A model generated the notes under the pieces. That model saw nothing but the letters and a program-made list of their open reading frames with translations. It made no database searches and was not told the DNA's origin. The translations under genes and the position numbers were made by a program. From Posidonia oceanica (lineage: Eukaryota; Streptophyta; Magnoliopsida; Alismatales; Posidoniaceae), in contig JAZBRS010000023.1 in the NCBI GenBank assembly GCA_037176725.1, positions 26,097,001 through 26,161,000 on the forward strand: 64,000 bases of DNA. The letters run 5' to 3'. Below are positions 1 to 64,000 of this stretch, one piece after another; within the stretch, counting starts at the first letter, position 1; each line of letters opens with the position of its first letter.

Positions 1-80
1 ATTAGTCCACCGCCCAAGCTCCCCTGTCACGGCCGCTGTCGGTCGTCGGCCTCCTGCCACGCACGTCCCCTCCGCACTTA
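1..80. other. Unassigned GC-rich flank left of the duplicated block
   Basis: These bases precede the point where homology with 37050 onward begins. They do not match the corresponding stretch 36970-37049, which carries a TATA box. No coding frame or repeat was recognised in this short stretch, so copy 1 of the block starts next to a different neighbour than copy 2. Confidence 0.4.
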
Positions 81-1965
81 CTCACCACTACCTCCACACG
101 CTACAAGCCAAGCGTCATTTATTCCCAGCCACCGGTCACCCTCACCACCGATGGCCAACCCACACTTACAGCCTCTCACTGGCGCGGCCGTCCACCTCCC
201 TGCCACCGATGACTTCGTCGTCCCCCCTCTGCACCGCACTTACTTCCTTGGCCTCCGGACCTCTCTCACACGCTCTCACTGCCACCATCTCTGCGCTTGT
301 CAGATCTCTCCACCCTCGGGCGTAGTGAAACCCAATGAACAAAACCCACCTCCACCGCCATTTTCACCTGGACGGTACACAATTCACAAGCCCTCTACTC
401 CTCCTCCTTTGCTTCCAGAGCGCAATTGAGAGCCCAGAGAGCCTCCCTAGTCCATCCTTGTGTGATCCCAGCATTTCTAGAGCACTTCCAATCCTTCTCC
501 GTGTCGCGCCGCACCTTCTTCCCCAACTCCGGCGAGCACTCCAACCTTAGCCCGCCAGCTCCGGTGACGCCACAAGAGGTAAGCCTCCAACTGCATTGTA
601 GGTTTAAGGGTCCAGGAAGCTTCCCGAACCTCTCCCCTCTCTTCTTAGGTAACAAGCTCTCCTCCCCGCGTCCTTGGCCGACCCAACGGCCTCGGCCGTT
701 TGCCAACGCCGGCGAGGTGCCGACGAAGGTGGGATGGAGGCACAGACCTCCCTCCTTGACTCTGGGATTCACCCTCACATCCTCCTCCGCGCCTAGAAGC
801 TTCACAGCCCTCTCCTCGCGCACTCGGCCGCTCCTATGGCCGGAGCTCGACAGATGACGATGGCGAAATGGGGCGGGGATGGGTGGACCACCTCGGACCA
901 CCATTCTCCACACCAAGGGTGTGATTGGGTTCCTGGAAGCATCGTCAAGCTTCCTCGACCCTCACCGGTATTTTAGGCTTCGCCACTGCGGCGAATTATG
1001 GCATTGAAGTCTGGCCATCGGACTGCAAGGTCAGGCACTAGCTTAGGCGACAACTGGCCTACAACACAACTTGCCTGCCGACCCGACTTTGAGGCATTGC
1101 TCTAGCCACCTCAAGGTCCCATCTTGCTTGTTTAATATATGCTTTTAATCTCTGATGAATGGTCTTTATGCCTATGTGAATGGTTTCCTAATTTGCTTGC
1201 TTGTGTATCCTCGATTTGGCCGAGAACTTGGTTGTCTGGGCAACCTCAGTTGCAGTCTTGTCGCCGGTTCAACCGGCGACTAGGCTGCAACTCAGGCCGG
1301 TCCTCCGGCCGCGATATCTTGCAACTCACTTATCCATTTCGTTTGATTTTTGCTTCCTTATGATCATGGATGTTTGATCTATGTGCCTATGTGAATGTTT
1401 TTCTGTTTCATTTGCTCGTGAGTCCTAGATCAGGCCATGAAGCTGGCTGTCTGGGCAACTTGCGTTGCAGGCCTGCCGCCGGTACAACCGGCGAATCGGC
1501 TGCAACTCAAGCCAGTCCTCCGGCCATCTTCCAGCAATTATATCTTGTGACTCACACACCCTTTTTGTGATCTGAATACATGCTTTTGTTCCATGTTGAG
1601 CCAGCTTTAGCTCCACGAGGTTCATTTCCAATTCTACTGTGATTGTCTTGCTGGTTTTTGGCGATGAAAGCCTCTGCTTGGGAGGTCTACTAATGGCGAA
1701 GCCGCCTGACGTAGCGGCGACTGGCACTAGATGCCGCTCTCTGTAGCGGTTGGGTTGGTTGCTGCCGCCACCGACGATGCTCCTGCAGTCCAAGCAGCTG
1801 GCGAGCCGCTGGTTTTCCACCACATCGCTTTGCTTTTCCGACTTGTTTTATGTAGATCTTGTTGCCAAGCATGCTAGCTTCGATTCCCAGTTTTTGATCT
1901 TTAATTTCACATCATTTTCACGTCTCGATCGTGGCAGCAGCCGCTGCTGTGTGGAGAGCTAGTTC
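81..1965 (+). mobile_element. LTR A, 5' portion (copy 1), Tat/Ogre-type
   Basis: This is the left part of the plus-strand LTR that ends at 7006, separated from its right part by antisense LTR B. Its first 900 bases are GC-rich and exon-like, with a candidate splice donor (AGAGGTAAGCC) near 581. They are followed by T-rich sequence containing compensated hairpins at 1249-1291 and 1464-1506. The TATA box seen upstream of copy 2 (37030) is missing here, so copy 1 lacks the recognisable core promoter. The ORFs on both strands are short, overlapping and not conserved as proteins, so I do not call genes. Confidence 0.6.
1249..1506 (+). repeat. Two 43-bp compensated hairpin modules in LTR A
   Basis: Two modules of exactly 43 bases (1249-1291 and 1464-1506) share one layout: GTTGCAG, four bases, an inner palindrome, four bases, CTGCAAC. 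The first has inner arms GTCGCCGGTT and AACCGGCGAC around one base. The second has GCCGCCGGT and ACCGGCGAA. Further short inverted repeats flank them, for example GTTG...CAAC at 1231-1244 and GGCCGG...CCGGCC near 1297. Copies with extra unpaired C-to-T/G-to-A changes occur at 38213-38255 and 38439-38481. A 43-base module of the same layout is in LTR C at 34997-35039. Confidence 0.75.
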
Positions 1966-4900
1966 TGCTGTCTGCCGCCTGCCTCACCGGCGACCGGCAC
2001 AGGCACCGCCCAAACCGGCTGTGACCTCTTCCCAGGAGCCCACGGCAGGCCTCGCATGCTGCCATAGCTCGCGATGCGATCGTGCCATGAGAGGGGGAAG
2101 AAGCCGCTGTCCGTAGTGAATCTGGGGAGAAACTCGACTCGAAAACACCGAGAAAACGCGAAGATAAAAGAGATAAGACAAAAGGGAGTCACCACCTAGT
2201 CTATTCAATCGGGAGAGGAGGAAAACCGGGGAAAACAGGAAAAAAACTACAAACGAATGCAAAACTATGCAAAAGAGATGACTTGTGCCAAGGACAAGGG
2301 CAAAACGGTCATTGCAGATCCAGAGAAAGGGTAAGGACTCCTGTTACGTGCGGGGAAGGTGTTAGGCACCCCCGACACACCCAAGGAATCGGTATTTCTT
2401 AGCTTATCTCCCTCGCATTTACAGGATATCGACAAATGATTGCCTACTGCACGTCCAAGGGACAAGGAATGTTATGCATGGATGCCCAGATGCAAGCCTA
2501 AATGTCTAAATGCCTAGATATTGTAATAACATGCCCAAGTGTGTACTCTAAATGCGGTGTTGCATGGAAAAAGGGGAAACGTGCACCTATGTGCTCAGCT
2601 GCGCTGTCAATGTCCCGAATGGGACGGGCCCTGGTTCGTAAGAACTTCTGACAGTAAACATTAATGCCCTAATGCAAATGCAGGCGAGAAAACAAAATAT
2701 CGATAAAACCACACAATGCAGGTGTACAACATGCAAAGGGGAAAACAGAAGCGATAAATCATGCAAGGCGAGTGTGAAACAAATCGTCAAGTAAAGAAAA
2801 GCCACGCAATGCAAGTGTGAAACAAGCAAAGGGGAAACAAAGTAGGGTCGGAAAACCCTAATCTATATGCACGAGAAAACAGACTATGGAAACGATGTAT
2901 GCGGTGCAAGTGGTAAGGTCCTAAGTGATATGCTGTGATTCAGGTGGGCTTATCTTGTGGATCTGAGGCCTGATCTGAAATAACTTTGATCAGAATGGAA
3001 GAGCACTCAACCAGGAAGGCCTGGATGGTTAGATCGTAAAAATCCAACGGTCCGATCAGAAGTTATTCAGGTTTCAAGTCAGATGGCTCAAGGGCCAAAA
3101 AAAGTGATTTAAATGGGGACCTAAGTGCAAATTACCCCTATGTGTGTGCAATGCAGGGTGTCCTACTTGTAACGAGGCTGACAATGCTCAAACAGGTGCT
3201 ATGGTGTGATGTGCAATGATATGAAGTCGCAATGCATGCCAGAATGCAAAAGGTAGGGACCTAAGTGCAATTAAAGTAAATGCAAGGGTTAAAAGGTAAT
3301 TAGAATTAATGCAAGGGTTAAAATGTAATTAGAATGAATGTAGGGGCCTAGATGCAAATTAAAATAATGCAGGAACCTAAATGCAAATTAAAATAAATGC
3401 AGGGACCTAGGTGCTAAATGCCACATATGTAGATGTATGCAATACAATAAGGTCCTAAATGTGACAAGGACTAAAATGGGATATGCTAAAATGTGGGGAC
3501 CTAAATGCAATGCTGGAAATGATGCATGCATGCAATGTAGAGTCCTGAATGCAGTAAAATTATAATGTTGGTCTAAAATGCAATGCAAGGATGAATGTGA
3601 TAATGTCATGATGTGATTTGAATGCGTGAATGTATGTGAGAGGACTTATATGCAAATATGCAAAACTACAGGATTTAATAGCAGTGCAACATGATTTGAA
3701 TGCTTATTTAAATGATTAAATGCATGCAAAGGGACCTATGTGTAAATATGCAAGTCTACATGATTTAAGTGTAATGCAAAATGATTTAAATGCGTACTTA
3801 GGTGATAAAATGCATGAAGAAGGACCTATGTGCAATTATGCATAGTTATTGGACCTAATTGTAAAATGACTACAAATGCAATTTGATTGTAAAAACTATT
3901 TAAATGAAATGCAATGCATGAAGGAATTAAATGTAATAAAAATGAAATGCTGGTTTAAATGCAAAATGGTTCTAACAAGATGGATTAAATAAATGCAATG
4001 CGAAAAGGACCTAAATGTAATAAAACTATACTACAGGATTAAATGCTATTGCCATGATATTCTAAAATATGAAATAAATGGAATGTAATGCAAAAATGGA
4101 CCTGAATGCGATAAAAATATAATGCAGGACTTAACAATAAGGAAATAAGGATGCAATGCAAGCAATTGCAGGACCTGTATGCAAAATAACTAAAATGCAG
4201 GACTTAAACATAATGCAATAAAGTTTTAAAAACTATTTAAATGAAATGCAACATAAAAAGGACTTGGATGCAGTAAAAATAAAAGGGAGGATCTAACAGT
4301 AAAGAAATAAAACATGATAAACACAGCAGCTGGACCTACTTGCAATAAAAGTAAACTAACAGATTAAAATGCAATGTAATAAAGTTTAAATGAAATTTAA
4401 ATGAAAGTCTAACCTGGACTGGACCTGTATGCAATAAAAATAAATCAACAGATAAAAAGATAATGTAATAAAGTTTAAATGAAATAAAAATCGTACCTGG
4501 ATTGGACCTGCACGTAATAGGACAAATCTAAAGGACTAAAAGTTAATGTAATAAGATAAAAGAAAGAAAATTAAATGACATCTAATACTGGACTGGACTC
4601 AACTGCAAATAAAACATGTTTTTGGGTTTTTTAGCAAAGCAATATGATTTAAATAGAGATTTAAATGAAATCTACATCAGATTGGACTAATGTGCAAATA
4701 AAATAAAAGACAGGATGTAAATGTAATGCAATAAGGTAAAAATTGGAATTAAATAACTTCTGAAATTGATGCAGGACTAAAATGAAAATAAAATAAAATG
4801 CTGGACTTAAATGTAATGTAATAAAGTTAAAAAATCAAACTTAAATGAAATCCAAACGAAATCAGGACCTAAATGTAAACATAAAAACTAGCTAGGCTTT

Positions 4901-5664
4901 ATTTCAATATCAAACGAAAATTAAAAATCTAACCTATAAAACTAAGTTGCTACAGTAGCATGCAGGCACCGGCGAGGCAGCGGGCGGAGGCAGAGCTACA
5001 GGCGGCGGCGAGGCACGGGCGGAGGTCGGAGAGGTTAGGCGATGTCCGGCGAAGGTCTGGGAGTGATTCAGAGGCGGCGGGCCGTCTGCTGCGGGCGTGG
5101 CGTCTGCGGGCCGGCGAACGTCGCCGGGGAAGAAGGTGATTTCCGGCGAGCGCAGAAAAGGGGAGAGAGGGTGTGAAATGCACAGGAAAGAGGCGGGAAA
5201 GCAAGGTGGTGCTAAGACGAGTCTCCGGGAAGAAGAAGGTACCTGCGCGCGTGTTTGGATGGGGCTGCCGACCTCGGGTGGGTTCAGCCGATGATGCTGC
5301 GGGCTGAGGTGGAGTTGGAGGCGCCGGGAGGCCTCAGGCGTGATTGAGGCGAGTCGGCGGAGGTGGTCTGGGAAGCAACGGCCGGTCTTCTCTACGCGTA
5401 GATGGTCGGTGATGGGTGCTATGACGATAATTCTCTCTCCTCTCTCTCTGTGGCTCTCACTGGAATGGGCTCGTGCAAGTGGGCTCGTGGGCGGTTCACG
5501 GTGGTGGTGAGTAAGGGCTGAGGTGTCGGGGCGCAAGGAAGAGGAGGTGGCTGGAGGTGTGTGCTGTAGGCTGTTAGGTTTAGGTTTTTATCTCCTCTCT
5601 CTCTCTCCCTTCCGTTTTCCTTTTCTTTTCTCCTCCTTCCCCAACCTAGGGATGCTGTCGTTTT

Positions 5665-5672
5665 TTTTTATA
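5665..5672 (-). promoter_or_regulatory. TATA box of LTR B
   Basis: On the minus strand the sequence reads CCACTATAAAAAAAA about 740 bases after the LTR start at 6413 and just before the GC-rich leader. This is the expected place for a Pol II TATA box. It implies a U3 of about 0.77 kb and an R-U5 of more than 3.5 kb. In copy 2 the equivalent (near 42655) is changed by one base. Confidence 0.6.
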
Positions 5673-5757
5673 GTGGTGGGGGGGCGATGAGGACCACCGG
5701 ATCTGATCTGGGCAGAGGGATGCCAGCCAAGATGTGGGTGTGAGGTGTAGGCCATAG

Positions 5758-6372
5758 GTTTAGGTTTTTTTTGTTTTCAAATAGGAAAGCATTAGGGTTT
5801 TTAGGTTTTGGTTGTGAATGGCACTTGGGTTTTTTGGGTTTGAATGCATGGGTTTAGGGTTTAGTGGATGGGTCTTGCATGGGATATCAGTTTAGGGTTT
5901 GGATGATATGGGTTTTGAAAGAAACATGGGTTTTGGGTTTTGGGCTTTGGGTTTAACTAGGATTTGACATGGGATGTGAGTTTAGGGTTTGTGATTTTGG
6001 TTGTGAGTTTGAATGGGATGTGACCTAGGGTTTCTAGGGTTTTGCTTGTAGGGTTTAACTGGGATTAGGGTTTAGGACTGGTTGTGAAAATGGGCGTGAA
6101 ATGGGATCAGGGTTTAGGGTTTAGGGTTTAGGTTGTGGTTGTGGATTTAAATGGGATGTGACCTAGGATTTCTAGGGTTTTGGTTGTAGGGTTTAACTGG
6201 GATTAGGGTTTAGGACTGGTTGTAGGTTTAGGGTTTGGGAATGGTTGTAAAAATCAGATTTGAAATGGGATTAGGGTTTAGGTTGTGGTTGTGGGTTTGA
6301 ATGGGATGTGACCTAGGGTTTCTAGCGTTTTGGTTGTAGGGTTTAACTGGGATTAGGGTTTGAGTCCACCAG
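5758..6372 (+). repeat. Telomere-like TTTAGGG-rich tract in U3 of LTR B
   Basis: The stretch is a degenerate mixture of GGGTTTAGGG, GGTTTTGGG and TGTGACCTAGGGTTTCTAGG phrases. Up to three consecutive TTTAGGG units occur near 6110-6135. On the LTR sense strand these read AAACCCTAA, the plant telo-box sequence. Comparable tracts occur at the U3 end of LTR D (29040-29400), G (56160-56700), H (59880-60130) and the second B copy (42740-43370). Confidence 0.7.
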
Positions 6373-6413
6373 AGAAGAGCCATTAATCCTGGAGTCAAAA
6401 TGGGGTGTCTACA

Positions 6414-7006
6414 CTAGCGACCAAGCCCTGATCCAGACAGAGTGCTGAACTGCCGTTTTTGCCGCCTTCCGCTTGTTTCCTTCGACGCTTCTGTTTTCAG
6501 TTTGCTCTCTTGTTGTTTATCACCATTTTGCAATGCCTCGATTTCACTTATTTTGCTTTTAAACAAGGTTTTGCTAAGCTTTGCATGGTTTATAAAATTG
6601 CATCTGCATATCGCCTTAGGGCGCATATAAATCGGCATTCATTTGCCAACATTTTGCCACACTGTAGTAGATCAGTTAGAGAGACCGATTCCTCGGGCGT
6701 GTCAAGGGTGCCTAACACCTTCCCCGCACGTAACAGGAGTCCTTGTCCTTTCTCTAAACCGCATTGACTTTGTGTCATCCATTTGCATGTTCTTTACATA
6801 GTTTTCCTAGTTTTCCCGATTTAATAAATTAGGTAGCGACTCTCTTTCTTTTATTTTACTTTTCTTTTGCGTTTGCCTCTGTTTTCCGATGTTTTCGCGT
6901 CAAAGATCCCTCCTCGAAACCAACTGCTAATAGTGAACCTAATCCCAATTGGTGCACGCGAGCTCTGGCATCGTGCATGAACGATCCGAGTTTCGGGATT
7001 ACTACA
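6414..7006 (+). mobile_element. LTR A, 3' portion (copy 1)
   Basis: This is the R/U5 end of LTR A. It carries the family-wide block GTGCCTAACACCTTCCCCG at 6708-6726 and the U5 phrase TAGGTAGCGACTC near 6830. It terminates in GGGATTACTACA at 7006, one base before the primer-binding site. The left end abuts nested LTR B at 6413/6414. Confidence 0.85.
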
Positions 7007-7007
7007 G

Positions 7008-7025
7008 TGGCGACTCCACTGGGGA
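7008..7025 (+). promoter_or_regulatory. Primer-binding site of element A (copy 1)
   Basis: TGGCGACTCCACTGGGGA follows the LTR end after a single G. A PBS starting TGG pairs with the universal CCA end of a tRNA. This particular sequence is the one known from Ogre/Tat elements, where tRNA-Arg is the usual assignment. It fixes the element orientation as plus. Confidence 0.9.
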
Positions 7026-8224
7026 TACTAGACTCCGACTTTCGTTCCACTCTTCCGCTTTCTGTGTGGCTTGTGTATTTGCTTAGCTTAGCACCTGTTG
7101 CCTTGTTTATTTGCTTACAGCATTATGCTTTACTTATTGCTTATCTCAGCATTTAATTACTTTACTTGCTTATCTATTGCTTTAATTCATGCACTTTCCT
7201 TATTCCAGCATTCGACTACCATGCTTGCATGATTATTGCTTTAATCCATACCTTTTTGTCTGATGCTTGGTTTATTTTACACAAATATGCCATGTCACTT
7301 CACTAATGCACATGCCATGCTCGTATATGCCTTTTGATGTGCTGGTTGTCTTTCATTTTCACTAAACATGTCCACAACACTAGCACATACCATGAGAATG
7401 CTTTTTGCAATGATGTATGATGTTTGCCTGCCATGTTTGGGTGATTTTCTTCTCCTTTGCATTAAGCCTAAGGACAATTAGAGACTGATTGCTTCCCCCA
7501 TGGCTAACTAAAAACGGCAAGTAAAAATAACTAGGTACAACTAGAGACCTCCACACACTTGCATCCCCTTTGTGTTAATAAAATATGCAAGATAAAAGAC
7601 TTTAATCATGTTTGCATGAAGCATCATATAGGGCAAACATCTTCTCATCTAAGTCTACCTACCAGTCCGAGAAGGATAGTCCCGGCCTCTTGCTCCATCG
7701 CTTTGGTGTGGCGTGAGTTGGTCGGTCTATCTCCCTTGTTCGGGGTCGCGTCGGTGTTAGTAGAGGGTGCAGCCCATGCTTTGGCAGGGCCAAGGCTCCT
7801 AAAGCACCACCCCGTCACTGCCTGAGCTTCGGCCAGGATTTAGACGTGCGACCTACTTTTTCTGACCTAAGTCGGTGACCCGTACACCTATGAGTGTCCA
7901 AAGTAGACTACCTACTAGGATACACTAGATTGGTGAGAGAGAGCATGCTAGAAAGCATACATGTCATTCATACCACAATTAAATACATTTGCATTTCACT
8001 TTCAGGTTCTAATCCCTATTTCTATTTATGTTGTGTCAAACAGAGGTCAGTGAGCAAGTTCCCTAGCTAGGAGCTCGAGTACTTTCCCTTACTGACACCC
8101 CTGTTGTGACACTTGTTCACGACCATCCTCTTCCGAGCTATCCATTTTTGCAACGATAGCTCCAACTAGGACTCGTCCTCTTTCTTCTCGTCGCAGCCCT
8201 ATTCACACTCGCTCTAGGTCAGCG
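7026..8224 (+). other. Untranslated leader of element A (copy 1) with a conserved core
   Basis: No long ORF is present between the PBS and gag. The T-rich first half contains nothing recognisable. The stretch from about 7695 to 7900 is strikingly conserved in the independent element C (minus strand, 27112-27355), at about 88% by eye, although it is not obviously coding. Position and conservation fit a packaging, dimerisation or translation signal; that role is inferred. Confidence 0.65.
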
Positions 8225-9318
8225 ATGGCCCAGCGCACCATTGAGCCCCTACTTACTGTTGTCTCGGAGGGGATTTCCGCTTCGGTCCCTCCGACTCTCG
8301 CTTCCACTCCCTCTGTGCCCCTTGTGGCACCAGGGTTTCCCCCTCTAGTGTCTGGGGCACCCCAGTATGCTATGGGGCATTGGCAGACTTACGCCCCTCT
8401 GGATCCGGTCACCGAGCCCATCTTGATGACCCCTACTCGTGCTTCGGAGGCGCCTTTAACCCCTCCTTCCTAGGGCCATGTCACTCTTGACATCCCTCCT
8501 GCTGCGGCGACCCTTGCCATAGATTCCCTATCTCCTGGACAATCTGTGTCCCGGCCTCTTGAATTTGGTTCCCCGCCGGTACTGCACCTCAACATTCCCA
8601 CTGACGGGACATCTGACATGCAGTACCAGCGCCTGATGGAGCTTGCCCAGAGGCTACAGGGCATGCCTCTATCGGTTCGCCCCTCTTTCATTCCTACTGC
8701 TCCTGAGATTCCCCTGCAGCCTGCTCCTGCACATCATGCCTTCCCCTCTGCACCCCCGCCTGGACCATCGCCTCAGCTACTCACTGCTCAGGCGATGGGG
8801 GCATGGTTTCCGTCTCCTACATCTGCACAGCACTATGCACAGAATGCACCTCTGCCACCTGTTGGCCAATCCTTCGGGCTGGTTGGAGACAGTACCCCAC
8901 AGGCCCACCGCCCGGCACCGCGTCGGTGCGGCCACTGTTGCTCTAGCACTCTGCATTACCACCTGCACAGCATTCTAGCTATCCTTACCCCTTGCATCAG
9001 GCTCAGATCCCCGCATACATTCCATCATACACTACACCACTGCACGCATACGCCAGCCATCCCGTCGCACCACCAGGCGACGTGATGGTGGATCCGGAGG
9101 AGTACCTCGGTGCGACCCAACCGGCGTATGTGATCTCTGCCCCTGCTGCCCCATCACCTCCGGCAGCCAATCCAGACCCCATCAATAGTAGGGTGGACGT
9201 TCTGGAGAAAGCACCACGTCTAGGGTAGAGTACTGACCACCGCTCCTACCAATTCCGGGACCTCCGCTACTTTCCAGAGGCAGTACTCCCATCGAAACTC
9301 AAAATCTCGGAATTTCAT
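8225..9318 (+). pseudogene. gag: gag remnant of element A (copy 1), truncated
   Basis: The frame opens with MAQRTIEPLL, whose preceding residues (TRSRSA) and start match the gag of element C, so ATG 8225 or slightly upstream is plausible. The visible part is the Pro/Ser-rich N-terminal region of a Tat-type gag. An in-frame TAG interrupts it at 8472-8474 and is shared with copy 2. The frame is further broken near 8885-8900. At 9318, just where the capsid domain would begin, homology to gag ends and unrelated sequence follows, so the capsid and nucleic-acid-binding parts are absent. It cannot give a functional Gag. Confidence 0.8.
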
Positions 9319-9861
9319 CCCCCAACGTAGGGATATTTAATCCGATTTCATCCCCCCTGGTAAATATTATTTTGGTGCAATCAACCGAACACACTCTCCA
9401 AAGTACAGAGGACACAGCCGACGTAAACATTTCCAGCTTATTCCAAACACTTAAATTGCCAGCAGAGCCTCACGAAGGTCAGACTGCAAGGGAGTTGACA
9501 ACAGAGCCACATGAAGGCCAGACTGTAGCTGCAAAACCTCACGAAAGTCAGACTGCAACATCGCTGCCACCACTATTAGGCGCACCGGCCCCCGAACCTC
9601 CGGATTGGCCACCTCTTTCTTCTTCGCCCTCTTCTTCCGGTGCCGTGGCCCCTGAACCTCCGGATCGGCCACCTCTTCCTTCTTCTCCCTCCTCTTCCGG
9701 CACCGCCGCTTCTAAGCCTCCGCCTCCTCCAGCTCCAGACATCTTTTCCTCCTTGGAGCAAAGGCCGGGGCAAATTCTACACAAGTCACAACGACTCGTA
9801 GACAAGGTCCGCCGCCTCACGGCTGATTTCTCTAAAGGTCTACAACCTCAGAGACCTGAAG
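9319..9861 (+). other. Pol-upstream linker of element F, Pro-rich ORF
   Basis: Sequence changes abruptly at 9318/9319. An open frame at 9372-9935 encodes a threefold octapeptide-like repeat (variants of EPHEGQTA, residues about 32-60), then Pro/Ser-rich repeats around APEPPDWPPL and APEPPDRPPL, and an acidic tail. I do not recognise a domain. In Tat elements a poorly conserved linker precedes RT, so this is probably that part of element F's polyprotein. It is in a different frame from the pol ORF that starts at 9862. A short direct repeat (ATTTCATCCCCC) occurs at about 9313 and again about 38 bases later, next to the junction. Confidence 0.5.
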
Positions 9862-12030
9862 TTGACCCCGATCCAGGGGCCGACTATGAGCTTCTCGAAG
9901 ATGATGGGAACATCAATCCTGACGAGCCCGCCTAGAGAGGTGCCTACCTCTACTGATGGAGGTAACTCTAGGGGTATCCCCCTAGATGCTGTAAATAAAA
10001 CTTTGTTTAATTCTACATTGTTTTCATTTCCTAGGAATAAAAGTAATTTGCTTCCTGTTTACAATAAGGGAGAGGATCACCATGTTAGCTCTAGCAGCTC
10101 ACGGTCAACTTCAACCACTGCTTCCAAAACTATGCGCGTGTGTCAATACACGGAGGCATTGCCACAGGAGCTGGCTACCACTAACATGGTCTTCCTGGTA
10201 GAAGAGTTTGATCGGTTTGGGAAGTGTGCAGGAATAGAAGCATATGAACTGGTTAGCTGCAGTGATGAGGAAGAAGATCAAGAGGCCAACTCAGACCTCC
10301 TTAAGCACCTCATGGACAAATATGATGAGCAAACCAAGGCAGCTGAAGAAGAGACCGTGGAGGTCAACCTGGGAACCGCCGAAGAGCCAAAACCAATACT
10401 CATAAGTGCAAGCCTGAGCCCAGAAGAGCGGGAGGAAATGGTCCAAATCTTGAAGGAATTTGTGGATGTGCTGGCATTCAAATACGAGGATATGCCTGGA
10501 CTGCAATCAGCCCTAGTGGAACACCTGCTTCCACTAAACTCTGGAACCAAGCCCGTCAAGCAGAAGCTGAGGCGACTATGGCCGGAACATGCCCTCAAAG
10601 TCAAAGAAGAAATCGACAAGCTCCACAAAGCAAAATTCATCAGAGTGGTTGTGTACCCCAGCTGGGTCTCAAATATAGTACCAGTGGCCAAAAATGACGG
10701 GAAAGTTCGGGTTTGCATTGGCTATCGCAACCTCAACGCCGCCTGTCCCAAAGATGACTTCCCTTTGCCGCATATTGACTTGCTAGTGGACAATACAGCA
10801 GGATTTGAGATGCTATCTTTCATGGATAGTTTCTCCGATTACAACCAGATCAAGCTAGCAGAGGAGGACCAAGAAAAGACGTCATTCATCACAACATGGG
10901 GGACGTACTACTACGTAGTCATGCCATTCGGTCTCAAGAACGCCGGCGCAACATATCAGAGAGCGATGACGGCCATCTTCCACGACATGATGCACGATTA
11001 CATGGAAGTGTATGTTGATGATGTCTTGGTCAAATCAAGAACAAGGGAGGCACACTTTGAGGCGCTAAGAAGGGTGCTGAGCAGAGCAAGGCAATATCAG
11101 CTGAAAATGAACCCAAAGAAATGTGTGTTTGGGGTAACTGCCAGGAAGCTACTGGGCTTCATCATCAGCAAAAGAGGAATCGAGGTGGACCCACAGAAGG
11201 CCAGAGCAATAGTACAGATGCCTCCGCCCCGAAACATCAAGGAACTCAAAGGACTTATTGGCCGCTTACAATTCATCAGGAGATTCATCTCACAGCATGC
11301 AGATCGATGTAAGCCATTTTATGAGTTACTGAAGGGAGGAAGGGAATTCACCTGGGATGAGAAATGCCAAAAAGCTTTTGATGAACTCAAAGCATATCTC
11401 ATGACTCCCCCAGTCTTGTCAGCACCTGTGCCAGGGAAGCCTTTGCTACTCCATGTGGTAGCCACTGCATCGTCAATAGGGGTAGTGCTAGCTCAGCATG
11501 ATGAGGATGGAAAGAAGGAAAAAGCTATCTACTATCTGAGTAAAACTTTCCTGGGCAATGAGGAGAAGTACACAGCCATAGAAAAGTACTGCTTGGCCTT
11601 TGTATGGGCATCTCAAAAGTTGAGACACTACTTCCTGGCCCATAAAGTCTGTTACATTGCCAAAATGGAACCAATCAAATATATGTTCGAGAAGTCAGCC
11701 CTCTCTGGAAGGTTGGCAAGGTGGCAACTTCTCCTCACTGAATTCGACTTGCAATATGTGTCCCAGAAGGCAGTCAAGGGGCAGGCCATTGCAGATCACC
11801 TGGCAGAACTCCCAATAGAAGACTATCAACCAGTCCGGACAGACTTCCCCAATGAGGAGATACTGGAAATACAAGCCAGCGAGTCTCCCACTCAACAATG
11901 GACTCTCTACTTTGATGGAGCACTCAACAGACAAGGGGCGGGCATCGGAGTAGCACTTCTCACTCCGGAGGGAGTTCTCATTTCTCGAGCTGTACAGCTA
12001 AACTTCGCCGTAAAGGCACCCCGAGCCTAA
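9862..12030 (+). CDS. pol: Ty3/gypsy pol fragment: RT, RNaseH, truncated second RNaseH (element F)
   Basis: This uninterrupted 722-codon frame copies RNA to DNA during retrotransposition. An acidic N-terminal linker runs to about residue 190. RT follows, with KPVKQKLRR (about 230), PKDDFPLPHID (about 300), MPFGLKNAGATYQ (354 on) and the catalytic YVDD at 384-387. The connection and Ty3-type RNaseH lie at about 520-620 (AIYYLSKTF, CLAFVWASQKL). The second, archaeal-type RNaseH typical of Tat elements starts with WTLYFDGALN (near 680). It is cut after about 35 residues, and no integrase follows before the antisense gene at 12178. It is the only pol frame in the window without internal stops, and its active-site residues look intact. 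The true start is uncertain because this is part of a polyprotein. Confidence 0.9.
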   Translation: MTPIQGPTMSFSKMMGTSILTSPPREVPTSTDGGNSRGIPLDAVNKTLFNSTLFSFPRNKSNLLPVYNKGEDHHVSSSSSRSTSTTASKTMRVCQYTEALPQELATTNMVFLVEEFDRFGKCAGIEAYELVSCSDEEEDQEANSDLLKHLMDKYDEQTKAAEEETVEVNLGTAEEPKPILISASLSPEEREEMVQILKEFVDVLAFKYEDMPGLQSALVEHLLPLNSGTKPVKQKLRRLWPEHALKVKEEIDKLHKAKFIRVVVYPSWVSNIVPVAKNDGKVRVCIGYRNLNAACPKDDFPLPHIDLLVDNTAGFEMLSFMDSFSDYNQIKLAEEDQEKTSFITTWGTYYYVVMPFGLKNAGATYQRAMTAIFHDMMHDYMEVYVDDVLVKSRTREAHFEALRRVLSRARQYQLKMNPKKCVFGVTARKLLGFIISKRGIEVDPQKARAIVQMPPPRNIKELKGLIGRLQFIRRFISQHADRCKPFYELLKGGREFTWDEKCQKAFDELKAYLMTPPVLSAPVPGKPLLLHVVATASSIGVVLAQHDEDGKKEKAIYYLSKTFLGNEEKYTAIEKYCLAFVWASQKLRHYFLAHKVCYIAKMEPIKYMFEKSALSGRLARWQLLLTEFDLQYVSQKAVKGQAIADHLAELPIEDYQPVRTDFPNEEILEIQASESPTQQWTLYFDGALNRQGAGIGVALLTPEGVLISRAVQLNFAVKAPRA

Positions 12031-12175
12031 CACCAGCCGTAAAGGCAAACCTCCGGTAGTGTCCTAGCTCGAACTCAAGCTGGGAGATAACCCCCACCAT
12101 GCTCTGAGGAGGGAAGCAATCCAAATGTCAAACACAAGCAACGACAAAGAGTACATAAAGAAGCACCGAATCAAA
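12031..12175. other. Spacer between truncated pol and antisense gene 1
   Basis: This is 145 bases with no coding signal. The phrase CGTAAAGGCA occurs twice (12008 and 12038) around the pol break point. It probably contains the 3' UTR and terminator of the minus-strand gene ending at 12176. Confidence 0.4.
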
Positions 12176-15082
12176 TCATACCGCCTGAGACTGGGCGATC
12201 TCGGTATCCTTGTCGGCCACCTGCTGCTCTAGCTCCTGGATCTGAGCACTCCTAGCAGTGACTGTCCCCTCCAACTCCTCTAACCTCCCGACAAAGCTGG
12301 CAGTTAGGAAGTCACCAGCCCACTCCCTCAACTCGCCCTCTAGATAAGCGACCTACAAGCAATGGCGTCAGGACCAAGGGGATTTCAAAAGCAAAAACAA
12401 AATGAAAGCATATTTACCTTCTCCTGGAGATGGGAGATCTCCTCTGAGTGGTCCAGAGGTGGAGCGCTGCTAGTCGAATGCTGAAAAGGAGGATTCAAGT
12501 CAGTTACAATTCATAGCCAGACTACAAAAGCTACTTGTGAAAAAATACCTGAGAGGCAGAGGCCCGTAGACGGTCAATCTCCCTGGTCAGAATGGAGAGC
12601 TACTGGGTCAAATGGTGCTCCTGCTGAGCCCGCTCATCGGCCACCTTGAGCTGCAAAAGAAAGAAAGCCAGTTAGCCAAATTGAATTAACGATATACAAA
12701 ATGAAATTCAAAAGCTCACCGCTATCTGTAGCTGGGTTCAAGAAGACTGAACCGCCTCCAACAGAGCTGCACGGGAAACCACCGCCTCCTAGGGATCTGT
12801 GTCCCCCAAAGGAAGTTTCCCGCACTCAAGGAAGTGGGACCGGTGGAAGATCATCAGAGAGGAAAACTCCCAGTCTACCCACTCAGCCCAATTCGCCTCA
12901 TCCTCCTCTGTAGCATACATCAGAGCAGGGGCACCACGACGGGCCCAGTCTAGGACCTGTAGGTCGTAGACGTCCACCCAGTGGCGAGCACGGCTGCCCC
13001 CGCCGAGTGTCTCTCACCAAACTCGGTAAGGAGGAGGTGAAGGTCGAGCCTGCTGGTGCCCTACCTGTCGTAGCGCCCCGCCAATCTGCTGGAAGTGGCA
13101 ATGTTTCCAGCAGTGGATCTATACGTCCCGGTCGAAAATGGGCCGTTCACGGGCAATCTCGGGGACGTCCGCATGCTCCCCCTCAGCATAGGGACGCCAA
13201 AACACCTAAAAAGAGCAATACATGTCAGCAAGCAGCATAAACAAATAAACCGAAGCTGAAATTAAAAGAAGCAAGTTGCCTGAGCTGGGACAAGGAGCTC
13301 GAAAAGTAGACGACCGACAGCGGTTGTCATCTGCAGGCTCGAGGGCCTTCTCAGCAATAGCCCAAAACAGTCCCCGAGGAAAGGGGACACTGGTAGGAGG
13401 AACCGGAGGAGGGGCAGGGTGCAAAAAGGCAAAGTGGTCCCACGCCTACATCTGCACGCAAAACAAGGAAGCTGTTAGCAAGAATATAATATCCAATACA
13501 AGCTTAAATATGCAGATTTACCTGAAGGAAGGGCCGGTTCCCTCCCAGCTGGTGAGAACTACCATCGGTGAAGCGGAATAGGGTGGAGTACAGGTGCGCC
13601 AAGCTCGCCGCACCCTAGGCATACTCTCCCACACACTCCAGGTCCGCCAGAAGGGGAAGGAACCATGCTGAGAGCTTCGAGGAGAAGTGCGAGAAGAGCA
13701 CCTCCCCGAACAGCACCAAGAGGAAGGCCGCAGCTGCTGGTCAGCCTCCACACCTGGTCCGTCAACTGTCTCCGCCAGCTTACTCACCCGGCGAACCGCG
13801 GAAGTAATTGCCACGAGCTACTCCCCGCTCATGGCTAACTGGCGTCCAACAAGCTCCTGTGCCAAAATCGAGTAGCTCGGGCCCACCCTCCCTATCACTG
13901 GTCTGCCCGTAACCCGGAGACCAGTCAGCCGCGCCATGTCCTCAAGAGAGAGGACAAACTCACCCGCCCGAGTTACGATCGAGCTCGTCCGAAAGCTCCA
14001 CCGCTCTGCAACCGCCTCCAGAAACATCGGACGGAGGGGAAAGTCTGGGATGGACAAGAAATGCCCAAATCCCAACCGATCTAGACGCTCCTGCTGGAAA
14101 GAAGCCAACGAAGCGTAGGACCGGCGGACCTGACCCCAGTAGCAGCGGGTCACGGCCGGTGCTCGACTCTACAACGAAGTAGGAAAACAATCAGTCAAGA
14201 TGAAATAATTGAACAAAATAAGGAGAAAAGAATGAAAATTGTTTACCTGCCCCATGGAAGCCAGTGTGGCAGTGCCATACTTTGATTGGGACGCATCCCT
14301 ACGTGATCCCGACGCCTGCACCTCGTCTTTGGGGATCTGCTCCCGCCAGTAATCTGGGGGATACCTCGCGACGCCCTCCGCCTCCCGTCAGACGAAGTCT
14401 ACCATGTTCCACCACCAGCCGTCGTTCTCGCCAAACTGCGGAAGGAAGGGGTCGACTGGCCTCGCCTCGGGTACCTCCGAAGGCCCTACCTCGTCTAGGT
14501 TGACCTCGGGCCTTGCCTCTGAGACTGTCTCCTTGGAATCCTCCAAAGTGAAGGAAGTGCTGGAACCGGAGACCGCCTCCGCCGTCGTCTCTCCGGCCTC
14601 CCCAGAACCAGAGCCCTCCCCCACGGTGGCCTCACTAGCCATCGCCTCCGCCTCCACGACGTCGTCGCCAACCACCACCTCTGTCTCCACGGAACCACCC
14701 ATGGCAGCCCCCGTCTCCGCTCCTGCAGCCTCGGCATCACCACCAGACGTCGCCCCGGGCATCCCCACGGCACCATCGGCCTCCACCTTGCCTGCCACAC
14801 CCACCTCGGCCTCCACGACCACCATAACAGCCGGCCCAAGCACAGCAGCTACCGGCCTAGGCGCAGCAGCCACCGGGCACGCCCCTGCAGCCGCCGAGCT
14901 CGCCCCCACCGACGACCCCCCGCCTGCCACGCCCTCGCTGGCGCTTCCCACCGCCCTCGCCACCGTTTCCCGCATTGCAACACCGCCAGCCGACGCTTCC
15001 GCCGCCGCCTCGCCGAAGGTGAAGGTCCGGTCCGAGCTCGCTTGGCCGCCCACGTGTAAAACTGAGATATATGCCTCTCCAT
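12176..15082 (-). pseudogene. Antisense plant-mobile-domain (PMD)-like gene, seven exons, degenerate
   Basis: Minus-strand exons: 15082-14247, 14168-13522, 13451-13280, 13205-12720, 12650-12549, 12480-12418, 12352-12176. All introns are GT-AG except the third, which is GC-AG, and reading phase holds across the junctions. Exon 1 encodes an Ala/Glu-rich acidic N-terminus. Exon 2 shows PMD hallmarks: GEFVLSLEDMARLTGLRV, then (frame-shifted near 13735) LFGEVLFSHFSSKLS and GAASLAHLYSTLFRF. Exons 3-4 continue with AWDHF and VFWRPYAEGEH; exons 5-7 form a coiled-coil tail (LEELEGTV, IQELEQQVADKD). In-frame stops lie at 14388, 13818, 13615, 13446, 13119, 13014, 12789 and 12600. It is therefore a dead copy, though gene structure is preserved. 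PMD proteins occur in plant regulators and, as known, in transposable elements; here it lies antisense downstream of pol. The start is uncertain: ATG 15082 may need a shift to enter the long acidic frame. Confidence 0.72.
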
Positions 15083-15180
15083 GATTCGCTGGAATGGGGA
15101 GAAGGTTGCCGGAGTGATTGCTGTCGCTGGAGAAGAAGAGGGGAAGAAACCAGATGGCCACCCGCAACGTAGGACGAGGG

Positions 15181-15188
15181 TTTTATAC
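15181..15188 (-). promoter_or_regulatory. TATA box upstream of antisense gene 1
   Basis: On the minus strand the sequence is AGGTATAAAACCC, about 100 bases upstream of the candidate ATG at 15082. That is ordinary spacing for a TATA box, a short 5' UTR and a start codon. It implies that the antisense gene has its own promoter inside the element. Confidence 0.6.
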
Positions 15189-15242
15189 CTTCTAACGTTG
15201 TACACGTGAATCCCAGCATCCAACGCCTCGGGAAGAAAGGAT

Positions 15243-15342
15243 GTTATACGTGCCCTATTACGCGTTCAACGTTTTGCGAGTTAAAACGTTAGCTGCTGGC
15301 TTTCAGCGTAAAACGTTGGACGCTCCATTTTGAGCGTACAAC
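15243..15342. repeat. Cluster of four GTT...AAC hairpins upstream of antisense gene 1
   Basis: Four short inverted repeats follow one another, each opening with GTT and closing with AAC. The clearest is GTTGGACGCTC (15315-15325) with GAGCGTACAAC (15332-15342). Others are GTTTT...AAAAC near 15280 and GTTAGCTGC...GCGTAAAAC near 15290-15314. They lie between the TATA box of gene 1 and the 3' end of gene 2. Confidence 0.6.
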
Positions 15343-15461
15343 GCTTTAAGTTCAGGGAAGTCTTCTGAATTCTGATATTCTCATTCAATTCATACAAATT
15401 CATTCAATATGAACCAAAGAGACGAGATAAATTTTATTGATGATAAGTGATACATTTCTAA

Positions 15462-16813
15462 CTACATCTTCTGTCTTTTTGAAGGGAATTCAATAAACAA
15501 TTTAGGACACACGCCCTCGTACCAAGCGTTATAAGTTGCAAGGGAAATGACTTCACGGTCCGCATTCGAGTTCTCCCATGCAGAAAGGACTCGGTTTCGC
15601 CCCTTCCCGTCCCAGGTACCAGCTTGATAGAAGACTTGGATGATGTCCCCAGGAGTGTCCCTCAAACGTGGGAGAATCATATCAGAGAAGCGCGGCAAGG
15701 GAGGTATAGCCCGCAGAGTACCCAGCATTGAGAAGCAGCGCTGAGGGTTGTACCTCACAAAGTCGGTCGCCCCAATCAGCGTCAGGAAATACTCCGAGTC
15801 AGACACTGTCCTGAAAGACGAGGGGGGACTGAAGGAATCCATCTGGGATTTGAGCTCGCTGGCGCAAAGGCGGCGGATGAGCTCCTCCAAGGGAAGGCTA
15901 GCATCAAAAGCAGGTAGAAGAAAGTGCTCCTCCAGCCAACGCAGAACTAGGAACGGTGAGCCAAAGAATGGCCCCCCGAGGCAGGCACTGGATAAGCCCC
16001 AGATGGTAAAAGCCAAAATAGATTGACTCAAACACTTCTCCAGGTTGTGCACGCAGATGCACATGAGCTCGACATGGTAGGCACTAATAGTCAGAGCTTC
16101 ATTCGGGAAGAGCACCAGTCCCCCGATCAGAATGAAGACGCACTCCAAGCAAGAAGCCTCAGAGCGGATGCTGTCGCTCTGTTTCCAAAAAATTTTCGAC
16201 AAAGAGGAGAGTTTGATACAGCCATCCAGCACCAGGTCCTCCGGCACAACAATAGAGCTGAAGATGCGCTTTAAGAGAGAGAAAGAACCTACCACCCTGA
16301 TTGGCAGAAGGTAGGCATCCCTGCAGTAAATGAATGGGTCGGCATGCCAAGTACCTAGGAGGGCGCTCACCTCCTCCATGAGAATGGTCAATTCCCCAGA
16401 AGAAGAAAAGAACGTATGAGTCAAGGGACTCCACAGCCCATAGAGGCCGAAGAGCGCCTTCCAGTCAACTAGCTGCCGCAGCTGGCGAAGGGCCTGACAG
16501 AGACCAACCTCCTCCAAACGTTCCTGGTACTTCTTCAAAACCCAAGAGCAGAATTGTTGAACCCAGTCCAACTGATAGGCTTTCGAGTCCCGGTCATTGT
16601 TGGCAGAAGATAGGGGCTATAAAGTAAAGAAAAATTAGCAGAAGTACGAGAATGGGAGTATGCGGAAAAGATGAAAATAGGGAGTACCTTCTCATGCACC
16701 AACAGGTTCGTCAACAGGTTGGGTATGGCCTCCCGCCGGAGCTGCACCATGTCAGAAGGAGAGGAGAAGACAGCCACCTGGAAAGCATGACATGGGATAT
16801 CACTCAAATCCAT
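15462..16813 (-). CDS. Antisense gene 2, intact two-exon plant-specific protein (426 aa)
   Basis: Exon 1 is 16813-16688 (start MDLSDIPCHAF). A 71-base GT-AG intron (donor GAGAAG|GTACTC, acceptor TTTATAG|CCCC) keeps the frame into exon 2, 16616-15462, which has 384 codons and then a stop. No internal stop or frameshift is seen, unlike its neighbours. Exon 2 has ALFGLYGLWSPLTHTFF followed by GELTILMEEVSALLG. That pattern resembles the plant-mobile-domain/DUF7745-like families common in plant retroelement-associated proteins. The C-terminus is basic (PSKRQKM). I see no signal peptide or clear catalytic motif. The function is unknown. The family assignment is by pattern and moderate; an independent captured host gene is possible. 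Its position, between antisense gene 1 and the minisatellites and in the same orientation, suggests both are cargo of element F. Confidence 0.78.
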
Positions 16814-17174
16814 GAGGAGAAGCACAAGCCCTAGCAAGAAAAAATCAATAAAGGAAGGAAGATAAATGTTTGAACTACAAGATTCAAGCCCAGAGGAGGT
16901 CTAATATAGGCCGTGGAGCCTTCATCAGAATGGAAACCCAAGGAAAATTGGGAGTTTACTACCAAAACGGCGGTGCCCGAACAGGAAAGACAGCAGTCTG
17001 TCTCGTGACATTATACGCGGCCGTAATGCTGTCCAACGTTAGCCGCGGTGCTTCAAGCGTCCAACGTTGAACGCTAACAATCAAGCGTCCAATGAGTCAA
17101 AGCAAAATTGAGAGCAGAAAAAAAGAACCCTGGAGCACAACCGGGTCAACAAAGCAAGCTAATCCAAAAAGTAT
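16814..17174. other. Upstream region of antisense gene 2 with GTT...AAC hairpins
   Basis: No credible ORF is present. Around 17025-17095 there is another chain of short inverted repeats around GTCCAACGTT and GCGTCCAACGTTGAACGC, again bracketed by GTT and AAC. This is the same theme found upstream of antisense gene 1. I could not point to a clear TATA box for gene 2. Confidence 0.45.
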
Positions 17175-18247
17175 CCTTTTCGACTCCCTTGGGTCTTCCC
17201 CTAGGCACGTCATGTTTTTATTTCCGACTCCCTTGGGTCTTCCCCTAGGCACGTCATGTTTTTATTTTCGACTCCCTCGGGTCTTCCCCTAGGCATGTCA
17301 TGTTTTTATTTTTGACTCCCTCAGGTCTTCTCCTAGGCACGTCATGTTTTTATTTTCGACTCCCTTGGGTCTTCCCCTAGGCACGTCATGTTTTTATTTT
17401 CGACTCCCTTGGGTCTTCCATTAGGCATGTCATGTTTTTATTTTCGAATCCCTCGGGTCTTCCCCTAGGCACGTCATGTTCTTATTTTCGACTCCCTTGG
17501 TCTTCCCCTAGGCACGTCATGTTTTTATTTTCGACTCCCTTGGGTCTTTCCCTAGGCACGTCATGCTTTTATTTCTGACTCCCTTGGGTCTTCCCCTAGG
17601 CACGTCATGTTTTTATTTTCGACTCCCTTGGGTCTTCCCCTAAGCACGTCATGTTTTTATTTTCGACTCTCTCAGGTCTTCCCCTAGGCATGTCATGTTT
17701 TCGACTCCCTTGGGTCTTCCTCTAGGCATGTCATGTTTTTATTTTCGGCTCCCTCGGGTCTTCCCCTAGGCACGTCATGCTTTTATTCTCGACTCCCATG
17801 GGTCATCCTCTAGGCATGTCATGTTTTTATTTTCGACTCCCTCGGATCTTCCCCTAGGCACATCATGTTTTTATTTTCGACTCCCTTGGGTCTTCCCCTA
17901 GGCATGTCATGTTTTTATTTTCGACTCCCTTGGGTCTTCCCCTAGGCACGTCAAGTTTTTATTTTCGACTCCCTTGGGTCTTCCCCTAGGCACGTCAAGT
18001 TTTTATTTTCGACCCCTTGGGTCTTCCCCTAGGCACGTCAAGTTTTTATTTTCGACTCCCTTGGGTCTTCCCCTAGGCACGTCATGTTTTTACTTTCGAC
18101 TCCCTTGGGTCTTCCCCTAGGCATGTCATGTTTTTATTTTCGACTCCCTTGGTCTTCCCGTAGGCACGTCATGTTATTGTTTCGACTCCCTTAGGTCTTC
18201 CCCTTGGCATGTCAGGTTTTTATTTCTGCCTCCCTTGGGTAATCCCC
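17175..18247 (+). repeat. 44-bp minisatellite, about 24 copies
   Basis: The unit is about 44 bases: CGACTCCCTTGGGTCTTCCC, then CTAGGCACGTCATG, then TTTTTATTTT. Most units differ by one to three bases and a few by single-base indels. Long minisatellites between the coding region and the polypurine tract are known in Ogre/Tat elements. Confidence 0.93.
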
Positions 18248-18744
18248 TCAGCAAAAGCAAAGATCCTCGGAGTACAACTGGGACACCAAAGCAAAGATCC
18301 CTGGAGCACAACCGAGATAACAAAGCAAACCAATCAAGGAAAGATCCCCAGAGCACAACCGGGATAACAAAGCAAACCTACGAAGGAAAGATCCCCGGAG
18401 CACAACCGGGATACCAAAGCAAAGATCCCTGAAGCATAACCGGGATACCAAAGCAAAGATCCCCGAAGCATAACCGGGACATCAAAGCAAAGAACCCTGG
18501 AGCCTAACCGGGACATCAAAGCAAACCCCGAAGCACAACCGGACAAACTAAGCAAGCCAATCAAAAGCAGGTACCCCGGCGCACAACCGGACAAATAAAG
18601 CAAGTCCCGGAGCATAACCAGATAAACAAAGCAAACCTTGAAGCACAACCGGACAAACAAAGCAAACCAATCAAAAGCAGGTACCCCAGAGCACAACCGG
18701 ACAAACAAAGCAAGCCCCAGAGCACAACCAGGTCAACAAAGCAA
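18248..18744 (+). repeat. Second minisatellite, about 30-40-bp units, roughly 14 copies
   Basis: Units are variants of AAAGATCCCCGGAGCACAAC followed by CGGGATACCAAAGC, with spacing from about 30 to 40 bases and some insertions (CCAATCAAAAGCAGGTACC). It directly follows the 44-bp array but is unrelated in sequence. Confidence 0.85.
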
Positions 18745-19130
18745 AGCCAACGGTATTAGTGAACCCCCTGTTCACTAACTCCCGGGTCAGAAGATGATGG
18801 TCCCCACCGAGAATGTAGGCAACATTCAATGAAAGGACACTTGATTCTGATGAATAACACCAACGGTATCAATGAACTCATCGTTCATTGATTCCGGGTC
18901 ATGAGATAACCGTCTCTGTCGAGAATGTAAGCAACATTCAATGAAAGGACACCTAATTGTGACGAGTAGAGCCAACACGGTCGGCAGAGAAGAGATCATT
19001 TCCCCTTTTGCTTGGGAGCATCATGGGCCTCTCACTCACCAACCCGCGTATCATGAGACGACGATCCCCTGGAGAGTATAGGCTACACTCGAGGAAAGGG
19101 CACCTGATCATGACAAATTGCATTCACGCA
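18745..19130 (+). repeat. Third repeat: three diverged ~110-bp units
   Basis: Units start near 18746, 18859 and 18968 (CCAACGGTAT...). They share a short hairpin, for example GTGAAC...GTTCAC and CAATGAAC...GTTCATTG, and the phrase GCAACATTCAATGAAAGGAC. The third copy is the most diverged. Confidence 0.75.
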
Positions 19131-19337
19131 TGTGTCAGTCCACCTTGGGTGGTGAGAAAAATTCCTGAGCCAACCTGGTATACAAATTAAAGCCAGCGAT
19201 GATGGAGGAACCTCATTATCTAGGGTCATGCATTGCATATCATGACCCCTTTTGCATTCCTGTCAGCATGCATCCATGTATAGCACATTGTACTGCATTC
19301 ACATTGAGTGGTCGTCGGAATCATTAACTATCCATCC
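19131..19337. other. Unassigned spacer between repeat arrays
   Basis: This is about 200 bases of A/T-rich unique sequence. I see no coding frame, hairpin or repeat in it. Confidence 0.5.
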
Positions 19338-19545
19338 TTTTAGTTTGACCCCCGCGGGCCACCCCTGCGGCATGTCTTTTAGTTTGACCCCTGCGGGCCA
19401 TCCCCGTAGCATGTCTTTTAGTTTGACCCCTGCGGGCCATCCCCATAGCATGTCTTTTAGTTTGACCCCCGCGGGCCATCCCCGCAGCACTGTCCTTTAG
19501 CTTGACCCCCACAGGCCATCCCCATGGCATGTCGTTAGTTTGTTC
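19338..19545 (+). repeat. Fourth minisatellite: 39-bp unit, about five copies
   Basis: The unit is AGTTTGACCCCTGCGGGCCA followed by TCCCCGCAGCATGTCTTTT. Because 39 is a multiple of three, the minus strand reads as an open 13-residue repeat (GWPAGVKLKDMLR). That is a by-product of the repeat and not evidence of a protein. Confidence 0.9.
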
Positions 19546-19706
19546 CCCTTCGGCAATCCCCTTGGCCGTGTTTCTTTAGCCGACCCTCTTTGTGTCCCGT
19601 CCAAGTCTGGTGGCAGCAGGCATTGGATTTCATTTACGACCCCCAAGTACCGCCACACGGGGGTATCGTCTCGCCTTGTAGATAACTTCCTGCCGAAGCC
19701 ATCTTC

Positions 19707-19718
19707 AAGGAGGGGCAA
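19707..19718 (+). promoter_or_regulatory. Polypurine tract of element F
   Basis: CAAGGAGGGGCA lies two bases before the LTR start TGTAGATACTCC at 19721. This is where the plus-strand primer PPT of an LTR element sits. It identifies the LTR at 19721 as a 3' LTR of a plus-strand element whose body lies to the left. Confidence 0.75.
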
Positions 19719-20158
19719 TCTGTAGATACTCCATTTTGGCACTCCCTTCATGTTAGGATAGTCTCTTGCATTAGGTCGCTTTTAGAGGCCCTCCACCCAT
19801 TTCTGAATCTCATTTGAGCTAAATGTTCCTCTCAAGTCCAAAATGCTATACCTTTCTAAGCCCCAAATGTTGGCAACCTGAGTGTTCTTCACGTCCTGAC
19901 CAAATTTGGAAGTCAAACTAATTAAGGGTGTTGTCTGCTGATTTTCCAGCAGCTAACATTGGCCGTTGGCTTTCCAGCGTCCAACGTGGCAACCCAGTCA
20001 GCCAAAGCTTTCCTTATTTAGCCTAATTCAGAAATCATGTTTTTGCCTTCTTTGAAACCTGTTGACTGGTCAAAGCCATTAAAGCCGAGTTTAATCACAC
20101 TTAAAGACTCCTTAATTGGAGAATCTTCTCTGATCCTAGCAGTTATGCCTCGAAGATC

Positions 20159-20214
20159 GTTATACGCGAGTTCTCTCGCTTATAACATTATACGCTGGTT
20201 TTCCAGTATATAAC
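20159..20214 (+). repeat. Two adjacent hairpins upstream of the LTR F TATA box
   Basis: GTTATACGCGAG (20159-20170) pairs with CTCGCTTATAAC (20175-20186). ATTATACGCTGG (20187-20198) pairs with CCAGTATATAAC (20203-20214). Arms differ between the two hairpins but stay largely complementary within each. They sit about 65 bases before the TATA box. Confidence 0.7.
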
Positions 20215-20278
20215 ACTTCTGAAACAGGAAACTCTGTTGACTTGGCGTTTGAGTCCTTTTTTGTTCCTCCCTTGCTTC

Positions 20279-20285
20279 TATAAAA
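20279..20285 (+). promoter_or_regulatory. TATA box of LTR F
   Basis: CTTCTATAAAAGCAAGGG is a canonical plant TATA context inside a T-rich U3. Transcription would start near 20310. Confidence 0.65.
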
Positions 20286-20730
20286 GCAAGGGTACCTCTA
20301 TTGAGTTCAAGGCTGGAATTTTGAGAGAGAAAAAGAGCTAAGAAACTTTTGGAACTCGCATACTCTTGAGATTAAAAATCATAGAGAAGTGAGGTCCTTA
20401 AGAATTGAAAGAGACAAGAGAGTTTTTGAAAGAAGGAGAGTCTTAGAAAAGCTTGAGGATCCTTTTGTCGTTGTTGGCTTGATGCCAACACGGTTTGCAC
20501 CTTGTGCATAGATAGAGGAGACTCTATTTCATTCATTTCTCATTTTTTTTATTTCTGATATTACATGTTTAATTCCGTAGTATAATCAAGCATTTTTATT
20601 TCAAGTTCATATATTCTTAGCTAGGCATACATCTCTTTTATTTGCAACCGGGGGGATCAAACCCCTCGAGTACGTATCTCACTACGTTTTCTTTACTTTC
20701 ATTTCTACTAACTCTGGATAGATTACTACA

Positions 20731-20989
20731 CATATTGATCCGTTTTTATATTGTCTTATTTGTTTTGCTTTGCTAACGTTTGTCATACAAGGAGGAAGAA
20801 GGAAGAAAGAGCTTACCGAGCACGGGCACCCTTGGACAATGCTAGCGTTGTCCCAAGGTAGCTGAACCCGCAACCACACTACATCTCCCCAAAGGCGTCT
20901 CGAGGGCTGGCAAAAGTGAACCGAGAGTGGCGATCACACCGATTCCATCACACGTGGAGTGACGGTGTCGGATACAAAGAAGGGAGACT
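20731..20989. other. Unassigned segment between LTR F and LTR E
   Basis: No gene is present. A TGG-starting stretch at 20928-20945 (TGGCGATCACACCGATTC) resembles a primer-binding site. If real, LTR F would extend to about 20927 and act as a 5' LTR, contradicting the PPT evidence, so I leave it unassigned. Confidence 0.35.
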
Positions 20990-21332
20990 TTGAGAAAGAG
21001 AAGATCGAGCGAGCAAAAGAAGGAGCCAAAAAGAAGCCTTTTTCTTCCCACAAAATCTCCCATCATCATTATCTTCTTCTTCTCCTCCAAAAAAACCCCA
21101 TATCCGACGTCCCTGGACATGGCATCCAACGTTAGACGCCAGAGAGACAGGCGTCTAACACAGGCCAGAGAGAAAAAAGAAAAAAAAAACATACAAAAAA
21201 AAAATAAAAAAATGGGAACATGCATTTGGGCTACTGGAGACAAACAGAGGGCAAGCATGCAAGCAAGGGAAGCATAAGAAATCCAAAAAAAATTACCTAT
21301 AGCATGTGCCAGGCCAGAGGCACAACCAGAAT

Positions 21333-22203
21333 GTTGGACGCGAGCTAGGCTGGCGTCCAATGTTGGACACCTGCTCCAGCAGCGTACAATGCCCTAGGAG
21401 GCACAAACACACAAAAACTTGCATGGAACATAGCAAATGAACTAAAAAAGCCATGGAATAATTGCAAAGGAAGCTAAGCATGCATGGCAACGCAGGAATA
21501 CAATAAACAACAAGATCAGAGCATTATACGAGCATCAAAAAGCAAATAGAGGGGCAGGGCCGTTAGACGCTGGAGGTACCAGCGTCCAACGCCCACGGCA
21601 TGCAAACTTACCTGTGCTAAGGGGGAGCTCAGCTCTAAATCCCACCTATATGCATGCAAACATACTGATGGCATACCAGAGCAAAGGAAACATGTATAGC
21701 AAGCATTTAAGTCAAGGAAAGAAAGCAAGGAAGAACATGCATGGGAATAAAGGCTAAAAGCAATAACATGCAATTTAAAAGGAGGCTAACAATCCTAAGC
21801 ATGGTTGCCATAGAGGCCAGGCATCTCTAAGCAAACACAGAACAAGCATAGACATCAAAGATAGGCATGGTACAAGCATGGCAGCAAGTTACAGCTAACA
21901 GAGGTGTTAGACGCCAGGTGAACCAGTGTCCAACGTTGGACGCGGCTCACCCAGGCGTCCAACGCAAGCAGGAGGCAAACAGATTCAAAGCATGCAAGAA
22001 AGATTAGGCATGGATCAAAGCAGAGAAGTAGGAATGGTATAACATCTGAAAATGAGTAAAGGAGGCATGCTGCATGGATTCACAGAAAAATAAAAAATAG
22101 CAAAGCATGGAAGGTATTAAAACAGGAGCAAAGCAAGACAGGGTGTTGGATGCTGCCCTAGGTCGCGTCCAACGTTGGACGCACCATCTGGTGCGTCCAA
22201 CAC
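21333..22203. repeat. Hairpin clusters in LTR E (four sites)
   Basis: The sites are 21333-21394, 21562-21590, 21904-21963 and 22144-22203. Examples: GTTAGACGCTGG (21562-21573) with CCAGCGTCCAAC (21579-21590); and GTTGGACGCACCA (22174-22186) with TGGTGCGTCCAAC (22189-22201), a perfect 13-base arm pair. Adjacent hairpins abut as ...CCAAC|GTTGG..., giving the recurring GTCCAACGTTGGAC palindrome. Confidence 0.8.
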
Positions 22204-23049
22204 ACTGAACTTCACTTCAGTTAAGCGAGGCTGCCAAATCGATCGAAAACTTCAACTAAACTAGCTAACAAGCAAAAGTGGTCGATAACAATCATAGTGG
22301 TATGCTTGGTGCCGAAATTAGGTAGGTGAATTACTCCCCCCACCTCTTCCTCCTTATCGTCGAAAAACCAAACGATGGAGGGGTGTGTGCTGTGCTAAAG
22401 TGCATGGAAAGCATAGGAAAATGATCACACTAGCATGCATGGGCCTAAGTGGAAGAAAACCAAGCTTTAGACGGCCTGGAACGGTGGAAGCTCCTTCGTC
22501 GTCGGCGCTACGGAGGTTGCGGCAGAGCCAACTCCGACGAGGTCCCACGAGCTACTGGAGGCACCAGAAGGGTCGGTGAAGGGTCGAGGATGGAGGTGGA
22601 TGATCACTCTGTGCTCTGGAGTCGACGAATTCCCTCTTGGCTCTCTGTGGTGAATGCTGGAATGGAGGGAAGGGGGTTGTTTTGTGCATCCAGTGCATGG
22701 GTTCGTGTGCGGGCAGCGGCTTTTGCAGAGGATTTGTAGGCGGTTGCAGGTGGTGTCAGAGGCATCTAAGTGTGTGGGAGGCTCGAGGGATGTCAGGAGC
22801 TTGGCAGAGGTGTGTTAGATGGCCGATGGAGCCACGGTGATGGCTAACACGGGCGGTCGAAGGTTGTGAGGGCGGAGAGAGCGGGATTTGGGCTGAAATG
22901 GCAATGATGGGTTCCAAAGGTAATTACTCATCCTTGGAAGGTAGTGGATGAGCTGGAGGGCAAGAGAGGACAGGTAGTAAGTGCGAGGAGGCGGTGGATT
23001 GGACGGCTGGTGAGCTGGAAGGGGCGGAACAGCCGCTGCTGTAACCGAG

Positions 23050-23170
23050 CCGTTGGACGCTAGAGCAAAAGGCGTCCAACATTGGACGCTAGCACAGGGC
23101 GCGTCCAACGTTGGACACTGGCACAGGGCGTGTCCAACGTTGGGCGCTGCCTATTCCAGCGTACAACACG
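23050..23170. repeat. Fifth hairpin chain in LTR E
   Basis: Four GTTGGACGC-like and GCGTCCAAC-like arms alternate with 9-12-base loops, joined at CCAACGTTGG and CCAACATTGG. It lies at the edge of the GC-rich stretch of the LTR. Confidence 0.75.
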
Positions 23171-23586
23171 CTTAGTTGGCAAAAGCTGCAAATGGGCTCG
23201 GACTTGGGTTTAGGAAGGCTTGAAAATGTGCAAAAGGCTTGGGTTAAGGTTTGGAGGGTTTAGGTAAAGCTTTAGGCTTGGAAATGGGCTAGAAAATGGG
23301 TTAGGAAAAAGAATGCCATTCCAGAGTTCACACGAGCCTGCAAGAGAAAACAACCAACTTCCAGGCTGTCAGAATGGGGTGTCTACAGCCACGGATGTAG
23401 GGTTGTTGTCTGCATAGCGGATTGAAGCGTGCTGCTTCGCTCGGAGGGTGGGGCTAGGTCCTCCTGATAATGCTTCCCATGCAGTTGGCAATGTTATGCT
23501 TGGAGTTGAGAGTTGAGGGGGCTTCGATGCTTGTTCGAGTCACTCCTCTCATGGGCGCCTTCTTTCTTCAACTTCTTTCTTCATTT

Positions 23587-23826
23587 TTATTTTGTGCCCA
23601 GCATGCATATCTTATTATCATATTTTTTGCTCGCATGATCTCTATTCTTTAGGATATGAATGACTTCACCCTCTTGGGGTAGCGGTCCCGGATGAGGCAT
23701 TAAGAGTTCGGCCGATCGGCGTACACTCTCAGCCTCTGCTATGTATGCTTGCAGCCTCTGTCTATGCTCTGCTCTGCTTTGGCCCTCTCCATGTCTGGTA
23801 GACTTTCTTGATAGCGTGGATCGCAC
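23587..23826 (-). pseudogene. Short coiled-coil-like ORF remnant
   Basis: A 79-codon frame is rich in charged residues (HRQRLQAYIAEAESVRRSAE) and has PGPLPQEGEVIHI after it. It has helical, coiled-coil-like composition like the tails of PMD-type element proteins. No partner exon was identified, and it may be a chance ORF. Confidence 0.3.
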
Positions 23827-23985
23827 CTTTGGAGTTTTGAGCTTCGCGAGTCACTCTATTCTGCTCTTAGTCTCACTTTGTAGCCACATGCTAGAGATGA
23901 TATGTATATGCAGAAAATGAAAACGCATGTGCAGGGAGGGATAGATATATGCAAGATGATAAGTTGACGGAACTATCGCCGGATA

Positions 23986-24204
23986 GTTAGGGCTATCAGC
24001 CCGTTGTGACATTTTAACGGGCGTCAACCAAGCAGTTAGGGCTGCTAGCCCGATGTGACATTTTAATGGGTGTCAACCAAGCAATTAGGGTTGCCAGCCC
24101 GATGTGACATTTTAACGGGTGTCAACCGAGCAGTTAAGGCTGCTAGCCTGATGTGACATTTTAACGGGTGTCAACCGAGCAGTTAGGGCTACCAGCCCGA
24201 TGTG
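23986..24204 (+). repeat. 49-bp minisatellite with internal hairpin, about 4.5 copies
   Basis: The unit is GTTAGGGCTGCTAGCCCGAT, then GTGACATTTTAACGGGTGTC, then AACCGAGCA. Every unit contains a GGGCT...AGCCC inverted repeat whose loop varies (ATC, GCT, ACC). The last unit is truncated. Confidence 0.9.
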
Positions 24205-24363
24205 CATGAATGAAGAAAGAAATGCATGCTTTTAGGTTTTGTTGATTTTATGTTGTTTTTTTTCATGATTTTCTGACAAGGCGAGAAAATGCAAAAAACA
24301 AAACAAAACGAAAAGAAAAGAAAAGACAATGCAGAAATCAAAAGAGAGGTAAGAGGGACTTAC

Positions 24364-26849
24364 CTGTCAGCAACCTCGGGAGGGAGGTGCTGGGTCCGCT
24401 CCAACATTGCTGGTGCTGTCGGCGGGGTCCACTGTTGGCAGTGCGGGGAGGACTGGGGCTACTGGAACTGCTGATGGCAGTGTAGGGAGCACTAGAGCTG
24501 CTAGGGTTGGAGGAGAAGCTGACCTAGATGGTGCTGCAATTGGGCTTGCTGTCGACGCTGCTATTGCATCTCCAAGCGTCCCTCGGACGAGCTAGGAAAA
24601 CTAGGAAAAGGAGATTGCACCGATGGGATCGGAAGGATCCACCGGGGCGGAGCTCGACTCAGAAAAGACTGGAGTGAGGGAGAAGACCCCCGAGGTTCCG
24701 ACAACTTCGGAGCCCACAGGCTCGAAAGAGGAAGGGCCAGCTACACTAAGGTGTGTGAGTGCAAGTGTAGGTGCTTCCTCCTGTGCGTCAACGTTGATGA
24801 TCTTACGATCGATCAGGTGCTAAATGGCATCCCGTAAAGTGAGGCAGTCATCCGTCGAGTGCCCTGTGGCCAGATGGAAACTGCATAACTTATTCGTATC
24901 GTGCCACCGAGGAGGGGGATCCGGAGACAGACGAACAGCCGGGAGCCTCAGAAGTGACTCAATCTGGGGAAAGATAACACTCAGTGGTTCGGATAGAGGC
25001 ATGTAATCACACTAGACACGACGAGGTCGTCTTTGTCCTGGTTGGAATCCTTACCGAGCCTGTGCGATGTGATGCACTGCCTCGACGGTGGCAGTGTGTG
25101 CAGTGTGTGCAAGACTATGTGCAAGATCTAGCAGAGTAGAGTCTGGCTGACTCTCTGCATAGGTAGGCTCTTCAGGAGAATCGGCGTATGCATTGGCGTT
25201 CTATTCGGAGTAGCTGGGAGTGGAGTTGCTGTTGTTGTTGTCGTCGTTGCGGCGACTGGAGGTGCTGGCCTGCCTAGCCAATGCAGAAAGTGCGGGGAAA
25301 TGCCAACTGCGCAGTGAGCTCTCCACGCGGGCGCCAACTCTAACCAGCGATGCATAACTAGTGATATGCTGAATGCGTAATAGAGTCCCAGTCATTGGCA
25401 GTGCCCCCTTGACGATCATCTTGATAGATTCCTCGTCGGAGGGTCTATCTCTGACCTGGACGACTATGGAGCACTAGCGACCGACATACTCCCCGAATGG
25501 CTCTTGGGGCCTCTACCGGATAACGACAAGATCCTCTCTCTTGGGGATCAAGTCGAGGTTAAAAGAATACTGCTCAAGGAAAGCCTGAGAAAGATCAGTC
25601 TAAGTCTGAACCGTGGCCAAGTCAAGGAAGGTGAACCACTTGATCGCGGAGCTGGTCAGACTCTTCTGAAACAGGCGGATAAGGAGCCTTTCATCAGCCT
25701 GATGCTGAACAAGGTCCCTGCAGTATGCCTTCAGATGCAAGATGGGGTAGCCTCTACCATTGTATCTTTTGAACTCTAGGATGGAGAATTTCGAAGGGAG
25801 TGCGGCCTCTAGAAAGTAATAGAGGTCCCGGAATTGGTAGGACTGACGGTCCGTGCCCTGCACTAGACGTAGTGGCTTCTCCAGAATGTCCATCCTATTA
25901 TTGATGGAGTCTGGATTGGCTACCGAAGGTGATGGGGCAGCAGGGGCAGGGACCAGATACGCCGACTGGGTTACACCAAGGTACTCATCCGGATCCACCA
26001 TCGCGTCGCCTAGTGATGCGACGTGATGGCCGGTATATCCATACGTGGGTGCAGTGTATGATGGGATGCATACGGGGGTCTGAACCTGATGCAAGGGGGA
26101 TGGATAGATAATATGCTGTGCAGTGGGTGGGGCAGAGTGCTGGAGCAACAATTGCTACGCAGGCACAGTGCTAGGCAGCAGACCTGTGGGGTACTGCACT
26201 CCAACCAACCCGAAGGACTGGCAACCAGGTAGCGGAGTGATATGCTGTGCGGTGAGTGGTGCAAATGCAGGAGGTGGAAGCTATGCCCCCATCGCCGGAG
26301 TAGTGAGTAGCTGGAGCGATGGTCTAGGTGGGGGTGCAGTGGAGAAAGCTTGAAATGCAGGAGTAGGCAGTAGGGGAACCTTAGGAGCAGCAGGAATGAA
26401 AGTAGGGTGAACAGATAGAGCCATGCCCTGCAGTCTCTAGGCAGTCTCCATCAGGTGCTGATACTGCACGTCAGGCATCCCGTCAATCAGAATACTGAGG
26501 TGCAGTGCCGGCGAGGGACCAGATCTAAGAGGTAAGGACACAAACTGTCCAGGAGATATGGAACCTACAGCAAAGGTCGCCGCAGCGGAAGGGATGTCGA
26601 GAGCGACATAGCCCTGGGATAGAGGGGTCAGAGGCGCCTCCGGAGCGTAAGTGGGGGTCATCAAGATGGACTCAGTGATCGGATCTGGAGGGGCGTAGGT
26701 CTACCAATGCCCCGCAGCATACTGGGGTGCCCAGGCACCAAGGGGTGAAACCCTGGTGTCACGAGGGGCAAAGAGGGAGTCGGAGGGACCCAAGCGAAAA
26801 TCCCCTCCAAGGCAATAGAAAACATAGGCTCACCAGCGAACTGGGCCAT
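24364..26849 (-). pseudogene. gag: gag remnant of element C
   Basis: The minus-strand reading starts at ATG 26849 (MAQFAGEPMF), matching the start of gag in element A. After a Pro/Ser-rich N-terminus the capsid part is clear: DILEKPLRLVQ, LPSKFSILEFKRYNGRGYP, LKAYCRDLVQHQADERLLIR, EEPFGEYV-like QEPFGEYVGR and VQVRDRPSDEES. A late region has CSFHLATGHSTDDCLTLRDAI, a cysteine/histidine motif that in this lineage takes the zinc-knuckle position. Numerous in-frame stops, nearly all TAG at expected Gln or Trp positions (for example after ATVQT and VGR), make it non-functional. It ends at a consensus splice donor at 24364. No protease or pol of this element remains in the window. Confidence 0.85.
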
Positions 26850-27988
26850 AGCTGACCGAGAGCGAGTGAGAACAAGGCTGTGACGAAAACCAGAGATATG
26901 AGACCTAAGGAGAGCTACTGTCGAAGGTGGCAAATAGCTCAAAGACTGAGAGGAGAGACGCTCAAGGTCCTGGCAGCGGATCCCGCACCTACCTACAAAA
27001 GCAACAAAGGCATCAGAGGTGGGATGCAAAGGAAGTTATTAGGGGTGGCATGAATGGCACACGTGCAGAATGAATGCCCTATTATGCACTCTCTCACCAT
27101 GCATGTCCTGAGTAGATGACCTACTAGGACGCACTCATGGGTAATGGGTTTATTGACAAACTCCAGGTCAGAAAAAAGTAGGTCCCCGTCTAAATCCTGG
27201 CCAAAGCTCAGGCAGTAACGAGGTGGTGCTTTTGGAGCCTCGGCCCTGCCAAAGCATGGGTTGTACCCTCTACAAACACTGACACGACCCCTGACAAAGG
27301 GGGATAGACCGACCAACTCGCGGCATGCCAAAGCGATGGAACAAGCGACCGGGACCATCCTTCGCAGACTGTGGGTGGACTCAGACATGCATGCTTTCTA
27401 GTATGATCAAACATGCGAATATGCTTTAAAGTGTTTTACTTGCATTTCGTTTAGCCAAAGGAGGAAAATTGCAAGTTTTGGCTCTAGTTGTGCTTAAATG
27501 TTATTGCTTGGCTTTATTGTAGCTTTTAGATTAAGCAAGAGGGGAACAAGCAGGTTTCTAATGTTCTAGGCATGGCATATGCGAAAGGGGAAAGAAATAT
27601 GGAACCATGGCATGCAAGCAATCATACTACAAGGCAAAAAGCATGTGCATGGCATGTGCAAGTGTTGTGGACATTATAGTGAAGGGAAAGCACTTATCGT
27701 ATCAAAAGGAAAGAATACATGGCATGTGCATGTGTAATGGCACAGAAATTGTGTAAAACAAAGCATTCACCACCCAAAAGGCAGGTATTATTGCGCCAAG
27801 CAAGTATTTAAGCATGCATAATGCAAGAAATAAAGTAGGGAGAAGCAAGCAAATAAAATAAGTAAAGACAGAGCAAGCAGTAAAGCAGGTAAAGGCAGAG
27901 CAAGCAATAAAGCATGTAAACAGGCAAGGCAAGTAAAATGCAAAATCCAAGCAGCAAGAAAGCCAAAATGAAAGCTGGAGTCTAGAAA
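26850..27988 (-). other. Untranslated leader of element C with conserved core
   Basis: Between the PBS and gag there is no long ORF. The stretch 27112-27355 matches the element A leader (about 7695-7900 and 44690-44900) at about 88% by eye, including the phrase GCCAGGATTTAGACG. The outer part near the PBS is A-rich on the plus strand and shows nothing else. Confidence 0.65.
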
Positions 27989-28005
27989 CCCCAGCGGAGT
28001 CACCA
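27989..28005 (-). promoter_or_regulatory. Primer-binding site of element C
   Basis: On the minus strand, TGGTGACTCCGCTGGGG follows the LTR end (...ACTACA) after one base. It differs from the PBS of element A at two positions, both transitions, and fixes the orientation of element C as minus. Confidence 0.85.
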
Positions 28006-28006
28006 C

Positions 28007-28990
28007 TGTAGTAACTCTGAAAATCGACGCGTCCATGCACGATGCCAAAGCTCGCGTGCACCGACCAATAGTAGGCCACTATGAGCGAGTGGATCCGAGG
28101 AAGGAAACTTGACTCGAAAACACCGAAAAAGGAGGAAAAACAAAGATAAAGCAAATTCGGAGTTGCCACCTAGTCTATTAAATCGAGAGACAAGAAAAAC
28201 CAGGGAAATGCATGAAAAACATGCAAAAGGATGCAATACTATGCAATGAGATGACTTGTGCCTAGGATGAGGGCATAATGGTCATTGTGTGCCAAGAGAA
28301 AGGGTAAGGACTCCTGTTACGAACGGGGAAGGTGTTAGGCACCCCAGATACCTCCAGAATCGATCTTTCTAGACTTCTCGCTCGCATATGCAGGATGTCA
28401 ACAATTGCTTGCCTTTACTGTACGCCCAAGGGCGAGGGATGTTATGAATGCCTATGAATGCTTTACTTGCTTAAAATGTCATGATGCATGAATGAAATTA
28501 AACGTGGAGTCTATGTGCTCAGCAACGCTGCCCGTGTTCCTAAACAAGCATGCCCTGGTTCGTAAGAACTCCAGACAGTAAGCATCATCACCCTAAATGC
28601 AATGCAGGCGAGAATCAAAACGTCGGAATAAAACCATGCAATGCGAAGAAGAGACATGCAACTTGTGTTTGTGAAAACATGCAGAGTTTAATGAAAACAT
28701 GCTAGAAATCTGATCAAAATCAAAATGCTGCAAAGAGACGATAAACAAACTCAGGAAGCAAAGCTGAAAGTGAACGAGTGAAATAAACAAGATGCAAAGC
28801 GACTGCAGGGGTGGCTCTGGCTGCTGTCTGAGCTATAGCCTGGGTCGCCGCCCTGAATGGCGACAGTGCATGTCGCCGGTGAGATCGGCGAGGCACACGT
28901 CGCCTGTCAAAGCAGCAACTGAACCCAGTCGCCGGTATGTGCAGCGCCTGAGCTTGTCGCCTAGGACACTGGTGACAGAGGCATGCACAG
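28007..28990 (-). mobile_element. LTR C, R/U5 end
   Basis: This is the 3' end of the minus-strand 5' LTR of element C, terminating ...GTTACTACA at 28007. It contains the family block at 28324-28342 and a hairpin-rich stretch (28850-28985, several GTCGCC...GGCGAC pairs). It is interrupted at 28990 by solo LTR D and resumes at 34816. Confidence 0.85.
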
Positions 28991-31900
28991 TGTTGACACC
29001 CCATCTTGGCAGGCCCGGACCCTTGGAGCCCTCTTGGTGATTGCTGGATCAAACCCCAACAAAACCCTAACCCTAATCCCCCTCTCTACCCTTCAAAATC
29101 AGCCTGTTTTGACCTAAACCTTTACCCCCCTTCCCAACCTCAAAACCTAACCAAAATCCATAGGAAAATCCACCACTATCCACCCAACAAGCCTACCCAA
29201 AAACCTAGAAATTTCCAAACCTAACCCATCCCCAAAAACCCTAGAAAACCTAGGTGAAACTACCCTTTTTCTACACCTTGAAACCCCTCCAAAACCCCCT
29301 TAGAATCAAACCAAAACTTTAGAACCGAGACTTCAAACCCTAGACTACCCACTCACCAATTCTCACCCCATTCCGAGACCTTTAAGACCCTCTTTCACCC
29401 AAATTATCTTTTTCTCTCTCCGGGATTATCATTTTCTCTCTCCTCTCTCTCTCCTGATTATCATCTCTCTTTCTTATCCTTTTTCTGGTCTGGCTGTGGG
29501 CCCCCTCTGTGCTTCTATCCTTCCTCTATCTTATCCCTATTTTTACTTTATTTTAACACTTTTTCTGAATTTTAAAAAAAAATCGTTTTCCTCCAACCTA
29601 TCTCTTTTCCTCTTATCTCCCTCTTTTCTCCATTTCTTTCCCCCTTCCCTTTTCCTTTTTTCCCTTTTGCAAAAATCCACAAAAATCCATAAAAATCTGT
29701 AAAACCTCAAAACATGAAAGAAACAATTCAGAACTCTAAGAAAAACAACTAAAAAGCATTAAGGAGGCAATTAAAAACCTAAACTTAACTAAATCAAGTT
29801 AAAAGAAAAACCAAACATGCAAGCTAAAAAATGCAAAAAAAATCAAAAGAAAACACTGAAAAATCAAGAAAAAAGCTAAAATAAAATTGAAACCCACCAA
29901 AAATAAAAACCCCATCAGAAGAATTAAAAGACAAACCCTAAAAAGAAGAATTAAAAATCAAACACTAAAACAAGTAATTAAAGAAGGCAAAAGACTTAAC
30001 CTAATAAACATAAGAAAAACAAGTTAAAAACTTAATTAAAAAAGAAAAGAAAAACACATCTGAGAGACTTTAAAAACACCCTATCAAACCAGAAAAACCC
30101 AACCAAAAACTTCAAGAAAAATCAATAAATAAAAATCAAAACATAACTTAAAAGACTTAAGAAGGAAGAAACCCTAAGAAGACTAAAACTTAAAAACCTA
30201 AAACCAACCTTGATTAATACGAAATTAAATCCTAAAAAAAAAATCCTAATTAATATCCTAAGTGTCCAACAAGGGAAATACAATTTTTAAAACAATTTTA
30301 AAAAAAAGGTTTAACAAACATTTAATCAAGTAAAAAAAAAAACTAACTAAAAGAAAAACCAAAACCCTAATCAAGCCTAAAACACATTAATCAACTCAAA
30401 ATGACCATTAAAAATCTTAATTAAAATCCTAACTTACAGCACAACCCTTCTGATATTTTTATTTATTTTTAGTTTATTTTTACCTAACTTTATTTCCCCA
30501 TCCTACCCTCTCTTTCTTTCTTACTTCTCCTTTCTTCTTTCTCTCTTTTCTTTACTGGGCCCTCCGGCCCGTTTTTTCTTTTTTTCCTTCTTTTCTTTTT
30601 TCTTCTTCCTTTCGTCAGCCCACAGCACAGTCCAGCCCGCCTTCCTTCTCCTCCTTCTTCTTCTTCCTTCCTCAGCATTTCCCACCGTTTCTCCCGCGAG
30701 CTCGCTGCGACAGGGTTCCCTCCTCCATTCAAATTTGAGTCCTCCATCATTTCAGTCTACAGCAGCTCGCCGTCTCCTCCATCTCAGCGCCAAATCCGGA
30801 GCCGGTCGCCTCGCCGTCTCCTCTGCTGCAGTGGCCGCCGCGGATTTCAAATCTCCCAGTGCACTAGCAGCCTCCCCTCCACCAGATATAAGCCTCCTCC
30901 GTCTTTCCTTCATCAGACGAGAGAGAAGAGAGACCGAGCGAGCAACCTTCACCTTCAGAGCGAACTCAGAGTGACCCCAGAATCAAACCCAATCCAGAGA
31001 GCCATTTCCACTCCTTCTCTTCCACCTGAAACGACTCATCCCTTTTCTTCTCTGTCTCCTCCACTTCCAGAAGAGAGAGTGGTCGGAGAGAGTGGTCTGA
31101 ACCTTCATCTTGGTGCCCCGGAGAGAGACCCCAATTCCCCAGCCTTCCTTCAGCAGCCACCACCCATTCCCATCCAGAAACCTCCAGCAAAGCCTCCTCT
31201 TCCTTTTCCACTGAACCAAACCTGTTCCCAGCCTCCACCCTTTTCCCATTCGCCTCCCCAAACTCACCCAGCACCCAGCCTTCGTCTCCCGCCATCCCAC
31301 GGCCATTCCACCACCTAAAACCTCCCAGAAACACCCTGAAGCTCCAACTGCAACCCAACCACCTCACTTCACAATTCCCACCACCTCAGCATACAGCCTT
31401 CTCCCAAAATTCACCCAAGTATCCACTAAACCATCACCTTCCAGAGGCACCAAACATCAAACCTAACCATTTACCACAGCCCCAGAACTCCACTACAAAC
31501 ACTTGAACCACCTTCTGTCCAGAAATCAACCATCTCTCCAATTTCTCTCCACAATCTCCCAGAAGCCAATCCGACCACCCAGAACCCTTCGCCGGACCTC
31601 CAGCAACCTCCCGGAGGGTCCCATCCAGCCTGAGGAGCAGCGGACACTCCCCCCGGCCTCCGACTGCCACCCTGAACCCACAACCTACCGGATCTCCCTC
31701 CAGTCTTCGCAGCTCACGTCTGACCACCTGGGAAGCTCCGGAGGATCGTTCTGAGGCGACTCTAGCCCTCGCGGGCAGCGGACGACGCCCGCAGCGACCG
31801 GACGGCCTCCACCGGCGACTGCTGAAGCCACCGATGTCGGGAGGACATCTCAGACGCGGACAACGGTAAATCTTCCTTCCCTTAGCCTCCTCTTCCTCTT

Positions 31901-34810
31901 CTCTTGCTTCCCCAGCCTTTAGAATAGGTTTTCCGGCCCCCTGTTCCGTTTCGGCTCGCCGGTCCGGTCGTCTTCCCCGGCGACGTTCTCCGGTCTTCGC
32001 GACGATTCGGCCAGCGGAACGTGACCCCCGTGATCCCCGGAGCTCCGCACAGACGGCAGGAGACTCCTCCGGTCTTCAGAACGCAGCTCCGCTGCGTCGA
32101 GCGGCTGGACCGAGTTCCAGAAGTCCTGCAGACCTCCGGCGAGCATTCCGGCGCGTTCCAGGCATCGTCGTCCCTCGCCGATCATCGCCCTACCTCCGTC
32201 AGCCCTAGGAGCAGCACCTCCGCCCTCCCGCGCATCTCCAAGCCCCCTGTGCCGGCATTCATGGGCGCTGGCAGCTTGCTGCTACAGTGCCCATGGCTGC
32301 CGGCTTTTACTGTGCATTTATTTTGTCCTAGCTAAAGTTTTTAGGTAAATATTGCATATTTGGTTTAAGTTTCTGTCATTTTACATTCTAGTCCTTATTT
32401 CATTTAATCTGCTGCATTTTTGGATCAAAATCATATTAAATTGCATGATCTGTTTATGGTTTTCAGTATTTGCAATTTGGTCCATTTACTATGCTGTGCT
32501 GTTATTTAATTTTGCAGTTTAGTCCCTCTGTTTTCGATTTTTGCATATAGGTCCTGTAGTAGATCAGTTCATTTATTTGCTTGCATTTACCATACTGCAT
32601 TGCATTCTAGGTCCATGCATGTTTCTGATTTTGCATATAGGTCCATGCACTGTAGGAACTTAGCTTTTATTTTCTTATTTTGCATACTGCATTGCATTTC
32701 CTTCCCTCTGATTTTTCATATTTGCACTTAGGTCCATTTTAAATGGACAGTGGCTATTATGCATGTATTTTGGCTTATTGTATTGCATTTCTGACCCTGT
32801 TTTTTCCAAAAATCACACACCAGTCCTCAGTCTGCGTTTTCAGAGCATGTTTTCCATATTAAAATTGCATATTTGACCCCCGCATGATTTAAAAATCACA
32901 CATAGGTCCTTGCATCTTTAAAAATCATGTAAAAAGACCATTTTACCCCTAGGTTGCATCCTAGCTCCTATGCTTACCAAATTGCATATAGACCCTCCAC
33001 TAGCATTCTCAGACTCTCCAGAACCTTGTTTTCTGGAAAATTTGCATCTTAGACCCCAATTTTCTTGAAATTGCTTTCTGATCCCTTTCTGCTTTCAAAA
33101 CCTCTTTCAGAGCATACTCTCTTTTCAAAACAGCTTTCTAAGCTAGTTTTTTTTGCAAAATGGACCCCTGCCCTCCCCTGTTTTCAAAATCCTTGCCTGT
33201 GGGCCTCTGTTTTCTGTGAAAATTTGCACTTTAGCCCATTTCTTTTTCAAAATGCTTTTTAACTCCTGTCTTTTTCCAAGTTCTTTTCCCCTTGTTTCTT
33301 CTTGCCTGTGCATGCATTCTGCATTCATTTAGCTTTGCATTTCAGCATCCCTTTGCACACACTAAGCACTTTTAGCTCTCCTTCACTTGGGAGGACCTTT
33401 TGCACACCCTTAGGACCTCCTGAACACCCAGATCTGTTCTTCTCCCCTGTTCTGGCCCTTCTGCCTTGAAGCTGCGATATCTTCCAATCCGACCGTTGGA
33501 TCTTCTCAAGTGAGCTGCCCAGGCGACCGCAGCAAAGCGCTCTTCAGCATGGACCAGATAGATTTCAGATCAGGCTCCCGGATCTCCAGGTATGTCCTCC
33601 TGAACCCCTACATTGCATTTGCATACCATCTGCACAGTTTTCCTTGTTTTCGCTTTCTGTCTCTTTGAGCATGTAGAATAGGGCCTCCTCTTCTTATCTA
33701 TCAGCTCGGATCTCCATTTCGCGTTTCCCTATGTGTTTTGTGTTGAGTTTTCCCTGGGTTTACCACTTAATGTGACTTTCTTCCCCCTTTTCCACGATCC
33801 GATCGCATCGCGAGCTTTGGGCAGCATGCGAGACACACCGTGGAACGGTTCAGTGGGAAATGGTCGCAAAAGAGGTGGTAATCCCTCCGTTTGCTCACTC
33901 TCCCCTTTGTAGGTCTTTACACCTACCCTGGGTGATCCTAAACAATGTCTGTTCTTACACACACATTGTTATGCTCCTCTTTGGCACCTTCTGATCTCCC
34001 CTTTGCATTTAGCATTCGCACAGTTTTCCGAGGTTTTATCTCGCTGTTTTGGCACCATTTTGCGTGCCCGTTCTCGTTTTGGCACCTTTTTGTGTACCGA
34101 CCTTGTCTTTTTGCACCGTTTTGCGCGCTTTCTTGTTCTTCGCCTCGTTTTGCGTGTTTTACGCCGTTTTCTCTTGCATGTCGATTGCATTGCATGGTCT
34201 TGCCGTTGTTTTGCTTTTTCGCCTGCATTTGCATATAGGGCTGTGATGCTTACTGCCTGGAGTTCTCACGAGCTAGGTTTCGCCCGCTCGGAACACAGAC
34301 AGCGTAGCTGAGCATTTAGACAGTACGTTTACTTCCTTGCCTTGCATCTCTCCACTTAGAGCACACCTTGAGCATTCATTTAGGCATTTATAGGCACATA
34401 GGCATTCAATCCTGCATTTCCCTGCGTATGCGAGCGTAAGCCTAGAAAGACCGATTTTCGGGCATGTCGGGGGTGCCTAACACCTTCCCCGCACGTAACA
34501 GGAGTCCTTGCCCTGTCTTTTGGCCTGCAATGACCGTACTGCCCTTATCCTAGGCTAGAGTCATCTCATTTGCATATATTTGCATTTGTTTTCTTTGCAT
34601 TGCTTTGCTTTGCATTTCTTGCTTGGTTTTGCGTGTTAATTCACGCATTTCCCCCGATTTTCCTTGTCTCCCGTTAATAGACATGGTGGTGACTCTGATT
34701 TGTCTTATCTTTCTCTTTTCTCCTCGATTTCAAGTGTTTTCGAGTCGAGCCCCTTCCTCGGATCCAATCGCCGCTAAATAGCGAGCCTGATTCCGATCGG
34801 GATCGCTACA
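28991..34810 (+). mobile_element. Solo LTR D nested in LTR C, 5.8 kb, with perfect target-site duplication
   Basis: It starts TGTTGACACCCCATCTTGGC and ends GGGATCGCTACA. The five bases CACAG occur immediately on both sides (28986-28990 and 34811-34815). The internal order is typical: AAACCCTA-rich U3, an A-rich stretch (29700-30450), a TATA-like box at 30887, a GC-rich leader (30950-32330) with a splice-donor-like site near 31864, T-rich 'aggtccatgcat' phrases, a short 30-bp-type repeat near 34045-34160, and the family block at 34473-34491. No gag, pol or PBS occurs inside, so it is a solo LTR formed by LTR-LTR recombination. ORFs here are low-complexity and not called. Confidence 0.93.
30887..30892 (+). 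promoter_or_regulatory. TATA-like box of LTR D
   Basis: CCAGATATAAGCCTCC lies at the border between the T/C-rich U3 end and the GC-rich leader, in the same relative place as the TATA box of LTR B. Confidence 0.45.
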
Positions 34811-34996
34811 CACAGTGTTTCCAAACAGCAAACTTCATGGCTGAAAACAAACTAGCTAAATGATGTGAAATGGCAAACTAAATGCATGGAAATGAAGATG
34901 GCATATTCTGGTTTATGATGATGCAAACAAACTGTGAAATGGACGCCTAGGTCTCAAGATACAGCGGCCTCAAGTTCGACCGTAGAGCTTCCAAAA

Positions 34997-35039
34997 GTTG
35001 CAGGTTAGTCGCCAGTTACACTGGCGATAGTACTGCAAC
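34997..35039 (-). repeat. 43-bp hairpin module in LTR C
   Basis: It has the layout of the LTR A modules: GTTGCAG (34997-35003), four bases, inner arms GTCGCCAGT and ACTGGCGAT, four bases, CTGCAAC (35033-35039). Relative to LTR A the inner arm has A for G on one side and T for C on the other, preserving pairing. Confidence 0.75.
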
Positions 35040-35171
35040 TCCAGTTGCCCAAACTACCAACTCTGGGACCAAATCTGGAACCCATCACTATGCAAAATGA
35101 TGATATAATTATATGAACATGTAAAGCAAACATCCTTGATCACAAACATGCAAAGAACAATAAAAAATGAG

Positions 35172-35261
35172 CTTTGGGTCGGCCAGAGCAACGACCCAAA
35201 GTCCGGCCGACAGGCAGCTGGAGGAGCAGGTTAGTCCCCACTCACACTGGCGCCTAACCTG
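35172..35261. repeat. Overlapping inverted repeats in LTR C
   Basis: CTTTGGGTCG (35172-35181) pairs with CGACCCAAAG (35192-35201). The overlapping GTCGGCC (35178-35184) pairs with GGCCGAC (35204-35210). CAGGTTAG (35227-35234) pairs with CTAACCTG (35254-35261). Confidence 0.75.
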
Positions 35262-36744
35262 GCAGTCCTCCAGTGCCTGAGAAGGAAGCTAAACACGGCT
35301 AAGGAAAGCTCCTAAAATCTAACTAAATATCTAGAAAGCAAGCATGAAGCATGACGAAGTTAGTAATAGGATCGTTCACCTACGGGGGCACGTGGAGTGG
35401 CTCGTCGGTGCACGCCGGCATCGAGGTTGCTGCGGCGCAGGAGGGAGCGGCAGCTGCTCGGGAGGATTGTGTGCACGATTTGATGAAGTTTAGTGCCACG
35501 AGGTGGCTTCTAGCAGTGTTGGCCGGTGGCAGACAAGGAGGGGCGGCGAGCTCGATTGCGCAGTGGTTGTGGGGTTGTTTCGCGGTGGTTTGAGGCCGCG
35601 GGAAGGATAGACGGGATGCAAGGAAGGTGTCGGGATTGTTGGGAGTGTGTGAATTGCTGTGGTTGCTGGATGAAGGCCGTGGGAAGACGTTGCCAGTGAT
35701 GGGTTCTAGCGAGCAGCGAAGGTGCGGCAGGGCTTGGCAGTGGCTGTAGGAGGTTAGGGAAGGATGTAAAATCCTTGGGCGAAGGCGATGGAGTTGGAGA
35801 ATGGTGTTGGATCACCTTGCTTTGCTCTGGATCAAGCGGCAAGGCAAAAGGTGGAAAATCGGTCGCCGTGGAAATGGGTTCTGCTCCACCTCTATTGGCT
35901 CTAGTAGAAGCCAATGGTGGCAAAGAAGGAGGCAATGAGTGGCGTGAGAGCTGGAAGAAGGCCAGTTTTTGCAGGCCAAGTAAGTGGTGAGGGGATGGAA
36001 GTAAATGCGGGGCGGTGGAGAGGACGACAAAGTCGTCGCGGCAGGCGGTTGACGAAGGCGATGGAGAGGTTTGTGAGTGTGGGGGAAAAGACAAATGGAA
36101 GGGAAGAGTAAGTGGTTCTCGTCGGCTTGTCTATGGAGGTAGTGGAGGTAGTATGCGGGGAAGGGATGGGTGGCAGGAGATGACGGTCGTCGACGGCCAG
36201 CAGCGACCACGCGGGAATTGTTTGGGTAGTGGTCTGAGTTACAATTGAGTTGCTGGTAGCCGTGGCGCCAAACTCGGTCGCCACTTAGCGTGGCGATAAA
36301 GTCTAGTAGCCTCTGCATGTGGCGACAGAGCATGCAACTCAGTAGACTGGGCTTCTATTGGGCTTGTGTTGGTTTAAGGTTTGGGTTGTGTTGGTTTAAG
36401 GTTTGGGTTGTGTTGTGAAATGCGAATTGGATGGTTTTGAATTAGTTTTGGGTAGGGTTTGGAATAGGATTGGTTTTAAAGCTTGGTTTAAGGTTTTTGG
36501 TGGAAAGTTTGAATCCACCGCTTCCGTGCTCGTTCCTCCAAGTTTGATCCACCGCCAGGTGTCTACAGTCTGCCAGAGTGGCCGGTAGAGGAGGGTAATG
36601 GTCCCTTTTTGATCCACTGGGTGGCAATAGCTGTGGAAGGGAAACATTATGATAATTGCCCCTACTCACAGTGCGGGGGTTGACATTGTTGCCTTGGTTG
36701 CCCTTATTGCCCCTATTCCATTATGGCCGGGGAGCATTCCATTG

Positions 36745-36910
36745 GGGGCGGATTTGCTGCTGCTGGGGAGGGTTCCAAGCTTGTTGCTGGGGAAGATTCC
36801 ATGCTTGTTGCTGGGGAGGACTGCTCCATGTTTGTTGTAGGGGAGGATGGCTCCATGCTTGTTGTTGAGGAGGGCGATTCCAGGATTACTGCTGGGGAGG
36901 ATGGCTCCAC
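36745..36910 (+). repeat. 30-33-bp tandem repeat upstream of LTR A TATA box
   Basis: There are about six imperfect copies built on GGGGAGGATTCCATGCTTGT. They lie about 120-285 bases upstream of the TATA box, where plant LTRs often carry repeated enhancer-like units. The regulatory role is inferred only. Confidence 0.7.
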
Positions 36911-37029
36911 TGTGGCTCATGAGTCACTACAGCCCTTTGCTCTGGTGGTTTTGTTGCGGTATTTATTCTGTTTATGGTTCCAGTCACACCTTCCTCCACT
37001 TGTGCATTTCTGCTCTTCTTGGGCTCCTC

Positions 37030-37036
37030 TATAAAT
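37030..37036 (+). promoter_or_regulatory. TATA box of LTR A (copy 2)
   Basis: CTCCTCTATAAATTCATGC gives an expected transcription start around 37060. That is close to 37050, where homology with copy 1 begins. Copy 1 has no counterpart of this box. Confidence 0.65.
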
Positions 37037-37049
37037 TCATGCAGATAAA

Positions 37050-38939
37050 CTCGCCACTACCTCCATGCGCTACAAGCCAAGCGTCATTTATTCCCTGCCA
37101 CCGGTCACCCTCACCACCGATGGCTAACCCGCACTTACAGCCTCTCACTGGCGCGGCCGTCCACCTCCCTACCACCGATGACTTCGTCGTCCCCCCTCTG
37201 CACCGCACTTACTTCCTTGGCCTCCGGACCTCTCTCACACGCTCTCACTGCCACCACCTCTATGCTTGTCAGATCTCTCCACCCTCGGGCGTAGTGGAAC
37301 CCAATGAACAAAACCCACCTCCACCGCCATTTTCACCTGGACGGTACGCAATTCACAAGCCCTCCACTCCTCCTCCTTTGCTTCCAGAGCGCAATTGAGA
37401 GCCCAGAGAGCCTCCCTAGTCCATCCTTGTGTGATCCCAGCATTTCCAGAGCACTTCCAATCCTTCTCCGCGTCGCGCCGCACCTTCTTCCCCAACTCCG
37501 GCGAGCACTCCAGCCTTAGCCCGCCAGCTCCGGCGACGCCACAAAAGGTAAGCCTCCAACTGCATTGTAGGTTTAAGGGTCCAGGAAGCTTCCCGAACCT
37601 CTCCCCTCTCTTCTTAGGTAACAAGCTCTCCTCCCCACGTCCTTGGCCGACCCAACGGCCTCGGCCGTTTGCCAACGCCGGCGAGGTGCCGACGAAGGTG
37701 GGATGGAGGCACAGACCTCCCTCCTTGACTCTGGGATTCACCCTCACATCCTCCTCTGCGCCTAGAAGCTTCACAGCCCTCTCCTCGCGCACTCCGCCGC
37801 TCCTATGGCCGGAGCTCGACAGATGACGATGGCGAAATGGGGCGGGGATGGGTGGACCACCTCGGACCACCATTCTCCACACCAAGGGTGTGATTGGGTT
37901 CCTGGAAGCATCGTCAAGCCTCCTCGACCCTCACCGGTATTTTAGGCTTCGCCACTGCAGCGAATTATGGCATTGAAGTCTGGCCATCGGACTGCAAGGT
38001 CAGGCACTAGCTTAGGCGACGACTGGCCTACAACACAACTTGCCTGCCGGCCCGACTTTGAGGCATTGCTCTAGCCACCTCAAGGTCCCATCTTGCTTGT
38101 TTAATATATGCTTCTCTGATGAATGGTCTTTATGCCGATGTGAATGGTTTCCTAATTTGCTTGCTTGTGTATCCTCGATTTGGCCGAGAACTTGGCTGTC
38201 TGGGCAACCTCAGTTGCAGTCCTGTCACCGGTTCAACCGGCGACTAGGTTGCAACTCAGGCCGGTCCTCCGGCCAACTTCCGGCCGCGATATCTTGCAAC
38301 TCACTTATCCATTTCGTTTGATTTTTGCTTCCTTATGATCATGGATGTTTGATCTATGTGCCTATGTGAATGTTTTTCTGTTTCATTTGCTCGTGAGTCC
38401 TAGATCAGGCCATGAAGCTGGCTGTCCGAGCAACTTGCGTTGCAGGCCTGCTGCCGGTCCAACCGACGAATCGGCTGCAACTCAAGCCAGTCCTCCAGCC
38501 ATCTTCCAGCCATTATATCTTGTGACTCACACACCCTTTTTGTGATCTGAATACATGCTTTTGTTCCGTGTTGAGCCAGCTTTAGCTCCACGAGGTTCAT
38601 TTCCAATTCTACTGTGATTGTCTTGCTGGTTTTTGGCGATGAAAGCCTCTACTTGGGAGGTCTACTAATGGCGGAGCCGCCTGACGTAGCGGCGACTGGC
38701 ACTGGATGCCGCTCTCTGTAGCGGTTGGGTTGGTTGCTGCCGCCACCGACGCTGCTCCTGCAGTCCAAGCAGCTGCGAGCCGCTGGTTTTCCACCACATC
38801 GCTTTGCTTTTCCGACTTGTTTTATGTAGATCTTGTTGCCAAGCATGCTAGCTTCGATTCCCAGTTTTTGATCTTTAATTTCGCATCATTTTTGCGTCTC
38901 GATCGTGGCAGCAGCCGCTGCTGTGTGGGGAGCGAGTTC
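37050..38939 (+). mobile_element. LTR A, 5' portion (copy 2)
   Basis: Counterpart of 81-1965. It contains the two 43-base hairpin modules (38213-38255, 38439-38481) with extra C-to-T/G-to-A changes that break some pairs. A splice-donor-like AAAAGGTAAGCC lies near 37546. The ORFs are the same low-complexity frames as in copy 1. Confidence 0.65.
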
Positions 38940-41900
38940 TGCTGTCTGCCGCCTGCCTCACCGGCGACCGGCACAAGCACCGCCCAAGCCGGCTGTGACC
39001 TCTTCCCATGAGCCCACGGCGGGCCTCGCATGCTGCCATAGCTCGCGATGCGATCGTGCCGTGAGAGGGGGAAGAAGCCGCTGTCGGTAGTGAATCTGGG
39101 GAGAAACTCGACTCGAAAACACCGAGAAAACGCAAAGATAAAAGAGATAAGACAAAAAGGAGTCGCCACCTAGTCTATTCAATCGGGAGACGAGGAAAAC
39201 CAGGGAAAACAGGCAAAAAACTACAAACGAATGCAAAACTATGCAAAAGGGATGACTTGTGCCAAGGACAAGGGCAAAACGATCATTGCAGGTCCAGAGA
39301 AAGGGTAAGGACTCCTGTTACGTGCGGGGAAGGTGTTAGGCACCCCCGATACACCCAAGGAATCGGTATTTCTTAGCTTATCTCTCTCACATTTACAGGA
39401 TATCGACAAATGATTGCCTACTGCACGTCCAAGGGACAAGGAATGTTATGCATGGATGCCCAGATGCAAGCCTAAATGTCTAAATGCCTAGATATTGTAA
39501 TAACATGCCCAAGTGTGTACTCTAAATGCGGTGATGCATGGAAAGAGGGGAAACGTGCACCTATGTGCTCGCTGCGCTGTCAATGTCCCGAATGGGACGG
39601 GCCCTGGTTCGTAAGAACTTCTGACAGTAAACATCACTGCCTTAATGCAAATGCAGGTGAGAAAACAAAACGTCGATAAAACCACATAATGCAGGTGTAC
39701 AACATGCAAAGGGGACAACAGAAGCGATAAATCATGCAAGGCGAGTGTGAAACAAATCGTCAAGTAAAGAAAAGCCACGCAATGCAAGTGTGAAACAAGC
39801 AAAGGGGAAACAAAGTAGGGTCGGAAAACCCTAATCTATATGCACGAGAAAACAGACTATGGAAACGATGTATGCGGTGCAAGTGGTAAGGTCCTAAGTG
39901 ATATGTTGTGATTCAGGTGGGCTTATCTTGTGGATCTGAGGCCTGATCTGAAATAACTTTGATCAGAATGGAAGAGCACTCAACCAGGAAGGCCTGGATG
40001 GTTAGATCGTAAAAATCCAACGGTCCGATCAAAAGTTATTCAGGTTTCAAGTCAGATGGCTCAAGGGCCAAAAAAAGTGATTTAAATAGGGACCTAAGTG
40101 CAAATTACCCCTATGTGTGTGCAATGCAGGGTGTCCTACATGTAACGAGGCTGACAATGCTCAAACAGGTGCTATGGTGTGATGTGCAATGATATGAAGT
40201 CGCAATGCATGCCAGAATGCAAAAGGTAGGGACCTAAGTGCAATTAAAGTAAATGCAAGGGTTAAAAGGTAATTAGAATTAATGCAAGGGTTAAAATGTA
40301 ATTAGAATGAATGTAGGGGCCTAGATGCAAATTAAAATAATGCAGGAACCTAAATGCAAATTAAAATAAATGCAGGGACCTAGGTGCTAAATGCCACATA
40401 TGTAGATGTATGCAATACAATAAGGTCCTAAATGTGACAAGGACTAAAATGGGATATGCTAAAATGTGGGGACCTAAATGCAATGCTAGAAATGATGCAT
40501 GCATGCAATGTAGAGTCCTGAATGCAGTAAAATTATAATGTTGGTCTAAAATGCAATGCAAGGATGAATGTGATAATGTCATGATGTGATTTGAATGCGT
40601 GAATGTATGTGAGAGGACTTATATGCAAATATGCAAAACTACAGGATTTAATAGCAGTGCAACATGATTTGAATGCTTATTTAAATGTTAAATGCATGCA
40701 AAGGGACCTATGTGTAAATATGCAAGTCTACATGATTTAAGTGTAATGCAAAATGATTTAAATGCGTACTTAGGTGATAAAATGCATGAAGAAGGACCTA
40801 TGTGCAATTATGCATAGTTATTGGACCTAATTGTAAAATGACTACAAATGCAATTTGATTGTAAAAACTATTTAAATGAAATGCAATGCATGAAGGAATT
40901 AAATGTAATAAAAATGAAATGCTGGTTTAAATGCAAAATGGTTCTAACAAGATGGATTAAATAAATGCAATGCGAAAAGGACCTAAATGTAATAAAACTA
41001 TACTACAGGATTAAATGCTATTGCCATGATATTCTAAAATATGAAATAAATGGAATGTAATGCAAAAATGGACCTGAATGCGATAAAAATATAATGCAGG
41101 ACTTAACAGTAAGGAAATAAGGATGCAATGCAAGCAATTGCAGGACCTGTATGCAAAATAACTAAAATGCAGGACTTAAACATAATGCAATAAAGTTTTA
41201 AAAACTATTTAAATGAAATGCAACATAAAAAGGACTTGGATGCAGTAAAAATAAAAGGGAGGATCTAACAGTAAAGAAATAAAACATGATAAACACAGCA
41301 GCTGGACCTACTTGCAATAAAAGTAAACTAACAGATTAAAATGCAATGTAATAAAGTTTAAATGAAATTTAAATGAAAGTCTAACCTGGACTAGACCTGT
41401 ATGCAATAAAAATAAATCAACAGATAAAAAGATAATGTAATAAAGTTTAAATGAAATAAAAATCATACCTGGATTGGACCTGCACGTAATAGAACAAATC
41501 TAAAGGACTAAAAGTTAATGTAATAAGATAAAAAAAAAGAAAATTAAATGACATCTAATACTGGACTGGACTCAACTGCAAATAAAACAAGTTTTTGGAT
41601 TTTTTAGCAAAGCAATATGATTTAAACAGAGATTTAAATGAAATCTACATCAGATTGGACTAATGTGCAAATAAAATAAAAGACAGGATGTAAATGTAAT
41701 GCAATAAGGTAAAAATTGGAATTAAATAACTTCTGAAATTGATGCAGGACTAAAATGAAAATAAAATAAAATGCTGGACTTAAATGTAATGTAATGAAGT
41801 TAAAAAATCAAACTTAAATGAAATCCAAACGAAATCAGGACCTAAATGTAAACATAAAAACTAGCTAGGCTTTATTTCAATATCAAACGAAAATTAAAAA

Positions 41901-43415
41901 TCTAAACTATAAAACTAAGTTGCTACAGTATCATGCAGGCACCGGCGAATCTGCCGGCGAGGCAGTGGGCGAAGGTGGAGCTACAGGCGGCGGTGAGGCA
42001 CGGGCGGAGGTCGGAGAGGTTAGGCGATGTCCGGCGGAGGTCTGGGAGTGATCCAGAGGCGGCGGGCCGTCTGGTGCGAACGTGGCATCTGCGGGCCGGC
42101 GAACGTCGCCGGGAATGAAGGTGATTTCCGGCGAGCGTGGAAAAGGCGAGAGAGGGTGTGAAATGCACAGGAAAGAGGCGGGAAAGCAAGGTGGCGTTGA
42201 GACGAGTCTCCGGGAAGAAGAAGGTAGCTGCGTGCGTGTTTGGATGGGGCTGCCGACCTCAGGTGGGTTTAGCCGACGATGCTGCGGGCTGAGGTGGAGC
42301 TGGAGGTGCCGGGAGGCCTCAGGCGTGATCGAGGCGAGTCGGCGGAGGTGGTCTGGGAAGCAATGGCCGGTCTTCTCTACGCGCAGATGGTCGGTGATGG
42401 GTGCTATGACGATAATTCTCTCTCCTCTCTCTCTGTGGCTCTCACCGGAATGGGCTCGTGCAAGTGGGTTCGTGGGCGGTTCACGGTGGTGGTGAGTAAG
42501 GGCTGAGGTGTCGGGGCGCAAGGAAGAGGAGGTGGCCGGAGGTGTGTGCTGTAGGCTGTTAGGTTTAGGTTTTTATCTCCTCTCTCTCTCTCCCTTCCGT
42601 TTTCCATTTCTTTTCTCCTCCTTCCCCAACCTAGGGCTGCTGTCGTTTTTTTTTATACTGGTGGGGGGGGCGATGAGGACCACCGGATCTGATCTGGGCA
42701 GAGGGATGCCAGCCAAGATGTGGGTGTGAGGTGTAGGCCATAGGTTTAGGTTTTTTTTGTTTTCAAATAGGAAAGCATTAGGGTTTTTAGGTTTTGGTTG
42801 TGAATGGCACTTGGGTTTTTTGGGTTTGAATGCATGGGTTTTGGGTTTTAGTGGATGGGTCTTGCATGGGATATCAGTTTAGGGTTTGGATGATATGGGT
42901 TTTGAAAGAAACATGGGTTTAGGGTTTGAAAGGAATAGGTTTAGGGTTTTGGGCTTTGGGTTTAATTGGGATTTGACATGGGATGTGAGTTTAGGGTTTG
43001 TGATTTTGGTTGTGAGTTTGAATGGGATGTGACCTAGGGTTTCTAGGGTTTTGGTTGTAGGGTTTAACTGGGATTAGGGTTTAGGACTGGTTGTGAAAAT
43101 GGGTGTGAAAAGGGATCAGGGTTTAGGGTTTAGGTTGTGGTTGTGGATTTAAATGGGATGTGACCTAGGATTTCTAGGGTTTTGGTTGTAGGGTTTAACT
43201 GGGATTAGGGTTTAGGAGTGGTTGTGGGTTTAGGGTTTGGGAATGGTTGTAAAAATCGGATTTGAAATGGGATTAGGGTTTAGGTTGTGGTTGTGGGTTT
43301 GAATGGGATGTGACTTAGGGTTTCTAGCGTTTTGGTTGTAGGGTTTAACTAGGATTAGGGTTTGAGTCCACCAGAGAAGAGCCATTAATCCTGGAGTCAA
43401 AATGGGGTGTCTACA
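38940..43415 (-). mobile_element. Solo LTR B nested in LTR A (copy 2)
   Basis: Near-identical to 1966-6413, with the same right junction (TACA then CTAGC) and the family block at 39325-39343. It has the telomere-like tract at 42740-43370, slightly longer than in copy 1. The left boundary has the same uncertainty. Confidence 0.7.
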
Positions 43416-44007
43416 CTAGCGACCAAGCCCTGATCCAGACAGAGTGCTGAACTGCCGTTTTTGCCGCCTTCCACTTGTTTCCTTCGACGCTTCTGTTTTC
43501 AGTTTGCTCTCCTGTTGTTTATCACCATTTTGCAATGCCTCGATTTCACTTATTTTGCTTTTAAACAAGGTTTGCTAAGCTTTACATGGTTTATAAAATT
43601 GCATCTGCATACCGCCTTAGGGCGCATATAAACCGGCATTCAATTGCCAACATTTTGCTACACTGTAGTAGATCAGTTAGAGAGACCGATTCCTCGGGCG
43701 TGTCAGGAGTGCCTAACACCTTCCCCGCATGTAACAGGAGTCCTTGCCCTTTCTCTAAACCGCATTGACTTTGTGTCATCCATTTGCATGTTCTTTACAT
43801 AGTTTTCCTAGTTTTCCCGATTTAATAAATTAGGTAGCGACTCTCTTTCTTTTATTGTACTTTTCTTTTGCGTTTACCTCTATTTTCCGATGTTTTCACG
43901 TCAAAGATCCCTCCTCGAAACCAACTGCTAATAGTGAACCTAATCCCAATTGGTGCACGCGAGCTCTGACATCGTGCATGGACGATCCGAGTTTCGGGAT
44001 TAATACA
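43416..44007 (+). mobile_element. LTR A, 3' portion (copy 2)
   Basis: Counterpart of 6414-7006 with the family block at 43709-43727. The terminus reads TTAATACA instead of TTACTACA. Confidence 0.85.
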
Positions 44008-44008
44008 G

Positions 44009-44026
44009 TGGCGACTCCACTGGGGA
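44009..44026 (+). promoter_or_regulatory. Primer-binding site of element A (copy 2)
   Basis: Identical to the PBS at 7008-7025: TGGCGACTCCACTGGGGA, one base after the LTR end. Confidence 0.9.
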
Positions 44027-45226
44027 TACTAGACTTCGACTTTCGTTCCACTCTTCCGCTTTTTGTGTGGCTTGTGTATTTGCTTAGCTTAGCACCTGTT
44101 GCCTTGTTTATTTGCTTACAGCATTATGCTTTACTTATTGCTTACCTCAGCATTTAATTACTTTACTTGCTTATCTATTGCTTTAATTCATGCACTTTCC
44201 TTATTCCAGCATTCGACTACCATGCTTGCATGATTATTGCTTTAATCCATACCTTTTTGTCTGATGCTTGGTTTATTTTACACAAATATGCCATGTCACT
44301 TCACTAATGCACATGCCATGTTCGTATATGCCTTTTGATGTGCTGGTTGTCTTTCATTTTCACTAAACATGTCCACAACACTAGCACATACCATGAGAAT
44401 GCTTTTTGCAATGATGTATGATGTTTGCCTGCCATGCTTGGGTGATTTTCTTCTCCTTTGCATTAAGCCTAAGGACAATTAGAGACTGATTGCTTCCCCC
44501 ATGGCTAACTAAAAACGGCAAGTAAAAATAAATTCTAGGTACAACTAGAGACCTCCACACACTTGCATCCCCTTTGTGTTAATAAAATATGCAAGATAAA
44601 AGACTTTAATCATGTTTGCATGAAGCATCATATAGGGCAAACATTTTCTCATCTAAGTCTACCTACCAGTCCGAGAAGGATAGTCCTGACCTTGCTCCAT
44701 CGCTTTGGTGTGGCGTGAGTTGGTCGGTCTATCCCCCTTGTTCGGGGTCGCGTCGATGTTAGTAGAGGGTGCAGCCCATGCTTTGGCAGGGCCAAGGCTC
44801 CTAAAGCACCACCCCGTCACTGCCTGAGCTTCGGCCAGGATTTAGACGTGCGACCTACTTTTTCTGACCTAAGTCGGTGACCCGTACACCTATGAGTGTC
44901 CAAAGTAGACTACCTACTAGGATACACTAGATTGGTGAGAGAGAGGATGCTAGAAAGCATACATGTCATTCATACCACAATTAAATACATTTGTATTTCA
45001 CTTTCAGGTTCTAATCCCTATTTCTATTTATGTTGTGTCAAATAGAGGTCAGTGAGCGAGTTCCCTAGCTAGGAGCTCGAGTTCTTTCCCTTATTGACAC
45101 CCCTGTTGTGACACTTGTTCACGACCATCCTCTTCCGAGCTATCCATTTTTGCGACGATAGCTCCAACTAGGACTCGTCCTCTTTCTTCTCGTCGCAGCC
45201 CTATTCTCACTCGCTCTAGATCAGCG
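44027..45226 (+). other. Untranslated leader of element A (copy 2)
   Basis: Counterpart of 7026-8224, including the conserved core at about 44690-44900. No gene is visible. Confidence 0.65.
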
Positions 45227-48193
45227 ATGGCCCAGCGCACCATTGAGCCCCTACTTACTGTTGTCTCGGAGGGGATTTCCGCTTCGGTCCCTCCGACTCT
45301 CGCTTCCACTCCCTCTGTGCCCCTTGTGGCACCAGGGTTTCCCCCTCTAGTGTCTGGGGCACCCCAGTATGCTGTGGGGCATTGGCAAACTTACGCCCCT
45401 CTGGATCCGGTCACCGAGCCCATCTTGATGACCCCTACTCGCGCTTCGGAGGCGCCTCTAACCCCTCCTTCCTAGGGCCATGTCACTCTCGACATCCCCC
45501 CTGCTGCGGCGACCCTTGCCATAGATTCCCTTTCTCCTGGACAGTCTGTGTCCTGACCTCTTGAATTTGGTCCCCCACCGGTACTGCACCTCAGCATTCC
45601 CACTGACGGGACATCTGACATGCAGTGCCAGCGCCTGATGGAGCTTGCCTAGAGGCTGCAGCACATGGCTCTATCGGTTCGCCCCTCTTTCATTCTTGCT
45701 GCTCCTGAGATTCCCCTGCAGCCTGCTCCTGCACATCATGCCTTCCCCTCTGCACCCCCGCCTGGACCATCGCCTCAGCTACTCTCTACTCAAGCGATGG
45801 GGGCATGGTTTCCGCCTCCTGCATCTGCACAGCACTATGCACAGCATGCACCTCCGCCACCTATTGGCCAATCCTTCGGGCTGATTGGAGCACAGTACCC
45901 CACAGGCCCGCCGCCGGCACCGCGTCGGTGCGGCCACTGTTGCTCCAGCACTCTGCATTACCACCTGCACAGCATTCTAGCTATCCTTACCCCTTGCATC
46001 AGGCTCTGACCCCCGCATACATTCCATCATACACTACACCGCTGCATGCATATGCCAGCCATCCCGTCGCACCACCAGGCGACGTGATGGTGGATCTAGA
46101 GGAGTACCTCGGTGCGACCCAACCGGCGTATGTGGTCTCTGCCCCTGCTACCCCATCACCTCCGGCAGCCAATCCAGACCCCATCAATAGTAGGTGGACG
46201 TTCTGGAGAAAGCACCACGTCTGGTGCAGAGTACTGACCACCGCTCCTACCAATTCCGGGACCTCTGCTACTTTCCAGAGGCAGTACTCCCACCGAAACT
46301 CAAAATCTCGGAATTTCAAAAATACAATGGTAGGGGCTGCCCATAGCCCATCTGAAGGCATACTGCAGTGATCTCGCTTAGCTCCACGCTGACGAGAGGT
46401 TGATGATCTGCCTGTTCCATAAAAGTCTGATCGACCCGGCCCTCAAGTGGTTCACCTCACTTGACATGACCGCTATCAAGACTTGGAACGACCTTAGCCA
46501 AGCATTCCTGGAACATTACCCTTTCAACCTCGACCTAGTCCCAAAGCACGCGGGCCTGGTCGCAACCAAGTAGAATCCTGGTGAGCCGTTCGGGGAGTAC
46601 GTCGACCGCTGGTGCGCCCTTGCCTCACAAGTTCGAGATAGACCCTCCGACGAGGAGTCTATCGAGATCCTAATCAAAGGGGCGCAGCCATCTACCGGGG
46701 CTCTGCTTAGCATCCAACCTATCACAACCTTTGTAGCACTCATCCGAGCTGGCGCCCACGTAGAGAGTTTGTTGCGGAGTGGCAACTTCCCCGCACTCTC
46801 TGCGTTCGCCAAGCAGGCCTCTGCCAGCAACAACAGCAGCAGCACCACCACCATCAACAACAGCGGCGGTAGCAGCAATAGCCGCCCCAGGAAGAAGAAT
46901 TCTCCAAAGACTGTTGTTGCATACGTCAACTCTCCTGCTGCGCCTGTTCATCTGGTGTCTCGGCCTGCCCCTGCTCAGATGATTTACGCAGCTGCACCTA
47001 GGACACCCCCTACACCACAGATCACCACCACCGCTCGACCGGTCTATTCTGCCGCACTGATTCAGCACGGACAATACCAAAGGCAGAGACGGTCTCTCTC
47101 AGATCGGTGGAAGTTCGCCCTATTGGCGGAACCGCTGAGTGCCGTCCTTCTTAAGGTTGCGTCGCTCCTGAGCTTTCCAGAGATTCGCCCGCTGCCAAAC
47201 CCACTTCTGCATTGGCATAAGGCGAGTCTCTTCTGCAACTTCCATCGGAATACTGGGCATTCGATGGATAGTTGCTTCACCCTGCAGAATGCTATTCAGG
47301 ACCTGATCGAATCGGGAACGATTGTGATCGACACGCATGAGGCTTCCTCTTCTGCACCTCCCCTTGCATCAGCCCCTGCATTAGCATCAACATCTTCCCC
47401 TACCAGCATTGTCCATCAGCCTCTGCCGGAGCACTCTTATCCAAGAGGCGTGGGAACCTCGGGAATTCATTCTCTCTTCCCCTTCGGGCCTGCCACGTCT
47501 GTGGTAGACCCTTTTGAGCTCACCCATGACATCTCTGAGCCCTTTCCACTCTCCCTTTACCGTTCGGCTGTTGCCGACTCTAAGTCGACAATCCATATGA
47601 TCCGACCGCGGGCCAAGCCGGAGCACTCTACCGTGCCGCCCACCATGCTTCCTCAGGCTCAAGCCCCTGTACACCTTGTAGGCAGGCCTCAGCCAGGATC
47701 CCCTGTACACCTCTTAGGTAGGCCTCAGCCAGGATCCCCTGTCCACCTCCTAGGTAGACCTCAGCCTGCACCCACTTTGCCTTCCCAGCAACCACATCCA
47801 TCTCCCCTTCAACCAACAAACACCCTTGCAGCCCCTCTTGTGCTCGTAGCACATACTCCCGTGGTTATTAACCTAACCCAGGACACCCATCGCGTGCCCT
47901 ACAGCTACACCACAGAAATGTGTGCGGAAGTCACACGATCAGGGAGGGTCTACAAGCCTCCAGCACCAACGGTTAGGCCTAGCCGTCCAGAACCTGCTGT
48001 ACTTCCACCCTTAGGTCAACCTGCAGTACCTCCACCATCAGGCCAATCCCCTGTGCCCACCACATCAGAGCTTGCTGCCAAAACCCCTTCTCCTACCACC
48101 AAAAAGGGCCAACCCAAGGCCGACATCACCTCCCAATTAAAGAAGGTTAGAGCCGACATTTCCATTTGGGACCTTATACACACATCCTCCTAA
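45227..48193 (+). pseudogene. gag: gag of element A (copy 2), full length but broken
   Basis: It starts MAQRTIEPLL. The N-terminal half (to about 46190) is Pro/Ser-rich with stops at 45473 and 45649 and frame breaks. The capsid-type domain follows (about 46270-46800): LKISEFQKYN, ADERLMICLF, KWFTSLDMTAIKTWNDLSQA, EPFGEYVDRWCALASQVRD and PALSAFAKQ. A long open frame 46769-48193 (474 codons) contains a CNFHRNTGHSMDSC motif in the nucleic-acid-binding position and a threefold PVHLLGRPQPGS repeat near 47660-47760. It ends at TAA 48191-48193, but the same frame continues directly into the protease, so that stop is probably mutational (CAA to TAA). One copy-to-copy difference, CAG at 8651 versus TAG at 45652, shows one stop arising. 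Confidence 0.85.
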
Positions 48194-48640
48194 CACCGTG
48201 AGGCTTTTCTCTGCGTGTTCCAAGCTGCCCATGTGTTTCAAACTATTGAACCTGTAGCCTTGGAAAGCATGGTTGGGATGATCGCGAAGCCCCAGGTCAT
48301 CTCTTTCATGAGTGATGAACTGCCTCCGGCGGGAATTAATCACAACCAACCCTTGTTTGTCACGGTACAATTCAAAAACTTCCGCATTCCCCTCTCGCTG
48401 GTTGATAACAGGTCAGGCCTTAATGTCTGTTCCTTGCGCACAGCAACAAAGCTCGGATTCAAAGTCGAGGATATCACCCCAACTATAAAGGGAATGACAG
48501 CTTTTGATAACACCCACCATGACACTCTAGGGATTTTGATAATTTCTCTCACCATTGGCCCGGTCGTATTCGATGTAGGATTCTACGTCGTCGACCTGGA
48601 GCCCAATTTCAATTTTCTACTCGACCCTCCATCGCATGAT
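48194..48640 (+). pseudogene. Retroviral-type aspartic protease of element A
   Basis: It is in frame with gag and separated only by the TAA at 48191. The active-site region reads IPLSLVDNRSGLNVC, where the lineage normally has Asp-Asn-Gly-Ser; the Gly is Arg here, a G-to-A change that should inactivate it. TLGILIISLTIGPVVFDVGFYVVD is the strand-rich C-terminal half. The frame ends at 48641 where a frameshift moves reading to the +1 frame beginning IKFRRGDDVIIV. Confidence 0.8.
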
Positions 48641-50450
48641 TAAGTTCCGTCGCGGCGACGATGTCATCATTGTCATGGCAGAAAATTTTGAGAAGGAGCG
48701 GATCGAGGCAGTTTCTCCCGTCTCTTCACAGGCTGTCCCCTTTGACCCTGAGCTTTCAGATGCTTTATACCGCGTTAACCGGTGCGAGCCGGTTAACTTT
48801 ATTCCAGATCTTGAACGTGTCAACTCCTTGGCCATTCACAAGAACCCTTTTTGGATGGTCGAAAACGTCTGTCATAGGTGGGGTTACGTCAAGGGGACGT
48901 CACTCGGGCGGTACGGCCAGGAAATCGCTGTGCCGATCGTGGTAGAGGAGCGGAGAGATTCAGAGGGCCTCAGATATGACCCGCAGTCTGACAAGAATAA
49001 ACGCCTGCAGCCATGGAATCAGAGGATGATCATCCCCGAGACCTCACTAACTACACCAGTGCAGGTACCCTACGTTCAAGTGGCGGTCAAGCCGTAGCAC
49101 AACCGGAGCCGTGCCAGAGCCCTTCGCTGCCGACGGAAGAACGGGTCTGCATTGAGGACTACTACTCAGATGAGGAACAGTCTGGCATAGTAGGGGTAGC
49201 CTCGACCTGCAGTGAGATCCAGCTCGACACAGCAACATCTCGGTCAGTTTGTCTGGCCCTTCCCTCCACAGATAAGGCAACAGATTTGGCAGGACCCATG
49301 GCAGGATTGACAGTCTCTCATGTTTCTGCAGTCTCGTCAGCATCACCGATACCAGCAGTAGCTTCGAAGTCAGGAACACCAGCTCAGGCACAGTTAGCCA
49401 GTCTACCCGCGGTCGCAGTCATGTTAGTACAGCTGTCACCCTCTCTGGCGGGTCAATCACTCAGTTCAGCCAACAGCGCGACTCAGCCTACTTCAGCAAC
49501 CGCATCACAAGCAACGCTGGTGGCTCAGTCACCAACGCATCCTCCTGCCTCAGGACATCAAGCCTCGTGGCAGGCCCCCATGGTGTCAAAGGCCGCGCAA
49601 TCACCATCACCACTAGATACAGAGGTCCTGTCAGGTAGCACACCCCCTGCAATCGGTCCTCCAGAAGAGCAGCTTTACCTCCCCTCCAACTGCGGTAGTG
49701 ACTTTGGCAACGCACCCATCAGTGGCACTACTGACCAATCTGTTTGGATCACTGATCACCAGGGCGCCGCAGTCAGCCTTGCCTGTAGGCTAGCCAGACG
49801 GTCGGGCGGTACGGTCAACAAAAGAGCAAGCACCTAGAGCAGTGGTACATCTAGTGGTCGGCCCAGAGCCAGAGGCCCCCGGCGCCTACTACGTCGACTC
49901 ACCCTCGAATGAGGAGGAAGGAGCGGCAGCTGAGGCCCAGGTCGACTTGTGGATGGGAGACTTGGAGCTACTGTTCCAAGAACAGCTCACGTCGCTGGCA
50001 GAGGACCATGTAGAGTACCAGACAATGAGAAAGGGGAAAGCCGCAGCTACGGATCCCTTCCCGCAGAAGGACCATGCCTCTATCATGGTCATAGAAGAAG
50101 ATTCGGCAGCAGCGGCACCCACTAGACCAGATGAGCTAATCACTCTGCAGCCACAAGGTGGGTTTAGTTGGTTGGTGCAGCACATGCCCCACTCAGGCAG
50201 TGTAGCAAGTGACAGTACCCTAACCAGCCACCAGTCTGGTATACCCACCGCGAGGACAACAGAAAACGCAGAGGAGGAAGCATCGGCAGCACAGACGGCA
50301 GCACAGGTCGTAGCAGAATCAGTAACAGAGTCAGCAGGGCCAGCAGAGCCAGCAGTAACAAAGCAGGCAGAGGAAGTTGCCAGAGCAGAGGTCACCCACC
50401 GAGGATACAGAAATACTCGGTTGAACGTGACTATCTTGAAGCATCACTAG
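48636..50450 (+). pseudogene. Protease-RT linker of element A polyprotein
   Basis: Three consecutive open stretches in alternating frames cover it: 48636-49097, 49013-49837 and 49842-50450. The first carries FERIEAVSPV-like sequence up to VPYVQVAVKP. The second is Ser/Ala/Gln-rich with an acidic start (CIEDYYSDEEQSG). The third is acidic and Ala-rich (YYVDSPSNEEEGAAAEAQVD). No enzyme domain is recognised. Low-complexity linkers of this kind sit before RT in Ogre/Tat elements. Frameshifts lie near 49090 and 49835. Confidence 0.6.
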
Positions 50451-50459
50451 AGCCAAGAA

Positions 50460-51304
50460 GCGGAACATATTTACTCCTTCAATGTAACTGACCTCACCTT
50501 TGAGAAGGAGATCCTCTCGGAACTTATTGCATACGGAGAGGAGGATGATATAGGCGAAGTTGAGAATGATGAACCATCGCTTGAATTACGGCCCTATGAC
50601 AATGATCCAGAAGGCCCCAACCTACAAGTCGAAGAGGAGACGAAGGTTGTCAACATCGACACAGCCGAAGAAGCCAGGGAGGTCCGTATCAGCGCCCAAC
50701 TGTCGCCCCAGGCCAAAGCAGAGTTCATTGCTTTCTTGAGAAAGTATGCAGATGTATTCGCCTGGAGCTATGAAGACATGGTCGGCCTCAATGTCGAAAT
50801 ATTAGTACACAAGCTGCCCTTGAATTCAGACGCCAAGCCAGTAAAGTAGAAGCTGAGAAGATGGCAACCATAGTGGCTGCTAATGATCAAAGAGGAGATC
50901 ATGAAGCAGCACAATGTCAGTTTTCTGAAGGTCATCCTTTACCCTAAATGGCTTGCAAATGTTGTGTCAGTGCCCAAGAAAGATGGCCGAGTCCGGATGT
51001 GCATCGACTATAGGGACCTGAACAAGGCGAGTCCCAAGGACGATTTCCCATTGCCTCACATTGACGTCCTAGTCGACAATACTGCAGGCCATAAGATGCT
51101 CTCCTTTATGGACGGCTTTTCCGGCTATAACCAAATCAAAATGGCAAAAGAAGAAATGGAGAAGACATCATTCATCACCCCCTAGGGAGTCTTCTGCTAC
51201 CAAGTTATGCCGTTTGGGCTCAAGAACACTGGCGCAACCTATCAGAGGGCAATGACAGCACTATTCCACGACCTCATGCACCAAGAAATTGAGGTTTATG
51301 TGGA
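50460..51304 (+). pseudogene. pol: RT of element A, N-terminal part (to the YVDD motif)
   Basis: Clear Ty3/gypsy RT: LSPQAKAEFIAFLRKYADVF, CIDYRDLNKASPKDDFPLPH, MLSFMDGFSGYNQIKMA, MPFGLKNTGATYQRAM, and EVYVD ending at 51304. In-frame TAG codons occur at 50847, 50871 and 51183, at positions where the family has Gln, Gln/Glu and Trp. LTR G is inserted right after the first Asp codon of the catalytic motif; the reading resumes at 56796. Confidence 0.9.
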
Positions 51305-52018
51305 TGTAGTAATCCCGATGTTCAGATCGTCCATGCACACTGCCAAAAGCTCGCGTGCACCGATAAGAATCAGGTTCACTATTAACGGCTATGTCCGAGG
51401 AGGAAGGCTCAACTCGAAAACACTTAAAGCAGGGAAAAAAGAAAAGAAAAGAAGAAGATAAGACAATTCAGAGTCACCACAGTGTCTATTATATCGGGAG
51501 ACAAGGAAAATCAGGGAAATGCGTGAATAAACACGCAAAACCAAACAAAGGATGCAAAGTAAGGCAATGCAGGAGAAAAGAGATGCAAATGAATGCAAAT
51601 GATATGACTCATGCCTAGGATAAGGGCAATATGGTCATTGTGGGCCAAAAGACTGGGCAAGGACTCTTGTTACGTGCGGGGAAGGTGTTAGGCACCCCCG
51701 ACACGCCCGAGAATCAGTCTTTCTAGGCTTACGCTCACATACGCAGGGAAATGCAGACTTTGAATGCCTAAGTGTCATGAATGCCTAATTAGATGCTCAT
51801 AGGTGTGCTCTAAGTGATGGAATGCAATGCAAGGAAGTAAACGTGTTATCTAAGCGCTCAGCAACGCTGTCTGTGTTCCGAACCGGGCGAACCCTGGTCC
51901 ATGAGAACTCCAAGCAATAAGCATCACTGCCTTAATGCAAATGCAGGTGATAAAACAAAATAGTGATAAAACCAGGCAATGCGGGCGACATGCACGAGAA
52001 AACAACGTCAAACACGCA

Positions 52019-52400
52019 AAACGGTGTGAGAAACGAAGCAGGCACGCAAAATGGTGCAAGAAACAAAACAAGCATGCAAAACGGTGCGAGAAACAAAGCA
52101 GGCATGCAAAATGGCGCAAGAAACAAAGCGGGCACGCAAAACGACGCAAGAAACAAAACGGGCACGCAAAACGGTGCAAGAAACAAAGCAAGCACACAAA
52201 ACAGTGCAAGAAACAAGGCAGGCATGTGAAACGGTGCGAGAAACAAAGTAGGCACGCAAAACGGTGCAAGAAACAAAGTCGTCACGCGAAACAGCGCAAG
52301 AAACAAAGCGGGCACGTAAAACGGTGCAAGAAACAAAGCAGGCATGCAAAACGGTGCAAGAAGCAAAGCAGGCACGCGAAACGATGCAAGAAGCGAGCGA
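52019..52400 (+). repeat. 30-bp minisatellite in LTR G, about 12-13 copies
   Basis: The unit is AACGGTGCAAGAAACAAAGC followed by AGGCACGCAA. Its length is a multiple of three, so all frames stay open and produce long spurious ORFs (up to 183 codons). The same unit occurs about four times in LTR D (34045-34160, opposite strand). Confidence 0.93.
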
Positions 52401-55400
52401 AACAAAGCATCGAAAGGCCATGCAATGCAAATGATGTGCAAAAGATGCTGTGCAGGAGTTCAGGAGGACTTACCTTGGAGATCTGAAGCCTGATCTGAGA
52501 AATGCTTGGTCTGCATTGAAGTGCGCTCCACCGGGGTCGTCCAGGTAACTTGGTTGTGAAGATCCGGCGGTCTGATCAGAAGATATGCAGGTGAAAGGGG
52601 TCCTAGGGGTGAAAGGATCTAAGTGTGAAAGGATCTAAGTGTGAAAGGGGTCCTAGGGGTGTGCAAAACAGGTCCTCCCACACATATGGGAGCTAGGAGT
52701 ACTTAAGTGTGTGCAGAGATGCTAAATGTAGTGATGCATGGGTGCAATGCATGCAAAAATGCAAAGAAAGATCTAAGTATGATTTTTCAGAAAAGCTAAG
52801 GGCCTATATGCAAGTTTTGGAAAAGTTAAGGGCTTAAATGCAAGGATTTTGAAAACTTAGGGGTCTAAATGCAAAGTTTTTGAAAAGCTAAGGGTCTTAA
52901 TGCAATTAAAATGAAATGCAAGGTCTAAAATGCAATTTAATAAGGTAAAACATGCATTTAAATGATTTTTATAAACATGCTGTGAACTGGAATGCAATTT
53001 TGAATCATGCAGGGGCTAAAATGCAATTTTATAAGGTAAAATATGCCCTTAAATGCCCTGTGCATGCAAACAGAGGATCTATGTGTGATTTTGAAACATG
53101 CAAGGGCTAAAATACAATTTTATAAGCAAAAGTATGCATTTAAATGAGTTTTGTAAACATGTAGAGGACCTATGTGTAATTTTGAAACATGCGGGGGCTA
53201 AAATGCAATTTTATAAGGAAAACAATGCAGAAAAATGCTCTGTGCATGCAAATGAAGGACCTAAGTGCAAAAATCAAAGAACATGGGATAAAAATGCATT
53301 GCAATAAGGAAAAGATGGAAATTAAATGCTTTAACAACATATCAGAGGACTAAATAGCAAATAAAGTAAAGATCAGGACCAAAATGCAATTTAATAAGGT
53401 AAAAAACAGAAGATTAAATGAGTTTATCAACTAGAGGACTAACATGCAAAAATAAAAAGAAGCTGGACTAGAAAATAAAGAAGAAAAACTACATTTGAAC
53501 TACAGCAGGACCATGATGTAAATAAAAAAAGTAACAGGACTGGAAATTAAATGGATAGAAACTTAAATGAACTGGAACTGGACTAACATGCAAATAAAAT
53601 AAATAGCTGGGTTGGAATTAAAGAAAAGTAAAGAAACTGTAACTACAAAGGACTAAAAAGCAAATAAAAAAACATGCTGGGCTTAAACTAAAATAAAACT
53701 TAAAGAAATACACAGCAGTTGGACTAATAAGCAAATAAACAAAACTTTAGGTTTTTTATGCAATTTCATATGATTTTAATTCGGATTTAAATGATTCTTA
53801 AACTGGGCTTGGACCTAAGAGTAATATTTAAAAAACTAAATGACACCAATGCAATGTATTTGTAAACTTACTAAGTTAATGCAAAAATAAAAGTAAAAGA
53901 AAAACAAAGCTACAGTAACAGAGGCCGGAGCTCGCCGGGGAGAAGCCTGGAACGGTGGAGGAAGGGGCGACGCGACCCAGGCGGCGTGCGGGGGAGTTCG
54001 GCGCGATGCGGCGGAAGTAGGGGCAGCGTCCAGTGGCACGTGGGGGCGCTGGACGGCAGCCTGGACTGCTGCTGGAGCTACCGGTGCCGGGGAAGACGAC
54101 GACTCCGGCGGCCTCGTGCGGGCGGCACATTGGATGGAAAGCTTCAGAAGAAGGTCGAGAAGCAAGAGGGGAGAGAGAGGAAGCCAGGGAAGTGATTTCT
54201 CACCTGTTTTGCGTGCTGGAATAGGCCACCCACCTAGGTGCTTTTCTGCAGATTCGATGGAGGTCGTGGCGGCGTGTGGCGGGCTAGCGGCGACATGCGA
54301 CGATCCGAAGGTGTTTCTGGAAGTCTGGGGAAGGTGCTGGTGCTTCCAGAAGCAAGCTCTGGCATCCGGAGAGGATTCTGGTCCGGCCAAGCCTCTACTG
54401 TGGTGGCTGAGGTGGTTGCGGCGTTGTGCGGCGTTCCAAGCCGAGGGGAGGGTTCCGGCGGCTAGGTGGTTATCTGGGGAACGTGTGGGAAGAAACAAAA
54501 GTGGGTTCTACTGAGTGTGGAGGAAATGAGAGGTGTTTGAAATTTCTGGTTGAAATGGGGCCGAAGGTGTTTGTTGTGGAATGCTAGAAGCGTGGGTGGC
54601 CTCGGGGGGAGATGTTGGGTGGTTTGAGAAGGTGGTTGCTCGGTGAGTAAGGTGGCCAAATTTGAGGATTTTAGGAGGCTTGTGGTGGTCGTTCTACAAT
54701 GGAGTAGGTGTGTTGGAGGTTTTGAAAAGAAAAAATGGGTTCAGAAGGTCTGTTGGAGAGTGAATTTTTGGGTTCTTGGCTTGATTTCTTGCTCTGGGAA
54801 TGCACACGGGAGAGAGGAGGGTCTGTGGATGTGCTGCTTGTGTCTCTGATCTGGTTCCTACTGGTCTTTTGGGTTATTGCTTGGGTTTGCACTTGAGTGT
54901 TTGGAAGGCATGGCAGGAGGGTTTGCAGGCGCACGGCTGAGGCAGGCGGCGCACGCCTGTCCGGCCTGGTGCAGAGGGCATGGAGGAATGAAGGACGGTA
55001 GGGTGTAGGGATGATGTGTCGATCACAGGTGAAGGTTAGTTGGAGAAAAAAGAAAAAAAACAGAGAGGAAGGGGAGAAGGGTCTGCTGTAGGAGGAGGGA
55101 AAGAAATAAAAAAGAAGAAATAAGAAAAAAGAAAGAAGGAAAGAAAGAAAGAAAAAAAAGGTTAATTAAGTTTTGATTTTTTTTGAATTTGTTTCAAAGC
55201 CAATTGTTTTTCAATTTTCTTTTTTCTTAATTATTCTTTTGAATTTATTAATGGTTTTCCTCTTTTAAGTTTTCTTTTTTTTTCTTTGATTGTTTTAATT
55301 ATTTAAACTTTTCTTTTGATTTAAGTTTATTTTAAGTCTTTCTTTTCGATTTTAATTTTGTTGATTGTTTTTTAAGTTTTTTAATTCGATTTTTAGTTGT

Positions 55401-56359
55401 TGATTGTTCTTGGGTTTTATTAATTTGATTTTAAGTTGTTGATTGTTTTTGAGTTTTATTAATTTGATTTTAAGTTGTTGATTCTTTTTGAGTTTTATTA
55501 ATTTGATTTTAAGTTGTTGATTGTTTTTGAGTTTTATTAATTCAAGTTTCTCTTCTTCTTTTTTTTTCCTTTTTTACTTGTTAATTGTTTTGAATTTTTC
55601 CTTTCTAATTATTTTCTCAAAGTTTTTTATTTGTTTTGATTATGTTTTTTCTTTTGATTTTAAATTTGTTAGTTGCTTTAATTTTTCTTTGATTGTTTTA
55701 AGATTTTCAAATTATTTTTTAAGGATTTTGAGTGGTTTTTCTTATGTTTACTTCTTTAATTGTTTTTAATGGGTTTCGATTGGTTTTAATTGCCTTTAAG
55801 TTTTGAAATTAGTTTTTTAATTGTTTTAGGTCTTGAAATTTATTTTTTAATTGTTTTAAATTGTTTTTAAGTATTTTAGTTTGTTTTTAATTAGTTTTAA
55901 CTGTTTTTGGGTTATTTGATTCGTTTTTAGTTTGATTTTCTTTCGAATTATTTTTAGGTGTTTAATTTATTTTTCTGGTTAGATTTTTCTCTTTAATTGT
56001 TTTAAGAAGTGTTAAATGGGGTTGATGATGAGTTTAGGGAAGAAATGAGAAGAATAAAGGGGGAGAATAGAGAAAAAAGAGGAAAGGATAATCAGGAGAG
56101 AGAAAAAGAATAATCAAGAGAGAGAAAAGGATAATCAGGAGAGATAGGAAGGGCAGGGGCTTGGAATTGAAGGAGTTTTGTGCAGGTGTATTCCTAGGGT
56201 TTAGAGGAATGTGACCTAGGGTTTTCTATGATTTTAGATGGGGTTTTTTAGGATTTTTGGAAGGTTTAGGGTTTAAGGTTTTGAGAGGGTTTTGGTTTAG
56301 TTTTGGCTTAGGGTTTTCTAAGGTTTTGGAAGGATTGTTTTACCTAGGTTTTCTAGGGT

Positions 56360-56670
56360 TTTTGGATGGTTTTCTAGGTTGAAAAAGTGTAGGTTTGCCT
56401 AGAGATTTTGGAGTGGTTTTCTAGGTTGAAGAAGTGTGGGTTTTCCTAGAGTTTATGGGTAGTTTTCTAGGTTGAAAAAGTGTGGGTTTTCCTAGAGTTT
56501 TTGGGTAGTTTTCTAGGTTGAAAAAGTGTAGGTTTTCCTAGAGTTTTTGGAGTAGTTTTCTAGGTTGAAGAAGTGTGGGTTTTCCTAGAATTTTTGGGTA
56601 GTTTTCTAGGTTGAAAAAGTGTAGGTTTTCCTAGAGTTTTTGGAGTGGTTTTCTAGGTTGAAGAAGTGTT
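56360..56670 (+). repeat. U3 tandem repeat of LTR G, ~60-bp phrases
   Basis: Five to six imperfect repeats of TTTTCTAGGTTGAAAAAGTG followed by TAGGTTTTCCTAGAGTTTTT. They are related to the AAACCCTA-rich U3 stretches of other LTRs. Confidence 0.75.
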
Positions 56671-56795
56671 GGTTTTGATGTGGTTTTGGTTTAGAAAATG
56701 GCTGTGATTTTGGGTTTGGTTTAGGCGTTGGTTTGGAATCCACCAGAGAGAGATTCCACCAATTCAGCCTGTCAAAATGGGGTGTCAACACTGGA

Positions 56796-57560
56796 CAACA
56801 TGATTGCCAAGACCAAAGAGCCCGTGGATCACCTCGCTTATCTGAAGAAGCTCTTTGACCGCTTGAGGAAATACAGACTGCGGCTTAACCCCAACAAATG
56901 CGTATTCAGGGTGTCATCCAGAAAACTCTTGGATACATTGTCAGCTAGAGGGGGATTGAGATGGACCCGAGTAAGGCAAAAGCCATCGTGGAAATGCCAC
57001 CCCCCAGGACTGAAAAGTAGGTCGGAGGCCTGCTAGGGCGATTACAGTATATCAGTCGATTCATTGCGCAGCTTACGCCCACCTACGAGCCAACATTCAA
57101 GCTCCTGAAGAAGAACGCACAAATCAACTAGAGCGAGGAGTGCCAGGCTGCATTCGACAAAATCAAGCAGCTACTGATCAAGTCTCCTGTCTTGGTTCCT
57201 CCCACGCCAGGGAGACCTCTGCTTCTCTACCTTTCTACCACGCAGCATTCCATAGGCACCGTTTTGGGCCAACATGATGAATCAGGTAGAAAGGAGCGTG
57301 CCATCTATTACCTGAGCAAGAAGTTCAACGAATGTGAAGCCAGGTATAGCACCATAGAGAAGACCTGCCTATCTCTTGTCTGGGCCGCATAGAAACTAAG
57401 GCATTATATGATGGCGTACCCAGTTCAGCTCTTATGCCGGCACGACCCCATCAAATTCATCTTCCAGAAGCCAGCCATGGTGGGCAGATGTGTCAAGTGG
57501 CAAGTGTGTTGTCTCAGTACGACATCACCTTTGTCACACAGAAATCCATGAAGGGTCAAG
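56796..57560 (+). pseudogene. pol: RT C-terminal part and Ty3-type RNaseH of element A
   Basis: Reading resumes with MIAKTKEPVDHLAYLKKLFD and LRLNPNKCVF (thumb). The connection follows (GGLLGRLQYISRFIAQL), then the RNaseH-type region RPLLLYLSTTQHSIGTVLGQ, AIYYLSKKFNE and TCLSLVWAA. In-frame TAGs lie at 56946, 57018, 57129 and 57390, and frameshifts near 56925 and 57508. Five bases at 56791-56795 are the duplicated target; the codons on the two sides of LTR G join to a YVD-N reading, so the second Asp of YVDD appears changed to Asn. Confidence 0.88.
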
Positions 57561-58100
57561 GCATGGCGAATCATCTTGCTAACTTTCCTCTACCTGAGTA
57601 CCAGCCCCTCCAAACGCAGTTCCCAGACGAGGACATCCTTTTTGCAATGAAGGACTCTGAGGAGAAAGACCCAAAGGACCAAGAGCAGTGGCAGCTGTAC
57701 TTTGATGGAGCTGTCAACAAGAAGGGTCGAGGCATAGGCGCAGTGCTGACAATGCCACAGGGGTAAATGATTCCTTTTGCGAGGAAGCTGACTTTCAAAT
57801 GCACCAACAACGAAGCAGAATATGAAGCGTGCATCCTGGGATTGAAGGTCGCCCTCGAGCATAAGGCGCAGAAGCTGCATGTGCATGACGATGCCATGCT
57901 GGTGATATCTCAAGTGAATGGCGACTAGAGAACAAAGGATTCAAAGCTTGTGCCATACCACGAACACCTGCTGAAGCTGATAGAAGAATTTGAAAGCATC
58001 CGCTTCACCTACATGAACAGAGCAAGGAACGCATATGCAGATGCGCTAGCAACCTTGGCATCCTGGCTCAGCATACCTGAAGACTGTGCGGTGGATGTAT
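57561..58100 (+). pseudogene. pol: Second (archaeal-type) RNaseH of element A
   Basis: WQLYFDGAVNKKGRGIGAVL starts the domain. The expected acidic residues are visible in FDGA, NNEAEYEA, HDDAMLVIS and NAYADALA. It is complete, unlike the truncated one in element F. Stops are TAA 57764 and TAG 57926. A second RNaseH acquired next to the original one is a known property of Tat/Ogre elements. The domain is in frame with the integrase that follows. Confidence 0.88.
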
Positions 58101-59395
58101 CAATTACCCGCATAGAGCAGCCTGCGCATTGCATGAGTATAGAAGAGGTAGATCCAGTAGGAGAACAGCCATGGTACCATGACATCAAGGCTTTTCTGGA
58201 ATCTGGCAGCCCCCCACCTGGCACCTCGGCAGCAAATAAGAGAACTTTGGCATGTCTGGCGTCGAAGTATGTGTTAGGGGCAGGGCAGTTATACAGAAGA
58301 TCATACAATCAAATGCTCCTACGCTGCTTGAACAAGTCGGAGGCTGACACGCTGACACGCTGCGGCCCGCATATGAACGACGTCCTCCTGGCCAAGAAAA
58401 TCATGCTCCAAGGCTATTTCTGGTTAACCTTGGAAGCAGACTGCTGCCGGTTTGTGTGTAGATGCCACAACTGCCAGATACATGGTAACTTCATTCGCAC
58501 TCACCAACAACAGCTACACAACATGTCATTGCCATGGCCTTTCTCCACCTAGGGGATCGACGTCATCGGCGTAATACATCCTGCAACTTCAAACGGTCAT
58601 CGCTTCATTTTGGTGGCGATCGACTACTTCACTAAGTGGGTGGAAGCTGCCTCTTACAAAGCTGTCACAACTGCGACGACAGAGAAGTTTATCAGAAACA
58701 ACATCGTCACCTGGTATGGGGTCCCGCACTCCATCATCTCTGATAACGGCACGAATTTCATTGCCAACAGGATCGAGGAGTACCTGTAGAACCTCAAGAT
58801 CAAGCATCACAGGTCCTCACCCTATCGGCCGCAGATGAACGGAGCAGTGGAGTCTGCCAACAAGAACATCATGTAGATCATAAAGAAGATGGCAGAAACC
58901 CACAAGGACTGGCATGACAAGCTTCCGTACGCACTCTAGACGTACCTAACATCAGTCCGGACCTCGACAAGAGTCACCCCGTACTCGCTGGTGTACAGCA
59001 TGGAGACGGTGTTGCCTGTCGAAGTAGAGATCCCCTCACTGCGGATCCTACGAGAAGCTGAACTGGAGGAGGCAGAGTAGGTCGAAGACCGCTGCGTCCA
59101 GCTAAATCTGATTGACGAGCATAGACTACAAGCTATGCACAATGCTCATTGCTACCAGAGGCGGATGGTCAAAGCATACTTGAAGAAAGTTTAGCCTAGA
59201 AGCTTCCAGCCAGGAGATCTTGTTCTGTGTGCCATTCACTTACCTGACGCTCGAAGTAAATTCCGACCCAACTAGCACGACCCCTTTGGGGTCAAGCAAG
59301 AATTCTCGGGCGGCGCAGTAGTTCTTGAGGACATAGACCAGGTTGAGCAGTCTGAGCCGATCAACTCGTGCTACATCAAGAAGTACTATCAGTAG
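58101..59395 (+). pseudogene. pol: Integrase of element A
   Basis: The N-terminal zinc-binding part is GPHMNDVLLAKKI with CRCHNCQIHGN. The catalytic core shows the D,D,E set in GIDVIG (near 58556), SDNGTNF (near 58740) and GAVESANKN (near 58845). The C-terminal part contains FQPGDLVLCAIH, and the frame ends in YIKKYYQ-stop (59393-59395). In-frame stops are at 58550, 58787, 58874, 58937, 59078, 59192 and 59273, all TAG where Trp or Gln is expected. The length and order are normal, so only point decay has destroyed it. Confidence 0.9.
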
Positions 59396-59767
59396 CTTGA
59401 GGCGACCCTCGCTTTGCAGATCCCCCCATCCTATTCCGTCTTTTGCATCTTCACCTACTGTATATCTGCATATCTTCTTTGTCCCATCCCTTGCATCTCT
59501 ACCCCTGTACATCTTCATACATCTCTCTGTCCTATCTCTTGCATTTTCACCATTGTACAACTCCATGCATTCCTCCCTTTTCAAGCAAATCTTCTTCAAA
59601 AATCAAAAAAAAAAAATCATCATCATTATCAATCCGTCGTGCATAACATTCAGCCTAGTGATGAAAACCGGAAGTGCTTGCCTGCTCTAGAAGGAGTCTA
59701 CCCGACCTCACCTGACACTACTTAGATGTCTTAGCTGGTGAGGGAGCCACCACTTAGTGAGCACAGG
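59396..59767. other. Spacer between integrase and LTR H
   Basis: C/T-rich sequence contains an A-run (59603-59615). No antisense gene or minisatellite is present, unlike element F. A purine-rich stretch GGTGAGGGAG (59736-59745) is not adjacent to the LTR start, so the polypurine tract is uncertain. Confidence 0.5.
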
Positions 59768-62700
59768 TGTTGACACCCCATTTCGACATGCTGAATCAAC
59801 TGGAATTCTCTGGTGACTTCTGGATCCAAATCTAGGTCCAAACCTACACATTCCTTTCCATCCTTCTCTCCAAAACAAGCCCAAACTTAACCTAGAATCA
59901 CACTTCTTTCCCAAGCCCAAAAACTATCCAAAAATCATAGGAAAACTCACCATTCCCAACTTAGCAAACCTACCCAAAAACCCTCAAACTTTCAAATCAA
60001 AACCACTCCCAAAAATCCTAGAAAACCTAGGCAAAACTACCCTTTTTCTACACCTCAAAACGCTTCCAAAACTTTTCCAAAACCAAACCCAGATCCTAAG
60101 TCCAATACTAGAGACCCTAGGCCACATACTTCCCAAATTTCAGCTCTTTTCTAAACCTCTAACTCCTTCATTTCACCAAATTATCCTTTTCTCTCTCTTG
60201 GATTATTCTTTTCTCACTCCTCTCTCTCTCCTGATTATCTTCCTTCTTTTCACCCCCTTTCTCTCTCTTCTCCTTGCCTGGCTATGGGCCTACCTTGTGC
60301 ATCTATCTCTTCTGAATCTTATTTCTATTTTTATTTTATTTTTAGCTTATTTCTTGATTTTCCAATATTTATTTTCCTTCAACTACTCTCTTTCTTCACC
60401 ACTCCTTCATTTCTCCTCTTTCTTCTTCCTTTTTCTTTTCTTTTCCTCTCTTCTACTAAATCTTCAAAAAACCCTTAAAAACCTTTAAAACTCTAAAACA
60501 AAAGGAAAACAAACCAAAACCCTAAGAAAAATAATTAAAAACATTAAACAAACAATTAAAAACAAAAACCTAACCGAATCTAGCTCAAACTAAAAACTAA
60601 GAGTGCAACTTAAAAAATGCAAAACAAACAAAAAGAAAATGCTGTAAAATCAAGGAAAAAACCAAAATATAATCAAAACAAGCAAAGTTAAAAACCCTAC
60701 TAAAAACAATCAAAAAACAAATCCCAAAAAGAAAAAGAACAATTTAAAATGCTAAGGCAAGTAATTAAGAAAAAAAACTTAACTTAACAATCCTAAAAAG
60801 AAACAATTTGAAAACCTAATTAAAAAGAAAAAAACAAACAACTGGAAATCTAAAAGCATTTAATTAAAAACCTAACAAGAAAAACTTAACTAAATATTAA
60901 AAGGTCTTAACAAACAAAATCAAAAACAAATCAAAAAAGACTTAAGGAAAAGACCAAAATCAAAAATCTAAACCTCATCCTAATTAATCTAAAAACAATC
61001 TTTAAAAAACCCTAATCAAAATCCCAAATACTTAACAAGAAAAACATAATTAAAAAATAATTTAAAAAACTTAACAAACATTTAAACAAAATCAAAAACA
61101 ATTTAAAGAAAAGAAAACCCTAAAAACCCTAATCAAAACTAAAACTCTTTAATCCTAATTAACTAATCAAAAACAATCATTAAAAAACTTAATCAAAGTC
61201 CTAACTTAAAATACAACTATTCTAAAAACTTTTATCATCCTTTTCTATTTTTATTTTATTTCTATTTATTTTTATTTCCTTCTTCTTTCCCTTCTTCTTT
61301 CCCTTTCTTCCTTTCTTCCTTTCTTTCTATTTTTCTTTCCTTTTTTTTCCGAGCCCGATCCAGCCCATTCCACCTCTCTCTCTTCCCTTCTTTCTTCCTT
61401 TCTTTTATTTTTTTTCTTTTTCTCCGAGCGCAGCAGGGCCCGGCCCACGCCCTTCAGCCTTCTTCCCTCCTTCTTCTTCTTCTTCTTCTTCCTCCACAGT
61501 TCTTCTTCTCCCGTGCCACCAGTCTCCCTCCTTCTCTTCAAATTTTGATTTCAACTTCTCCCTCCCAATCACTATCAGCTCCAGTCCACCATCCTCCTCT
61601 CTCAGCCTCTCAGTAGGATCTCCGGGGGGCATTAATTGCCGTCACCTCTGCCTGTCCTCGCTACTGCCAACTGCTGCTCCCGCCGGTGGAGGATTTGAAA
61701 TCCACTGCGCGCCCATCACTCCGTGAGCAGCCGATAAAGCCTCCAGCCTTCCCCTCCTTCATCGCCTTTTGATCGTCCAAGAGAGAGCGAGAGAACCCAG
61801 AGCTCAGAGCACCCAAATCCCTTCTTTCCTCCACTGCAAATCAGCATTCTTCTTCCTCTTCTTTTTCATCCGTCTCAGAGCACCCAACACCCAGCAAAAC
61901 CACCTCCACTGCAAATCAGCATCCTTCTTCCTCTTCTTTTTCATCCGTCTCAGAGCACCCAACACCCAGCAAAACCACCTCCAATTTCCTCCCCAAATCC
62001 ACCCAGACCACCAACATTACACCCACCCATCCAGCAACCAAATCCACTCTGAATCTACCTTCCATTCACCCAAAATCCAAGCTAGAATCCATCACTCCAT
62101 CTTCCCAAAATTCCCGTCCCTTTAGCTCACAAAACCCCTCCAAACTACAACCAGAGACTCACCCGAACTCCACCTTCCAGACACACCAGAGCCTTAGCCT
62201 TCATCTCCCCCACAGGCCAAGACCTCCACTTCAAACACCTATGCCCAACTCAGCCAGAAAATCCTTCCAAACCCAAACTTTCTCTCTAGTCCACCATCGG
62301 CCCTTCCCAGCATCCAGAAACACTCACAAACCCTCCAGCAAGTCGCCGAAGCCCTCCATTTGGTCCCAAGAGCAGAGGACACCCACCTCCACCTACTGTT
62401 GTCCACAGAGTACCCACAGAAGCAAAACTCCTCTCCGGGCCGCGAAGCTTCGCTCCGGACATCCAGGAAGCACCGGTGTTCTTCACTGAGTGGTTTCCAT
62501 TGCTTCTGAGCTGACGACGACGTCTGCAACCTCCGGACGACTTCTGCCGGCGTGCTCTGAATCAGCTGACGTCGAGGGAGCGATCCAGTCTGCAAAACAG
62601 GTACCATTCTTCTCCCCTAAGCTAGTTTTCTTCTTCTCTAGCTTTTCTGGCCTTTAGTTTAAGTTTCGCCCCTCCTCCGCCGAGTCGTCGCCGCCGCTTC

Positions 62701-64000
62701 TTCTTCTTCTCCGGCGAGCCTGCGACTGGAAACGTCGCTCCGTGAGTAGAACCGGCTTCCAACCATCGCCCGAGGTCCGCCCAGTTCCCAAGAACTCTCC
62801 GGTGACCTCAGACCGCGACGACGATGCGTCGATCATCGGTTCGACCACCTTCTGGTCTGCAGCTTTCTCCGACCTGCTCCAGGCAGCACCAAGCCACGCC
62901 GACGCTGCTCCGAGGTCCGCCTACCTCCAGTGAAGCTCGCCCGCCCCTCTGCGCCGCATCAGCCTCCCTTCTCCGGCGTTCATGGCCACTGGTAGCTTTT
63001 GCAACAGTGCCATGGCCGCTGTGCTTTTACTGTTCATTTATTTTTCTCTTGGTTGGCAAACTTTACCATAAATTGCATTTTTGGTTTCAGTTTCTAGTTT
63101 ATTACTTTCCAGTCCTGCCTTTGTTTAACATTCATTTAAATCTGAATTTATATCTTATTAAATTGCATGAAAAACTTAAAAAATTGCCTAATTGCAAGTT
63201 AGTCCTTCTACTGTGTTTTCCTTTTAAGTTTATTTTAGTTCAGGTCCTGTAGTTTCTTATTTTTGCACTTCAGTCCTTTAGTTAATAATCTCATTTAATA
63301 TTCTAAGTTTACCTTAGTAAATTGCATTTTTAAACCCTGTCTTTTCCTCTATTTACATTTTAGTCCTCTGATCTGTTAATTATGCATTTATTTTTCATCT
63401 TTTCTTACTGCATTGCATTATTTCCCCATGCATTTTAATTTTTGCACATAGGTCCTTCATCTGCATACACAGCATCTTTTTTTTTACATTTTTTTCCCTT
63501 ATAAAATTGCATTTTAGACCCTGCATGTTTTAAAATTGCACATAGGTCCTCTGCATGTTTATAAAACTCATTTAAATGCATACTTTTGCTTATAAAACTG
63601 CATTTTAGACCCTGTATATTTAAAAATTGCACATAGGTCCTCTGTTTAATTCACAGATCTTTTAAAATCCCAGTTTTCCTTATAAAAATTGCATTTCAAC
63701 CCCTGCATGTTTCAAAATCGCATATTAATCCTCCACATAATTTCAAAACTTATTCAAATGCATGTTTTACCTTATAAAATTGCATTTTAAACCCTGCATT
63801 TTGCAAAATTGCACTCAGACCCTCCAGTTTTCAAAAATCTTGCATATAAACCCCTAACTTTTCAAAATCTTTGCATTTAAGTCCTACTTTTTCAAAACTT
63901 GCATATAGGTTCCTAAGTTTTCTGAAAAGTCATTCTTGGACCCTTTTTTGCATTCCTGCATGCATTTGCACCCATGCATCTTTGCATTTGGCATTTTTGC
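59768..64000 (+). mobile_element. LTR H, plus strand, truncated by window end
   Basis: It begins TGTTGACACCCCATTTCGAC and follows the D/G-type order: AAACCTA-rich U3, a T/C-rich stretch, an A-rich stretch (60480-61230), a GC-rich leader (61440-63000) containing a 75-base tandem duplication (61829-61981), then 'gcacataggtcct' phrases to the window edge. The family block is not reached, so roughly another 1-1.5 kb is missing. It may be the 3' LTR of element A or an independent insertion. Its sequence is of D/G type, not A type, and no adjacent polypurine tract is seen, which favours the latter. Confidence 0.8.
61829..61981 (+). repeat. 75-bp tandem duplication in LTR H leader
   Basis: Two nearly identical copies start CCACTGCAAATCAGCATTCT at 61831 and again at 61906, differing by one base in the compared stretch. 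This looks like a recent replication-slippage event. Confidence 0.85.

Follow-up and report, generated by a model that had tools for sequence, protein, structure and literature searches.

Organization of the host element

The window, by which we mean the whole 64-kb stretch of Posidonia oceanica DNA analysed here, contains a Tat/Retand-like LTR retrotransposon. Its RT-RNase H ORF occupies positions 9802–12030, and two antisense ORFs lie between this frame and an LTR, LTR F. The antisense PMD-like ORF (15462–16616, minus strand) comprises 384 codons stop to stop with no internal stop and has 107 scored genomic matches, itself included; the other 106 are at 88–91% identity. The second antisense ORF (14388–15182, minus strand, stop to stop) is of low complexity and gave no family match above the Pfam cut-off; a TATAAAA motif (15181–15187, minus strand) lies at its 5′ end. 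Taken together, the two antisense ORFs have no Pfam matches other than PMD, at 21.9 bits against a cut-off of 34.9, and Late_protein_L2, likewise below threshold. A tandem array (44-bp unit, 24.6 copies) is found at 17177–18248. LTR F (19721–21059, plus strand) begins with TGTAGATACTCC after a purine tract and contains a TATAAAA at 20279–20285 on the plus strand; its right end, which follows from the match of an 82% homologue (L050) over 19721–21059, is approximate. LTR E (21060–23387, minus strand) starts at 23387 with TGTAGACACCCC on the minus strand, 21060 being the limit of LTR F rather than a mapped end.

This arrangement resembles that of Retand LTR retrotransposons, which, in the available excerpts of PMC11963269, have antisense ORFs between pol and the 3′ LTR, carry tandem arrays there and encode an antisense product with a proposed DNA-binding role. 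The two minus-strand ORFs and the 44-bp array of the window correspond to that description. Unlike Retand, neither antisense ORF matched TRP28 (PF04195), and LTR F, ~1.34 kb by homology with L050, lies outside the 315–1194 bp that these excerpts report for Retand LTRs. The same excerpts mention no hairpin or inverted repeat, “palindrom” occurring only in the title of a cited reference.

Paired palindromes in the window

The first-pass annotation had reported chains of abutting hairpin repeats, bracketed by constant GTT/AAC bases, in LTR F, LTR E and upstream of both antisense genes. These repeats are real and are placed as described: the four arm pairs that it quoted are all present in the window, as are three GTCCAACGTTGGAC joints, and the palindrome phenomenon is much larger than it stated. 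A scan for the half-sites GTTGGACGC and GCGTCCAAC, scored out of 18, gave a repeat unit of GTTGGACGC-N10/11-GCGTCCAAC, 27–29 nt long and mostly abutting, with a spacer of 10–11 nt (9 nt is rare). The near-constant outer part comprises nine bases and not three; inside the spacer, complementarity exceeds chance without being complete. Strong units, scoring at least 14/18 with a spacer of 10 or 11, number 18, compared with a mean of 0.26 per window in 50 dinucleotide shuffles. At a score of at least 12/18, 46 matches were seen where ~21 are expected by chance, so the seven weaker units that complete our set of 25 (six from this list and one, 20187–20214, added by eye) rest on an abutting stronger unit or on each other. 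Perfect 9-bp inverted repeats were enriched only within the unit region (18 versus 0.5 expected), with 3 versus 1.0 to its left and 5 versus 5.2 to its right.

The 25 units form 11 chains, all within 15169–23167. Chain A (15169–15224) consists of two 28-nt units, the first of which is decayed and overlaps the antisense TATA box, and chain B (15243–15342) of units at 15243–15270, 15288–15314 (27 nt) and 15315–15342 together with a 17-nt GTT..AAC remnant at 15271–15287; the TATA box is on the ORF side of both. Chain C (17010–17093; three 28-nt units) is located 394–477 bp upstream of the PMD-like ORF. Within LTR F, chain D (19930–19985; two 28-nt units) lies 209 nt inside the LTR, while chain E (20159–20214; two 28-nt units of GTTATACGC type, the second being that added by eye) starts 229 nt after chain D and ends ~65 bp short of the TATAAAA of this LTR. 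LTR E holds chains F (21102–21159; two 29-nt units, the first decayed), G (21333–21390; two 29-nt units), H (21562–21590; a single 29-nt unit), I (21906–21963; two 29-nt units), J (22145–22201; a 29-nt and a 28-nt unit, the latter, 22174–22201, with perfect 12-bp arms) and K (23052–23167; four 29-nt units, 220 nt inside the LTR). Loci homologous to chain K carry two units (L038, L048) or three (L031). The chains are outside ORFs with Pfam matches; the stop-to-stop frames lacking an above-cut-off family that overlap chains are 20842–21393 (F and G) and 14388–15182 (14 nt of A). Pairs in LTR E extend 2.3 kb into the LTR, probably reaching into transcribed DNA, and their span contains no strict TATA box on the LTR E sense strand. 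Similar LTR starts at 6413 and 43415 (minus strand) have no units nearby.

Genome-wide abundance and length fidelity

In the whole genome (2.96 Gb), exact matches to the pattern at gaps of 2–20 number 123,513, compared with 4 for the reversed control. At least 99.1% of these exact-arm matches have a total length of 28 or 29; gaps of 2–11 account for 246 and gaps of at least 14 for at most 882. Joint fidelity is similarly high, as AAC|GTT abuts exactly 63,168 times and is separated by 1–20 nt 610 times. The pair pattern was found 0 times in the viral and 0 times in the prokaryote collections, and viral contigs searched with the PMD-like ORF gave no confirmed match; five single exact matches in viral contigs, with no comparable neighbours, were taken as chance.

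Further loci comprised targeted loci on one contig (L030–L055) and regular samples of another (L010–L029), with L009 omitted as it overlaps L008. Units scoring at least 14, plus abutting units scoring at least 11, gave a set of 241, from which window chain E is absent due to its lower scores; reduction by spacer identity left 101 non-redundant units. The chains of abutting units described by the annotation are in these loci mostly dimers (100 of 125). An abutting pair measures 57–58 bp and contains four half-sites, and pairs recur approximately every 231 bp in LTRs; at 13 of the 14 sites listed, the first unit has an offset of 159–306 nt into the LTR. No TATAAA-like hexamer is present near the chain of L052. 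A rise in AT-dinucleotide periodicity at 10 bp was accompanied by one at 11.5 bp, and this measure was set aside.

Conservation at homologous sites

Identity in 117 homologous dimer pairs was 0.891 in the arms, 0.777 in the flanks and 0.628 in the spacers; the arm value is inflated because units were chosen by match to the arm consensus, by which larger spacer changes may also be missed, and counts of this kind are not independent because the copies are related. Of 234 comparisons, 20 showed an altered spacer length, which in 16 was an exchange between 10 and 11; at the rate seen in the flanks, ~60 gap events would be expected. CG fills the arm CpG slot in 367 of 482 cases, a conservation inflated in the same way, and the 39 segments between LTR E pairs contain 31 CG versus 280 expected.

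The intervening segments (59) fall into 11 similarity clusters with one length per cluster (150–196), and within an array they resemble each other more closely in register than after rotation (58 non-independent pairs, p 5e-9), which indicates an old tandem repeat; on these grounds phased-nucleosome spacing was rejected. The two spacers of one pair are also alike (z 4.39, 23 pairs).

Compensatory change and folding

The annotation had proposed the persistence of the fold and not of the sequence, which is correct only in part. Compensation is real yet modest, strongest at pair 10: homologous sites show 16 compensated changes in the arms versus 1–5 off-register and 31 at pair 10 versus 0–3. The priority of fold over sequence is not supported, since conservation within the unit is highest in its nine outer bases. 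Genome-wide, the odds ratio for pair 10 is ~2.1, and among 61 non-redundant 29-mers Watson-Crick pairs form in 30 at pair 10 and in 16 at pair 12. Speaking against covariation, the joint-change odds ratio in the arms was 1.53 in register versus 1.78 and 1.51 at shifts of −2 and −3, and position 10, with 6.45 in register, had 3.38 at shift +1. When pairs were counted in the 25 window units alone, overall covariation was not significant (p 0.12 in the arms and 0.06 in the three outer spacer pairs), with values of 0.006 for 27–28-nt units alone and 0.66 for 29-nt units alone; energy-based swaps, genomic units and homologous sites carried more signal. In a 67-row alignment of related rows (nine window units and, after exclusion of three rows that are probably chance matches, 58 of the 61 non-redundant 29-mers), covariation was modest, its score being matched by 5 of 500 shuffles and other measures by 12–127, the number of pair types being reached by 127.

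When right halves were swapped among window units, 1 of 2000 shuffles folded as well on the plus strand, and the minus strand gave p 0.0015; 29-nt units alone were not significant (p 0.12), nor were minus-strand swaps of whole spacers (p 0.28) or right arms (p 0.08). Right-half swaps between non-redundant units raised the folding energy (z −4.5 for 28-mers and −3.5 for 29-mers), as did spacer-half swaps (z −2.4 and −3.2), indicating that complementarity extends into the spacer. RNA folding of 100 dimers produced mainly two hairpins in 45 and mainly pairing across the joint in 54, and in 40 non-redundant dimers arm pairing reached z 1.65 across the joint versus 2.55 and 1.62 within the units. 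Compared with shuffles, chains J and K have a far lower folding energy (z ~−9); chains A, B and C fold poorly (z −0.1 to −1.9). An excess of G.T over A.C (50 versus 26) was rejected as evidence of RNA because the segments between pairs share the bias (TG 871 versus CA 420). An Rfam search of 14000–24000 gave no match at E ≤ 0.1.

Alternative explanations

The swap energies in window and non-redundant genomic units, pair-10 compensation, the stability of chains J and K and the probable transcription of the LTR E pairs are what functional hairpins would predict, namely RNA or single-stranded DNA stem-loops with a ~10-bp stem and an 8–9-nt loop acting in packaging, RNA stability or as small RNAs. 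We consider this unlikely, since dimers split between two folds, chains A, B and C fold poorly, the swap signal is lost in window 29-nt units taken alone, the G.T excess is equalled by the surrounding segments and Rfam is without a match. Stems of 9–12 bp are also too short for Dicer, and RNA loops do not require a total length fixed at two values. Self-complementarity could arise without selection if replication or reverse transcription copied one arm from the other, and compensated blocks (GAG/CTC at 20159, ACCA/TGGT at 22174) and mirror changes at homologous sites are of the expected kind. Such templated correction, a form of the hairpin copying that the annotation had raised, found no specific support and is improbable: 0 of 214 homologous same-length spacer comparisons qualified as an inversion under the criterion applied, intermediate mismatches (T-A, A.A, A-T in group 7; T-A, C.A, C-G in group 3) look like stepwise change, and the process alone would keep neither one fixed arm sequence nor a fixed spacer length.

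About as unlikely as functional hairpins is a functionless palindrome that spread as a passenger when successful LTR families amplified a ~230-bp tandem repeat, its apparent conservation stemming from young or arm-selected copies. The in-register similarity of inter-pair segments, the likeness of the two spacers in a pair, the variable unit number at homologous sites and an ascertainment bias towards good arms all agree with such passengers; against them, the module is common to the antisense ORFs and to LTRs E and F, which share no other listed similarity of at least 70 bp, spacers keep 10–11 nt while flanks gain gaps, and spacers diverge more than flanks while the arms stay. Autonomously inserting micro-palindromes would account for the very high copy number, the symmetric outer context and the abutting units. 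REPINs are bacterial, often paired, and mobilised by a RAYT enzyme. Available excerpts of PMC3116915 describe those of Pseudomonas as very numerous short palindromic units; the Posidonia units differ in that they travel inside a retrotransposon. Organelle double-hairpin or repetitive hairpin-forming elements and palindromic repeats, regarded as invasive or selfish in the available parts of PMC2800124 and PMC2670323, are likewise abundant, short and sometimes paired, whereas the Posidonia units are nuclear, occupy shared LTR positions and have near-constant arms and a fixed length. With positions inside LTRs common to diverged copies, and unit number varying by whole units as with tandem duplication or loss, autonomous mobility is very improbable.

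A candidate protein-binding platform

The strict 28/29-nt length fits better with protein sites on the double helix. We slightly favour a dyad-symmetric, double-stranded candidate protein-binding platform that would control transcription of the LTR and the antisense genes. Each unit may be a DNA site of two inverted nine-to-ten-base half-sites with the core GTTGGACGC, placed 10–11 bp apart, or one helical turn, and two abutting units would present the four half-sites of a pair; in long LTRs, the pairs, recurring about every 231 bp, would be what stays conserved of a tandem repeat that has decayed elsewhere. The arrays would be occupied by a DNA-binding protein acting as a dimer or tetramer, either a host transcription factor or an antisense-gene product, and this occupancy may switch or protect transcription of the element. 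The sequence itself establishes how the units are built, spaced and placed, how many there are and that their two sides co-evolve symmetrically; binding, the protein involved and its effect are inferred. The fidelity of unit length and joint, arm conservation, constant spacer length, the CpG slot, the offset within LTRs and the placement near TATA boxes argue for the platform, as do the lack of a single RNA fold for pairs and of an Rfam match. Counting against the platform are spacer complementarity, superfluous in a plain protein site, the LTR E pairs 2.3 kb deep without a strict TATA box, the chain of L052 and the unit-free LTR starts. To our knowledge, no binding protein or footprint is known for the unit, and literature searches (exact sequence; palindrome, hairpin and LTR topics) found no description of it among the matches listed.

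VANDALs are DNA transposons. The available excerpts of PMC5735166 describe target arrays in Arabidopsis VANDAL elements whose motif is bound by VANC, an element-encoded anti-silencing protein that removes methylation; the target repeats differ between related elements, and copies of the VANC21 motif, YAGTATTAY, follow each other in a single orientation. Like these arrays, the Posidonia units, here a candidate site, are repeated in non-coding parts of one element family; unlike them, they consist of inverted half-sites in abutting pairs. One further reading is tentative and rather doubtful. The antisense strand of the retrotransposon might encode a candidate protein that recognises the paired palindrome, with several hundred thousand docking sites of its own scattered in one genome. 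On this reading, the one-turn spacing, abutting pairs and ~231-bp array would be the geometry of a chromatin or anti-silencing platform that the element makes and that arose separately from VANC.

As a candidate protein site in a single genome, this rigid 28/29-bp palindrome, with more than 120,000 exact-arm copies, is unusual in both number and uniformity. The role of Tat/Retand-type antisense genes becomes testable by asking whether their product binds the LTR palindromes and those next to its own promoter. Should a protein read the palindrome, the timing of transcription or silencing in a large retrotransposon family could be under its control.

A palindromic unit recurs in the window and throughout the genome

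The window contains nested LTR retrotransposons. The first-pass annotation had described GTT...AAC hairpins there; its four arm pairs and three joints (arm-arm junctions of abutting hairpins) were all located, and the aligned arm pairs have one module in common, GTTGGACGC followed by 10 or 11 free bases and GCGTCCAAC. Such units are 27-29-nt palindromes with nine-base arms; the window has 18 at ≥14/18 with spacers of 10-11, where 50 dinucleotide shuffles average 0.26. Seven more, six of them lower-scoring units that reach ≥12 and one picked by eye, bring the total to 25 units in 11 chains of abutting units (A-K), spanning 15169-23167; the weak units were accepted because of their abutting position, their level being near chance (46 observed vs 21 expected in the window at ≥12/18, spacers 10-11). 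Flanks of different chains show little likeness, the top match being one 32-nt stretch (E 2e-4) that was tallied several times, as flanks overlap. A different 43-nt hairpin, also GTT..AAC-bounded, lies at 1249-1291, 1464-1506 and 38439-38481, within a direct duplication of 9.3 kb (80-9317 and 37049-46318, 96.8% identity) that contains a minus-strand LTR start (6413, 43415).

A genome-wide pattern search, a check that the first-pass annotation had proposed with shuffled controls, was run with a reversed control and revealed a strong excess: across 2,962,952,704 bases, GTTGGACG-N{2,20}-CGTCCAAC had 123,513 exact matches and the reversed control 4. Since exact-arm matches with gaps of 2-11 and 14-30 number 246 and 882, at least 122,385 (99.1%) have a total length of 28 or 29, a count free of the limit set by the unit definition yet demanding exact arms. 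The joint CGTCCAACGTTGGACG occurs in 63,168 copies, versus 610 with 1-20 bases intervening. Sampling one contig at regular intervals, in twenty 10-kb stretches, gave 35 units (≥14/18, spacer 10-11), strongly clustered; as a weak estimate extrapolated from that contig, the genome may hold roughly half a million.

Units mostly form dimers that recur about every 230 bp

The 241 units of the window and of loci L006-L048 from the same genome, minus L009, form 125 chains, comprising 100 dimers, 18 single units, 5 trimers and 2 tetramers. Consecutive dimers are 219-253 bp apart in 45/63 cases (mode 230-231), and the segments between them, 59 in all, group by similarity into 11 clusters. Because within-array segments are more similar in register than rotated (p 5e-9 for 58 pairs, which are not independent), the most likely reading of the array is a ~230-bp tandem repeat that has decayed around a persisting dimer. 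Some pairs recur with exactly 20 bp between them, a 78-bp period (L040 291-426, L024 1224-1359). The sense strand of the intervening segments of LTR E is strongly asymmetric (T 43%, A 17%; TG 871 vs CA 420).

Chains lie in LTRs and upstream of antisense ORFs

LTR F (plus strand) starts at 19721, preceded by a purine tract, and has a homologue in locus L050 (82% match across 19720-21059). Chains D and E lie 209 and 438 nt into it, with its TATA box ~65 bp past chain E. LTR E (minus strand) starts at 23387, and chains K to F lie within or near it. Chains A/B and C are upstream of two minus-strand antisense ORFs (14388-15182 and 15462-16616). An antisense TATA box is located within a decayed unit of chain A; no TATAAA-like hexamer was found near chain C, nor close to the chain of locus L052, which lies in the interval between its matches. 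The 384-codon antisense ORF matches the plant mobile domain (PMD) below threshold (21.9 bits vs a cut-off of 34.9). Among its 107 scored genomic matches, the remaining 106 show 88-91% identity over full or nearly full length, and ~30 of the 107, counted by eye, are without internal stop. A first look gave 24,240 candidates for this PMD-like ORF in its own genome.

At 13 of 14 listed sites, all drawn from loci with units, the first unit lies 159-306 nt after an LTR-start-like sequence; at the fourteenth (L007:1544) a unit lies 43 nt ahead of that sequence. Similar LTR starts at window 6413 and 43415 have no units nearby.

Arms are conserved and compensation is modest

In homologous pairs, identity is 0.891 for arms, 0.777 for flanks and 0.628 for spacers. 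The CpG slot of the arm is CG in 367/482, and 39 segments between LTR-E pairs have 31 CG vs 280 expected; finding units by way of their arms exaggerates both the arm-identity and the CpG contrast. Spacer length is altered in 20/234 comparisons, 16 of them 10 vs 11, against about 60 events predicted from the flank gap rate, although the unit definition may miss larger changes.

Counting of mirror-position pairs (numbered inward from the unit ends, 1-9 being the arms) was weak in the window (p 0.12 in the arms and 0.06 in the outer spacer pairs; by length, p 0.006 for 27-28-nt and 0.66 for 29-nt units). Folding energy gave a clearer signal: right-half swaps matched the real window units in 1/2000 shuffles on the plus strand (p 0.0015 on the minus strand); 29-nt window units alone were not significant (0.12). 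Among 101 non-redundant genomic units, including 35 28-mers and 61 29-mers, right-half swaps gave z -4.5 and -3.5, respectively, and spacer-half swaps -2.4 and -3.2; individual pairs at p<0.01 were solely pair 3 in 28-mers and pairs 6 and 10 in 29-mers. In 117 homologous dimer pairs, which are not independent, compensated mirror changes in arms numbered 16, with 1-5 off-register; at pair 10 there were 31, with 0-3 off-register, the odds ratios for joint change in arms being less distinct (1.53 in register vs 1.78 at shift -2). Homologous sites display stepwise series (T-A, A.A, A-T and T-A, C.A, C-G). Pair 10 of genomic 29-mers is T-A in 25,471, A-T in 698, T.T in 2,936 and A.A in 2,821 (the last from the reverse count), with a genome-wide odds ratio of about 2.1. 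In a 67-row alignment of related rows, 5/500 shuffles reached the covariation score and 127/500 the number of pair types, and pairing of arms across the joint is about as strong as inside a unit. Symmetric compensation is real yet modest, among related rows. Compensated variation, as first described, stands in kind, with modest extent and weak window counts; that the fold rather than the sequence persists sits poorly with arms being the most conserved stretch (0.891 identity, a value raised by their use in finding units).

Comparison with known systems and a putative protein site

Top-ranked results of literature searches contained no description of the unit. The motif of VANC target arrays is not palindromic (PMC5735166), unlike these units, while organelle hairpin elements (PMC2800124, PMC2670323) and REPINs (PMC3116915) are alike in form but unlike in shared LTR position. 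Like Retand (PMC11963269 and the related review PMC7264820), the host element has antisense ORFs and tandem arrays; it is not classed as Retand because TRP28 was not found in its antisense ORFs and its LTR is longer than the reported range.

The symmetric change at pair 10 could reflect residual hairpin constraint or a shift in the preference of a putative protein. Against a conserved RNA fold of the units, dimers form two hairpins in 45/100 cases and one across the joint in 54/100, chains A-C fold poorly, and the G.T excess parallels the strand bias of the segments between pairs; an Rfam search of window 14000-24000 gave no match at E≤0.1. A DNA-binding protein acting as a dimer or tetramer would require the features seen here: a half-site that is nearly constant, a spacer free in sequence but fixed in length at one helical turn, units that abut in pairs, and a position beside promoters. 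We infer that such a putative protein may occupy the abutting units, with an effect that is likewise putative.
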